Of a stretch of 64,000 bases of DNA, positions 1-64,000 are shown one piece after another. Source of the stretch: Moniliella sp. 'wahieum' (Eukaryota; Basidiomycota; Moniliellomycetes; Moniliellales; Moniliellaceae); assembly GCA_003971905.1 (NCBI GenBank), contig RSEE01000077.1, positions 124,001-188,000 on the forward strand, given 5' to 3'. Position 1 is the stretch's first letter. Each line of letters opens with the position of its first letter. The notes under the pieces were generated by a model, which made no database searches, was not told where the DNA came from, and saw only the letters and a program-made list of their open reading frames with translations. Made by a program: the position numbers and the translations under genes.

Positions 1-887
1 CGCGCGAGCCGTTGCCATCCGTTGGGTCCGAGAATCGACGTAGAGGTGCGGTGGTGACTTTGATATTAGTCACTGGGGATGGGTTACTTTGGTGGTGGTG
101 GCAGCGGGATAAGCGCTAAGCGCTAAGCGCTAAGCCAGCCAACGATACTATTCTTATAGGGACAGCAAACAGCCAGGGGTCAACGGCCCTGGCGTCAGTA
201 GCCCCTGGATACGGGGAGGGACAAGGAAAACAAAGGCAGTGAAAGGGAAAGAACACGTCCGAGCTCCTATATAGACCTGTTCACGGGGGAAGCGATGGTC
301 TTTGGTCGATGGCCCCTGGTCCAAGCGCACGAGCCAACGAGCCACCCTGTGGCTCGTCATCGCGCCACACGCGTCATCGGCCATCTCTATAGTCATATCA
401 TTTGCAGGGCACAAGGCTGGGGCAAAAATGCTGCGCCCAAACCGACCTGAGCATCAGGCCTTGGTTGTTGGTGCCAAAACCGCTCCTGTAGTAAAAAACG
501 AGTGAGCTGGCACCTGCCGATGAGGCGTCGGTGTGGGAGTGGGGCATGTCGGAGCGTGAAACAAGTCGAGCGTGAAGAAACGTTAGTGGAGCGCTGCAAC
601 TTGAAACTTGGAGCAGGCCGAAGAAACGCGTCGCGTGCAATCCGTCGACGCTGGCGCCGTGCCGGAGGCTTGACGCGTGAACGCGTGAACGTTGAACGTT
701 CAACTCTCCGCAGTACGTCGACCCGCCTAGGGTTACGCGTCGACGCGCCCCACACTGGCGCGGTGCCGCCTGCTCGAGGCGCCATGCGGGGGCGGGCGAT
801 GGCCGGCGCATTCGCCACCCTCAGCCAACACGCGCATTCACCGCCCTCGCACACCAGCCATCGTCCTCTGCCCCCTCCCCCGCGGCC
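1..887. other. 5' intergenic region upstream of SMC5
   Basis: No coding region is supported here. The stretch begins with a short heptamer array (AGCGCTA, about 111-135) and has a small direct and inverted cluster of GTGAACGTTGAACGTT near 675-700. Long open frames on both strands have an arginine/proline-rich composition typical of GC-biased non-coding DNA and match no family I know. Confidence 0.5.
111..135. repeat. AGCGCTA heptamer array
   Basis: Three to four head-to-tail copies of AGCGCTA. Related AGCGCTTAGGC/GCCTAAGCGCT palindromic copies occur at about 53243-53282, and a degenerate one at about 17845-17865, so this is a dispersed short motif. Confidence 0.7.
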
Positions 888-3800
888 ATGTCTGCTGTCC
901 GCCGCCAGGCACCCGTCGGCAGCGACCCATCTGCCCCACGCAGCAAGCGCAAACGCCTCGCCACCGCTGCCTCCGTCCCTGCCTCTCCCCCCCCGGCAAT
1001 GCGACACAGGAGGAGGAAGACGAAGACGAGGAGCACGACGGAGAGAAGAGAGAAGGAAGAGACACAAGGGGACGAGTGGGACGATAACGATGACGAAAAC
1101 GACGCTATCCCTCACTACGAAGAAGAGGCCGAACAGGACTTGGACGAGAATGGTGGGCCGAGCAGCGCGAAGCCAGTGCCGACGCGCAGAGAGCGTGATC
1201 CTGTGGATGAGTATGTTCCCTCCCTCCCCCCCTTCGCCCACCTTTGCCCTCCCGCCCTCGTGGCCACGGATTCGAGGTTCCCGGGCTGACATAGTCTGCG
1301 CAGGTACTTGCCCGGCTCGATTGTGCGGGTGAAGCTACAGCATTTCGTCACGTACGATCATGTCGAGTTCCGCCCCGGTCCTTATCTCAACATGATCATC
1401 GGCCCCAATGGCACAGGCAAGAGTACCATCTCGTGTGCCATTGCGCTCTGTCTGGGATACAAGCCCTCGCTGCTGGTCGTGCTACCGACGTGTCGTCCTT
1501 TGTCAACAAGGCTACGAACTAGGCTACGCCGAGATTGAACTCAAGGGTCTGCCCGGCGAACGGAACGCGGTGGTGCGCCGCTACCTCTCCACAGGCAAAC
1601 TGAACGCCAGCAAGACCTTTTACCTCAACGGAAAGGCCGTGCCGGGCAAGACGATTGCTGAGTTGATGCACAGCCTCCACATTCAGATTGACAATCTCTG
1701 TTCCTTCCTTCCTCAGGACAAGGTGACCGAGTTTGCGCGCATGACACCGGCCAAGCTCTTGCTCGAGACAGAAAAGGCATCTACCGAAGGGGATGCGTTG
1801 GTGGTGCGTCATGGCCGACTCATTGAGCACTCGAAAAGCTTGCGTGCCCTTTTAAGCGACCTGCGGCGTGAGAAGGAAGAGTTGGCAGCGGTCATGGCCC
1901 AGACCAACCGACTGCAAGGCGATGCGGATCGGCACGAGCGCCGTCGTGCGTTGGAGCAGCGCGTCAAGGTGTTGCAGACCGCTCGGCGTTTTGCCCGCTT
2001 TGGCGAGGCCCAGCGCTTGTACAAGGCCGCAGACAAGCGCAAGAAACGCATCATGGCGCGCGTACAGAAGTGGGATGCACAGAGCCGACCATTTCAGACT
2101 CTAGCGGAAACGGCCAAGGAGAAAGTGCAGAAGGCTACTCACCGCGTCACTGTGGCCGATGATGAGCGTAGCAAGGCTCTGAACACGATCCGCAAGCTTC
2201 AAGAAGAATATGACAATGCCGATGCGTCTCGGGAAAAGATGGAGATGGAATTGGAAAGTTTGGCGGACTCGGAGCGTCGTCGATTGGAACGCATCGAGCG
2301 ATTGAAGTTGACGATTGAAGAGCTCGAAACACGTACTGCCACCCCGCCTCCCGATGTCGATATGTCCCACATCAATGCGGAGCGACAGCGGATTGACCAA
2401 GCTGTTGCGTCGCAGCGCCGGACGAGTCGGATATCCAAGCGGAGATGGGCACGGTGCAGGTTGCCGACCGAAGGAACAAACAGGCCCAAGAGCATACCCA
2501 GAGTGCGATGACCAAATTGAAAGACCAGGCTAATGTCAAGCTTGTTCATTTGCGCAATTCGGATGAGAACACGTACAAGGCCCTCCTCTGGCTCCGGGAG
2601 CACGCACATGAGTTTGAGGGAAAAATCTACCCGCCAGTGATGATGGAAGTGGAGCTCAAGCCTAACTACCGCCACTTGGCCGACGCGGTCGAATGCCAAT
2701 CCGTTGGGCGACGCTCAAGACGTTTGTATGCGAACGTCGGGCGGACTATGACAAACTTTCTGCCAAGCTCAATGACGAGATGGGCTTGCGGGTGAACGTG
2801 GCTGAGATTGAAGGAGTCACAACAGAGGAAGTGCAGAGTAAAATGCCGCTCCGCTTGCTGAGTTGCGCAAACTGGGATTTGATGGCTATGTGGTGGATTT
2901 CCTCTGTGGCCCCCAAACCGTCCTCAACTTTCTCATGGCCGACAATTTGCACCAGATCCGCTCGCCGAGCACGAAGGTACATTCGACCGTGCTCGAACCG
3001 AACAACTCTTCACTCGTTTCATTGCCGGCGACACGCTGCAGAACATTAATCGCAGTCAATACGTTGGGCGCAACGGGCAGCGCATGGTACAGGTCTCGAC
3101 GCGCATTGTTTCGCCTGCACGCAACTTGGTGCACAGCATAGACACCGATTCCATCGAGCGACACGAGCGGGAGTTGGCGCAGCATCGCGAACAAGAGCAA
3201 GTGCTCCGTCAACGCTGGGAAGAGTTGCAGGCCAAGCACGAGACCATCCGAACCACTCTCCAATCGCTTAAAGTCGAACGCGAGGCGATCAACCAACAGC
3301 GCCAGCAAGCCGTCGAAGCCAAGCGAGCGTACGAGCAGGCAGTGATGGAACTCCAGAGCAAACGGTCCCAATTGCATCGCGAAACCCATGCGCCATCCCT
3401 CGAAGGCCAACGGGACAAACTTCGTGCCAAAGTGCAAACCTTCACCGATCGAATGGCAAGCTTGGCCGAAGACATCTCCTTCCGTCTGACTGTACTGTTT
3501 AACATGATGCAAAATTCGACCGAGATGCGCTTGGCCAAGATGCAAGCCCAAGCTGATGCCGAGCACTTTGCCACCATTGTTGCTGAGATTACCGAGGAGG
3601 CCCAATCGCTCATGGAGGAAATTTCCGAAGTACGAGCGGATATCAAAGCGGCCAAAAACGCTTCGAGGCGCCTGCTCGAAGAAGCACAACGGGAAATGGC
3701 AGAGTTGCCCGCCGAGTTGCAGGAACAACTCAAGTTGCTCCATGACGAAGGCTTGCCCTCGGTCGATGAGCTCACGGCCCAAATCACCGAAGCACGGATC

Positions 3801-4507
3801 GACTTGGAAAGTGCCCCGAGCGTGTCGGCCGACGTGTTGCGGCGGTACCAAGAAAAGCTGGCGCAACAAGAAGAGTTGCAAGCTAAGGTGGCTGCGCACG
3901 ATGCGGACCGAGCCAGGTTGCAAAAGAAGGTGGACAAGTACCGTGCTGCGTGGGAGCCCGCGCTGGAAGCGCTGATTGAACGTGTCAACGATCGGTTTGC
4001 CGACGCGTTTGATCAGTTCCAATGTACGGGCGAAGTACGCCTGGCCAAGCCGCAGCCGCCGGGCGGAACCGGGCCCGAAGCTGAACGCGCAGCAGAAGAT
4101 GCTGCGTTGGCATTTGAGGATTACACGGTGGAAATTCGTGTCAAGTTCCGACAAGAAGAAGAGTTGCAGTTGCTCACTGCTGAGCGTCAGAGTGGAGGCG
4201 AACGTTCCTTGTCGACCATCTTGTACCTCATGAGTCTTACCGAACTCTCTGCCGCTCCCTTTAGCTTGGTGGACGAGATCAACCAGGGTATGGACCAACG
4301 TGCCGAACGCTTGGTCCACGATCATATGGTCCGTACCACTTGTCGCCAAGCTGCCGGACAGTACTTCCTCATCACCCCAAGCTCCTTACGGGACTACGGT
4401 ACGACGAGAAGATGCGCTTGTTGATCATCAATGCCGGGGACTATGTGCCGGAACGGTTTTCGTTCAAGGATTACGCCACGCCCACCCGAGCGACGATTAC
4501 GGCGTGA
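888..4507 (+). CDS. SMC5: SMC5, structural maintenance of chromosomes protein 5
   Basis: SMC5 is the ATPase arm of the nuclear SMC5/6 complex, which acts in recombinational repair and replication-fork stability. Exon 1 (888-1210) encodes a basic then acidic N-tail. Intron 1 (1211-1303, GTATGT...CAG) restores the frame into the head domain. The Walker A motif GPNGTGKST lies at 1401-1427, and long coiled coils flank a hinge at about 2640-3060. The C-terminal signature SGGERSLST is at 4189-4215, followed by a Walker B-type segment (FSLVDEINQGMD). The conserved end reads KDYATPTRATITA and stops at 4505-4507. The frame is broken seven times, each a one-base loss: near 1475 (GGG to GG), 1511, 2420, 2692 (AAA to AA), 2853, 2958 and 4376 (C run). 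Homology continues across every break, so I treat them as sequence errors. The predicted length of about 1,170 residues is normal for the family. It converges on the lipoate ligase gene, 129 bp away. Confidence 0.95.
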
Positions 4508-4594
4508 TCCGAGTGGCGGCCCTGGGGGCCAGATTGCAACAGATCCCATTTTTGTACCAAGTGACGGGGAGTGTGGTGGCGGGTGACTGTGGCA

Positions 4595-4627
4595 AGGGGG
4601 GGGGGGGGGGAGGGGGAGGGAGGGAGG
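4595..4627. repeat. Poly-G tract between convergent genes
   Basis: A run of about 13 G followed by G-rich (G5A, G3A) repeats in the 129-bp gap between the stop codons of SMC5 and the lipoate ligase. It could form a G-quadruplex on the + strand and may be miscounted in length. Confidence 0.8.
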
Positions 4628-4636
4628 AAGGTTACG

Positions 4637-5935
4637 TTAGAACAGAGACTGAAGGTAGGTGAGCACGTCTTGCTGGTACGGCTGCAGCTGTGCGTCCAGG
4701 TGGGGTGGGGTGGAACGGGTGGGAAAGTGGGTTTCGGGGGGTACGGGAGGGGGGGAAACAAGCGAGTCAAAGTGGTACCGAGCAGACCTTGTTCCAACCA
4801 AGGCCGAAGCGATTCGCTATTGTCCCCTTGAGTTGGAGATGAGGGACTGAGTGAACCTTGCCCTGTCGGACCACCATTTCGCCCTCCAACGCGCCCCAGG
4901 CAAATAGCGTCGAGCGCCAAACTAAACTGAGGTGTCTGCCCGAAAATCCAGTCCCACGAACCGAGACTGGCATACGTTTGCCGTAACTGATCGTCCTGGG
5001 CAAGCAATTCGTCTGACGCCATGTGCACCACTGCCCTCGGCCCAGCAAATTCTTCCACGACAGCACGGATGAACGTGTGGTGCGACCATGGCTGGTCAGG
5101 GAAGGCCGTTGAGAGCGAGGTGACGGCCGCGTACGCTCGCTACGCCTACCGCCTGCGACGTTACGATGCCTGCATGTCGGACGGGCAAGCGCAGAACCAA
5201 GGTGGTCCAGCTGGGAGGACAAGAGCATTGTCCCATGATGGTACGCGCGCGACGAGGTGATCTTGTACGCCGAGCCAGATAACTTGTACTCGTTGGGCTT
5301 GCGCAGCGCGACGGTCGTGGGGTCATGCTGTATGTCAGGCTGGTGGGTAAGGGGCGCAGAATGACCTTCGGATGTAGGAGCGGAAGAGGGGCAGCAGGCA
5401 CCGCAGAGAGACACAGATCGTTACGCTCATTGACGTACACGCCGCGAGGAAGGCACGGCAGAGCGTCGGGAGAGGCGCGGGAGCCGAAGCGAGAGTGGCA
5501 CGTTGGCCTGCCAGGCCCAAGCGGAATTGAGCGCGCGCGCAATCAGCTGCGCCCCACTGGAACGGGTAAAGACCTGCCGCGGCGTGTGCAGAGAGTAGTT
5601 GCAGTTGCCCAAGTCGTGGTACACGGCACCGCCGCCACTGCGACGACGGACAAAGGGGATCTGGTGCGCGCGGAGCGCAGATGGGTTGAGTTCTGTCCAG
5701 GGGTTCTGGTTCCGGCCCAGGACGACACAGGGTGCGTTGCGGTACAGGGCAGCGTGGGCGCCTGCTCGGCCGCGCGCCGCGTTCGCAGTAGCACGTCTTC
5801 CAGCGCCAGGTTGAAGAGTGGGTCCAACGACGTGCTCACCACGCCTCCTCGGCAGTGCCGACGCCGCCGCGCAACCATGCGCCCGTGGCAGTGCTGTGAC
5901 AGCATTCGGGACCTGCGGACGAAGCACAAGAACAA
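4637..5935 (-). CDS. AIM22: Lipoate-protein ligase (LplA/Aim22 family), mitochondrial
   Basis: This enzyme attaches lipoate to the lipoyl domains of mitochondrial dehydrogenase E2 subunits and glycine-cleavage H protein. The N-terminal part contains STSLDPLFNLALEDVLL, then GRNQNPWTELN, and the lipoate-binding hallmark RRRSGGGAVYHDLGNCNYS. Downstream come VNERNDLCL and KLSGSAYKITSSRAYHHGTML, the K-x-S-G-x-A-x-K motif that contacts lipoyl-AMP. The C-terminal lobe (WDWIFGQTPQFS, EGEMVVRQGKV) ends in PYQQDVLTYLQSLF with its stop at 4637-4639. The pieces lie in all three minus-strand frames, so several one-base breaks are present. The start at 5935 gives an arginine-rich leader; 5905 or an upstream start at 6054 in another frame are possible. 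Size (about 430 residues) fits the family. The gene converges on SMC5. Confidence 0.9.
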
Positions 5936-6811
5936 CCGGCTGCTGCTCCCCGCCTCGCCTGGCTTGGGCTGGCTTTGCCAAAAGGATTTTGTCTGGGTCT
6001 GGCTCGCCAGCGTGGCGCAAGGCTTACCTCATCCTGTCTTAACAGTGGTAGCAATCGGCTGGGCTTTTTTTACGGGCAGCAAAAGAGCATAATATTGTTC
6101 ACCTGTGTCGTTTGCACTTGGCAAGCATGTTCCCTCTGGGACAGTAGCAAGTCCGGATAATGATGACCAGGATGTATTATAACAATATTGGCATCCCACA
6201 AGCACTCTGCCACAAGCGCACCGTGAGCAGCTCACTGTGCATCCCCGTCACATCATCAGTTCCTTCAACGATTTGGCAGGTCCCAGAGCCTAGTATATCT
6301 CCGCTTCCCATCCATCAACACAGGGGTTTATAAGACCTTCCAAGTCCCCCGAAGACAGACCCGTTCTACCACCAGCTCGTTATGCTTTCTGTATACCTTA
6401 GTTTAGGGGGACGCTGAAACGACGGTGCAGTGCGTGTGTATGTAGCGCAACGGAAGGCCGGCGAGTTCTGTCGCAGAAAGAGAGCGCAAGAAGGGGGAGA
6501 GACAAACGTGCCATAGGGACAGGACGTAACGCATATAGACGCAACAATAAACAGACCAGATCACAGTGTGTGCGTAGGTAAAAAAAGGTAAACGTGCACT
6601 TAAACATGCTAGAGGCGACAGCAAACAAAAGTGAACAAGTGTTTTCTTGCGAGAAATAGTAGTTGAGCACGTTGAGCGGGGGAGGAGGTATGAACGAAGA
6701 AAACACAAAAGGAGGGGTGTAGATGGTAAGCCGGTAATATAGGTTTCGCCTCCAGCCTACATGATGCATCGTGCATATGGTTTGGGTGGGGAAGATGAGC
6801 AGAGAAAAGAG
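5936..6811. other. Intergenic region between lipoate ligase and KRE6-like gene
   Basis: Upstream region of the lipoate ligase and downstream region of the KRE6-like gene. No conserved protein or RNA is visible. The 6400-6810 part is A-rich on the + strand (T-rich on the coding strand of the KRE6-like gene), as expected for a 3' untranslated region. Confidence 0.5.
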
Positions 6812-8534
6812 TCATTCTCGATTGTTTCGAAGTGTGTTGTCAAAGCCCATGATCTGCATGATCCGGATGCCGAACAGCCGGGGGAATCTCACTAGGAAAA
6901 ATGAGTAGGGGAAAGCATGGAGGTGGGGTAGCTTAGACCCAGGATGAGTAAGCTTGTTCTTTGGCCACGCGTGGGGCCATTGGGTGAGGTTGGGGTTGGT
7001 GTACACGTCTTGGTGCCGGTGGATGTACGCGGCGGTAGGGTGGTCGACGGGGTCGCAGCTCAGTCGTCGGTCCTCACCCGTCGGCTGGTACAACCGTGCG
7101 TAGTCGATTTGAGTTGGGGGGGAAGCGTAATCCACGTGGATCGTTGGGGTTGAGGATGGTTGTTGGAAGCCTGGGGAAATGCCAAGGTTCTAACCCCATT
7201 GCATGTACAAGATCAATAAAATGGATATGATAAAGGAAACAGTCGGGAGAGGGGGAAGGGAGATGGGGAGAAAGAAAGAGGTGCGGAGGGCCCAGATGGG
7301 AGTTTGATGGTTAGTATCATTTCTTTATAAACTCACACACCAGTCAGGTTCTGGGCGCTCTGGTAGGCGAATGAATGAAACCGAAAACGTACCATGATGA
7401 TGCTCATTGGTTCACGGGGACATGGCGTTGGCCAATATCCAGTTGGGCCACCGGTCCAATCGCCGACCCTTCCACGCGCCACGCCGGCTTCCCATCAATC
7501 CACCCCGCACGTACCCACCTCCATTCAAATCCCAGTCCGGGAGGTACTCCAGGCCGTACCGTTCAAACCGGCCGCTGGTCAAAGCAAACCCATCGTCCGG
7601 ACACTGTGTTAGCCCCGACACAGCTTCCTGGTACACCGAGCCGACGTAATCGTTGATTCGTGAAATCGAGGTTGTACAATGTTGCATACGCCGACGTATT
7701 TTCCACCAATAGCCCACATCAAAGGTGCAGTTTGTAAGCTGCTCGAGGCGTAGGTATGGTACGTTTCTCGATCCGTTTGACTCGGTTGTACTTGCGCTTC
7801 AAACACGTCAATCTTGGTACTGAGCGGGCTACCGACTGGTTCGGGCCCGGATGGTCTTCTCCGGCACAGGTGCAGGAAGGTGCACGCATCCATCGAGGTA
7901 GGATAGAACCCCTTTCTTGGCCCATTGCCCTTTCGAATGCTGGCCTCGTACGGGCCCGTACCGTGAGGAAAGTTTGGTTGGGAAGGATGCCAGTATCGCA
8001 ACTGGAGTACGAGTAGCTGTTCAGGTACGTAGTCGCGGTTAGCAGGGATTGTCTCCCGTTCATCGTGGCAACAACCGCAGTATATATCGTCCATTGCCCG
8101 CAGAGGAAGATAGGAGAAGGAAGGGACGTACGGCCACATCCATCTGTGGATCCCATGTCCAGGGCGACCTAGGTTGCCCATAATCCACGGCAGGCCAGTA
8201 TCCCTGGGTATAGGGAAAGCTGGGAACTGGATGCTGAATTCCAAGTACCCATTGGAAGCACAGCTTGTTCCAGCTCTGCACCATGCCCGATTGGAAGTTG
8301 ACCTGGTGATTGTCTTTTGGGTAAGGGTAAGCACCAGTGCGCCACCGGTCGTGTTGACAGCCTCGGGCGAGTACCATTCATAGTCACTTGTCGCACCGTA
8401 ATACAAGTCGACGGCTTCCCAAAAGGGCTATAGGAGAGGAGTTAGCCGTACAACTCATCGCATATAAGGAAACAGTGGCTGTGCTCTCTACAGCGAACAA
8501 GGGTATATAGATACAAAGGGAGACGGGAAAACGT

Positions 8535-8607
<73 letters not shown>

Positions 8608-9338
8608 GTACATCGTCACCTGGCCAAAACGTACGACCCTCTGATTAAACTCGTCGGAAAAGACGAGACTAAAGGCTTGATGCTCCATATTTGCCCAGTG
8701 CATCGCCTCGGCCGGCGTATCCGGATCAAGGAGCGGTCGGAGTGGCAAATCGGGGATTTGGCCCGTACCATTCGCCCCCCCCACTCGACCTGTGGCCTGT
8801 TCGATCCAGTGAGAGCTGGCTTGGCAAAGTGCGAGTAGATGGGGTACCCAAAACAACATTAGCACCGCCAAGATCAACAAGAGGAGGGTAAGTACGTTCA
8901 ACGCGCCTGCGACTGATACACCGTGGTTCCGATCTCCCGGGTCGGGCGTGTGCATCTCGTCCGGCTCATTGTCGTCAGTGTAGGCAGGGCCATAGAGAGA
9001 AGGGTGGGAAACGATTGTTGCTCCAAAACTTGTGCGCTACCCGAAACGAATTGGAGTGGTGCTGGGATGTACTGGACGTGGCGTATTGTACCATTTTCTC
9101 TTCGGATGATGCCGGCTGGAGACGGTCGCCGGCCACAGAAGGACTGATGGAGGTTGCGGCCATCGTATGTTGGGCTGGGTGGCTCGGGCAGAAGGACTTC
9201 TTCGCCGTCCCGTTGGGACGCGTGGGGGGCAGAGGGGGGGGAGGGGGAGGTGGGGGCGAGGGGGTGAAGGGGGATGCGGAGGGTGGGCCCCATGGACCAG
9301 CTGTAGGGGGGGTGGTGCATGGGGGGAGGAGGAGACAT
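6812..9338 (-). CDS. KRE6: KRE6/SKN1-family beta-1,6-glucan synthesis protein (GH16-like)
   Basis: A type II membrane protein of the secretory pathway needed for cell-wall beta-1,6-glucan. A proline-rich cytosolic tail of about 140 residues precedes one membrane span (LNVLTLLLLILAVLMLFWV, near 8850-8900). The luminal SKN1 domain follows: LLDPDTPAEA, LVFSDEFN, WEAVDLYYGATSDYEWYSPEAV, MVQSWNKLCF, MGNLGRPGHG, SCDTGILPNQTF, SCTCAGEDHPGPN, IDVFEA, then SGRFERYGLEYLPDWDLNGG, and near the end DVYTNPNLTQW. Three introns restore homology, all with GTACGT donors: complement 8428-8611, 8017-8131 and 7190-7392. The first contains a long CT/GA tract. Several one-base breaks occur. One falls on the codon before IDVFEA, hiding the first acidic residue of the GH16-type motif. 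The open frame ends at 6812, but one missing base would place the stop at 6933, shortly after WPKNKL, which is more usual. Confidence 0.93.
8538..8606. repeat. (GA)n microsatellite inside a KRE6 intron
   Basis: About 33 uninterrupted GA units (CT on the coding strand). It starts immediately after the GTACGT splice donor and extends over more than a third of the 184-bp intron. Such tracts are usually length-polymorphic. Confidence 0.95.
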
Positions 9339-11154
9339 GTGTCTATGTGTCTAGCAGCGTTGGCGAGAGAGAAGAAAACCAGAGGGTAGAAAGGTGCGTG
9401 TTAAGAGGGGGCGGGGGGCAGGAGAGCAAGAGAGAAAACGAGAGAGGAGTGGTGGTGGGGATGGGGACGGAGATGGAGATGGAGATGGGAATGGAGATGG
9501 AGATGGGGATGGGAGATGGGATGGAGGCAGAGTCTGTGGGGTTGGAGCACAAACACACGCTAGCAAAACGCATGGAAGACGAGACAGGAATTAAGGCGGT
9601 GTGTGGTGTGCGGCTGTCTGGATGCAATGCACACAAGCAAGCTGCATTCCAGCCGGTGGTCTGCATAGCCCCCCCAGCGGCTGGCATTCTCCCTTGCTTG
9701 TCCATCGGCTGTGTGTCGACTGGCGTGGCGCTGGCTTGGGGCAGACACGGGTTTGTGTGTCCTATTTAACTGTTTGTATTCCCCTCGAGCTGGATATATC
9801 ATCACGCTCCCGAGACGTCCACACACCGCCCCGGTGCTCCCCACGGGACATGCCCCAGTGGTGCCGACGCTTACCTAACCACCCCACCTCCCGCCGATAG
9901 TCATCGATCTCAGATCTCCCTTCACCACATGCCCAAGAACTAAGAACGCCCCCCATTACAGTCTGAAGAGAGCGAAAAAGGATTCCAGTTGGCCGGGGTC
10001 CTCCTCCCCAACGCAGCTCTCCACACCGGCTAGGCTCTCTTCTGTGTCCTGGGGGCAATATACGCGCACCTCATCGAGCTCATCATCCCACCGTCTTACA
10101 GTAGTAGATAGGACCACTTTTCGTCCTGGTCCATCCCCCTACAGCCTCCCGCAGCGTTGTTAACAACCGCAGCACAGCGGTGGCGTCGCTGGCTTTCCCG
10201 CCAACTCATTTTCTGATGGGGTTTTAATGCGCAAGTAATGGTAATGGCTGCCATTAAGGCACTGTCAAAACAAAAGGCAAGCCAGGGATCAAAGCAGAGA
10301 CAACGCGGGGTAGTAATATAAGCAGGTGCGACAATGTACGAAGAGGGTCCCGGTTCAGCCCGAGGGCCAAGCAAACAAAAAAAAGTCTTCGTCAAACGAG
10401 AATGATTAATCACTGCAGAGGTGGATGCGGTTGCTACCGACTGATATATGACGATGACGACGGTGCACGGCGGAGTTAAGCCCACATTACCGCGGTTGCC
10501 GGTTGTCGGCCAGTTAGCTGGCTAGATCCTGAGCCTCAGGTCCATGCCCTATCCCATTCTCTGGCGTGTGCCCTGCGGTGCCGTGGACGCAGGCTCCAAG
10601 CCACACGCTGTTTTGGGCCCTGCGAACTGGAACGATGGAAGGAGATGGAGATGGAGATGGAGGTGCACAGGCGCCCGACCGGGGGAGAGAAGGTAGCGCT
10701 AACCAAGAGCTTACCTGCATTGGTCAGCCCGACCAAAAATAGCCAGTGCGAGGAAGTGGGCCGATGGATGACATCAATCGATGACATCAACCGATGACAA
10801 ATGCCTGCCGGAACAAATTAATTTGCGGCTTGGCCGACTCCGCCGGGTTCCTGCATCGCGTTTTGACGTGAGGTCACCGTCACGTGGGCCTGAAGCTTGA
10901 TACAGATACGGATGGTCATCAAGCGTGCCCCATCGTCTGCTAGGGATTGCTACAGCAAGGAACAAGTGATCCCGCACTGTGCCTGCCATCGCAATCCAGC
11001 ACAAGCTGCCGCCCGTTGATCAGCAATCATCGATCATCCCAGCTCCGACACGGAGGAGGGGGGGCTGGGGGTAAAATACCCCCCCTCCCCCCGGCCTGTG
11101 GGGCTTTGGTCCCACTCTCATCCCACTCTCATCCCTGTCCTCTTTCCCACCACC
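9339..11154. other. Intergenic region with GGAGAT-type repeats
   Basis: Divergent upstream region shared by the KRE6-like gene (-) and the flavohaemoglobin gene (+). It carries two GGAGAT/GGGGAT hexamer arrays (about 9451-9525 and 10637-10662) and a direct repeat of GATGACATCAA(T/C)CGATGACA near 10766-10798. No conserved coding or RNA gene was found, and the short open frames lack family motifs. Confidence 0.5.
9451..9525. repeat. GGAGAT hexamer array
   Basis: Imperfect tandem GGAGAT, GGGGAT and GGGAAT units, purine-only on the + strand. A smaller array of the same unit is at 10637-10662. Confidence 0.85.
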
Positions 11155-12551
11155 ATGTTCGCACTCAAGTCCCTTCGTCCTGCGCTGTCCGTGCGCGGGC
11201 TGTCTCGTCTTCCGGTCCGCTTTGCCTCGACCGCGCCGCTGACGACCGAGGAAAAGAGCCTGATCAAGGCTACCATTCCGATTTTGCAACAACATGGTCC
11301 CGACCTCACCTCGCGCTTTTACCGCCGCATGCTCACGGAGAACCCCGAGTTGAAGAATGTGTTTAGTCTGACCAAGATGGAGACTGGTCGGCAGCCGAAG
11401 GCGCTTGCGTACAGTCTCTTGGCCTATGCCCAGAACATTGACGACCTCACCCCGCTCACTGCATTTGTTGAAAATGGTACGTTCGTCCCCCCACCCCGCG
11501 GGTCTTCCTTTTATTGGCTGCTTGGATGGGATGGATGGGATGGGTTGACACGAGACCGATTACCAGTGTGCCAGAAACATGCGTCGCTGATCATTACCCC
11601 CGACCAATACGAAATTGTGGGTAAGTACCTACTGATGACGATGGCCGACATGCTGGGCGATGCGTTCACCCCGGGCTCAAGGCAGCGTGGGGAAAGGCGT
11701 ACTGGCAATTGGCCAACATGATGATTGGACGAGAACAGGAGCTGTATGAGGAAGACCCTTCCTGGGCCGGATGGCGCAACTTCAAAATTGTTGACAAGCA
11801 ACTGAATCGGCTGAGATCACTCGTTTTACTGCAGCCTGTTGATGGCAAGCCCTTCCCACCTACCGCCGGGTCAGTACACTAGCATCCTCGTTCCTGTCAA
11901 TGACAAGGCCGGTACAACCGCGGCAGTACTCCCTCTCTGCTCGGCCAACTCGACCACCTACCGCATCTCCGTTCGTCGTGCCCAACCCGAGGCACTCGAC
12001 GTGCCCAACCCTTCGCTGATCAGTAACCTTCTCCACGATTCGTTTAACGTCGGCGATTCGGTCCAGCTCTCCCACCCACGTGGCGTGTTCGTTCCCCCCC
12101 CCGACGTGGAGCAGGATGCACCCTTTGTTTTCCTCGGTGCAGGCGTGGGGATTACCCCCCTTCTGTCCATGTTGGAATCCGCCTCGACTTCCCACCCGCT
12201 CACGTTGGTTCATGGAGCCACGTCGGTAGCTCAACGGCCATTTGCGCACGAGGTCAAACACTGATCGAAGCTCAGGCTCAAGACCACCCCTCTCACCCTC
12301 CAGTCCAGTACCTCTCCTTTATCTCGCACCCGGAACCCGACGCTGTGAAAGGGAAAGACTACGATGTGCAGGGCCGCGTGTCCCTCGCCCAGCTCGATAA
12401 GGACTCCCAGCTCTACGTGTCGAATCCAAAGACGGTTTACTTTGTTTGTGGTCCGCCTGGATTTATGCAGGACATGTCCGACGCTCTTCAGTCCCAGTTT
12501 GCTATCCGTCCCGAACAGATCCTCTCCGAGACGTTCACCGAGACAAAGTAA
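11155..12551 (+). CDS. YHB1: Flavohaemoglobin (nitric oxide dioxygenase) with mitochondrial-type leader
   Basis: Converts NO to nitrate using O2 and NAD(P)H. Exon 1 (11155-11476) and exon 2 (from 11567) are joined across a 90-bp GTACGT...CAG intron (11477-11566). The globin domain has the B10-region SRFYRRML and the proximal-haem helix around CQKHASL. The FAD-binding part includes RPGQYTSILVPV and TYRISVRRA. The NAD-binding part has FLGAGVGITPLLSMLES and VYFVCGPPGFM. The stop is at 12549-12551. The first about 30 residues are rich in Arg, Leu, Ser and Ala and lack acidic residues, like a mitochondrial targeting sequence ahead of the usual globin start (LTTEEKSL). Breaks lie near 11680, 11790-11870 (several) and 12257 (AAAA to AAA). 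About 420 residues, normal for the family plus leader. Confidence 0.95.
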
Positions 12552-13826
12552 GGCTTTATACCACACTGCATGCTTCAAGCTGAAATAGGCTGGAGGCTGG
12601 GCTGAAGCTTGAAGCGCCACAACGTATCTCCTTGCAATGGGCTGGGAATCGATGCATTGTGCATGCATATATACCTCGCCGGGTCGGATCCAGGACGTTT
12701 TGGGTATATGCGTGGGTCCCCCCCCCTCCCTTTCCACCTCTCACCTCTTTTTCTTCTTGCTCTGGCCCTTTCTCAAATCAAACGATCGATGATGGTTACC
12801 CCAACGTATCCGAGAGGGAAAATCGGACAGCGCGGATGGATACAGTAGTAAGTAGCCGTATGCGCCGCATGGGATGGGGAAGAGGGGAGGCAGCTGGGTT
12901 CAGGCCCAGGCCCCAGGTTGAGTTCTCTTGCACCTCAGAGCGTGTAATGGTTCAAAACCGAGGTCCCTCAGGCCTCGCCTGAGGCCTGAGGTCCTGAAGT
13001 GCTGGCTCAGGCACGACTGTCATTTGTTATAGGCCAGTAGTATACATACAGAGAGAGAGACTATAGTCTTTGGGTGCGAAGTTTTCTCCTCTGCCTACTT
13101 GTACTGATTCAACTCGAAGCTTCAGGCGCGCTTAACTTCTCATCTAAGATCTGAACCTGGCATCCCATCCTGCCGCGTACCTCATCCTGCTTCCACCAAC
13201 GATAAGGAATGTAGGAAGTAACCACCTGGCAAAGCCCTAGCTTCATTGGAAGACGAGGGATTATCGATCAGAATTTATATTGATCGGTCACCAACTCTGT
13301 GCACGGGACGCGCGTCAAACTTCAAGTCAAGCTTCAAGGTGGACGCTGCTTCCATGGGCCGAATGGCTCATCCCAAACCTGGATCGTCAAAAAGCTTCAA
13401 GCGTTTAATCTTCCAGCTTCAATCTTCCCTCTTCTATTCTCTCCAACTCGGAAAACGCGTCTGGTTGTTGCGACGGAGATAAGCGATAAGCGATAAACAA
13501 TCGTCCCGGGCACATTCATATGCGCGACCGCCCTCACCGGTCGATCACCGGCCATCAGCGGTCCCCGGACGTAAACGTTAAACCGGCCATCCGCCGTCCC
13601 CGGACGTAAGGTGTGCCAACGGGTAACCCTAACTCCTAACCACACAGCGGCCACCATCCTGGGTGGCCAGCACCTGCCCCCGGAAGAAAACACACGAAAC
13701 GAGTAGATCGATCGACTGGTGGTGGGTTTAACGTTAAACCCGCGTTGCAACCGTCTCGAGTCGGGTGTGGTCGCCCCCAGCCTCCCCTCCGCCCCCTCTG
13801 CCTCCTCTGCCCCCCTTTGCCGCAGG
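12552..13826. other. Intergenic region upstream of the AIF-like gene
   Basis: No gene seen. It holds overlapping inverted copies of GCCTGAGGC near 12965-12995. Two imperfect direct copies of CCGGCCATCMGC...CCCCGGACGTAA lie at about 13547-13573 and 13583-13610. A perfect 18-bp palindrome, GGGTTTAACGTTAAACCC, is at 13724-13741, 85 bp before the next start codon. Confidence 0.5.
13724..13741. promoter_or_regulatory. 18-bp palindrome upstream of the AIF-like gene
   Basis: Perfect palindrome GGGTTTAACGTTAAACCC. Its TTAACGTT core recurs at 13571-13584, 18528-18540 and 36507-36525. A role as a binding site is only a possibility. Confidence 0.4.
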
Positions 13827-15018
13827 ATGCCCAACATTGTTGTTATCGGAGCTGGCGTGGCGGGCGCGTCGACTGCGCGTCAGCTGGCCAAGAAGTTGCC
13901 CGCGGGGTATACGATTGTGGTGATCGAAGCTGGCGACGTGGCCTTCTGGCCTCCTGCGGCACTTCGTGCGGCCGTCGTATCAGGCCAAGAGTGGGAGACC
14001 AAAGTGGTATGCCAGTACGACCGGTTTTGGCCTGCCGGTTCGCCCCATAAGATCCTCACTTCCTCCCGCGTCACCCGTCTTGAGGCTAACCATGTCCTCC
14101 TCCACTCGGGCGAGACGATCGAGTTTGAGTATGCGGTCTTGGCTACCGGGTCAGAGTATGCGTTTCCTTTCCGTGCGGGTCACCCGCTTGCCGGGGGCGA
14201 AAGTTCGTACCACACCACCGTTGCTGGACTTACTAGTCTCCAACAGGCTGTTCGCACCGCCAAGCATATCCTCGTCGTTGGCGGCGGCACGGTCGGCGTC
14301 GAATTCGCTGGGGAAGTAGGCGCGTTTTATACGGCTGCCTTGGCTTCGGGAGACAAACAGGTCTCCCTCGTTTCCAAGAGCACAGCACTGTGCGGAACGC
14401 AGTACGGGCGGTTTGCCCACTAAACTCGCTGCCCAGTTGACAAAGATGCACATCAAGTTATTCTTGGGCGATTCAGTCAATGTCGATTCCCTCCCTGACC
14501 GTCAGTCGCCAGCTGGCTTCGTCGGCGTAGGCGCCATCCCACCCACGTCTATCGTCACCTCCAACGGAACGACTTTGACCGACGTGGACTTTGTCCTGAT
14601 CGCTCTTGGGCCCGACGCGTCCAACCCGATTATCGACCAGGCCGCTCCGGGCCAGGTCACTCGCGCGGGCATCAAACCTGATGCCAACTTACGCTTGTCT
14701 GGCACACTGCACAATTACTTTGTCGTAGGTGACGCAGCGGACTTGCACACGTACAAAGTGGCCAAGATGATTGTACCCATTTCGTCCGAGGCAGGCGTGG
14801 TAGCGGACAACGTTGCGGCCTTGGTCGCTTCCCACGGCGCAGATACTACCACTTTGAAAACCGTCTCGGCTCAACCAAAGTTGATCATCGTCACTGTTGG
14901 TCCGGAGGGGGGCGTGTTTGTCACTCCGTTTTGGACGTTTGGCGAATGGGCTTCCAAGTTGCTCAAGAGCAGGTCGTTGCTCCTCTCAAACTTTACCGCT
15001 GCCTTTGTTGCTGCGTAA
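13827..15018 (+). CDS. FAD-dependent oxidoreductase, AIF/FSP1 (AMID) type
   Basis: A pyridine-nucleotide-disulphide oxidoreductase resembling AIF-like NAD(P)H:quinone reductases. The start at 13827 places the dinucleotide-binding motif VVIGAGVAGASTARQL at the N-terminus, as in the family. YDRFWPAGSPHKIL and LATGSEYAFPF follow. A second Rossmann motif, ILVVGGGTVGVEFAGE (about 14265-14315), binds NAD(P)H. The C-terminal FAD contact YFVVGDAAD is at about 14717-14743, followed by a short hydrophobic tail ending at 15018. One frame break lies at 14408-14425 (shift of +1, in the TTTGCCC run), with homology continuing at FPTKLAAQLTKMHIKLFLGD. About 397 residues. No mitochondrial leader is evident. 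Whether it acts in respiration, ferroptosis-like protection or cell death cannot be told from sequence. Confidence 0.88.
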
Positions 15019-16433
15019 CTCACGAGCTCAGTGACTCTTCTTGGCTGTATCGCGTGGTGTGCGTGCAACGACGTGAATGCGTGAATTCCCATCCTCTTGT
15101 GGTGTGTGTCTTCTCTTCGGTTGGGCTAGGTCTCCGTCTCTGACTCGTTGATCATTTAGTTCAGTTTGTTGGATTTCGTTGGGTACGCAACTATGAAGCT
15201 GCAGGCCTGAGGTGCCGGATGATGTCGATGCAGCTCGATGATGTCAAGAAAGGAGTTGGGTCTCAGGCCTCAGGGGAAGGTGGCAGTAAGTAACTATTAA
15301 CTCAGGGTGCATCGAGTACTGAAGACTGAAGACTGAAGCCTGAAGACTTATAGGGCTCAGCCAGTCATCGAGGAAGAATCATCATCGACATCGGCATTAA
15401 TTAAAGCAACTTGAACCAGAATCCCTGGGCCTCGTCGCTGGGGGGGGTAATTAGCCTCACAACTTCTTTGGGGACAAGAGGGAGGGCAAGGTACTTGAAG
15501 AAGCGGCGGAGTTGGTCCGATGGGCGAGCGAGTCAAGCTCCCTTAGTTGTTGCTCTTCGCCGCGTTACATGTTACACTGGATCAGTCCAAGTAGAGTCAC
15601 TTGGCTAGAGCAACTAGTAACGCGCAAGGCTCAAAAGTCGGGAACAGGTGTTGCGGCCATCTACGTCCTTACTACTTTTATCCTTCCCGCGGAGCGATAT
15701 CGGTCCCACTGACCTATGCGTATCGCATATTGCGTCTCGCGCATTGCGTATTGCTTGTTGCGTATGGCGTAGTACAGTGTATACTCTGGCGGTGAGACCA
15801 AGGTGGGTTGGTCTTGCGCACCTTACGGGCTAACCCCTCTGGGTAGGCAGATACGTCCCCCGCGCTCGAGGGAACCAAGCGTGTACATCTCTATACGCAG
15901 GACGACCACGCAGACAAACGCCGAGAGGCAAACATCATCCATCAGGAATACATGTGGAGCTCGAGCAAAGGGAATGGATGCATTGTAGTGTGTGAGAGAG
16001 GGGTTCGGGAGAGGGGCAGGGGGGATATCGGATCCAACGGCGTCCCCGGCACCGAGCACCGAGCACCGAGCACCGAGCGGACGGTCAAGTTGGGACCACC
16101 TCCGTGCGGGCGGCAAAGAGCAAAGGAAAGATAAGATGAAGCAAAACAAACAGAGGGTCCAGGATCGATGGGATGGGGATGGGGATGGGACGCGAGACGC
16201 GAGCCGTGAGTTGTGAAGCGTAAGCCGTGGGCCGTAGGTCCTGAGACGTGGCACGAGAGACGTGACGCGGCTCGCATGCGCATCCAGATTCAAAAGGGAC
16301 TGGCGCATGGGGACCAGGCCGGGTGGGACGGGTCTGGTCTGTGGTCTGCGCGCCAAGGTACGAAAGGAGAATAATGTTTTGGGACGGGACCAACCAAAGG
16401 AGGTCGTGTGGAATGGTAGTATGGTGAGCAGGA
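15019..16433. other. Intergenic region between convergent genes
   Basis: No gene seen. It contains short tandem motifs: CTGAAGA near 15317-15345, GCGTATYGCGTATTGC-like units at 15717-15771, four copies of GAGCACC/GCACCGA at about 16050-16080, and degenerate GCGAGACGTGA units at 16185-16270. Confidence 0.5.
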
Positions 16434-17640
16434 TCACGAGAAGCCTACTCTCTTGGCACCCATGTCAAACGACACGGTAACCCGAGTGAGCAAGGGACAG
16501 CCTAAGATCCAGCCTGTGGTGCCCGTGCTGGGCGACCCAACGACCGAGAGAATGCACTCGCCCTTGTCCGTCTTGCCGTACCCGACCGTATCGGAATCCA
16601 AATCCACACTAAACTTGCCCACTTCAAACGTGACGTGCGGCGGGGCCTTGCAATCGTACAAGGCTTGCACACTGCCATCGGGGTTGGTCTGCGTGCGCAG
16701 ACCGAGACTGGAAAATAACTTTTGGGCCTGCTTGACCGGCGCAAGGATCAGCGTCGTGCCACTGTCCAATAGGCCATACGTCGCTTGCCCATTCACCACG
16801 AACCGGACGGACCAGTAGGCCGGCTTGGTCACCGGTACCCAAACCGCGTTCGTCGCTGCCGCACCCAACGTTAAGCTCGATCCTGTCTTGCGCAACTGCA
16901 TTTGAAACACTGGGTTCGATAGCATGTGCTCGTTCATCAGCGTGTTGAAAAAGGGTGTGCCAGTCTTGATGTTGGCCACTTTGGGAAACGCAAGCCCGGC
17001 CAAGCCCTGCCGGTGCGTCGCATCAACCAAAAAGTTGGTCTGGCTGTGCCCGAAAAAGGCCTTGTCCGCCCGCAACGGGCCGAGGTGGATGTGGTCGGTA
17101 TACACGGGACCAGCAGCGGTAGTGCCATCGCCATAGGAGATGGAAAAGTTAGACTGGGCAGGGGCAGAGGTAGTTGACTTGGCTGGATCGTATGCGGCCG
17201 CATTGATAATCAAGTCGGCGCTGCCTGTATCAAAGTCCACCTCGATTAACGTCGGAGGCGTACCCAGCCCAATTTGGCCCGTCCACAGTTCTTGGTTCTG
17301 CTCGTCGTTCAGGGCAAGGGTACCGTTGCCAGGCGCTTGCACGGGCACAGAAGGTTTCTTGTGCGACTTGCGCTTGTTGATCGCAGGCCGCGCATCGAGA
17401 TGATGCTTCTCCCCCGTGTTGGCCTCGTACGAGGCAAACCCAGCTTGGTACTTGTTGCTCAGCCTCGTAATCTCGCGTGCCAACTTGTCCGAGTCCACCA
17501 CGCCGCGTCGGTCGAGCAGCACACGACGGTCGTGCCGCGTCAGCGGGATGGTGTGCCCGGCAGACGCGGGGGGGAGGAGCGGCGTGCGCACCGCACGCAG
17601 CAAACGCTCCGGCGGCGACGACGAGGAGAGCGAGCTTCAT
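16434..17640 (-). CDS. Secreted pepsin-like aspartic protease (A1 family)
   Basis: An extracellular or vacuolar aspartyl endopeptidase. The start at 17640 gives a clear signal peptide (MKLALLVVAAGAFAACGAHA). It is joined to the long open frame by a one-base change in a C7 run near 17570. A propeptide of about 90 residues precedes the mature enzyme (around NQELWTGQIGLGTPP). The first catalytic motif is FDTGSADL and the second GLLDSGTTLILAP. The flap region reads FSISYGDGTTAAGP, and the C-terminal lobe ends in WILGCPLLTRVTVSFDMGAKRVGFS with its stop at 16434-16436. Two Cys (YDCKAP and GECIL) are spaced like the C-lobe disulphide. About 400 residues, typical. No C-terminal GPI-type tail, so it is probably soluble. 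Confidence 0.93.
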
Positions 17641-18787
17641 CAGACGCAAGGCGAGGCGCAGACACCGACGAAGGTAGGAGGAGCGCGCCTGTCTGTGTGT
17701 CTGTGTGTCTGTCTGTCGAGGCGAGCGGGCAGGGGGGGTGACATGTGACATGTGGCGCCTGCGGAACCAGACACGAGGGAACGGCAGATCGCACTTCCCA
17801 TGCACTTCCCACCAGCTCACTCCACCTCGGCGGCGCATCTGCACTAAGTACTAAGCGCTAAATGCTACCGAGCGCTGGCAGCTTCGCTGCGCCCCCTCCC
17901 CCCCGCCCCGCACGGGGGCAGCAGCCACCGAGCGGGACGCCGTGCTGGTGCGTGAGGCATGGGTGATGCCGTGCTCCCATGCGTCGTGCGCGGTGGGTCC
18001 GACGGGTGATGCATGTGTGACACCCACGAGCGCCTCGGCACGGCACCGCTCGGCACTGCTCGGCAGCAATGCACCGGCCCTGTACCCAGTACCCAGTACC
18101 CGTCGCCTCCGCGGCTCTGCGCGGCCAGGGGGGGAGGGAGTGCGGCGCACTGCGGTGGTGGTAGGTCTCATCGACCATCGATCATCAATCATCCATTTGT
18201 AGGCTGCTTTGCCTGTCCCCTGGCCCCCTTTGCGACGCCCCGCGCCCACCATACCAGCCCCTGCTTTCCTGACCGGTGACCACCCTGAGGGGTAGTCTGG
18301 TGCAACCCAGCTATATCGGTACGTAACGATTGCGTGGTGAAAAGGTATCACGACAGATTGTGGTGTCACAATCGCACAGCTCACGAGCTCTGTTATTCTC
18401 AGTTCGATTCTGGGCGCAGTCACTTTTTTGTGGTGTTCCTTTCGTTTCCTTTCGTTTCGTTTCGCTTCCTTCCGTCTCCTGCTCAGCATGGTTTTTTTAT
18501 TGCACTCTCCTCTCTGGCATGTTGGTCAAACGTTAAACCGGGTTGACTGTCTCCAGTTACAGCTTTAGCTACCTACCCACCCAGCTCTTCTCTCCACCTC
18601 CATCCTGGCTCTCGCATCGCATCACTCCATTGGACAGGAATCAAGTAGTGAAGCAAGAACAGTTGGTAGCGTAAAGTGCAAGAGGGGGGGGGGGGAGGGG
18701 CTCGTCAAGTACGGGGCACGACTAGATGGGAGAGGAGGGAGGGGGGGTGCCGCCAAGCAGCTAGGTTTTCATTCCACGTAGCGTTCG
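17641..18787. other. Intergenic region between aspartic protease and TIM50
   Basis: Upstream of the protease gene and downstream of TIM50. There is a GTCTGTGT repeat at 17690-17720, another TTAACGTT-type motif (CAAACGTTAAACCGGG) at 18528, and a TTTCGTTTCCTTTCG pyrimidine stretch at 18435-18480. No supported gene. Confidence 0.5.
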
Positions 18788-20677
18788 TTACGCCTGCGGC
18801 TGCGACTGCGACTGCGAGGCCGGGTCAGTGGCTGCGTCGGTCTCCGGGGCCGGTTGGGTCGGCTTGGCAAACAGACCGCCAGTGATAGTAGCCAGAGCGT
18901 TGGACTTGAACTCTTCAATCTGCTTGTCCTGTTCTTCCTTGGCCTGTTGCCGGATCTTTTCACCGTTCTCGCGCCAGAACTTCTCATCGGCCTCGTAGGC
19001 GGCCTGGTAACGTTCCCGCTCGGTATCGTACCATGTCTTGAACGCCCCATCGTCCTTCTGCGTCGACATGGTCAAAAAGGCAAAGGGGGAATGTTTCTTC
19101 TTCTCCTTCTTGTCCTGCCACGCTTGGAACGCCGCTGCACGCATCTCGTTCGTCCGTGCCAAGTGCTCGGTGGGAATGTGCGTGCCTTCGTACGCTTTGA
19201 TCGTCTTGCGCACATCGGGAATATTGTAGATGCCCACAGCCTCGAGGAAAGGTAAGTAGCCAATTAGTTCCCGGTCACCCCGTTCCCCATTCCACTTCTT
19301 GACCAAAATCGCATTCTCTTTCGCTTCGGAAATCGGCTCGGTCTCCGTGTCGAGGAAAATGACCTTGGAAGGATCGCGGTTCAGCGCTTCAAGGTCCTTG
19401 ATCAGCCGCCCATCGTCCAGCGTACGACACGATTCCTTAAACAGCATGTAGGTCAAGAAGCGCCGGTCCGGATCGAGCTTCTCAATAATCGGGCGCAACA
19501 GTAAAGAAGGGCTGGGTGGTGTAGAGTACAATCTCGTAAAATTGACTCAGGTAGCCAAGGAAGTAATCCAACCCGGGCCGCTTGGCCGTGCGCCACCCGT
19601 GCTCCCTTGTCCACCAGCTCGAGGTGAGCAAACCATCCAGGTCCACCACAAGTGTGTACGGACGTCCGTACGGGAACGGAAGTGGATCCGGCAACAGTTT
19701 CTCCCACATCGGAGCTTGCACATCTTTCTTCATCGTTGTCAGACGCGTGTAGATCCGGCCGTACCACGTCTCGTTCTGCCATGCAGGCAAATTCAAATCA
19801 CTCGCCAAAAACCGCGTTGCTTCCCCCTCGTCATACGGAGCTGACAACACATACGCCCCATACCCAACCCCCAACGCCGTAGCAATAGCCATCAACTGCA
19901 TCCGCGCCGTCCTACTCCTCTCGGCCTTCGTAGGCGCATCCCCCTTGCGCCGCGCACTCGTCCGTCCACCCCCTTGCTCCTCTGGAATGGACTCGATCAG
20001 CGCAGTCGACGTGTCCAGGTCAAACAGTCCTTTCGACCCGGACGGCACGTCCTCTGCCGTATCCTTGGCCTTGGCCTTGGCCTCGGCCTCCTCGGCAGGA
20101 GGGACCCTTGGCTCGCAGACTCCGCCTTGGCTCCCGCCGCTTCGCCAGTCGACGGCGAGTCGGTGGCCGGACTGGGACTGGGGCTGGGCTGGCTGGCAGA
20201 CGCAGCGTCAGGCGTCGGCTGAGGCGCGGCAGCTTCGGGCGTAGACGTAGACGGGGACGTGGGTGCGGCCGCAGCCGTCGCAGCGGCCGCAGTAGCCGCA
20301 GTGGGCGTCTCCGGCGTAGGCGTAGACGTAGAGGTAGAGGTGGATGCAGCAGGTTTCGGGGCAGACTTAGCTTTGGCAGCACTAGGCTTGGCGGCGGAGG
20401 AGGATGGGCCCTTGGCCGAGGTCTTGGCCGAAGTCTTGGTTGCGGTCTTGGCTGCGGTGTTGGTGGCGGTCTTGGTAGCAGTATTTGCCTTGGGCTTGGG
20501 CTTGGAACCGGAGGCAGGAGATGCCTTGGCCGGGGCGGGGAGGGAGGTGTGGAGGGCGCGGGTGGCGAGGGGCGTGCGGCGGGCCAAAGTGAGGGTGAGG
20601 GCGAGCGGGGCGGGGGCAGCGGCGCGGACAAAGGCGCTGCGGGACAGACTGGCCGCGCGGATGGCAAGGGGCATCAT
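18788..20677 (-). CDS. TIM50: TIM50, mitochondrial import inner membrane translocase subunit
   Basis: TIM50 is the intermembrane-space receptor of the TIM23 presequence translocase. The N-terminus has an Arg/Ala/Ser-rich presequence, then a roughly 180-residue low-complexity linker rich in Ala, Lys, Pro, Ser and Thr. A single membrane span follows ([19 protein letters not shown], about 19840-19900). The FCP1-like domain contains [44 protein letters not shown], then [22 protein letters not shown]. The C-tail is charged and stops at 18788. Two one-base breaks are visible: near 20108 (GGG run before [11 protein letters not shown]) and near 19495 (CC/CCC before IIEKLDP). The start at 20677 is chosen for the presequence; 20674 or 20722 are possible. 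The linker is longer than in yeast. The Val-Asp-Leu-Asp site lacks the second Asp of active phosphatases (it reads DLDG-L-L), as in other Tim50 proteins. Confidence 0.92.
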
Positions 20678-20890
20678 CCTGGCTGGGAGCAGCGCACAGA
20701 GTGCAGACGACACGATGTGCACCGAGTGGGGGGTGGTGGGTGCTACGTGCTGTGTGCTGGCTTAGGCGCAGCCACGCACCCCAGCGCCCGTCGCCTGCAC
20801 CGGTGTTCTGGCGGAATCTTCTCGTCGCCCGCGCTCGGAAAAATCCACCCAGTTCCGCCCAGCCAGGCGTATTCGGTGGTTTTCGGTTTG

Positions 20891-20940
20891 TTTTCGATTT
20901 CGATTTCGTTTTCATTTTCATTTTCATTTTCATTTCATTT
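20891..20940. repeat. TTTTCA hexamer array
   Basis: Tandem TTTTCA with flanking GATTTC units, pyrimidine-biased on the + strand. Lies between the divergent TIM50 and ABC transporter promoters. Confidence 0.85.
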
Positions 20941-21396
20941 CCCTTCCTTTTTACTTTTTCTTCTTTCCCTTTGCTTTTGCTTTTGCTTTCGCTTTTCCCT
21001 GGCAGCCAGCTAGCTACTCGCTCGGCCGAACGGGGTGGCATGCAACTGGCATGATGCATGATGCACATGATGCATGACTGACTGACTAGGGACTAGGGAC
21101 TAGCCAAGCTGGTCCTAGCCACTAGTCACTAGGCATCACTCTCTTGGCACCCCAACCGGCCCACCGTTGGCCGTCTCTTCCTCCTCAGAGAAGGGACAAA
21201 CGCCAACTGCTCAACTCTGTTAATCAGCCGATTCACATCAAAATTTGGCTTGGAGCTTGGCCAATCATGCAATCACATCACATCACATCCATCATGCATC
21301 CTGCATCGATGAATGGTTAGGTAATCGGCAACCTGCAACTAGGTAATCGATATCGATCATCGCCACTGGGTACTGGACTGGTCAGATTCAGAGTTG

Positions 21397-21485
21397 CTGG
21401 TTGCTAGTTGCTAGTTGCCAGTTGCTAGGGCTACGAGAGGTGCTATATGCTACTTGCTAGGTGCTAGGTGCTGTTGCTAGTTTCT
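21397..21485. repeat. TTGCTAG heptamer array
   Basis: Degenerate tandem units of TTGCTAG/GTGCTAG. A second block with CTAGTAA/GCTAGTT units is at about 21905-21990. Confidence 0.75.
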
Positions 21486-22617
21486 TCGACACTGATTCAT
21501 TTTGGGGGGTTGCAACAGCGCAATTGCCGAGGCCCCCCGTAGCGCGTACACCCCCCCGTGCGGGCCGCACGGGGCGACCGGCCACTAAGCCGAGCCTCTG
21601 TCCATGTGCATCACCGTATCAACCATCCTGCCTCCTGCCTCCTGCCTCCTCCTGCATCCCATCCAGCATCGGCCTCGGCCTCGGCCTCAGCAGCCTCAGC
21701 CTCCCCCCCAGGCTGCCTACTCGGCTTGCGGCGTTCAAAGTTTGGCGTCAGCCGCTGTCGGCGACGGCAGCGGGGCGTGGAACAGAGGGTGGAAGACTGC
21801 ATGGTTTTGTACAGCCGGCGAGTCACGATGACTTGCAAGTTGCCGCTGTGACTCATGCGAGTGCACACTGCCCAAGTGACTCCGTGTAGCGTGCAACTAG
21901 CAGCTACCTTGAGTAACTAGTAACTAGTAAGCTAGCAAAGGAAGCTAGTTGCTAGTTGCTAGTCTCGGAGTTAAGCTAGTAACCAGGCTGCCGGTTACCA
22001 GGTTACTAGCTCCTCGTTACTTGCTACGGCTGTGCGCGGCTGTGCGTTGATTGGAAAACGACGCAGAGGAAAGCGCAATCAATAGGTGAGAGTGAGCCAG
22101 ATGGTTGATGATCTGATCGATGATATCGATACACATGCTTGTAGCTTGGCGCCTGGTTACTACTTACTCACCGGCAGACGCCAACGTTCAACGTCGCGAA
22201 CCCAAACGCCGCCGGCCGGCAACTCGGAGATATGAGCGCATCTGGGCCAGTCCCAGCTGGCTTCGACTGGTATTGAGCACGAGTACTGAATACGTGAAGC
22301 TTGAGACTCAGTCTGAGTCCCACTCGATGAGATCGATGCGAAGAGAGGTGTGGGATGGGCACTTGCACACGTACCTGGGCCCCCGTCACGCGGGTCACGC
22401 GCTCACCGCTCACCGGTCACGCCTTCCCTTGCCGCTGCGACTGGCCGTCTGCTGGGGGCAAGTGCACTTTACCCGTCCTTCTGTTTTTCCAGCCGGCCTG
22501 TCACCAATCCCCTCCTGCTTCTCCTTCGCTTCGCTCTCCTCCACCACCACCACCTCCGCTTCTTCTCCTTCTCCCGCGCTTCGTGCGCTTGCTCTCGCCC
22601 GCCCCCACCTACGGCCA

Positions 22618-25600
22618 TGGCCGCCGCCCCCGTCGCAGCCCAGACGCCCAGGCCGCTGCCTCGCCCTCTGCCCTTGCTCTGGACGAAGCACGCGCTGAGG
22701 GCGCGGCCGAGCTGCAGGTGCATCGCAGCAACCTGCCCACATTTCTCTATCTCCCTCCTTCAGCCGTGCCCCTGGAAGCCCCCTCAACCGCCGCACTTGC
22801 GTGACTATCTGCCTATCTGCTCTATGCTACCGGCTTTGTCGCCGCCTTCATTTCGGGCGGCGGCCAGATCTCCATCGATCTCCTCTACGGTCTCAAGTGG
22901 ACCAATGGTCTCACTGCCGTCGGTGCCACGCCACATTCTATGATGTCCTCTTCCGTCTTGCTGCTGGCTCATTAGCATTGTCGGTCTCGTCCAGGCCGTG
23001 CTCACATGGACCTTCCTCACTTGCTTCAGCGCCGCCAGTCACCTGATGAGCATGCGCCTCCAACATGCGTACGTGGCCAGCATGCTCAGCCAGGACGCCA
23101 CCTACTTGACATTCATGGTCCGGGTGAAATTGCCACCCGGGCTGGCAAAGACATCAACCTCATCCGTGTTGGATGGGGCGAGAAGGTGGCATACTTGATC
23201 TGGGCTTGCGCCACCCTGATTGCTGCCCTGATCTCTCCTTTTGCAATGCCGATCGCATGGCCGGCGTCTTGTTTAGTATGATCCCTTTCTGATCATGGCA
23301 TTTGGTTGCTTGGGTACTTTTCCGAAAAGGTGTCGGCACCCGCGCTGCGCCTCGAAGGCCTGACAGGCAACTTGGTCGAACAAGCATCTCTTCCGTCCGC
23401 ATCCAGTCGTTTGGCATGAACGGCCCCCTGCTTAAAAAGCTCAACGATGACCTGCTTCGTCGTCTTGCCCGACTTGGAATTGGGCGTGCGTTCCTCAAGA
23501 GCTGCGAGGTGTCGATCGTTTATTTCGTCATTTTTATCGCTACTCGTTGGGCCTGTACTATGCCGGGGTCATCGTTCAGGACGGCAAGAGTATCGGTTCG
23601 GCCTTGACCAGTTTTTGGAACTCGTTCAACTCGCTTTTTGCCCTGGCCAACGTGGCACCCCACATTCCTACCCTGCTGGATGCCCATGCTTCGCTCCAAG
23701 TCTTGCGCAACTCGATTCGAACGCGTACCGTACATTGATGTGCGCGACCCTTCGGGTCTGCAGCCGTCCAAGCCGAGCTTCTCGGTTCCGAAGCTGTCTC
23801 TGAAGCCAAAGCTCGTCGACCGCTGGCGTTCGTTCCGGCCCCCCCGTGGACTTGAGACAGGTAACGTTTGCTTACCCCGCCCGACCGAACGTGGCGTCAC
23901 TCAAGGATGTGACGTGCACGTGCCCGGTGGCCGGGTTACTGCGCTGGTCGGGCCGTCGGGGTCAGGTAAGAGCACGATCGCAGTCTCTTGTTGCGTGAAT
24001 ACGACCCTTATGTTCCTCCCAACCCGTCGGACTTGGCATACGAGGTGATGCGCGCGAAAGAGGAGAAGAAACAGCACGCCCTCGACGGCGAGACAGAGGA
24101 CACACCTCCTTTTTGGCGAAAGTGGCGTTCCCCTCCCGAGCAGACGGATGCAGAAAAGAAAGGCGACGATGGCATGGACTCTCGATCTGTCTCGAGCCAG
24201 TCGAAGAACAGCAAAGGTACAAGGGAGCGGTCAGGTCCTGTTTGGCGGACACGATGTCCGCCAACTCAACCTCCGTTGGCTCCGATCCCAAGTCGCTGTC
24301 GTCCAGCAAAACCCTTCGATCTTCACCGCCTCGGTATTTGAGAATGTAGCCGCTGGGCTGACGGGGACAGAGTGGGAATACTTCCCTGACTTGGATGGCG
24401 CACCCGATGCCCCCCCTGAACGCGTGGCACGGAAACAAGTCGTTGCTGAAAAAGTCAAGGAGGCCCTGATCAAAGCGCAGGCTTACGAGTTTGTCCAGAA
24501 CCTCCCCGAAGGATGGGACACGCAAGTATCCGGAGGCCGCACTGGTGTCCTTTCTGGCGGTCAGCGGCAACGCATCGCGATTGCCCGTGCGCTCATCAAA
24601 CAGCCTCTCGTCCTTCTCCTGGACGAGGCAACTTCTGGTACGTGCCCCTCCCTCTTTTTTACCAGGAGACGCGGTGCGGTGTGACCTGACCCCTTCCATA
24701 GCTCTGGACAGTGCAACCGAAGAAAAAATTAAGCTCATGTTGGAACAGGAACAGGCGGAGCGCGGCATGACCTGCATTATCATGCGCATCGCTTGTCGAC
24801 CGTCAAGAATGCCGACAAGATCGTGGTCATTACCAATGGGTCCAAGGTGGATGAGGGCACCTACGACGAACTGATGCAGCCAGGGCGGGAGAACCAGGTG
24901 TACCGCAACATGGTTCTCCAACAACGTTCCATCGTGCACAAGGACCCCTCGGGAACACCATTGGACGAGACAAAGGACCGAGCGGAGGGCAACGAGTCAG
25001 ACTGTGCCACGCCGGCTGCCACGGTCGTATTGAGCGACGTTACCACTCTTCCGGCCGAACCGGTACACGCCTCCTCCTCTCCTACCACCAAGCACATTGT
25101 GCCTGACCCCTCTACCAACAAGCACGACTTTGCTGTCCAGATCGGACGCAATACCGCCACCACCCACCCACCTACTTTTGCCCCTTCTCGACCCGGCTCC
25201 AGCTCCCGAATCGTCCGAGCAGGCGGACCCTGCCCAGTTGCCGCACGTCGGCGTCTGGCCGCGTTCCGCACTTTGATCTACTACATCTCCCTTCACCCGT
25301 GGCAGTTCCTGATTGGCTTTGTGGCGAGTTTGGGCGTGGGAGCATCGTTGCCGGTGAGTGGGTGGATGGTGGGCAAGGCGGTGGGCTTCCTCAGTATCCA
25401 CGATAACAATCATCTCATGCGGCACGAGACGGAACGGTGGGCACTGTGGTTCTTTGTGTTGGCCATTGATTCTGTTTGTTGCCCTTCTAGCCTCGTTCTT
25501 TTTGGAAAACGTGTCGGAAAGTATGAGCCGGGTGATTCGCGCCGATGCACTGGCCAAGTTGTTGCGACAAGAAATTGGCTTTTTCGATGCGGAAGGTACT

Positions 25601-27007
25601 GGCGCCGGTGGACTTACTGCGGCAGTAGCTAACCACCCAACCGCCGTCGCCGCCGCTTCGGGCGCCGTCTTGTTCCAAGTCCTCAATACCGCTGCCAATG
25701 TGCTCGGAAGCGTGATTATGACCTTCATCCTCAGCTGGAAGATGGCCGTGGTGGTCTTATCTCCAATTGTTTTGTTGTGTATCGGGATGGCTCAATGTGG
25801 TGATGCTCCAAGGGTTTGAGACGCGCGCTCAACAACCTCTCGACCGCGCGGCAAGCTACATTGCGGAAAACATGGATTCCATCCGGACCGTCGCTGCGCT
25901 CGGAAGGGAAGCCGAGACAATGCGTGTGTTTGCAGCCCGAGCCAAGGCGGACAAGAGTAGGACGATGTACCTGCTTGCCGGCTCGCTTGGGTTTAGTCTC
26001 GGAAACTCGTTGGTCTACTTTGTCTGTGCTTGGGATTCTTCTGGGGTGGCCACCTGCTCGCTTCGGGACAGCTGAGCCTGTCCAAAATGTACGCCGGGAT
26101 CGAGGGCGCGTTCATTGGCGCCTTCTCCTCGGGAAAAATCTTAACTTATGTCCCGGACTATGGGCGGGCATTTGCTTCCCTCCGCACTCTTACCGCCTGG
26201 GCCCAACGCACACCGCGCATCGCTTACCTCCCTCCTCCGACTCCGCTCTCTCCGTCCGACTTGGCCGCCATGCCCCAGGGTGACATCACCTTTGATCATG
26301 TCGAGATGCGCTATCCGATGCGGCCTAAGCACCCGGCTCTCAAGGACCTCTGTCTCACCCTCAAGCAGGTCAGACGACGGCGTTTTGCGGACCCAGCGGG
26401 TCAGGTAAGAGTTCCATCTTGGCCTGCTGCAGCGTACTACGATCCGAGCAAAGGTGCCGTACGATTGAACGGGATCGACGCTCGTAGTGTGCCACTGGAA
26501 CAACTGCGAAGCCGAATGGCCTATGTCAGCCAAGACGCCGTCTGTTCTCCGGCTCGATCTTTTGGAACTTGTCCCTCGGCGCTAACCAGCCCGAAGAAGT
26601 CACCCAAGAACAGGTCGAAGCGGCTTGTCGCGAAGCTCACATTCTTGACTTTGTTCGTGGCCTCCCAGACGGGTTCGAGACGGACATTGGGTACAAGGGA
26701 GCCCAGTTGTCTGGCGGTCAAAAACAGCGCTTGTGCATTGCACGTGCGCTCATGCGCAATCCTGATATTTTGATCTTGGACGAAGCTACCAGTGCGCTCG
26801 ATACCGAGTCCGAGCGTCGGTCCAAGCTGCTCTCGATCGAGCCGCTCGCGGTCGCACCACTTGCATCATTGCTCATCGCCTCACACCATCCGACACGCTC
26901 ATACCATCAACGTCATTGAAGATGGCGTCTGTGTCGAGTCGGGATCCCACAACGAACTCTTGGCACGCCAAGGACGATACTACGACTTGATCCAGGCACA
27001 GCTATGA
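22618..27007 (+). CDS. Full-size ABCB-type transporter (MDR/STE6-like)
   Basis: A membrane exporter with two halves, TMD-NBD-TMD-NBD, like fungal multidrug or a-factor exporters. TMD1 spans about 22800-23700. NBD1 has Walker [10 protein letters not shown] (23950-23976), VVQQNPSIF, the signature [16 protein letters not shown] and Walker [12 protein letters not shown] 64-bp GTACGT intron (24638-24701) interrupts the codon before LDSATEEK. Between Walker A and the Q-loop of NBD1 is a charged, Ser-rich insertion of about 75 residues. The inter-domain linker (24900-25220) is Thr/Ser/Pro-rich. TMD2 covers about 25280-26160. NBD2 has [28 protein letters not shown] and the H-loop region, and ends YYDLIQAQL. 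Many one-base breaks shift the frame, and NBD2 Walker A is readable only across one of them. About 1,430 residues. Substrate unknown. Confidence 0.93.
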
Positions 27008-27626
27008 GTCTGTGAACCTGTGAGCCTGTGTGTCTATGAGCCTGTGAGCTCGTGAGGTACGCGCTGGGAGCTGTGTGCTGCGTGTTGGATTCAGCTTTCA
27101 TTGCCCGCTTTGCTTGCAGTTGTCTGCTTGGGCATAGGCTCCCTTATCCCCCCCTGTCTTATCCGTACGACATGCGATATCTTGCCCGCCAACTTTACAG
27201 CGATAAACCAACCCTCTTGCCATGAATCACTACTTCCTGGTCGCTACCTGTATGGTCGTGTCACCCTCTCCTTGTGTTGCATGTTAGTTTACTGGGTACT
27301 CTTTTCATTTTCATTGGAATGTGATAGGGGCTAGGATCGGCCCCTACTAGGAATCCTCCCGTCCATGCCTTTTTGGTAGAGAAGAACACGCGGTGTCTCT
27401 CAAGAGAGCACAAGGTGGGTTTGAGAATCGTCGCTAGCAGCAAAGTGAGTGGAATGTGCTGGATGAGGGGCTGAGTCAAAGGTAGCCTGTTGGGAGGGTC
27501 GCGCTTTGGTCTCTGTCGGCATTGGTTATGTCAAGAGCGAAAAGGCGGCCCTTTCATTACTGGAAGATAGCAAGCAGACAATAGGCCGGCTCGCGATAAA
27601 GCAATGACTACCGCACGCAAAAAGAA
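27008..27626. other. 3' region of the ABC transporter gene
   Basis: Begins with tandem GTGAGCCTGTG/TATGAGCCTGTG units (27010-27055). No coding region or RNA is supported up to the tRNA gene. Confidence 0.5.
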
Positions 27627-27713
27627 TGCTTCAAAGGGGAATCGAACCCCTGTCATATCGACACAACACTGGCGTGATGGCAACGATATAGTATACCACT
27701 AACCCATTGAAGC
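27627..27713 (-). tRNA. tRNA-Gly(GCC) with 16-nt intron
   Basis: The minus strand folds as a cloverleaf. The acceptor stem GCTTCAA/TTGAAGC has discriminator A, and the D-loop is GGTTAGTGGTATACT. The anticodon stem is TATCG/CGATA with loop TTGCCAT (anticodon GCC), and the T-arm is AGGGG-TTCGATT-CCCCT. A 16-nt intron (complement 27662-27677) sits one base after the anticodon, the canonical position. Mature length is 71 nt, typical for glycine tRNA. A-box and B-box sequences (TRGYNNARNNG-like and GGTTCGATTCC) are present for Pol III. Confidence 0.92.
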
Positions 27714-28365
27714 TTGTGGTTGGGGTTTGCATACATTTAATTCCACCATGTGGTTGGCTCCAGCCGTGTGTCCTACCTCTACCTGGATTGGAACGGGGAG
27801 AGGTAAGGCAACGATGGCAGCACATGGTACACTTGTCTCTCAGTAAAACGACAGACCAGCGAGTGTGACGAATGGCGAAGGAGTTGGCAGAGAAGGAGGG
27901 GACCCGGGAGAAAGAGACGTCGGCCTACACCTCGTCTTTTCGTCTGCACCCGCGCAAACAGAGTGGGTTGCAGTGGGGAATGCCGATCGAGGATGCCAAG
28001 CTCGGCTTCGATAGTCGGTTGATCCGGACGAATTGTCCACTGGCCTCACATCCAAACACATCGAGACGACCCTATTCCGCAGCTGGGCCTAGTCTGTGTC
28101 GGGCAGCGCCGCCACGCCAGTGGTGATGGGCTTAAGGGAACTCACAACATCATAGCTTTCAGTCACCCTATGTCGTGCTCGTTCTCCAGCTCGGTCAGCG
28201 ACAATGCGTGGCCCTCTGTCCGCTCTGCTATGTCTAGTGTGCTTGCTGCCTCGCTTGCGTCTGGACCTGGGGGAGACGGAGATGCAAAGCAGGAAACGAT
28301 TATTTTCTTCAGTGGGTTTATTATACGGCCGGACGGGTAATGACTGACCACGGCAGGGGTGTAGG
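27714..28365. other. Intergenic region between tRNA-Gly and the zinc transporter gene
   Basis: No conserved gene. On the minus strand an AATAAA-type signal (complement of 28317-28322) lies about 45 bp past the proposed stop of the zinc transporter, consistent with its 3' untranslated region. Confidence 0.5.
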
Positions 28366-30694
28366 TTAGGGGGCTGCTGGTACATGCACCAGCGGGAAAG
28401 TGGAGGCAGCTGACGAGGAGCGCGACGCCCCTGTCGACGAGGCACCGTTCGTTCCATTGGGAGAAGAGACGGCCTGCCTGGCGCTGCTTGTCCGCTGGGA
28501 GATACGGCCTTGGGGCGCCAATCCACTTGCACGGCTACCTGCGCCAATCCTGCCACCCGCGCCCGCAGTAGCTTCTCCACCACCACCGCCGTCTGCTCAG
28601 GCGCAACCTGCGACACGGCCGGGTCCACCACCTGCACCCGAAGCGAACCCTGAAGGCGCTCCCCGTCTTGCGGGTAAAACGCGGGCTCGAGTAGGATGTG
28701 ACCGCCCCACTGCTCAGCAGTGCATCCAGTGCCTCGGCCACCTCTTCCGCCTGCTCGGCACTCAACCCCAGACTCAAGATCCGGCTCGCATCGCTCAGCA
28801 AGGGAAGGACCGAGCCAAAGATCAACAGAGCAATCAATAACGACGCGATCGGGTCAAACCCAGTCCAGCCAAACTTTTTAATCAGCAGTGTGGACAGGAT
28901 CACCCCCACCGAACCAAGCGTGTCGGCCATTACGTGGAGGTAGACACCCATCATGTTGTGCGAATGGCCATGGCCATGGCCGTGATCGTGATCGAGGCCG
29001 TGGCCGTGGTCGTGACCATGGGAGTGGCCGTGGTGGTGATGCGCATGTCCGCCCATAGCAAACATACCAAATAGGTTGACTGCCAGTCCAGCCGAGGAGA
29101 CAACGAGGAGCTGGGTCGAGTTGTGCATCACGGGCGGTTCAACAATCCGCTGCACCGCCTCAAACACGATGAACACCGAGATGAGCAGGAGAAAGACGCC
29201 ATTGGCAAAACCCGACAAGGTCTCGATCCGCCCACCACCTTCCACCTCGTGCGAACGCACACTCGCATACAACCCCATCCCAATCGCCAAGCAATCGAAA
29301 AACATGTGAATCGCATCTGAAATGAGCCCCAACGAGTTGGTCCATACCCCCCACAAAAGCTGGACCAACATAAACACCAAGTTGACCACCAGGAACTGGA
29401 ACAAGCTGCGTGACTCGCTTTGGGACCAGACCTGCCGCACTGTCCGACGCACTTCGCCTGCTCCGCGCTGCACCCACCGACCCAACGCGAGCACCGGTCC
29501 CTCGTCCCGTTCCGGACGACGTTTAGGATCGTACTCGGGCGAGAGGAGGAGAATGCTACTCGTGCCGCCGTAGATCAGGAGTCCAACCACTCCTTCCACC
29601 CATGCCATCTTGATTCGCCACGCTACTAGACCAATGATCGCAGTGGCCATAGTGGCTGCCAACCAGGCACGAGTGGCGCGTTGGTACGCCGTTCCATGTG
29701 GCTCGATCAGGGTGTGGAGCAACGGGTCGAGGACAAGGTAGGAAAGGGCAAGGAGAAGGTAGGCGGGCGCATGACCCGTACTCCCACTTGAGAAGGGGGA
29801 GAGAGAAGCGAGCGGGGGGAGGCCACCGTAGCCGGCCATTTGGAATAGAAGCGCCAGAGGCAAGACCAGGGCAGCGGCCAGGGCAGTGGCAAGTACATGT
29901 GCTCTCCGCTTGCCCTGGACAGCGTTGGCGACAGAGATGGTGATACGCTCCTGCTCAATCACGACCAGTGCATGGACCAAGAGGAGGAGATGGGCAAAGA
30001 TGGCGGTGACAGGTGAGTAGAAGCTGGCGGCCTGGTCTTGTTGCAGGAGAGATTGGAGATGAGGGCGGGTGTGAAGACGGCGCAGCGACGGCGGCAGGTC
30101 GTCCTCATCGTCGTCAAACAAAGAGCGGTGATCAGCAGGGCGGGCAATAGGGGTGGAAACGCCATGAGAAACGGTATAGATGAAGGAAACGCCCAGGGCG
30201 AAAAGGATGGTGAAGCCGCCATGGGAGCGCCGCGGAGGGAGCGCAACAAATCCACACCCCACACCTGACTGCCTTGTGTAAAGGCAATGACGAGGAGAGT
30301 GGGCAAGCGGGCGAGGCAGAGGCAGAGGAGGGCAAGCTGCGCAATAAGAAGGAGCGCAAGGACGACGACGAGGCGAGGCGCGAGGGAGGGGGCGATGCGA
30401 AGAGCGTGGTTGTACGGATGGGACCCAGGTCCAGGTGCGCAGCCAGAGGGCATGCACCACGGCAGCAGCGGGGAAGACGAGGGCGCAGATGGGCAGGACA
30501 CCGACTGCGGGCGCTGGCGCGGCCGGGGCAGCGGAGGCGACGGCGGCGGGCTGGAGGAGCCAATGGGCGACAAGCAGCGCGGCAGCAGCGAGCAGCGTCT
30601 TGTCGAACACGAGCGCCAGCAGCAGGTCGATGGGGATGCGCGGCCGGGCGGACGCGCCGAGGTCGAGCTCGCTGACGCGCACGCGCGCCCGCAT
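28366..30694 (-). CDS. MSC2: MSC2-like cation diffusion facilitator (zinc transporter)
   Basis: MSC2 proteins form a zinc transporter of the ER/early secretory pathway with the CDF partner ZRG17. This protein has an N-terminal set of extra membrane spans (about 30690-29600) followed by a classical six-span CDF module. Zinc-site motifs are visible in TM2 (LISDAIHMFFDC) and TM5 (YLHVMADTLGSVGVI). A His-rich loop (HAHHHHGHSHGHDHGHGLDH and onward, about 28960-29045) lies between TM4 and TM5. Two compensating breaks near 30400 and 30230 move a hydrophobic stretch (LVVVLALLLIAQLALLCLC) out of the main frame. A break near 28670 moves the C-terminal domain (LRVQVVDPAV...). A further break would give the stop at 28366; without it the frame runs to 28089, past a polyadenylation-type signal. 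The 3' end is therefore provisional. About 775 residues. Confidence 0.88.
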
Positions 30695-31052
30695 GGGGGA
30701 TCCGCAAGGGCGGTGGCGATCATGTCGGCTCAGCGGGGCGGCGGGGTGTGGTGGCGGTGGGGGCGAAGGCGCTGGGCACCGCCCCGGTTAGGCGGGCGTC
30801 CGACGTGACGGAGGTGATGGCCGGTGATGGCCGCCGTCACCGCCGCAATATTTCACTTGGGCGTGGAGCATTTGCCCGCACACTGGCGCCGTGCCGCGCG
30901 GCTGGCCAGCCCACCGCTAGCCCATCGGTGCAGCCCATCGCACCACCACCACCACCACCACCGTCTTCACCACCACCATCTCCTGTCCCCCCCACGCACA
31001 ACGCCTGGCGCGTTCCGATTTCTGTTCGACCCATTCACCTCTATTTACGGCC
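30695..31052. other. Divergent intergenic region
   Basis: Short shared upstream region of the zinc transporter (-) and the coiled-coil gene (+). It contains a CAC trinucleotide run (30941-30963) and TGATGGCCG direct repeats near 30814-30831. No gene seen. Confidence 0.45.
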
Positions 31053-32835
31053 ATGTCCACCCGCCTGTCCCGCCGCCACTCGCGCTCCGCGTCGACGCGT
31101 GCGTCCGTGCAGGATGTGGCACTGCTTTTCGCCCCGCCTTCGGCCCCCCTCCGCCCGCCCCCACCAAGCGCGCCAGCCACCACGAGCGCCACGCCAGTCT
31201 CTGGAGAGCAGGACCTTCTCACTATTCCCGGAAGCTACTCATCAGCTGACCAGCGCAAATCTTTCCGCCTCTCCCGCGGCTCTGTGGCGAGTGCTTCGGT
31301 TTTGTTTGCGGCTTGTGCCCAGCAGCCCTTCCTCGAAGCGGTTGCTGCGCATGAGCTGAATCTCGGCGACCGCCAATCTGCCTTGGACAGACTCGAGGGA
31401 CGCTCCCTCTGCCGCTCGCTGGACGAGCCTGCCCCGCCCACCCTCCTTCCCCCACCTACCCCAACAGCAGCTGAGTCCTGCCCCTCACCACCCATGGGCA
31501 AGCCCTTCACACTCTCCTCGAGGAGGAAGAGAAGAAGAGGAAGAAAACAAGGAGAGGCGGAGAAAGAGGCGCGGAGACAGCTCTGGTCAGAGCCCTCCAT
31601 CCTTGTCTCTCCCCGCTCCCGCCCCACTCCCCTAAACATACCCCGAGAGCATGCCCATCTGCGAGCTTGTCTCGAGCAAAACGAGAGGCAGCATACCATC
31701 CAAGCCCGTTCCTGGAACAGGAACGGGAAAAGATGGCCGCGCGCATTCAATCACTCGAGATGCTGGTGGCGCACTCCCAAGAAGGCCAAAAATCAAGCCA
31801 AACTAAAGTCGAGGAGCTGGAGGAGCTCCTGACTCTTACCCAAGCGCGAGCGCGATACATATCTCGACGATATTGCTGGCTGGAAGCAGCGCTGCGCCGA
31901 GTTGGAGGGTAAGCTTGCTGCCGGACGGAACGGGCCGATGACCAAAGCCCGCCTCCGCGCTGGCCTTGCTGCCAAGGCGCTGAGGATGGCTAGCAACCTC
32001 CCAGCAGACAGCGCAGCGCCTGAACTACCCCGGCCGAGTTGGGCCCGGCCTTGGTCTCCCTCCGCGACGGTGCGAGCGCTCTGCACCCATTCCGCAACCT
32101 GTTGGCCCTTCGCCCGAGGCCACTGTCCAGCTTCTGGGTGCCATGCGCCATCAAATCATTTCTCTTGCTCGCACCTGCCAAGGAACGGGAGGAGCACGCC
32201 CGCTCCCAGCCCCCCATCCTTGGGCCCCACACGAATGTCCCGAGTCAGCCGCACTACTGACTCCACCGCCTCGACTGCATCTACCTCCGGACTGCTTCGT
32301 CGGCTTCGGAACAGGGCCTGCACTCTCGGTATCTACGGTGCCCACCAGCCGGGACGGCAGCACATCCACCATCTGCTTTGAGCCCAAGTCCGATCAGACC
32401 ATGGTGCCTCCCTCTTCGGGTCGCACAAGCGCTCGTCCCTATCTGCACCACGAGAGACGGACTTCTGTCCGCACTGGACTTTTTCTGCCGCTACCCTTCA
32501 TCCCGTCAAACCGTGCGGCATCTTTCCCCTTCCCGGGAGTGAGGGGGAGGACATTTTCCAACTTGGACGAGAACTGACACTGCCACCGCTGTCGTGGGAA
32601 GCCAAGGACCTGCCACCGCTCGCCCCCGCAGCAGGAGGGTTTGCTGCAACTCACCTCACTAGCCTCCAGGGTTTGGGCGGCTACCTTTTCTCTCCTGCCT
32701 CTACTGCCTCCCCCACTTCCTCCGCCTCTGGTTCCGGCACGTCTGCGCCCCGCCGCTTGCCCCACACTGACCCTCGCGACCGCACCGGCGCACGTGCCCC
32801 TCTCTGCGCCCGAGGGCAGTATGGTCTTTATCTAA
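31053..32835 (+). CDS. Uncharacterised Ser/Pro-rich protein with coiled coil
   Basis: I do not recognise this gene. The start at 31053 opens a Ser/Arg-rich N-terminus, then Pro-rich sequence. A heptad-patterned segment (LEQEREKMAARIQSLEMLV, VEELEELLTL, WKQRCAELEGKLA; about 31705-31920) predicts a coiled coil. Downstream pieces are SLARTCQGTGG and SLQGLGGYLFSPAST, and the most plausible C-terminus is at 32833-32835. The segments lie in different frames, so several one-base breaks are needed, and their order is an inference from composition only. Support is therefore weak compared with its neighbours. Upstream lies the divergent zinc transporter gene; downstream is a minisatellite. Confidence 0.42.
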
Positions 32836-33806
32836 TTCTTTATTTCTTCGCTTCGCTGGTCGAAACGACAAAAACCATCTTTCGCCTGCATGATTCATAC
32901 ATTTACATTTCCCCTTCAAGCTTCACTTCAAGTTTCATCCCGCTTCAAGCTTCAAGCTTCAAGCTTCGTCGACTTCATCGACTTCATCCCGCTTCAAGCT
33001 TCAAGCTTCAAGCTTCATCGACTTCATCGACTTCATCCCGCTTCAAGCTTCAAGCTTCAAGCTTCAAGCTTCATTGAAGGACTTCATCATCGACATTCTT
33101 CTCTCCCTTGCCACTTTTCACATTTCACGCCCTCCATTCTAAGATCTAACAAAAAAGGTACCACCTCTTTGGTTTGTTGTGTTTTTCTCCCTCGTCCACG
33201 TGCGGCGTTACTTCTACTCAATTGGTTTCCCTTGGTACACCCAGACCACATGTAGCTAGTAGTCCGCGTGCACGTGTTTTGTTCGGCTGACTCTCTCGCC
33301 CACTCGATCCCTGCGTCGGTTGTCTTCCTCGGCAGACAGAGGTGGGCGTTGGACAGAGTGAAGGGTTGGGTCTTGGGTCTTAGGGCAGGAACCAAACCGG
33401 ACCCACTGAAAACCGGAAGGGGAAGGCAGCGAAACAGAAGTGGGAAAAGTCAGAGAAGGGAGGCGGGTGGGATTCGCACAGTGGCGCCCTCTGAAACCCT
33501 ATCGGGCGAGTGCGCGCCGCATGGCAGCGCCACCTGCTCCACATGTAGCTGGGCTGGGCGATGGTGCGATGGATGGGTGATGGCGTGCACCTCGTGGATG
33601 ACTCTGGCCCTTCGTTCATTGTTGCGGCCGCCGAGCGCCGGCCGAGCGCCCAAGGCAGCATGCCAGCCAGCCAGGGGAATGGGGCACTTGCGCGATGCCG
33701 CCTTTTCTGGCAGAAGGCACAGGCACGCGTCCGACGCCAGCCACTGCGTTATATAGATCGCACCGTCGCCTGTTTCGCGCTGCCCGATTTGTTCGCCCTT
33801 GCCCCC
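32836..33806. other. Intergenic region with a 49-bp minisatellite
   Basis: No gene supported. The main content is the TTCAAGC-based minisatellite at 32937-33075. The remainder is the upstream region of the FAD oxidoreductase gene; TTATATAGATC at 33750-33760, about 50 bp before the start codon, could be its TATA element. Confidence 0.5.
32937..33075. repeat. 49-bp minisatellite of TTCAAGC and TCGACTTCA units
   Basis: Nearly 2.8 copies of a 49-bp unit. Each unit starts ATCCCGCTTCAAGC, contains four CTTCAAG-type heptamers (AAGCTT at each junction) and ends in two CGACTTCAT units. Copies 1 and 2 differ by a single base (CGTCGAC versus CATCGAC). Short CTTCAAGCTTCAAGC blocks recur at about 36975-36992, 37945-37961, 42966-42996 and 50050-50062. 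Confidence 0.92.
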
Positions 33807-35344
33807 ATGCGGACGTCGACGCCCCTCAGCCTCTTCGCCCGTCGCTGCCGCCGCCACCGCCGCGCTCGCCGCCCTCCGCACACCTCTTCCAGCCAGCCTG
33901 CCGCTGGACCAGGTGCCCGGCGCGGTCGCGTCGTTGCAACATCAACCCTTCCCTTCTGGTCTACCCCAACGCCAGCAACTTCAACAACCTCACAAACCGC
34001 TTTGCCCTCAATTCCGGATACAACGCCACTGCTCATGTCGCCGCCCTGCCCCAGACGGAGGAGGATGTGAGCACGCTGCTCCAATGCGTCGCCACCCACA
34101 ACATCCCCTTCGCAGTGCTTGCAGGCGGGCACAAGGACGACCCTCCCTCGGCCGCCGCCCGCCGGGCCTCGTCATCAACCTGCAAAACTTTACCCAGCTC
34201 AGCTACCAACCCAGTGACACCACCCTCACCCTCGGCCCCGGCCTACGCTGGGCCCAGGTGTATGACTATCTGCAGCAAGCTACCAACGGCACCCGCGCTG
34301 TCGTCGGGGGCCGCGCTCCCATGGGGCGTCGCTGGCTGCCTCCTCATGGGTTGCGACAGCTGGCTCACCAGTGCTCACGGGTTCGGCACACAAAACATAG
34401 TGTCCCTCAGGGTCGTCTTGGCTAACGGAACTGCCGTCACCGCTTCTGCTACCCAGCATCCCGACCTCTTCAACACTCTCCGTGGCTCCGCCGGCCAGCT
34501 CGGTGTCGTGACCTCCTTCACCACCCTCACTCATCCCGTTTCCTCCACCCAGTTCAGTGGCACATACCTACGCACCCAATGCCACCGCAGCGATTGCCGC
34601 CGCAGGGCAGGCTGCCTTCGCTGCCGATCCCACAGGGCAAAGTAACTTTATTGTTACGTTCTTTGCCCAGGGCACCAGCGTGCAACAGTGGTTTAATGGC
34701 ACCGCTAGCGAAGCACAGGCAGCCAAAGTGTTTGATGCTTTCAATGCCATCCCGCACACCACCACCCTCGTCCCACCCCCGGGTGAGATGACATACGACC
34801 AGGTCAACCGACAAGACGATCCTCTCTTTGGTCCCGGTGGCGGTCGGGGCATGATGACCACCATTTCGATCAACTCGCTCAACGCTACCTTTTTTGAGAA
34901 GGTCCAGACTCGCCTTACCGAGTTTGGTGCCAACTAACCACACTGACCGGTACCATATTCACATTGAGCCCTTGAAAGCCAGTGCGTTTGCTGCCCCGCC
35001 TGTGCCAGGGGCTGTCTGGCGCCTGACGAGGGCTGGTGATGGCCGCGGTATTGGGCATCTCCACCTCCTGGTCCACCAAGGACCAAGACAATGATGGTGC
35101 TACTGCGCTGGCACGGTTGCGCCAACTGGCTGCCGATGCGGCGGACTTGGGCTTGGTCACCCAGCCCAACGGGTCCCCATTGGCGTACTTCAACAACTAT
35201 GCTCAGTATGGCGACGTGAGCAACCAGATGATCTTTGGTCCGCAACTCTCGTCCCTTGAGGCTGCCAAGAAGCACTACGACCCCACCTGCCTCTTCTACC
35301 AGGCCCCAACGCTGGGGAAGCACTGCTACGGCAGCGCAAACTAG
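33807..35344 (+). CDS. Secreted FAD-linked oxidoreductase (berberine-bridge/glucooligosaccharide oxidase type)
   Basis: An extracellular oxidase of the PCMH/VAO fold, probably acting on sugars, alcohols or secondary metabolites. The start at 33807 gives a signal-like N-terminus that continues in a shifted frame (AAAATAALAAL). The FAD domain has NPSLLVYPNASNFNNLTNRF, HVAALPQTEEDVSTLLQCV and FAVLAGGHK, whose His is the expected covalent FAD attachment residue. LVINLQNFTQLSYQP, GLRWAQVYDYL, SAHGFGTQNIVSLRVVLANG and NTLRGSAGQLGVVTSFT follow. The C-terminal BBE-type region includes SPLAYFNNYAQYGDVSNQ and the final KKHYDPTCLFYQAPT, stopping at 35344. At least five one-base breaks occur. A Gly-rich segment GVAGCLLMGC replaces the usual GGxxGGG, and no second Cys-FAD site can be assigned with certainty. 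About 500 residues. Confidence 0.9.
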
Positions 35345-37087
35345 ACTGGCCAAAAGCGGAGACCTATGATGGGCTGATTCTTCTTCTTCTCATCAACTTA
35401 AAGTATGTTCTCGCCAAGGCATTGGCGAGTGAGAAGCATTGCATATATCCATTCTCGTGCAAAAGTTCGATAGCAATTGTCTGCTCATTGCACACACCTG
35501 CTCAGCTAGTAGGGCCCCGCTTGAGCAACAACACCTTATCTTATAACGCACTTCCTCTACTCATCCGCAAGAGCTACCAAAAGGTTTTACCGGAAACCAG
35601 AGGATGCGCTAGTGAGGGAGGACCCGTATTTGTGTTCGGGCTGCTGAGGCTCAACGCTCAGCGAGCGCTCTGTAGTGAAGCATCCTACGCCGCCTGATCA
35701 AGCGCCTTGACCATAGGATGGAAAACCCTCCACTACAGTACAGAACATCAGTAGTGAGAATATTGAGATCGAATTGAGATACCATGAGGAAACTTGGTCT
35801 GCCTGTTATGTAGGAAACTTGGTCTATCTGTTATGTGGCGATGGTGCCATCGCGCAGGTGGTGGTGGTGATCCCGGTAACCGTCAGTAGTATACGCCAGC
35901 CAATAGCATGCAACTCCTATCATAGACGGACATCAAAGTCCATCGTGGGCCAGAACTTGACGGAGGGAAAGGAGAATAGGGCAAAACAGGAACACCTCTC
36001 CAGCGGAGTTCCGAAGCCTGATCGAATCACAGGCACTGTACCTTTTTCGTCCTCTTGCGCAATAGGTCTTCCATGAGTACATCAGTCCTGTAGTGTGTTC
36101 GATCCCTTGTAACATATATATGTAAGCGCAGTGGAGGCCAAAGGTGCCCTATGTCATGCACATGATAGCTTTTGTCGCGCCTTCGTTAGGCCTTAGGCCT
36201 TAGGCGTCATGCACCCGGGGGAGGAGAGGCAAGCGCTTGATGGAACGAGAGTTACACTTGAAGGGATCAGATCTCAGATCTCAGATTCCACATGCCTCAT
36301 GTATCCTAGCGGGGACAACGATTATGGTCCGTGCGCCCGGGGGGGACTGTGTACGACAAGGGGCACATTTTTTTTATAACCTTTTACACACAAAAGGTTC
36401 AATTTGATGCCCTTTGCGCCCCCCCTAACGTCTAACCCGCTCCACAAATGACTCTAACGTTTTGCATACCCCAACGCATCTCTATCGACTACCTCTCAGA
36501 TCTCATTAACGTTTAACGTTTAAGGTTTGTAACGTGTATACCCATGTAGCCCTTTAAGGCACCGGCGAGACCAAGAGGCCGTGCGCAAGTTCCGGTGGGC
36601 CACAGGAAAACGAGGAGCTCATCGATGGCCATATCACAGGGAGACGAGACGATTGAGATCGAAATGATTCTTTTGTTCGTACCTGCTTCTCCCCGCAACT
36701 CCGCGAGCGCCTAATGTATGTGGGGGTACGAACAAGTGTGTACACCTCAGCGATATTAGAAGAGTCACAAACGCGCTGTATGGCCGAGGTAGTCTTCCTT
36801 TTGCGTGATGATCGATGACATGTGACACTGCGACGGACGTAGAAGTAGAGCAACTTATTTGGGCCTAAAACCCCGGTGGCCCACCGGCATTGAGTGAACG
36901 TATGAGGCACGTTCGGAGGCACGTACGCAGGCACGTACGGGCAGGCACAAGAGTGTCTCTAGGTTATTGCCTACTTCAAGCTTCAAGCTTCAACCTAACG
37001 CCGCAACAGGTGATGCCAATGAAAGGTGATGCATGATGATCGATGAGGCCGAGGAGACATGATGATATGCGTATGATGTGCACGTGC
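35345..37087. other. Start of the gene-poor island
   Basis: No conserved gene. Composition is more AT-rich than the flanks. It contains GGCCTTAGGCCTTAGGC near 36188-36205, TTAACGTTTAACGTTTAAGG at 36507-36526, a direct repeat of AGGCACGT(A/T)CG near 36900-36945, and CTTCAAGCTTCAAGCTTCAA at 36975-36994. Confidence 0.5.
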
Positions 37088-38060
37088 TCACATGCTGAGC
37101 GCTGGCTGAGCCCGCGCAGGCTGAGCACAACGCCAAGACCAGCAAGGACCTTCAGAAGGTAGCATAGCCCCCTAGCCCTACGTGCCAGCCACACCCTTCC
37201 GCCATCTTTTTCCGGTCCGCCAGTCATGTCGATCATTGATCCTCCCGCTGTTCGAACGAACCACGCGCGAGCGAACAAAACAATGATTAATAACGAAAAT
37301 GACGCGTGACGCGTGACGGGGCAAGACGTGATGATGAGCAAGTCGTAGGATCTCAGGCTCCTCGCACTTCAGATGAAGCTTCAGAGCTTCAGAGCTTCAG
37401 CCTCAGCGCGCTCAGTGGCTCAGCTGAGCGCTCAGACTGCGAGCACTCAGCCTGTCGTGATGTTGTCGCTTGCTGGAAGAATCAACTGGATTTCCCAGCG
37501 GAGGTAAGAAAAGCAGGGCTTTCCGTCACGCGCGTCACGCGTCACACGCAATGGTGCGTCAGTTGATTGAAGCCCTGGAAAGCGCCAAGCAAGGCTAATC
37601 CGAATGGACCTGCTACGGTGTATACGTACCCAGTCCAGAGGCTGAGGCGCGCAGGCGGGCGACTGAGAGGCCCCGGACTGCGAGGCACGAGCAGGCTCCC
37701 CCACGGAAGCAAGGCAATATTGACCCGACTAGGGCCACAGCGCCCCACCGGCCTGGCACCCGAGCCACTGAAAAACCTGCCGAAGCGCAGCGCCAACGGC
37801 TACTACATGCTGGGTACCCCGCGGGGTCCAACAGGGCCAACCCAACGCCTGGCGCCGCACCCCTCCGCTGTTCTCCGCGCTCCCATGGCTGCAGGGGCCA
37901 AGGTGTGCGGAGTCCCGTCAACGCGTCACCGCACAGGAGCCTCTTGAAGCTTGAAGCTTGACGGGCGGGGGGCGAGTAGAAGACGTGCGCACGGTACCTG
38001 TGGGATTTCGTTAATCATTAATCACTCCACACTTTCGCAGTATATCAGAAGGGATGTGTG

Positions 38061-38070
38061 GTATATATAT
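38061..38070 (+). promoter_or_regulatory. TATA-type element of the secreted-protein gene, copy 1
   Basis: GTATATATAT lies about 85-95 bp upstream of the start codon at 38155, in a conserved context (GGTATATATATGGGCCATCTCC) shared with copy 2 at 43491-43501. Confidence 0.6.
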
Positions 38071-38154
38071 GGGCCATCTCCAACTTGCCCCCTTCACCCA
38101 CCATCCCTCACCCCCACACCGCCACTGCCACTGCCCCTTCCGCACTCCCCCAAC

Positions 38155-38953
38155 ATGCGCTTGCCTTCCCTCTTGCTGCCCTTGTTGGCGCGTTCTTCTC
38201 TCTGCCCGTCATGGCCATGCCCGCCAAGGCGCCGGGGCAAACCAGATCGAGATCGGGTACAAATTTGGTCCCCTTCCCCTTGAGCTGCGCACTTTTACGG
38301 GCACTCATGTGCGCAACTACTACTCCCGCAACGCCTCCACTGATCCCGACGCGCGGGACTCAGCTGGACGGCGTATCCTCGACATTTTCCCTGTACGTAT
38401 GCGTGTTCTTCTTGATGTATCCGTGATGGCTCTTTTTTCCCTTGGGAAGAATATTGTCCGCTGACCTGTCTTGTAACCGCGACGCAGGATGGACACAACT
38501 CGTCCGCAGAAGACTTTTACTTCATTTCAATTGGTTCTCAGTACAAGAACACTTCGACCAGAGGTGTCCAATATGATTCTGAAGGACAATTTTGGGGCCT
38601 AATCCAGTCGGCTTCTAACCCGACGTACGGCATTGGCGCCCCAAATGTTGGCAACGGCAACTCCTTCGGCCATTTTGCTGCGATCCCCCTGTCGTACGAT
38701 GATGATGAGTCGCAGAACCAGCAGCTGTTCAGCGTCGAATTACAACGAGTCAACTCTGATAACGGCACGTCAGACTTTTTCGAATGGTCTTTTACCTTTG
38801 TAGGCGACCAAGACAAGACCGGTGGGTTACGCCGTGACGTTGGCCGACAATGATCACCAAACGGTTCAATGGAACACGCAGGCCCAATCGCCTGGTGGTC
38901 ATGCCCTTGGGTTCCCTTGGGATTCTGCTGAACCTGTCCCTGAAGGCATTTGA
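38155..38953 (+). CDS. Putative secreted protein, paralogue 1 (unknown family)
   Basis: Not a family I recognise. The start is chosen because it gives, across one-base breaks, a signal peptide (FPLAALVGAFFSLPVMAMP). Exon 1 continues NQIEIGYKFGPLPLELRTF and RNASTDPDARDSAGRRILDIF. A 95-bp GTACGT...CAG intron (38393-38487) joins it in frame to DGHNSSAEDFYFISIGSQY. Exon 2 has SASNPTYGIGAPNVGNGNSF, then FEWSFTFVGDQDK and, after a +1 break near 38822, GYAVTLADNDHQTVQWNTQA, ending EPVPEGI with tandem stops TGATGA at 38951-38956. About 230 residues, rich in Asn, Gly, Ser and aromatic residues, with potential N-glycosylation sites and almost no Cys. The conserved TATA element and the splice site shared with paralogue 2 support a real gene. 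Confidence 0.6.
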
Positions 38954-39680
38954 TGATTCACCATCATCACACCGCAATCTGTTTCGTCTCCCTCTTGGGA
39001 CCCAATTTGTGCGGAGCGCCGTCAATGGCAAGCACACGTTCTGATCGATCTGATCTGTCCATTTTTTTTCTGTTTCTTCGTCTCGTCTTTTTTTCGCCTT
39101 TTTGCAAAACACGTAGTAATACGGTGCCATCAATGTCAATGTTCATGTGCGATGCCCCGCATGTTGCCTCTGACGAATGCTTGTGCTCACCCCTCGCAAT
39201 GCGAAGGGCACTGAGATGAATGAACCAACGTTGCGTCCTTTTATGGTAAGGGTTACTGGACTGGTGTGTTTGATTATGTTTTCAACCGTAGATGCATTCA
39301 TTTCCCGGGGGCGTTTATCTTGTAGTAGTGCATTTTTTTAGATTGAAACCTGACGCGAAATGGCTGGATCGACGCCACCTTGATTCATTCGATCCAGGGC
39401 CGGTTTTACCGGTGGCATTGGTATGGGCGAGAGTTCGTGTGCATTCATCAGAGGCAACACCTAGGAACGAAAAGGCGTTCAAAAGGGGGAAAGGGAACAC
39501 AAGAAACAAATGTGGTCGGATAGTACAAAAGAAAACGATATAAAGACAAACAGAATATGAACGCCGCGTGCGCTCTCAATGAGTACATTTTCGCCGGTGA
39601 GGTTCAGCAAGGGGGGCAAAACAGGCAGAGAGTGCTGATGGGTTGATGCGAGATCAGCGCTTGGAACCAACGGGGTGGAT

Positions 39681-40149
39681 AAAGCAATGTCCCAAAAGTG
39701 AATCCGAGAGGCTAAACTGAGGGGGTTGGAGAATTCTGTGTCCGTTTGATGATCCAAAGTTAACCACATACGCCGTAAGTCTTTTCGTAGTTGTTTCATC
39801 ACCTTCACACACGAGGAGGAATGGTCCCCCATGCTGAAGGGCCCTTGTCATCGTTCAGTCTGGTCAAACACGATCCAGAACAAGCGTTTGTTATGCGCCC
39901 ATCATCGTACGGCATAAAGAACGCAGCAAAAGTGAGTGTTTGCGTTGCCACCACCGCCAACGTTATAGGTGCTACGTTTCACGAGTCAGACTACCTTCTT
40001 TCGATTCTAGGATTTTCTCTGGGAAAAATGCTTTCATGGCTGTCATGTCCCCAGAAGTGAGCGTGGAATAGCTGGGGCAAACTGGCTTCATAATATTGAG
40101 GCAGGCTCTCAGACATCCCTATCATGCCCCGCACCCCCGTATACACCAC
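39681..40149. other. Spacer between duplication copy 1 and the repeat copy A
   Basis: No gene or recognised repeat seen in this unique-looking stretch. Confidence 0.4.
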
Positions 40150-41355
40150 GAGGAAGTGCTATGAGATGATATTCTTAGTGCCTTCGCAGCCTCCGCTTAC
40201 TTCGGGTGGAGGGTAGTGCTAGGGTTCCTCTGTACGGCCCTCCGTGGATCGATGACGCTCGCTTAGCCGGTCAAAAGAGTTCTGCTCGCAGGCCGCGCAC
40301 GCCTGTGCTCGCTCCGTATCTCCCTTTTCTCTCTCTCCCGCCTCCTTCCTTTCAATTGAGATGTTACTTGAAGACTTGTGGCTCACCACCTTTTGCTTTT
40401 ACGCCTTGTCTGAAGGCTGCTTTGCAGCTGATCCATAGGATCGCGAGTGCTCCCAAGTCGCACTCTAGCAGTTTCGTCTGCTTCGCTCCGTCAACATCTA
40501 TGCCACAGTGCGATGGGGCTTAGACAGGAGGTGGTTACCAAAAAGGGGCCAACCAACAGTAAGCATCCTCGATCAGTGGGGATCCCTTCCATTCTCGTCC
40601 CTTCCCGCCTTTCTTGTCCAACTCCTGACCGTTTCCAGCCAATAGTTGATTGAGCAATACAGGCAACCTCTCGTCTCCACTTAGCTGCCTCATCTTCATA
40701 ATCCAACCTCGTCCTCCAGCTTTGCATCCGCCCCGTCGCGCGAGTCTTCCTTCTGCCGCGTCGATTCCCTGTACCACAGCATATCGCATGGGTTCCTTTC
40801 ACAGCCACGTCGACAGCCGCCCCTGCCCAGCCTCAGCCCTGGCAGTGTTTGTCCTCCACTGCACCTACCCGTCCCTAATCTCACCGGAGGATTCAGACAC
40901 GTTACTACTCCCACAAGCCGGTGCATACGCAGCCTTGCCACGCATGCGGCGGCCTCGGCTTCACGCCCAGAGGCTTCTCCAGGGCTAATATTATAGGATC
41001 CACCAAATAGCCCAAACCCGAAACTACCGTGAGTCGTCCTTCACCTAAGGGATTGTACCCCACCAACCTGGGTGAGCCCGCTGGCAGGGCCCGCCTGTGA
41101 TAGGGTCGTCGTAATTCACGCTACATGGATCGAGCCCACCACTTCTGGTCCACCGATCATCCTTGCTCCATCCTCTCCCTTGTTCCACCAATTCCTTTTG
41201 TCCCTCCCAGTTTTTGTCTCCCCTTAGTTGTCCCCCCCCCTCTTCAATTGCTCTCCACATCTCCTCCTTGCTCTCCAGCGCTCCCCCTTGTGCCATGGTT
41301 ACTCTTTGCACCACCGCTCCCCTTTTAAGGTATGGGACGGACGCGTCGACGTTCT
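40150..41355 (-). mobile_element. Island repeat family, copy A
   Basis: Member of a four-copy family (others: 45290-45775, 46098-47078, 54917-55790). Read on the minus strand it starts at a conserved GTCGACGCGTCC block (about 41338-41352) and ends at a conserved CACTTCCTCGTG edge. It encodes fragments that match the other copies at protein level, including SKEEMWRAI, GGLDPCSVNYDDPI, EKPLGVK, and TRLDYEDEAAKWRREVACIA. The zinc knuckle seen in the two copies at 46.1 and 55.7 kb is missing or degraded here. No reverse transcriptase, integrase or transposase motif is visible, so the element is non-autonomous or of an unrecognised class. Confidence 0.7.
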
Positions 41356-41480
41356 GATGCACGCTCCGATATAGAAAGTAGAGATTTTCTTTCTTTCCCT
41401 CCCTCTTGTCACGTGTCACGGGCAAAGACGGGCGAGGAAGATCGGAATTGGAGGTCCCTAATCTATCTACTCTTTTGAAT
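41356..41480. other. Spacer next to the foldback element
   Basis: Short stretch between copy A and the left inverted arm; nothing recognised. Confidence 0.4.
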
Positions 41481-41736
41481 CCATATCATTGACAGAGCTT
41501 ACGGCTGGGACAGGGGGAACGCTACGTCTAAACCGAACCGTTCATCTTGCGGGGGTTACTTGGAAGCGCCATTAAGGTCAAGGAACCAGGGGGATCGCCA
41601 GGATATCAGGACCCTCCGGTTCTCGCCATCCGGTCCCGTACCCTAGGAAGCGCGTGGGACACGGATGAACGTGGTTGACATCCGAGCGAGGAACCATTTC
41701 CACTGAGACTTAGTAGCCAACTCCTTCCAATGCGCA
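41481..41736 (+). repeat. Left inverted arm of the foldback element
   Basis: Pairs with 42115-42372. The longest shared tract, about 107 bases, begins near the CTTGCGGGGGTTACTTGG block and runs past CCCTAGGAAGCGCGTG. Differences are a few substitutions and a small GTGT/G indel. Confidence 0.85.
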
Positions 41737-42034
41737 AACAACTTGCCGGCGTTCTTGTTGCATTCTGTTGCTTGTTCAAGCAGCCCACAAGCAGTTCCTT
41801 CTCCCGGCGTTCCAAAGGCAACGCAGTGCTCTCGTGCACCACCCGCCGGTACGCGCTCTGCGCCTCTTGCGTTCCCGTGTCGCGCAGCGTGTGGTCCACC
41901 TCCTTTCCTGATCCTCCCAGTGCTCCAGGCCCCATCACGCGGTAGTCGGTGCGCTGTGCCCTCGGTCCGCGCCTCATCCCATCCTCGTCCTCCATCATCG
42001 TTACTACTCTTTTATAAAAGAGAGAGGGACGCAC
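41606..42034 (-). CDS. Uncharacterised ORF inside the foldback element
   Basis: A 142-codon open frame reading from the spacer into the left arm. From the alternative start at 41998 it begins MMEDEDGMRRGPRAQR and continues with a charged segment (TGTQEAQSAYRRVVHESTAL, LERREKELLVGCLNKQQN) that looks helical and protein-like. The last about 45 codons lie within the inverted arm and look like chance translation. No family recognised. A TATA palindrome at 42007-42022 lies just upstream of the internal start. It may be a captured gene fragment. Confidence 0.3.
   Translation of the reverse strand: MRPSLFYKRVVTMMEDEDGMRRGPRAQRTDYRVMGPGALGGSGKEVDHTLRDTGTQEAQSAYRRVVHESTALPLERREKELLVGCLNKQQNATRTPASCLRIGRSWLLSLSGNGSSLGCQPRSSVSHALPRVRDRMARTGGS
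42007..42022. promoter_or_regulatory. Palindromic TATA element CTCTTTTATAAAAGAG
   Basis: Perfect 16-bp palindrome in the centre of the foldback element, containing TATAAAA on both strands. Promoter function is inferred only from the sequence. Confidence 0.4.
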
Positions 42035-42114
42035 TCAAGAGCCGTTTTCCCCTGGTTTTTTGACGACGCGAGGATACTACCGCACGGCACCAAGACAACG
42101 GGCAAGAGATATTT

Positions 42115-42372
42115 CCGCATTGGCAGGATTTGGCTACTGAGTCGCAATGGAAATGGTTCCTCGCTCGGATGTTTACCACGTTCATCCGTGTCCACACACG
42201 CGCTTCCTAGGGTACGGGACCGGATGGCGAGAACCGGAGGGTCCTGATATCCTGGCGATCCCCCTGGTTCCTTGACCTTAATGGCGCTTCCAAGTAACCC
42301 CCGCAAGGTGAACGGTTTGGTTTAGACGCAGCGTTTCCCCTGTCCCAGCCTTAAGCTCTGTCAATGATATGG
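42115..42372 (-). repeat. Right inverted arm of the foldback element
   Basis: Inverted complement of 41481-41736. Confidence 0.85.
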
Positions 42373-42698
42373 ACGCAATCAGTCAAGAGAATACGCGTGC
42401 CGTTCCCTTCCTAATTATGCTCACACGGCGCTGAGCCCTGGCTGAGCCCGCGGGCTGAGCTCAGCACAACGCCAAGACAAGTAAGGACCCTCAGCAGGTA
42501 GCCTAATCGATAATCCTACGTGCCAGCCACCCTTCCGCCTCTTATCCCGGTCCGCCAGTCACGTCGATCATTGGAACGAACCACGCTCATCGGGCGAGAT
42601 TAATGACGAAAATGACGCGTGATGCGTGGCGGAGCAAGACGTGACGTGACGCGTGATGTTGAGCAAGTCGTAGGATCTCAGCCTTCAGCCTCAACGTG

Positions 42699-42782
42699 CT
42701 CGCTCAGCTGAGCTTCAGCGCTGAGGCTCAGCCTGTCGTGCTCGCTCAGCTGAGCTTCAGCGCTGAGGCTCAGCCTGTCGTG
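42699..42782. repeat. 42-bp tandem duplication
   Basis: Two exact-looking copies of a unit running from CGTGCTCGCTCAGCTGAG to CTCAGCCTGT, itself containing palindromic AGCTGAGC/GCTCAGCT. Only one degenerate unit is present in duplication copy 1. Confidence 0.85.
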
Positions 42783-43420
42783 CTGTTGTCGTTTGCTGGA
42801 AGAATCAACTGGATTTCCCAGGAGGTACGAAAGGAAGGGGCATTCCGTCACGCGTCACATGCAAGGCGTCAGTTGATCGAAGCCCTGGTAAACGCCAAGG
42901 AAGGCTAAGCGCTAATGCAGCTAATGGGTGTGTTGAACGTTGAACGTTGAACGTTGAAGTTGTTGAAGCTTGAAGCTTGAAGAGCTTGAAGCTTAAAGAC
43001 ATCCATGGACCTACTACGGTGTATACGTACCCAGTCCAGAGGCTGAGGCGCGCAGGCGGGCTACGCGGGCTACTCAGACTGAGTACTGACCTCGGACAGA
43101 GAGGCACGCGAGCAGGATCCCACGCGGAAACAAGACAATATGCCCCGACTGGGACCACAGCGCCCCACCGGCCTACACACCCGAGCCACTGAAAAACCTG
43201 CCGAAGCGCAGCGCCAACGGCTACTACATGCTGGGTACCCACGCGGGGTCCAACAGGGCCAACCCAGCGGCAAGCGCCGCACCACTCCACTGTTCTCCGC
43301 GCCCCCATGGCTGCAGGGCCAAGGTGCGGGAGTCCCGTCAACGCGTCACTGCACCAGGAGCATCTTGCCGGGGGGGGCGAGTAGAAGACGTGTGCACGGT
43401 ACCTGTGGGATTTCATTAAT

Positions 43421-43452
43421 CACTAGTCACTAGTCACTAGTCACTAGTCACT
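43421..43452. repeat. TCACTAG heptamer array
   Basis: Four tandem copies of TCACTAG upstream of the copy-2 secreted-protein gene; absent at the matching site of copy 1, which has TTAATCATTAATCACT instead. Confidence 0.85.
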
Positions 43453-43490
43453 CCACACTGACTTTTGCAGTATATTCAGAAGGGACGTGT

Positions 43491-43501
43491 GGTATATATA
43501 T
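43491..43501 (+). promoter_or_regulatory. TATA-type element of the secreted-protein gene, copy 2
   Basis: GGTATATATAT, about 85 bp upstream of the start at 43583, conserved with copy 1. Confidence 0.6.
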
Positions 43502-43582
43502 GGGCCATCTCCAACTTGCCACCCCTTCACCACCCCCTCACCCCACACCGCCACTGCCACTAGCCCTCCGCACTCCCCCAAC

Positions 43583-44376
43583 ATGCGTTTTACCTTCCCT
43601 CTTGCTGCCCTTGTTGGCGCGTTCTTCTCTCTGCCCGTCATGGCCATGCCCGCCAAGGCGCCGCGGGCAAACCAGATCGAGATCGGGTACAAACTTGGTC
43701 CCCTTCCCCTTGAGCTGCGCACTTTTACGGGCTCTCATGTGCACAACTACTACCCCCGCAACGCCTCCACTGATCCCGACGCGCGGGACTCGGCTGGACG
43801 ACGTATCCTCGACATTTTCCTGTACGTATACGTGTTCTCCTTGACATATGCGTGACGGCTCTTGTCTCCTGGGAAGAGTATTGTTCGCTGACTTTCTGTC
43901 TCGCAACCGCGACGCAGGACGGACACAACTCATCCGCAGAATACTTTTACTTCATTTCAATTGGTTCTCAGTACAAGAACACTTCGCCCAGAGGTGTCCA
44001 ACATGATTCTGATGGGTACTTATGGGGCCTGCTGCAGTCGGCTTCGAACCCGACGTACGGCATTGGCGCCCCGAATGTTGGCAACGGCAACTCATACGGC
44101 CATTTTGCTGCGATCCCCTGTCGTACGATGACGATGAGTCGCAAACCAGCAGCTGTTCAGCGTCGAATTAGGCAGATTCAACTTGATAACGGCACGTCAG
44201 TATGGAGCCGATGGTCCCTTGGCTTGTAGGCGACAAAGACAAGAACGATGGTTACGCCGTGACTTGGCCGACAATGATCACCAGACGGTTCAATGGAACA
44301 CGCAAGCCCAATCGCCTGGTGGCCATTCCCTTGGGTTCCCTTGGGAGTCTGCTGTTCCCGTCCTGAAGGCATTTGA
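43583..44376 (+). CDS. Putative secreted protein, paralogue 2 (possibly decayed)
   Basis: Paralogue of 38155-38953. Here the signal peptide and the rest of exon 1 are in one frame: MRFTFPLAALVGAFFSLPVM, then EIGYKLGPLPLELRTFTGS and STDPDARDSAGRRILDIF. A 96-bp GTACGT...CAG intron (43822-43917) follows, but exon 1 lacks one C before the donor, which breaks the junction frame. Exon 2 reads HNSSAEYFYFISIGSQYKN and ASNPTYGIGAPNVGNGNSYG before further one-base losses near 44117 and 44144, and the TGATGA stop region aligns at 44374-44379. Substitutions relative to paralogue 1 are mostly conservative in exon 1, but the 44150-44240 part is rearranged. It may be a functional paralogue with sequence errors or a pseudogene; I cannot decide. 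Function unknown. Confidence 0.5.
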
Positions 44377-45289
44377 TGATTCACCATCAACACACCGCAA
44401 TCTGTTTCGTCTCCCTCGGGACCCAATTTGTGCCGAGCTTCAATGGCAAGCACACGTTCTGATCGATCTGATATCTCCTTTTTTTCTTTTTTCCCCTGTT
44501 TCTTCTTCTCGTCTTTTTTCGCCTCTTTTGCAAAACACGTAGTAACACGGCGCCATCAATGTTCACATGTGATGCCCCGCCATGTTGCCTCTGACGAATG
44601 CTTGTGCTCGCCCCGAGTGGCACTGAGATGAATGAACGAACGTTGCGTCTTTTGCGGAAAGGGTTACTACTAGACTGTGTTTGAGGATGGTTTCAACCGT
44701 GGTGTAGATGCATTCATTTCCCGGGCAGACGTTTATCTTGTTGCAGTGCATCTGTTAAGATTAAAGCCTGACGCGGAGGAAGGGCTGAACCGTTTCCCTT
44801 GTTCCTCCTGTAGTGGCATACACCGCAAAGGGCCTGAAGGGATAGCGCTTATGGAGTATGGACTACGGACAGGCGAAATCCGTTGAGACATCAAGCTTCC
44901 CTAGTGGCGATGCCACAATTGCTATATGATAGTGTCACGGGCTGCGGCGGACACGACTGATGGTCCGACCGAAGCTAGGCCCGCTTGCTCCGCACATGCC
45001 CAGTAGAGCGTCCTTCGCAGGCCAACCAAGTGTGATGATGGTTGGCTAAATTAACTATCGTGGCCGAAGGGCCATGCATCCGCGCGACAATAATCGCCCC
45101 CGCCCAAGTCCAAGTCGGCCGGCCTAAATAAGGCCACCGAGCTTTCAGTGTCGTGGCGACGTCTGTCGCCCCGTCTCCGTTCCCTTTTCCTTTCTCGTCG
45201 TCGCGCCTGCGGCGACTAACCCCGCTTTTGACATGTCTTCCTTTCTACACCCCCTCTTGCATCAGTTTCCGTTTTGATCTTGCCTGTAC

Positions 45290-45775
45290 CCCTGTCCCCC
45301 ACCCTCCATTCTCGTCCTTTCCCGCCATAGTACCTATCCTGTCCGACTCCTGCCCGTTTTCCAGCTAATTGATCCAGTACAGGCAGCTTCCTCTTGCTTT
45401 AGCGTCCCCGACCTCGTCCTCCAGCAATCCGTCAGTCCAGCCGCGCGAGCCCTCTTTCTATCGCGTCGATTTCCAGCGTCGATTCGTCTCAGTTGAGGCA
45501 ATGTTTGCCCCCTTTGCCTCCCTCCCTAAGTCCCGGAGGCTTCAGACACGTTACTACGGCCCAAGCCGGTGCAGACGCGGCCTTGCCACACGTGCAGCCG
45601 CCCCACCAAAGGCCTCACCTCGTCCCTAATAGCTCCGCTCGGATTCACCAATCAGCCCAAGCCCGAAACTACCGTGAGTCGTCCTTCCGTCTTCCGTCTC
45701 CTGATAAGGGATTGTACCCCAAGAACTTGGGTGAGCCCCCTGGAGGGGCCCGCCCATGACATATAGCAGCTGGCA
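45290..45775 (-). mobile_element. Island repeat family, copy D (partial)
   Basis: Matches copy A between its CATTCTCGTCC block and its GGGTGAGCCC(G/C)CTGG block. More diverged than the others (roughly 70-75% by eye), and both the 5' zinc-knuckle part and the 3' edge are missing. Confidence 0.65.
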
Positions 45776-46097
45776 AAAGGAAGAAGGCATGCAGGGAGCT
45801 GCCACATGTCATGGACGATCGATGAAGGGTGAAACAAGAGGGCCGACAGAATGCCGAGTGCCTCCATTCGACAGCTCTCATCGTCTGTGCCCACCGCAAC
45901 GCCGCGGCTGGCCTCACAGCCATGGCACAGGCCACGGGCAAGGTGCTTTGTCCCTCTATTTTTAACCTCACCGGCAACCGACAACAACAGATGGAAAAGA
46001 AAGGAGAGGCGGAAATGGATACAAGTGGGGGCAAAGGGTGGTAGCAACGGGGGAGGGGACAGATAAACACCCAATAACACGGTAGGAATCGAGAACG

Positions 46098-47078
46098 AGT
46101 CGCGTCGACGCGTCCCTCCACTCCCTTTAAATGCCCCCTACCCGTACTCACCGCCGGTGCCCCCATTGCGGCACCAACGACCACACTCGCGCACAGTGTT
46201 CCTTCAATCCACGCACGCCGAGAGTTGTGCCGCCACTGCCGTCGCCATGGCCACAAGCTGCCGACTGCGGCAGTTTCGGGTTTGGGCTATTTAATGGAGA
46301 TCCGAGCCGAGGAGAAGCCTTTGGGCGTGAAGACGAGGCGTCCGCACGCGCGGAAAGGCTGTCTATGCGCCGGATTGGGGGTAGTAACGTGTCTGAAGCC
46401 TCCTGAGCTTAGGGACAGGTTAGATGCTGTGGAGGACAAAGACTGCCAGGGCTGAAGCTGGGCGGGGGCGGCTGTGGCGTAGCTGTGAAAGGAGCCCACG
46501 CGATACGCTGTGGTATCGCGTGACTGGGCGGATGGAACGCTGGAGGACGAGGTTGGATGATGAAGATGAGGCAGCTAAGTGGAGACGAGAGGTTGCCTGC
46601 ATTACTCAATCAGTTGGCCGGAAACCGTCAAGAGTTGGACAAGAAAGGTGGGAAGGGACGAGAATGGAAGGTGGGATAAAGGATCCCCTGATCGAGGATG
46701 CTGACTGTTGGCTGACCCTGTTTTGGTAACCCCCCGTCTAAGCCCCACCGCACTGGCATATAGATGTTGACAGAGCGAAACAGAGACGAAGCTGCTAGAA
46801 TGGTTCAGCTGCAAAGCAGCCTTCAGACAAGGCGTGAAGGCAAAGTGGTGGCCCATAAGTCTTCAGGTAACGTCTGTAGGGAAGGAGACAGGAGAGAGAG
46901 AAGGGAGATAAAGCGAACAGGGCGCGAGCCATGCGAGCGGAACTCTTCCACGCCCGGTTAAGTGAGCGTCACCGATCCACCGAGGGCCGTGCAGGGGAAC
47001 CCCGCACCTCCCCCTCAACAGAAGCAAGCGAGGCTGCGAAGGCACTAAGAATATCATCCGATAGCACTTCCTCGTCTA
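46098..47078 (+). mobile_element. Island repeat family, copy C, with CCHC zinc knuckle ORF
   Basis: Full-length member on the plus strand. The TCGCGTCGACGCGTCCCTCC block (46097-46116) precedes the start codon at 46131. The 3' edge is GCACTTCCTCGTC near 47064-47077, the same as in copies A and B. Encoded peptide pieces are given under the ORF entry. Confidence 0.75.
46131..46729 (+). CDS. Gag-like protein with CCHC zinc knuckle (repeat copy C, broken)
   Basis: The N-terminus reads THRRCPHCGTNDHTRAQC, a perfect C-x2-C-x4-H-x4-C zinc knuckle. A second, incomplete one follows in another frame (VCRHCRRHGHKLPTA, last Cys absent). Further conserved pieces are EEKPLGVKTRRPHARKGCLC, TRLDDEDEAAKWRREVACIT and DPLIEDADCWLTLFW, the last ending at 46729. 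The pieces lie in several frames. The same peptides occur in copies A and B, so the region was once coding. CCHC knuckles of this spacing are typical of Gag or nucleic-acid-binding proteins. No polymerase domain is visible. Confidence 0.5.
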
Positions 47079-47462
47079 GTATAACACAGACCAAGAACAA
47101 AGAGCGAGACACTCGAGACAGGTATATAATTGAATGAATGGCAACATGATCTTCAGCAAAACTATATATGACATGGCATGTACGATTGAAACGACTGGCT
47201 CCCTCTCTTTTGATAAGAAAGCACATGGGCGGACGGACAATGGGGCGACTTTCATTGCCAGGAATGCGGTCAGTTGATGGCCACACTTCGGCCATCGGGA
47301 TGGATGAGATTGCTCAACGATCCCACGGCAGGAACTGAGAGTGGGCTAGCCCCTAGTTGGCGCAGCTGCTGTCAGAAACGCCCCGTAGCATGGCATCAAT
47401 CAGCATCCACCCGTACTGATAAAAACGGGAAAAGATCATTACAGTGAGAATCCCCGTCAAAC
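47079..47462. other. Spacer between repeat copy C and duplication copy 2 right part
   Basis: Unique-looking sequence with nothing recognised. Confidence 0.4.
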
Positions 47463-47757
47463 AACGCCACATTGATTCATTTGATGAACAGTCAGGTCGC
47501 ATTGGTATGGGCGATAGTTCACGCGCATTAATCAGATGCAACATTTGGGACATCACATGCCATCATGATAAGGCGTCCAAAAGGGGGGAAGGGAAAACAA
47601 GAAACAAAGATACAAGAGAAAAGGAATCAAAGAAAACAGATCATGAACGCATGTTCTCTCAACGAGAATATTTTTCGCTGGTGGGTTTCAGCAAAAGGGG
47701 GCAAAACAGAGAGTGCTGATAGATTGATGCGAGGTCAGCGCTCGGAACCAGAGATGT
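47463..47757. repeat. Segmental duplication block, copy 2 (right part)
   Basis: Aligns with 39376-39680: GGTATGGGCG, AAAAGGGGGAAAGGGAA(A/C)AC, and CAGAGAGTGCTGAT...GATGCGAG segments occur in the same order and spacing. Confidence 0.8.
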
Positions 47758-50700
47758 ATACAGCACTACCCTTCTGCGTCCCGTCCTTTGCAGTGGGTGG
47801 CTCAGTCTGCCATACTATCGCTCCTCTTTTTGATCTATCACAACCGGATACTGTGGTTCTTGCAAACTGAGGGTAGTAGCGCGATTGATGTATGGGCGTC
47901 CGCGCAAGGCTCGCTTTCTCGCCAATGTCACCAGATTTGGTCGCTCCCAAAACCCCAGACAATTAATTGTGGTTGTGTAGGAGTCACACCATATCCTGTG
48001 GTTCGATGGACCGATTGATCATAAGAATCTGTAGCAAAAACAGCGACTCATTTCCTGCTGTTCTGACTAACCTACATTTTTTCCCTTTTGGGACTGAACG
48101 CGGCATGTCCACATGTTTCCGCGTTTCCCCGAAAGCTCTGTGTCGGCCTCGCTACTACCACAGAATGTGAGCACTGAACGGCGTATTGGAATAAGGAGCT
48201 TCTGCGACTGACTCGCCCCGAAGACTGGTGCAAGTTCGAAAGGAATGAAAACTGACTGGCGTGCCTCAGGGTCCGCGCGGTCCTAGGACGGATGTCAACA
48301 GTCTGCCTACTAATGATGATGAATCCTCAGTTCTTAATCTTTACAACCATATGCATGACACCTTGCAATCAAGAACCCAAATAGGATGTTGTCTCTGGGT
48401 TTACGCAACCTCACCCGCTTTCTGAAGGGAATAGCAGGTGCGATAAACGTGCTCGGGACATGCGTGGGGTAGGCGCATTGAAGCACCTGAACGGAGGTGA
48501 ACCTCTTTTTAGGGATTGTCGGTAATGAGGGCATGTTTCACGCAGGACAAAGAACCAGGGAGTTTCTATGCCTCTGTGGACTGTCGAGTTAAGGAATTTG
48601 CTTTGACTGCCCAACAATGGCCTGTGTATCAGGCAAAGGACTGTTGACGACAAGACCCTTTCTTCCTTCTGCTGATCCCCCTGTTGACGATGGCACTGGG
48701 ATACTTCCAAGATGAATACCAGCGGGATTATAGATCACTGAAAAAAGTAATTCACATCGGAATTCCGATGCCAGAAACGGTTCGGTTGTGTATACATGCC
48801 TATTCGAGTGTAGGCGAGCTACATGCGGTTGGCAGGCATTGAAGGTGTCGCTGTACTCTAACGCAATACCGATTTCACTGGTCCCTGATTTGTTTGGTGA
48901 ACGAGACTCACAAGACCTCGGATGACAATGATTCCCCAAGTTTCATTAATGATATCAACATACATGCCTCGTACCTTGAAGCTGTTTCTGACGGTAACGT
49001 CTGATGAGACCGGGATAGTCCTCGAGGGTGATGCAATCGCACTAGTGGTGGTTATGGTGGTCTAAGCCAAACAACAAAGCCTACAGAGGAACATCAAGCA
49101 GCAAATTACCACCAGGGGCTAAGCTGCGGAACAAGGAAAAACAAAAGAGAAAAACAACGGAACTCCTAGGCCTGAGGAGGAACTGAAGGGACATTGGCCA
49201 AAGCACGAGCCACTGCTGGCTCAACAACGTGAAATGACCCGATCGACTCCGATTGTTTGTGTCCATTCGTAGTAAAGGGTACTACGCTACGCAACAACAT
49301 ATCCTCGAGATTAACGTGGTTTCTTCCATTTTCGATAGCCACAGCCAGCTGACATCGAGCCTTCTTAATTATGCCCACGTCAACCGGTCTTGTTTATCCC
49401 AATGTCCCTCTTGGTCTGTTTCCAGTCAGCATTTGCGGTATCATCGGAGTGCCATTGCCCCGCCATCCATTGCAGACGTTTGAAGCCTAGTAAACACCTA
49501 CAGCTTCGCCTTACATTGAGCGTCTCGTTCCCGTTATGAGATTTCCTTCTCTTGCCGTTTCGCGTATCTGACTAAGTGTTAGACACCTTTTCCTACTAAG
49601 TATGAGCCCCATTGTCAGAGGCACGGATTTTGATTATTTTCCCCTTTCTACATTTGTAGTGTCTAGTCTTTATCGATTCTGTCGCTTCGGACGCTTCCCT
49701 ACTGCCCTAGAGTGTGTATCTATATAAAGTCTCGCCGCTCAAACTGTTGCCTCTATTATATGCCGTAAGAGCTCTTCGGGTTCATAATCTCACATAGCTG
49801 CACAACAAGCCTGTTCATTTGCGCATACCGTATATTTCCCCACTCCGCTATCCCAGGCATTGTACCCTGAAGTCTCGGGACTTGCATTAACGCTTTCGTG
49901 GGTGACTGCGAAATGAGATCTGTGGCACTGCGACCGAGCCAGTCAATGAGTGTGGGCAAAAGAGTGTCCGCATTAGCGTTTACATCGTCGTTTTCCCAAA
50001 CCGAAACAGTGTGGCACCCGCTGGAGTAGTAATAACGCGTCTGAAGCCTTCAAGCTTCAAGGCACAAGGACGGGAAATGGAAGCGGAGGACAAACCCTAC
50101 CAGAATGGGACTGGAGTGGGACTTGAGGCAGGGGGCTGGGAGAAGGCCCACGTGGCATCACTGAGACTTTGTTTCGACGTGGCCTGTGTGGAAGGACCAC
50201 ATGCGAGTTGTTGACTGGTAGCGGACTGGGCGCGTGGTGATGGAGAAGGGAGACGAGGGCGGCTATGCGAAGAGACGGCCAAGAGAAAACTTAGCGGCCT
50301 GTACGAGTCAGGTTTAAATCATTGGTCAGTGACAGAAGGGGAGACGCGGACGGACCGTCGGGGGAAACCACGAACCATTGCTTACAGACAGGCACTAATA
50401 TAGGGAAACGACGCAATAAAGGAAGAACGGGGAGCAGGCGAAGACGGGGGGGGGGGGGGTCAGGGGGGGTCATATGCACCGGACGGACAACCTAGAAGTA
50501 GAAAGGTAACTGTGGTAGACTGTACGGGACGATATAGTTGCAAAGGATACTGACAGAGTTCGGGGGCATGATTGTGGCCAAACGCCAACTTTCCTTTGGT
50601 AGAAGGCGAATATTATTGCGCGGAAACGCAGGGTTGGTGTGTTGCGGGGTTGAGGCTGGCAACAGACTCTTCCGGATATAAGTATAGGTTCCTCCTCCGA

Positions 50701-52253
50701 AAAGGAGAGACGGCCATGTCATCCGTTTTTTTTTCGACCAACCCGGGGTCAGGGCGAGAAAAGGTGAAAAGAGCGCGTAGGCTGTCGGAGCTGGGACTGC
50801 CACAGCCCGTCATCGCCCGTGACAGCAGTACGGGTTCTTTGCCTGCCTCCTATGTATATAGCCCCGCACTGAACTAAAAGTGTGAGGTTTTTTTAGAAGC
50901 AGAAACGAGCAATCGCCTGTTCTACCTCGTACTCATTCACGATGACTCAACGGGTCAGAACTACTACTTGTTGCGACAGAGCCACCATTGAATCTTTTAG
51001 TTCTTTGAGGTTGATTCGTACCAATTCACATTCGCGGCCTTAATTGTGGATGCTCGCCCGGGTGGTGACCATACTATGGGTTTGGTCATGAGCTTAGAGA
51101 CCTTTGGGAATATACGGGGGAGCGGATGGCTGGTTGTAGAGGGGATGCCGTACGGCAACTCTGCCTTTTCGAAGTGGACCGCGAGAGATCGGGAGATCTT
51201 GGGTGGGCGAGGGAATCCGGAGAGAATCTGGGGGTGGGGACGGTCTATATATTGTCAGTGCGAAGGAGGATAACTGCTAGGCACTTTGGGGTTGGGAGGG
51301 TGGTGTAGAAATCAGAGAGGCATAGGCTCAGGAGTTGAGCTATGAAGCCTCAGATCTCTATAATGATCCTGGTTCCCCTGCGATGTCCTAAATAAGCTGT
51401 GGCAGAAGGAAGGCACAAGTGCGGGTTGAACGTTGAACCCAGACTGAGGAAGAGAAGAAGAGGAAGGCGAATAAGACTAGACCAAAGCATATAGGGGCTA
51501 TGGGCTTGGTGTCAGCATGTGGAAGATCTCTTCAGTGTGTGATCTCGAGGTGGCTGTTGTCCCTTAGATCCCCGTGAGGGCAATATATTCTTTAGTTAAA
51601 GCTTAAAGGTACAAAGCTCTGACTTAGCACTGACTTCAAGGTCTGATCCTCTGGACCCAGGCCCACAACGAACCCGAGGGCTGAGCTACTCTTGAACCCG
51701 ACAAGCCACAAAAGTCATCACCGCCCCGGAAAGCTACACACTGGTTATTGGAAAAGCGGGACAGCTAGTACCTACTATGGCATGCATCGTCATCCCTCTG
51801 ATAGAAGACACAACATATATGTACTGGAGTGCCATTATCATAGGGTGGTTATTCAGCCGCTCAAGGAGCGCGTACATTCAAAAGTTAATAACAAAGAAGA
51901 CGAAATACTGGGTAAGAAACAAAACAAAATATGCAGGGACAGAGGCCAAAAATAGAAGGTGATGGCGAGAGAGAGGCCAACCACAGTATGTCTGTCAAAA
52001 TATGGGTCTTGCACTGCAAGACATATGAATGCCGGAGCATTTAGCAGAAAAAAAAGGGCGGGAAAGGGGGAAGAGTGTGGAAGGGGAAGAAGTAACCCCC
52101 ACTGTGAAGCTTCGGTAGGGTTATTTCGCGCCAGCGAAGCCGAATATTAACGCCAATTCGAGGATGGGATGGACACTGAGAGACCGGATTGCGGCAGTGT
52201 CAAAACGTCAGGAAAGACAGGTACTCGGGGGGGAATCAAGGGTGGCCAACCAG
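47758..52253. other. Gene-poor sequence of the island
   Basis: No conserved gene, RNA or clear repeat found. Open frames are short and carry no family motif. A possible protein-like trace lies on the minus strand at 48334-48939, in all three frames, but I could not identify it. A G14/G7 tract is at 50446-50468. TTCAAGCTTCAAGG (50049-50062) is another copy of the dispersed heptamer. Base composition is more balanced than in the gene-rich flanks. Confidence 0.45.
50446..50468. repeat. Poly-G tract
   Basis: About 14 G followed by TCA and 7 G. Potential G-quadruplex; the true length is uncertain. Confidence 0.7.
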
Positions 52254-52832
52254 TCATGCGTGAGAGTTGAAGGTCTCCTTCAAGCCACCTCCACCACGGA
52301 AAGCACCAGCTGCAATGAAGCCCACAACAGTCAGCATCAGCGATGTGAGGATAAAGTTGATCCAGCCAAAGGCAATCAGTGTCTCGTTGGGCCGAGCAAT
52401 ACTTGATTCCGGTAGTGTTGTAGCTGCAGTTGATGCCGCCATGCAACGACTTGTCAAAGCGGCAGAAGCAGGAGCCAAAACACCCAATCGATGAAATGAA
52501 AACAAAGTGAGAAAACAATTGAGGTAAAGACACCGCCCACGCCGGATACGAAGGCGACAACCTGATAAAGAGCAGCGAAGCGGGTCAGTGGCCGAGAGAA
52601 CAGGAGACGCGGGTTATACGGACATAGGCGGTGGCAAAGAGGAAGGAGAACCAGCCAACAAAGAGGAAAAGGCGGACACGGCCCTTGATCCCCCGGCCAG
52701 GGTGCTTGGTCATCCTTGGCGTTGTAGTCGTGGACAAGCACGGAAGCAATGATGGCCACGACAAACGAAAACACCCGAGGATGGAAAGGGAAATGGGGCG
52801 CCGCGGCGCACAACAGTGCTTGCATCGACCAT
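52254..52832 (-). CDS. Tetraspan membrane protein, MARVEL/Nce102-like
   Basis: The start at 52832 begins MVDASTVVRRGAP. Four membrane spans follow, the pieces read across one-base breaks: VFSFVVAIIASVLVHDYNAK, RLFLFVGWFSFLFATAYV, VVAFVSGVGGVFTSIVFSLC plus FIDWVFWLLLL, and TLIAFGWINFILTSLMLTVV. Between spans 3 and 4 lies a loop with two Cys (GGINCSYNTTGIKYCSAQRD). The C-terminus is GAFRGGGGLKETFNSHA, stopping at 52254. Four spans, the Cys loop before the last span and the short Gly-rich tail resemble fungal MARVEL-domain proteins such as Nce102, which sit in eisosomal plasma-membrane domains. About 190 residues, the usual size. It is the only protein gene I can support between 44.4 and 58.2 kb, apart from repeat-borne ORFs. 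Confidence 0.58.
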
Positions 52833-54916
52833 TGTGAAGGAGAAGGGGGGGGGAGCAAGACGGGGATAGGATATGGGGGTGGGACAGAGGGTTGACAAGA
52901 GGAGGTGGAGGAGGTGGTGGTGGCGCGAGAAAGGGACCGAACGGCGGCAAGCAAGGCAAATGCATTCGAGCAGAGCGCAAGGACAGGATGCGAGGCGATG
53001 AGAGGCCTGAGGGCGATGAATTCAAAGCATCGCGCCCGCCGGGCAGAGGGGGTGTGTGCTGCGCGTGTGTGCGCAACGCATCGTGGGCAGAAGCGCTAAT
53101 GAATGCACGGATGCAGGAGGGTGTGACAGCGCTGCAGGACGGCGGGGGATGGGGTTGTGTGGCTGGCGAGCATGTGAATGGAGCACATGCGATGACGGCA
53201 TGGCGTTGGCGCTTGTGAGCACGATCGATGCACGCTGATCGATTAGCGCTTAGGCTAAGCTTAGCGCTTAGCCTAAGCGCTAGCCCCGCCTCGCCTGTGC
53301 TCTGTCCCTTGTTTGTTGCTTGCTGTTCGACAGGGGATGCAGCTTGCAGTGGGCTGCTGCAGGGGGGCGGATGCCAGAGGAACAGGGGAGGGGGGCAGTA
53401 TCACATGTGAGGGTAGCATATCACATGTATATGTGATGTCATAAGTCATGCATCATGCATCCTTGCAAGCAGCCCTCTGTTGGGCACACGTGCTGTGTAG
53501 CTGCTCCGAGGGCGCCTGGCCGCCATCTCCTACCACCACCCCTCTCCGAGCGTGCAGTGCCTATGACTGGCTGGGGCTTTTTCCCAGTGCCTAGTATAAG
53601 CATCTTGTTGGTCGTTGGTGACTCGGCATCTGCCGTCATGAACAACTAGGGGAATAAAGGCTCTCTGCTTGGGTCCGGGGGCCGTATCGCATATAGCAGT
53701 TGAATTAACTCCTCTTACAGGTCCACCACCGGCGTTACCAGCCCCTCGTGTACAATCTTCTGACACGCCACCTTTTGGCCTCCTTTTGACTCGAGCCCCT
53801 TGGGATGTGGTCAACCTCTCCACTCCGGTCCTCCACACGCGCTGCTATAGTCAAACCGTACGCCTGTTTGTGACCCTTCTGTTCTCCTGCCGCGTTTCAA
53901 CTTCTCTCTCACACCCGGCACCTCTCCTATAGGTTCTTTTTCCCGTAGGCCTCAATTGTCCCAGTACTTCATTCCAAGCATCAACGTTGAGCAAACCTTT
54001 CATCTGCCAGCAAGAGTCACATCAGCATCACCTAGCCTTTTGTTCCACCGGCCTAACTCTCTCTCTGGCGCCTCTACTTCTCGGGGAGACATTGCCCATC
54101 GCCGTGTATCGTTGCCCTCAGTGTGGAGCAAGAACCCCTCATTGCTCAAGGTTACTTGACTTTGCTTCCGAATATATATTCTCGCTCACACGGATATATA
54201 AGCCGTGACGTGTGCCCCTTTTCAGGTACAACTTCGTGCCCTTTTTTTCGCGAATAATCGCTCTTGTGGGCAGGCGCATTGTACAGTGGGACCAGCTAGT
54301 AGCCATATCTCTTCACAAGCAGAGCCACCTTCGTGTTTTCATCCATCCAGAACGGAAAATAGGGGGGCAGAGACCCCGGCTATGACTGACTTGATGAGAC
54401 ACTATGTTGAAGTATACTACTTAGCGCACGGTCCAAAAAGGATCCCCGATACATCGCGCATCTGTGGATGTGATGGTGTGGTACTAGGATCTCCTTTTCT
54501 ACCACTACATAGTAATTATATAAGATGGAGGGGGAGTCTCGTATCTAGCACTCTGTGCATTCAAGATGGTAATTCCAATTGGAGACAAGGCAAAAGTTTC
54601 GCGCGAGACACAGAGGGGCTGTGACTGCTATCCCAGGGGGGGTGGGGAGAAGGCCGGGTTACCAATCCTGTATTTCCATATGGTAGTAGGGAAAGAAAGA
54701 AGATAGAGGGGGATGCAGTGCCAGTACTGGCACCTCCAATGCAGTGTTGTGTGCGTACTTGGCCATTACTGACTTGGTAGGCACACGTTGATCACTGCGG
54801 CGGCAAATAGAGGTGGGGCCAGGCTGATTAAACAGTGGTATTCATCCACCCTCATCACCTTGGCCGTCAATCGGGCGAGTACCTCCCGTGTTGTCAAAAT
54901 CCCGATCAGCTCCAAT
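52833..54916. other. Gene-poor sequence right of the MARVEL-like gene
   Basis: Contains an AGCGCTTAGGCTAAGC palindrome array (53243-53282) and ATCACATGT/ACATGTGAT inverted units (53400-53440). The rest is unremarkable. No supported gene. Confidence 0.45.
53243..53282. repeat. AGCGCTTAGGCTAAGC palindromic repeat
   Basis: Alternating inverted copies of TAGCGCTTAGGC and GCCTAAGCGCTA, able to form a hairpin; related to the heptamer array at 111-135. Confidence 0.8.
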
Positions 54917-55790
54917 CCAGTACGAGGAAGTGCTATCGGATGACATCCTTAGTGCCTTCGCAGCTCCGCTTGCTTCTGTAGGAGGGGAGTGCTGAGGTTC
55001 CCTTGCACGGCCCTCGGTGCATCGGGTGACGCTCACTTAACCGGCGGAAGAGTTTCGCTCGCAGGGCGCGCGCCCTGCTCGCTTTATGCCCTCCTCTCTC
55101 TCCTGTCTCCTTCCCTTCAATTGAGATGTTGCTGAAGACTTGTGGCTCACCTCTTTGCCTTCACGCCTGTCTGAAGGCTGCTTTGCAGCTCCTCATAGGA
55201 TCGCGAGTGCTCCCAAGTCGCACTCTATTTTTCATCTGCCCAGTCGCGCGAGCCTTCCATCAGCCGCGTCGGTTCTCCGTACCACAGCGTGTCGCGTGGG
55301 TTCCTTTCACAGCCACTGCCATGCCTCAGACCTGGAAAGTGTCGTCCGTCCACTGCATCTACCGTCGCTCAGCCCGGAGGCTTCAGACACGTACTACCCT
55401 CCAGCCGGCGTATAGGGTCGACGTAATTCACGTTACATGGATGGAGCCGGCCACCTCTGGAGCATTGACCATCCTTGCTCCATCCTTCCACCAATCCCCT
55501 TTGCCCCCCCTCTCTTCTTGTCCTGCCCCCCTCTTCTTGTCCTGCCCCCTCTTCTTGTCCTTCCCCCCCCCACCTTATTTTTGTCGCAAAGACCCCAATT
55601 GCTTTCCACATCTCCTCCTTGCTCCACCGCTCCGTGGCAGCCTTGTAGCCAGGTCGACGGCAGTGGGGGCACAAACGTGGGAGTGGATTGAAGGGGCACC
55701 GTGTGCCAGTGTGGTCGTTGGTGCGGCAATGGGGGCACCGGCGGTGAGTACGGGTGGGGGGCATTGTAAGGGAGTGGAGGGACGCGTCGA
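54917..55790 (-). mobile_element. Island repeat family, copy B, with CCHC zinc knuckle ORF
   Basis: Minus-strand member with the same 5' block (GTCGCGTCGACGCGTCCCTC, complement of about 55778-55797) and the same CACTTCCTCGTAC 3' edge near 54918-54930 as copies A and C. Confidence 0.75.
55369..55764 (-). CDS. Gag-like protein with CCHC zinc knuckles (repeat copy B)
   Basis: A 131-codon open frame starting MPPTRTHRRCPHCRTNDHTG, a C-x2-C-x4-H-x4-C knuckle (last Cys in TGTRC). A second partial knuckle (LCPHCRRPGYK) directly follows. Downstream are ERWSKEEMWKAI and a Gly/Glu/Arg-rich stretch, then GGRLHPCNVNYVDPI. The same start peptide, differing in a few residues, opens the ORF of copy C, and SKEEMW plus the NYVDPI segment recur in copy A. 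The best-preserved reading frame of the family. Likely nucleic-acid-binding and Gag-like; no enzyme domain seen. Confidence 0.55.
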   Translation of the reverse strand: MPPTRTHRRCPHCRTNDHTGTRCPFNPLPRLCPHCRRPGYKAATERWSKEEMWKAIGVFATKIRWGGEGQEEGAGQEEGGRTRREGGQRGLVEGWSKDGQCSRGGRLHPCNVNYVDPIRRLEGSTCLKPPG

Positions 55791-58204
55791 CGCGACTCCG
55801 TCATATGCCCGATAGTCGGCGCAGCCCCCCCCCCCGTCACGTGCAGGTGGGGGAGCAGTAGGGTTCAGGTCGGGAGCAGTAGGGTTGTTGGCGGATTTCT
55901 TTGGGTCCTGCCATATGGTAATAGAAGATCATACCCCGGCATGAGTGTGATGAGGGAAGGCCGAGAGATGGCATATTACTTGTAACAAGCTCCTTCGCCT
56001 TTTGACCACACGAGGCAGTGCGTCGTATGGCTGTTCAAGCGATCTCGTCTCCACGCGCCACGCGTTCACACTCCGATTGTCATTATCCCAGTTCCAAAGC
56101 CGCTTCAAAGGTGTTGTCGAACCCCATCGTTGGGTGTGCCATTCAGTAGGGCTGTTGAAAAAAAGGGAGTTGCTGTTTTCTCATAGACACAGATGAGTGG
56201 AACCACGGATCACCTACTTGCTGAGCTACGAACTCCTGCATTGTATCTTCAGACGACATGGTGCATCAGAAAGAGCTATACTATGTCAGGACGTGGGTAC
56301 TAACATTAGGATCGGAGATCGAGGACCGCTGAACCGACTGTCCATCTCTTTCTTCGCTTTGTGTGTTTGTATGTTGTGTACCTCTCGCCGTTCATTGCGA
56401 GAGCCCATCCAAACGCAAGCTAGGGGGTACCGAGATTCTCACAGCACTCTCCTTCGGGGGCGTAGAGTTCCCTAGGGGTAGCAGACCCCCACGACTGCGA
56501 ACCGTCAAGCTCACCTGCAGGTACATCTCAGCAAAGATATATGTCTCACCTCCATTTCCTCCCCCCGAGACACCCTGTCGTGCACGGCCTCTCTCCATGG
56601 ACTGCCTTACCAGGACCGAAGGCACGCCTCCCACTGTTGTGGGTCCTTCATTTTTGTTCTGCGTCGTACATTTCGAGGAGTACACTTTCGTGTGATCAAC
56701 GAACAGCCGGTGACCTCGTTGTAGCTGCAGTACGTGCCAGTGTAGTGTATACGTGTAGAGCTGACGACCGCATTCTCCTTTACTAAGGAGCATAGACTCT
56801 CCAAGAAGATGTGCAAGATGATAGATCATCTTCCTAGTATTCCCAAGAGGTTTTCGTCCCCCAGGACCGTTAAAATCCATATATGCGGAGAGAGAAAAGT
56901 GCCTGTTTTGGCCAGTACATCGTCCACAGCTTTTTGTCTTTTCCGCACCACACCCTCGTTCATCCCCTTCTTGCATGGCACTTACCGCATCTACTCATGT
57001 ATCCAGTCACCATCAATTGATGGCCACCAATCTTTCGTCCTTTGGTAAAACACGTCGCCCGGTGCTGGCACCGGAGACGTATTCATACTAGTCTATATCG
57101 GCCGGGGGGCTTTCCCAAGCGTTCCCCTGCTTCCGGATTTCAAGCTGCTCTCACAGACCACGCAGCGGTTTAGCGCCCTTTATTCTGGAATACCATTTCC
57201 ACTTCTCTATGCTAAGAATCTCCCCCCACACACCGCTAACTAGACCCCCGTGAGAAAGTTATCTGCCAACAAACGTTTGCGTTTGCGGTATACACGCCAG
57301 ACGTATACTAACGAGGAGGACCACTGCGGGCCTACGGCCCGGTCAGCTTGCTCTGCCACCGTCGCCACCGTTCTCCTCCCTCACCACCTAAGCCAACGTT
57401 CCCCCGGTCCACCGTTCCACCCCCGTCGCCACCAGGGGATAACAATGAACATTCTCAGTGCCCCCTCGATAAGCAATTAGGCGAGCGGGATTTGCCCCCC
57501 CTCCTCCATATCATCATATCGTAAACCACGTTGCTGGTGGAACCCCCGAATCCAACGGCCATATAGTCATGTCGGCCAGTGCGTTTTGCGGGAGAGAAAG
57601 AGGAGAACTGATCGTGACTAAAAAAGGATATACGGAGGATGTGGATACGGACACTGTGAAAGTTTGCCCTTGGTATTGTTCACGGTCATGGCGAGGAGCA
57701 TGCCCGCTGCAACGTCTGTTCCCCCGGGCTAGTATCAATAAAAGAGCCCCAGGAACAGGGCCGTCAAGCGGCGATGACACTGCTGGGTTTGGCCTGGGCT
57801 TGAATTGCGAGAGACTGGGGCCGGTGCGGGGGCTCATCTGCTTCGTTCGTCCTATCTTTATCGTTCCTTCGGAAGGACCACCCAGAGCCCTAGGACAGCG
57901 GCGATCGGATCCACAGCAACACAGAGCCTGATGAACTCAATTCACAGCGGCCGTCCCCAGGTCACCTGAGCAGCGAGCGATGGGTAAAAAATGCAATGTT
58001 GGAACGGGGGCATTGAAATTGAAATGGACTACTGGCCCGTAGAACCGCTGAGCCTGACCGGTGACGGTGGCGGGCGGCCTTAGGGTTGCTGTGCCTTATG
58101 TCAGCACGGCCACGGGGCGTGCTCGTCGCAGCCGCATTTCTCTGCGCTTCGGCTGCGAAGCCCAAGGGGTTGTCTCCGCCCGCCCACCACCTCTGCCGCC
58201 GGCC
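55791..58204. other. Right end of the gene-poor island, upstream of UPF1
   Basis: No conserved gene. There is a direct repeat GGGAGCAGTAGGGTT (55851-55890). A short region just before UPF1 (58060-58200) is GC-rich and probably its promoter and leader. The 56.2-57.9 kb stretch has only short open frames without motifs. Confidence 0.45.
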
Positions 58205-61200
58205 ATGGACGATCCGTTCGACCATCTCGAGGGTGCGTCCCACTACTCGCACGCCTCCACCCAGAGCAAGAGCACTGTTGCTTCCCGTCTCCCCGACTCC
58301 GCTTCGGCCGCCCCCGCCCCTCACCCGGCCCAGTCCCTCGACCTGGACCTGGACCTCAAGCTCACCTTGATCTCGACCTCAATGACCTGAGCTTGACTAG
58401 CCGCGACCTTCGTGGCCCCTCTCCTCCTGCTACCCACCACCACCACCACCACCCCGGGGACGATGATGAACCCGAGGATGGCGATGACGCCTTTACCTCC
58501 TACACCTTTGATTCTGTTCGCGGGCCCGTTCCGCGTGCGCAGCCTGGTGTCGCTCGTGCCCCTTCGCCCCGTCCTACCAAGCCCAAGACATTCGACGTGT
58601 CGCTGTGGACTAAGCAAATGGAAAAGTCCTTGCCTCCCCACGCTTGTGCTTACTGTGGTCTGTCCAACCCCGAGAGCGTGGTCAAATGTCTCGTGTGCAA
58701 AAATGGTTTTGTAACGGCCGCACCCCCCTGTCGGCCAGCCACATTGTCAACCATTTGGTTCACTCTAAGCACAAGGAAGTCTCTCTTCATACCGAGTCAC
58801 CCTTGGGCGATACGACACCCGAGTGCTACAACTGGGCACAAGAACGTTTTTATCCTCGGCTTCATCCCGGCCAAAAGCGAGACGGTTGGTCCTGCTTTGC
58901 CGGCAGCCGTGTGCGTCACCTTCCGAGCAGTACCAAGATGTGATTTGGGACACGTCTCGCTGGGCTCCGCTCATAGAGGACAAGGCCTTCCTCACATGGC
59001 TTGTAAAGGCCCCCACCGACGCTGAGATGAGCCAGGCCCCCAAGCAGGGCATTACCTTCCACCAGATCAAACCGTCTTGAGGAGCTGTGGAAGGAAAATT
59101 CTCAGGCGACGCTCGAGGACATTGACAAGCCTGGGTGGATGAAGACCCGCCGGGAATTCTGCTTCGATACGAGGACGCGTTCCAGTACCAAAACATTCTG
59201 GGCCCGCTGGTCAAAATCGAAGCGGATTACGACAAGAAATTGAAGGAGTCGCAGACGCAAGAAAATGTGACTTCGTTGGGACCAAGGGCTTAACATGCGC
59301 AAAGTGGCATGGATGTCGCTTCCCAAACTCGAGTCGGAGAGGTGCGTCTGCAGTAGGCGATGAGCTGAAGCTCATCTACCGTGGAAGCAACGCCCCCAAT
59401 TGGGAGGGTCTTGGCCATGTAATCAAGATTCCCAATAGTGCGTTTTCTCCCTAAATTTTTGCTACTACGATGTGTGAGTACTGACATGATCTGGCTGTTA
59501 GACATTTCGGATGAGGTAGCGGTCGAGCTGCGCCGCTCCGACGGGGTGCCGGACCACTGCCAACTTGGGTTCTCTGTCATGTTTGTTTGGAAGTCGACGT
59601 CGTTTGATCGTATGCAGACTGCCATGAGAACGTTCGCGGTGGATGAACAGTCCGTCTCGGCGTTCATTTACCACAAGCTCTTGGGCCACGAAGTGGAGAA
59701 TGTCTTCCTGCAAACTGCTTTGCCCAAGCGCTTCTCTGTCCCGGGCTTGCCCGAGCTTAACCACGGTCAAGTGTTTGCCGTCAAGTCCGTCCTACAGCGG
59801 CCTGTTTCCCTGATCCAAGGTCCTCCTGGTACAGGAAAGACGGTGACGAGTGCTACCATTGTGTATCACTTGAGTCGCATGAACCCGGGCCCGGTGTTGG
59901 TTGTTGCGCCGTCGAACGTGGCGGTTGACCAATTGACGGAAAAGATCCATAAGACCGGACTGAAGGTGGTGCGCCTAACGGCCAAGAGCCGTGAAGGGCT
60001 GGATAGCCCCATCAACTTTTTGACCTTGCATGAGCAGGTCGCCCACAACGAAGGTCATGCTGAGCTGCAAAAGCTGATCCAGCTAAAAAACGAGCAAGGT
60101 GAACTGTCTAGTTCTGACGAACGCAAGTACAAAACATTGACGCGCGCCTGCGAGCGACAACTGCTCCACGCTGCCGATGTGATCTGCACCACCTGTGTTG
60201 GTACCGGCGATCCACGGTTGAGCAAGCTCAAGTTCCGCACCGTTTTGGTAGACGAGGCAACCCAGGCGGCCGAACCCGAGTGTATGATCCCGCTCGTGTT
60301 TGGATGCAAGCAAGTTGTGTTTGTCGGAGACCATCTTCAGTTGGGGCCGGTGATCATGAACAAGAAGGCCGCACGAGCAGGCTTGACGCAGTCGCTCTTT
60401 GAGCGCCTAATTATGTTGGGTAACAAGCCGATTCGCTTGCAAGTGCAATACCGTATGCACCCTTGCTTGTCCGACTTTCCTTCCAACATGTTCTACGAGG
60501 GCACCTTACAGAACGGGGTGACTGCTCCCGAACGGGTACGCAAGAATGTTAACTTCCCCTGGCCCAACCCTTCGCTGCCCATGTTCTTCTTTTCCAATCT
60601 GGGGCAGGAGGAGATATTCGTCGGGCACCTCGTTCTTGAATCGGACCGAGGCAAGCAACGTCGAGAAAATTATCACCCAATTTTTCCGTTCCGGCGTGAC
60701 TCCCGACCAGATTGCGGTCGTGACGCCGTACGAGGGACAACGGTCGTATGTGGTCAACCATATGCAGCTCCATGGTAAACTCAAGAAGGAACTCACAAGG
60801 AAGTGGAGGTTGCGTCCGTTGATGCATTCCAGGGACGTGAAAAGGATTATATTATCCTGTCGTGCGTGCGCAGCAACGAGCACCAAGGCATTGGGTTCTT
60901 GTCAGATCCGCGCCGTCTGAACGTGGCGCTGACCCGAGCCAAGTATGGATTGGTGATTTTGGGGAACCCCAAGGTGCTGTCTAAGCACCCACTTTGGTAT
61001 CACCTCCTCCAACACTTTAAGGCCCAGGGGCTCTTGGTCGAAGGCGTGTTGTCCAACCTTCAGCCGAGCATGATCCAGTTTACGCGCCCGCGTCGGCCGC
61101 TTCAACAGCCGGGTGACTTGATGGCACGGTACCGCCATGAAGTGGCGTACGATCGTTCCACCCATCCTGGCATGCCGGGTGGGGGCAGTGTGGGGGTCCC

Positions 61201-61701
61201 GTCATCGTATGGGTTGCCCAACGGTGCTCCTTCGTCTTTTGCCATGCCCAGCTATCCGCCAAGCTTTGCCACCGGTCCCCGAGCACGTTTGGGAGTGAGT
61301 TTGACACGCAGTCGGTGGCCTCGCTCAACACGCAGGGTTACCCGGCCGCGCATTTGCCTCCCTATGCGCCGTCAGCCGGTTTGGGTTCCGCTTCGCTTGC
61401 AGGCTCGCACGTTGGTCCGACTCACCATCAGACCTATGGCCCTGCTTACAGTGCGACCCACCGACGCAAATATGCTGCTTCAAGTTACGCAGCGAGCATG
61501 GCGGACACGGAGGAGGAGACGGGGTCGGTGTACAGCCAAGCGTACGCTGCGCCCATGTCCCTCAACCCGATTGACCGTCTGGACGCTGAATACGATGGGG
61601 CGGGTCCAGCCGGGTTCGGAGGCAAGGGTCTGGGCTTGGAAGACGATGGGCGGTCGACGTACTCGGTGAGCACATCGCAAGCCTCTTTCACCACGTTTTA
61701 A
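58205..61701 (+). CDS. UPF1: UPF1 RNA helicase (nonsense-mediated mRNA decay)
   Basis: Central ATP-dependent RNA helicase of cytoplasmic nonsense-mediated decay. An acidic N-tail (repeated DLDL, a His6 run, [10 protein letters not shown]) precedes the Cys/His-rich UPF2-binding domain: [46 protein letters not shown] 64-bp intron (59438-59501, GTGCGT...TAG) lies before [15 protein letters not shown]. The SF1 helicase core has motif [10 protein letters not shown] (59816-59842), motif Ia [12 protein letters not shown], motif [13 protein letters not shown] (60250-60282), motif [14 protein letters not shown] and motif IV VQYRMHP. Motifs V and VI are [20 protein letters not shown] and [11 protein letters not shown]. 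The C-tail is rich in Ser, Gly, Pro and Tyr with several SQ-type sites, ending SQASFTTF. About eight one-base breaks interrupt the frame, most in the CH domain and near 60616 and 60800. About 1,140 residues, as expected. Confidence 0.97.
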
Positions 61702-62595
61702 CGCGTCTTCACGCGTCTTCACGCTGGCGTCGATGTCGGCTGCCTTGAGGCAGCATTGGACGCACCTGCCCCGTTGCGCGGACCGGCATGGGTCGCATGG
61801 AAGCGCACGCATGGTGCATCCAGACGGATGGCTGGCCGATGCGTGTGCGCCTATGGCGCAGGATGCGATGCGCAGAACGCGGCCGTTGTGCGCTGGGTAC
61901 TGGACCCCCCACCCCACCCCACCCACCCCTCCGCGCGCTCACTTACACGGGCGACTGGGGACACGCTGGGGCGGCATGGCGGCGACCGCTGCTGAGCTGC
62001 CAAGATACTGCAGAGGGTTGGTGTGGGTGCATGCTGCGGCCCGCTTCAAAGGCGACAACACAACGGGATGGATGGAAGAATGATTGGATGAGCGGTAGGA
62101 CGATGGGCCGAGGAAAGGGGAGGACACAGGGAATACTTTAATGAGAGTATTTAATGAGAGTCGGCCATGTCCGTGCCAAGCAGGGTTAGCATGGGGCGGA
62201 ATAAAATCATTGCACCGAAGAGCGGAACAGCATGACTGCGGTGGTGCCCGGCAGAAGGCCAGTGCGCGGGGGGGCCGCTGGGCCTGGCTGGGCCCTGGGC
62301 GGTCGTCGTTGCCGTTACCATCGCCATCGCCATCGCCATCACCCTCGACGCTGCCTCCACCGCCCCCACCACCCTCGCCTCTGTCCCATCTGTCGCCCGC
62401 CCGCTGCTTTGGCCACACACCCTCCGCCCTCGCCTTCCCCCGCCACTGCTGCCCTCCCCCTTGGCTGGAGCGATGCCTGACTCGCTCCGCCGGCCCAAGC
62501 TTGTTGTATCTTCTGTCTCTCTTGCCCCTCCGCCTTCGTCGCCTGAGTTTTCATCGCACCACTCCTTGTGCTAAACTCCCAATCTCTTCCGCCCC
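61702..62595. other. Intergenic region between UPF1 and CCR4
   Basis: Contains tandem ACGCGTCTTC at 61701-61722, an ATGAGAGTATTTA direct repeat at 62141-62160 and a CCATCG hexamer run (62318-62342). The last 150 bp are pyrimidine-rich, as in a promoter/leader. No supported gene. Confidence 0.5.
62318..62342. repeat. CCATCG hexamer run
   Basis: About four tandem units of CCATCG upstream of CCR4. Confidence 0.8.
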
Positions 62596-64000
62596 ATGTA
62601 CTCCTCCCCATCCGCAAGTCCAGCGCCCCAGGCTGCGTACCTCTCTTACCTGAACCAGCAGCACGGCTCGGCCGCGGCTGCTGCCGTTGCCAGCCAATTC
62701 CTTCCCCATTCCATGCCGCTGCGCCTGGAAACTCTTCGGGCGCTATGGGTGCCAACGGTCTCTATTCGCGCTACGCTGGCTCGAGTAATACGGGCACCCC
62801 CTCGGCCGTCTGGCCGGCCCCACGCAACCTGGCCAGCCAGAGCGGACACCAGCAGCATCCGTCCCTCTCTTCGCTCGTAGGTTCTTCCACCAACGGCATT
62901 CCAGGATCACCTGTCAACTATGCTACTGTCCACAGTTCTGCGGCTACACCAAGTACCCGCAACTTTCCCCCACTCAACTCACCTCGCCTCCTCAACACCC
63001 ATTCACCCGCTCACTCTCATGTTGTAGCGAATGGCAGCAGCGCATTGTCGCCTGCCGTGATCAACTCGCCCCACTGGAAAGCCCAGAAGAAAGGTGCAGA
63101 GGTATGTGTTTCCTCATCTTTGTCAGGTTCGCTTGATACTTACTCAGCTTGGCCACCGCCCCAGATATCTCGTCAATCGGGATCCCCGCATCACCACGCC
63201 CGTGCCGCTGCAACAGCAGCACGAACAGCCGCCAACGTGGTGATGCATCCAAGGCTCTCCTACCTGCGAATGGACTCCGCCCTGAGGCTCTCAAGCCATC
63301 TGGATCAACTCCGATGCCGAGTTCAGACGAGCCGGCTAGCTCACCAGCCAAGCGCGCCACCATTCCCGGCAAGATTCCTCCTCGAGAAGTAGATGAGGAT
63401 CAGTCTTGGACCCAACTGGATTTGGGGGGCATGCACCTGCGTGCTCTGGCGCCCGAATTGTTTCGTTACGAATTTTTGACTTCGCTCTTCATCAATCATA
63501 ACGATCTGACCATGCTGACTCCGGAGATTGCCAAGCTCAAGCATCTTGAGGTACTTGACGTATCGCAGAATCGGCTGACACTGCTCCCTCCCGAACTAGG
63601 CCTCTTGCCGACGCTGAAGGAATTGTTCCTATTTGACAACGCGATCACAGTTCTCCCCCCTCAGTTGGGCATGCTGTACCAGCTTGAAATGCTGGGGATT
63701 GAGGGCAACCCGCTGGACATGGAGCAACTCACTGAGATCCAGCAGAATGGCACGGTTGCTCTCATCCACGCTCTGCGGGACAAGGGCCCAATCCCACCTG
63801 AACCCGTCAAGCGAAAGTGGATCAACTTGACGGCCGAAGCCGAGGAGAACGAAGGTCAAGATGAGCAGGACACCTCCCACCTCGACCGCCCCGATGACCG
63901 GAGCGAGACAGTGTGATGGGCTACAATGTTCTGGCTGACAAATTGGCGACCGAGGCGATCTTTGGCTACACCCCCTCCTGGGCCCTGCAATGGGAATACC
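62596..64000 (+). CDS. CCR4: CCR4 deadenylase (CCR4-NOT subunit), 5' part
   Basis: Catalytic mRNA deadenylase of the CCR4-NOT complex. The start at 62596 gives MYSSPSASPAPQAAYLSYLN, a Gln/Ser/Ala-rich N-terminus typical of fungal Ccr4, followed by NSPHWKAQKKGAE. A 63-bp intron (63102-63164, GTATGT...CAG) joins it to ISRQSGSPHHHARA, a region conserved in basidiomycete Ccr4. The leucine-rich repeats (63420-63720: WTQLDLGGMHLRALAPELF, LKHLEVLDVSQNRLTLLPPE and so on) bind the CAF1/POP2 subunit. The exonuclease/endonuclease/phosphatase domain begins at 63914 with VMGYNVLADKLA and reads YTPSWALQWEY at the window end, after a one-base break near 63913. Another break is near 63240. The active site lies beyond the window. 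Confidence 0.94.

What the first reader, a model, noticed from the sequence alone, without database searches (positions are those of the whole stretch)
40150..55790. Four-copy repeat family encoding CCHC zinc-knuckle peptides, without a recognisable enzyme
Copies at 40150-41355 (-), 45290-45775 (-), 46098-47078 (+) and 54917-55790 (-) share DNA edges (GTCGACGCGTCC at the 5' side, CACTTCCTCGT at the 3' side in three copies). They also share peptide segments such as SKEEMW, TRLDxEDEAAKWRREVACI and a C-x2-C-x4-H-x4-C knuckle. Protein-level conservation between diverged copies implies a past coding function. No reverse transcriptase, integrase or transposase is seen in any copy, so this could be a non-autonomous element carrying a Gag-like gene, or a captured domesticated gene family.
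Basis: partly seen in the sequence, partly recalled or inferred. Interest (0 to 1): 0.7.

Follow-up and report, generated by a model that had tools for sequence, protein, structure and literature searches.

The report
LINE-dependent repeat with zinc-knuckle relic
The four look-alike stretches are decayed copies of a roughly 0.9-1.5 kb parasitic DNA repeat, present more than a hundred times in this eukaryotic genome, in which no enzyme was found and which was most likely copied by the machinery of a LINE retrotransposon; the shared zinc-knuckle peptide looks like a relic of an old gene rather than a maintained one.

Summary
Its 3' 16-mer occurs 146 times in the 69.5-Mb genome, a 5' signature 72 times. 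The zinc knuckle is real: 40 of 62 examined copies keep at least one C-x2-C-x4-H-x4-C motif, 9 keep two, and one shows a tandem array of three, the third degraded. But protein selection is not seen: pN/pS is 0.99 across two knuckles (20 distinct copies) against 0.23 for a LINE reverse-transcriptase control. Copies keep the 3' end and are often cut at the 5' side, down to about 24 bp; a few have target-site duplications. They adjoin an abundant R2-like LINE more often than local density predicts: 9 of 144 ends against 1.56 expected. Best reading: a non-autonomous non-LTR retroelement with a fossil zinc-knuckle ORF, copied by LINE machinery. No autonomous relative with its 3' end was found in what could be read. 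Its ends mirror, in reverse complement, the LINE's ends; unexplained. New member of a known kind.

The parts
40148..41385 (-). Copy 1 of the repeat (E): 3' end CACTTCCTCGT at 40148, 5' end ATCTCTACTTTC at 41385; belongs to a subfamily without a recognisable knuckle
45291..45760 (-). Copy 2: decayed internal fragment, neither terminus present
46098..47075 (+). Copy 3: 3' end intact, lacks the first ~110 bp of the 5' side
46158..46199 (+). Relic CCHC zinc knuckle CPHCGTNDHTRAQC in copy 3
54922..55929 (-). Copy 4: both termini present (ATCTTCTATTACC ... CACTTCCTCGT)
55696..55737 (-). Relic CCHC zinc knuckle CPHCRTNDHTGTRC in copy 4
41475..41998 (-). 5'-truncated fragment of the R2-like LINE ('LINE-A') upstream of copy 1, its 3' end roughly 90 bp from the start of E; BLAST range 41487-41998, repeat arm from 41475
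42025..42379 (+). Second LINE-A fragment, head to head with the previous one (both 3' ends pointing outward)
57311..57433 (+). Short LINE-A fragment

Best explanation
The repeat (E) is a non-autonomous non-LTR retroelement. Early stops give 5'-truncated copies; jumps of the enzyme between E RNA and LINE RNA give the direct E-LINE junctions. The abundant R2-like LINE of this genome (LINE-A) is the most likely enzyme source. Near its 5' end E carries a fossil ORF with up to three tandem CCHC zinc knuckles, probably from the ORF of a LINE or Gag-type ancestor, which was not visibly maintained by selection during the spread of the present copies. SHOWN: copy number, ends, 5' truncation with a fixed 3' end, a neutral substitution pattern, an excess of junctions with LINE-A. 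INFERRED: the RNA intermediate, its orientation, LINE-A as enzyme source, the origin of the knuckle ORF.
For: Copy number: 146 3' ends and 72 5' signatures. 5' truncation with a fixed 3' end: among 29 loci chosen because they have the 3' end without the 5' signature (L041-L070 without L045), similarity lengths of about 24, 60, 65, 114, 141, 157, 251, 355, 389 and 871 bp among others; conversely 2 of 9 examined copies with an unpaired 5' signature lacked the 3' end (L092, L096). Target-site duplications, by eye in 11 truncated copies: clear in 3 (CTTAGTATATA in L051, ATACAA in L042, AATGGA in L066), doubtful in L068. Target preference: A at +6 in 28 of 37 and T at +7 in 26 of 37 downstream flanks. 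LINE-A junctions: 9 of 144 E ends in 69 loci lie within 12 bp of a LINE-A boundary, 1.56 expected from random flank positions of the same loci; six at 0-1 bp. LINE-A encodes RVT_1 (E=3.1e-17), nearest PDB sequences are R2 proteins (E=1.3e-08), 607 3' ends. Dimers: a 3' end fused directly to a 5'-shortened copy in L034 and L082. Neutral pattern.
Against: No duplication was seen in 7 of the 11 truncated copies (L043, L050, L056, L058, L060, L061, L064). Full-length copies mostly lack one: a shared run of 6 nt or more in 3 of 28 (4 with AT added), about 0.9 expected; under a 7-bp model only the base next to AT matches clearly above chance (53% against 26%, 34 copies). LINE-A's own 3' end (..GTCAATGGAATGCACACAACATAGAGAT) does not resemble E's 3' end; instead E's two ends are close to the reverse complements of LINE-A's ends (in some copies ATCTCTAAGTT vs AACATAGAGAT; CCTCGT vs ACGAGG), which fits the opposite RNA orientation. 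No autonomous element with E's 3' end was found in the limited sequence that could be read. E-LINE junctions occur in both relative orientations, and shared target preference could add to the excess.
Confidence: 0.7

Rival explanations
1. Same kind of element but in the opposite orientation: the RNA runs from ACGAGGAAGTGC to ...TTAGAGAT, carrying LINE-A's own two termini, so E is an internally replaced or deleted LINE-A derivative (a SIDE) and the zinc-knuckle relic lies antisense.
For: In that orientation E begins ACGAGGA and in some copies ends AACTTAGAGAT, like LINE-A's ACGAGGAG ... AACATAGAGAT. The conserved target AT then lies at the priming junction. LINE-A mini-copies with both termini seem to exist: LINE-A 5' and 3' patterns lie about 240 bp apart at C1:171331-171578 and C9:908912-909148 (coordinates compared by eye). 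Junctions of E's AGAT end with LINE-A in L036, L037 and L059 fit this direction.
Against: Truncated copies would then be mostly 3'-truncated, the reverse of ordinary LINE behaviour. The last ~50 bp at the CCTCGT side are shared by divergent copies (for example L041 and L044, 56 nt identical), while the other end differs between subfamilies and its window is the most variable one, which however includes some 20 bp of flank. The CCHC array is read on the other strand: 32 motifs forward, 0 reverse, in 37 bodies.
Confidence: 0.22
2. A captured or domesticated host gene family with a functional zinc-knuckle protein.
For: A zinc-knuckle array is recognisable, 92 matches to it exist, and the first knuckle alone gives pN/pS 0.58, lower than in the five other frames (copies chosen for the motif).
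Against: pN/pS 0.99 through two knuckles, differences by codon position 1110/1203/934; 785/717/766 for the first knuckle; 19% of gaps of up to 30 nt are multiples of three; 22 of 62 copies in frame through two knuckles; defined termini and truncations are those of a mobile element.
Confidence: 0.03
3. A DNA element moved by a tyrosine recombinase or rolling-circle enzyme, with the five variable bases before AT as a coupling-like sequence.
For: Frequent spacing CCTCGT-N5-AT and nested copy L033b, where bases between the element and AT do not match relatives of the host copy.
Against: Graded 5' truncation, target-site duplications in some truncated copies, chimeras with LINE-A. The host stretch of L033b is itself variable between copies, so that empty site is not decisive.
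Confidence: 0.05

Closest known systems
Sadhu non-autonomous non-LTR retroposons of Arabidopsis (PMC2848041, abstract and outline read)
   Same: Moderate-copy, divergent, non-autonomous retroposons attributed to mobilisation by LINE machinery from their target sites.
   Different: Different host kingdom if this is a fungus; no zinc-knuckle relic or mirrored LINE termini is mentioned in the abstract.
SIDEs, short internally deleted elements of R2 and CR1 (PMC3414825: abstract and section 'In vivo template jumps' read; PMC6740152: abstract and outline read)
   Same: Non-autonomous partners of a LINE; R2-type enzyme; template jumps joining other RNAs to LINE copies.
   Different: R2 SIDEs consist of the partner's 5' and 3' ends in the same orientation; E's 3' end does not match LINE-A's 3' end, and its termini match only as reverse complements.
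Magnaporthe WEIRD / Mg-SINE / MGL-LINE chimeras (PMC2104539, abstract and outline read)
   Same: A non-coding RNA and a SINE found fused to a LINE in a fungus, explained by template switching of the LINE reverse transcriptase.
   Different: E is a separately amplified family with its own fixed 3' end; E-LINE junctions are a minority of its copies (9 of 69 loci).
TR-GAG elements of plants (search listing only; definition recalled)
   Same: Non-autonomous element whose only recognisable protein part is Gag-like.
   Different: TR-GAGs are LTR elements; no long terminal repeats were seen in E, and its ORF is a neutral relic.

Membership tests
Non-LTR retroelement moved by target-primed reverse transcription | Fixed 3' end with graded 5' truncation | tested here: met
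   Lengths from about 24 bp upward with intact 3' end; 3' end missing in 2 of 9 examined copies with an unpaired 5' signature.
Non-LTR retroelement moved by target-primed reverse transcription | Target-site duplications | tested here: inconclusive
   Clear in 3 of 11 truncated copies by eye (no control run); weak in full-length copies.
Non-LTR retroelement moved by target-primed reverse transcription | RNA intermediate | not testable with these tools
   No RNA data held.
SIDE of LINE-A | Partner's 3' end at its own 3' end, partner's 5' end at its own 5' end | tested here: inconclusive
   Met only if the RNA runs opposite to the favoured orientation.
SINE | Recognisable tRNA, 5S or 7SL head (pol III promoter) | tested here: not met
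   No Rfam family in window 38000-57000 at gathering scores; up to E=1 in L086, L087, L021, L016, L092, L002 only one weak lncRNA match outside the element (E=0.89); the one tRNA in the window is at 27627. Length is also atypical (recalled). A promoter without such similarity is not excluded.
LTR / TR-GAG element | Long terminal direct repeats | tested here: not met
   The two ends read from 37 copies are unrelated by eye.
zf-CCHC (PF00098) protein | Score over the curated cut-off | tested here: not met
   Best 19.3 bits against 20.8 (L092, 7 proteins); no zf-CCHC match for 7 window ORFs. PDB sequence matches include AIR2, retroviral NC and LIN-28, E from 0.0037.
Functional protein-coding gene family | pN/pS well under 1 | tested here: not met
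   0.99 through two knuckles, 0.71 for one conserved peptide; LINE-A control 0.23. First knuckle alone 0.58 in motif-selected copies.

The most novel reading that the evidence does not exclude
E is an 'antisense partner' of a LINE: an element whose two ends are the reverse complements of the LINE's own ends, so that its RNA ends in the complement of the LINE's 5' end, yet is still accepted by the LINE's machinery. If so, an R2-type enzyme would handle RNAs of both polarities, and E would have arisen from an antisense or head-to-head LINE transcript that picked up a zinc-knuckle ORF.
Probability: 0.12. Interest if true: 0.6.

Novelty: new member of a known kind. Interest (0 to 1): 0.33.

Why it matters
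It shows how a striking peptide signature can survive as a fossil in a repeat without visible protein selection, so shared peptides among repeats should not by themselves be taken as coding. It adds a high-copy, kilobase-sized, apparently LINE-dependent non-autonomous family, with natural LINE junctions, to a eukaryotic (probably fungal) genome. The mirrored termini would, if not a coincidence, be a testable lead on what R2-type reverse transcriptases accept as template.

Tried and rejected
Tyrosine-recombinase/Crypton idea from the N5-AT spacing: set aside after graded truncation and duplications appeared. Helitron idea (A|TC 5' end): no CTRR 3' end seen by eye. Structured or pol III RNA: nothing useful in Rfam. 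LINE endonuclease PF14529: no match in the genome. A second LINE family (L099, L100): no similarity to E and no CTTCCTCGT in the stretches read; L100 has the bare hexamer CCTCGT at three places. Search for an intact parent by the knuckle protein: 92 matches, longest frame 246 aa; the one I followed up (C134, 243-aa frame, L102) is another decayed copy. L045 (3' 16-mer, almost no other similarity, in a coding-looking stretch) was judged chance and left out of counts. A first script on the knuckle region timed out with no output and was redone with BLAST. Selection of rows: searches use copies chosen by the knuckle pattern (23, 27 and 20 distinct; pN/pS in frame 0.58, 0.97, 0.99; one search includes frameshifted tails); (62 copies, not chosen for the motif, some partial or lacking the region) gives the retention count. 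In one search only 2 of 30 copies kept the length of the knuckle segment in that alignment, so its knuckle figures were not used. L094 and L095 look like second copies of the L084 and L083 insertions, and L044/L065 and L047/L052 share flanks, so these are not independent. Literature: the listings named no such family; it has no name to search for, so they looked only for the kind.
Full report
OBSERVATION. The window lies at C77:124001-188000 of an unnamed eukaryotic genome of 69.5 Mb. That it is a fungus is my inference, not a test. The four stretches are copies of one repeat family, here called E. The 981-bp copy at 46098 has 76 matching pieces genome-wide, itself included (a lower bound). 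I lined up 37 copies and read their edges. The 3' end is fixed at ...GATAGCACTTCCTCGT. (for example ATCTTTAATTACC, ATCTCTAAGTTCC, ATCTTCTATTACC); a script located it in 28 of the 37, the other 9 being truncated, diverged or missed. The 3' 16-mer occurs 146 times (up to 1 mismatch, reversed-pattern control 0) and a 30-mer from the 5' region 72 times (up to 3 mismatches, control 0). Of the 100 listed 3' ends, 55 pair with a 5' signature on the same strand within 6 kb, 54 of them 287-1355 bp apart and one at 3392 bp.

CODING? All ratios here are uncorrected pN/pS (Nei-Gojobori counts). In a 37-copy alignment no window shows convincing codon periodicity (1 of 19 windows with p<0.05), and 19% of gaps of up to 30 nt are multiples of three. 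For the stretch through two knuckles in 20 distinct in-frame copies the ratio is 0.99 (other frames 0.73-1.13), with 1110/1203/934 differences at codon positions 1/2/3. For the first knuckle alone, in 23 distinct copies chosen for having it, the ratio is 0.58 against 0.81-1.20 in the other frames, but differences by codon position are even (785/717/766); choosing copies with the motif lowers this ratio. The same method gives 0.23 on four LINE-A reverse-transcriptase copies, so it can see selection.

YET THE KNUCKLES ARE REAL. Of 62 examined copies (some partial, some of a subfamily without the region) 40 have at least one full motif in a forward frame and 9 have two. The best copy, L092, reads CPHCCTNNHTRTRC - CRLCRRPGHKAANC - CLFWKTDDHPTRLC, a regular array of three whose third has lost a cysteine; L008 and L094 have that third knuckle as CLFCKTDHHPTRLC and CVFCKTDDHPTRLC. 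Pfam zf-CCHC matches L092 at E=0.0012, under its cut-off; PDB sequence matches include AIR2, retroviral nucleocapsid and LIN-28 knuckles. Seven window ORFs gave no zf-CCHC match. I conclude that a zinc-knuckle ORF existed in the ancestor and is now, as far as these tests see, a neutral relic.

HOW IT MOVES. Of 45 listed 3' ends without a 5' signature within 6 kb, I fetched 30 anew; the others were already held or not fetched. One (L045) was judged a chance match. Among the other 29 are copies cut at the 5' side with similarity lengths of about 24, 60, 65, 114, 141, 157, 251, 355, 389, 871 bp and others, with the 3' end intact, as the selection requires; others in the set have an alternative 5' end or internal deletions, and two pairs (L044/L065, L047/L052) share flanks and are not independent. 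As the converse test, of nine copies with an unpaired 5' signature seven have the 3' end or a damaged form of it and two lack it. By eye, 3 of 11 truncated copies have clear flanking duplications (11 nt in L051, 6 nt in L042 and L066), L068 is doubtful and 7 show none. Full-length copies show little duplication. Downstream of the 3' end, position 6 is A in 28 of 37 and position 7 is T in 26 of 37 copies. Tandem or nested copies occur (L033, L034, L082), and L084 carries an inverted piece of the 3' end at its 5' side.

THE LINE. The genome has an abundant LINE ('LINE-A'): 607 matches to its 3' pattern, RVT_1, nearest PDB sequences R2 proteins, a CCHC motif upstream of the reverse transcriptase and, by eye and from recalled motifs, a restriction-like endonuclease region. 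Its 5' end is ACGAGGAG..., its 3' end ...ACATAGAGAT. In 69 E loci not selected for LINE content, 9 of 144 E ends lie within 12 bp of a LINE-A boundary, 1.56 expected from random flank positions of the same loci; L021, L023, L036, L037, L059 and L061 are at 0-1 bp. L008 also abuts LINE-A by eye but was not counted by that script; L077, L078 and L079 were found or fetched because of nearby LINE ends and are not counted. Junctions of both relative orientations occur. Template jumping is documented for R2 (PMC3414825, abstract and one section read) and for a fungal LINE (PMC2104539, abstract read).

ORIENTATION. Against this, E's ends are near reverse complements of LINE-A's ends, and the conserved target AT lies at the other junction.

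VERDICT. A non-autonomous, probably LINE-dependent non-LTR retroelement family with a fossil zinc-knuckle ORF. The element is ordinary in kind; the mirrored termini, the knuckle array and the size are its odd features. Sadhu elements and SIDEs are the nearest described kinds that I saw (abstracts).

Noticed in passing
C1:171331-171578 and C9:908912-909148 (coordinates): LINE-A 5' and 3' end patterns lie only about 240 bp apart, suggesting short internally deleted LINE-A copies (SIDE-like).
   Followed up: partly
window 41475-42379: Two 5'-truncated LINE-A fragments head to head with both 3' ends outward, as if both target strands had been primed.
   Followed up: partly
window 39022-39357 / 44440-44775 and 39411-39669 / 47495-47750: Another set of dispersed direct repeats (blocks 82-91% identical) near small ORFs.
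   Followed up: no
flanks of L002, L004, L006, L029, L055: Several copies sit in GTCACATG/GTGACATG-type short repeats, which makes target duplications there ambiguous.
   Followed up: partly
L056, L061: Two copies share about 18 bp directly after the 3' end (gagaaataatatcaccga), most of which matches LINE-A 5' sequence in L086/L087.
   Followed up: partly
L099 (C2:6720-9700): A second, diverged LINE family near a contig end, with reverse-transcriptase-like reading frames.
   Followed up: no
E body, e.g. L021, L102: A G-rich short tandem repeat (GGACAAGAAGAGGGGGG-like units) of variable length lies inside the element.
   Followed up: no
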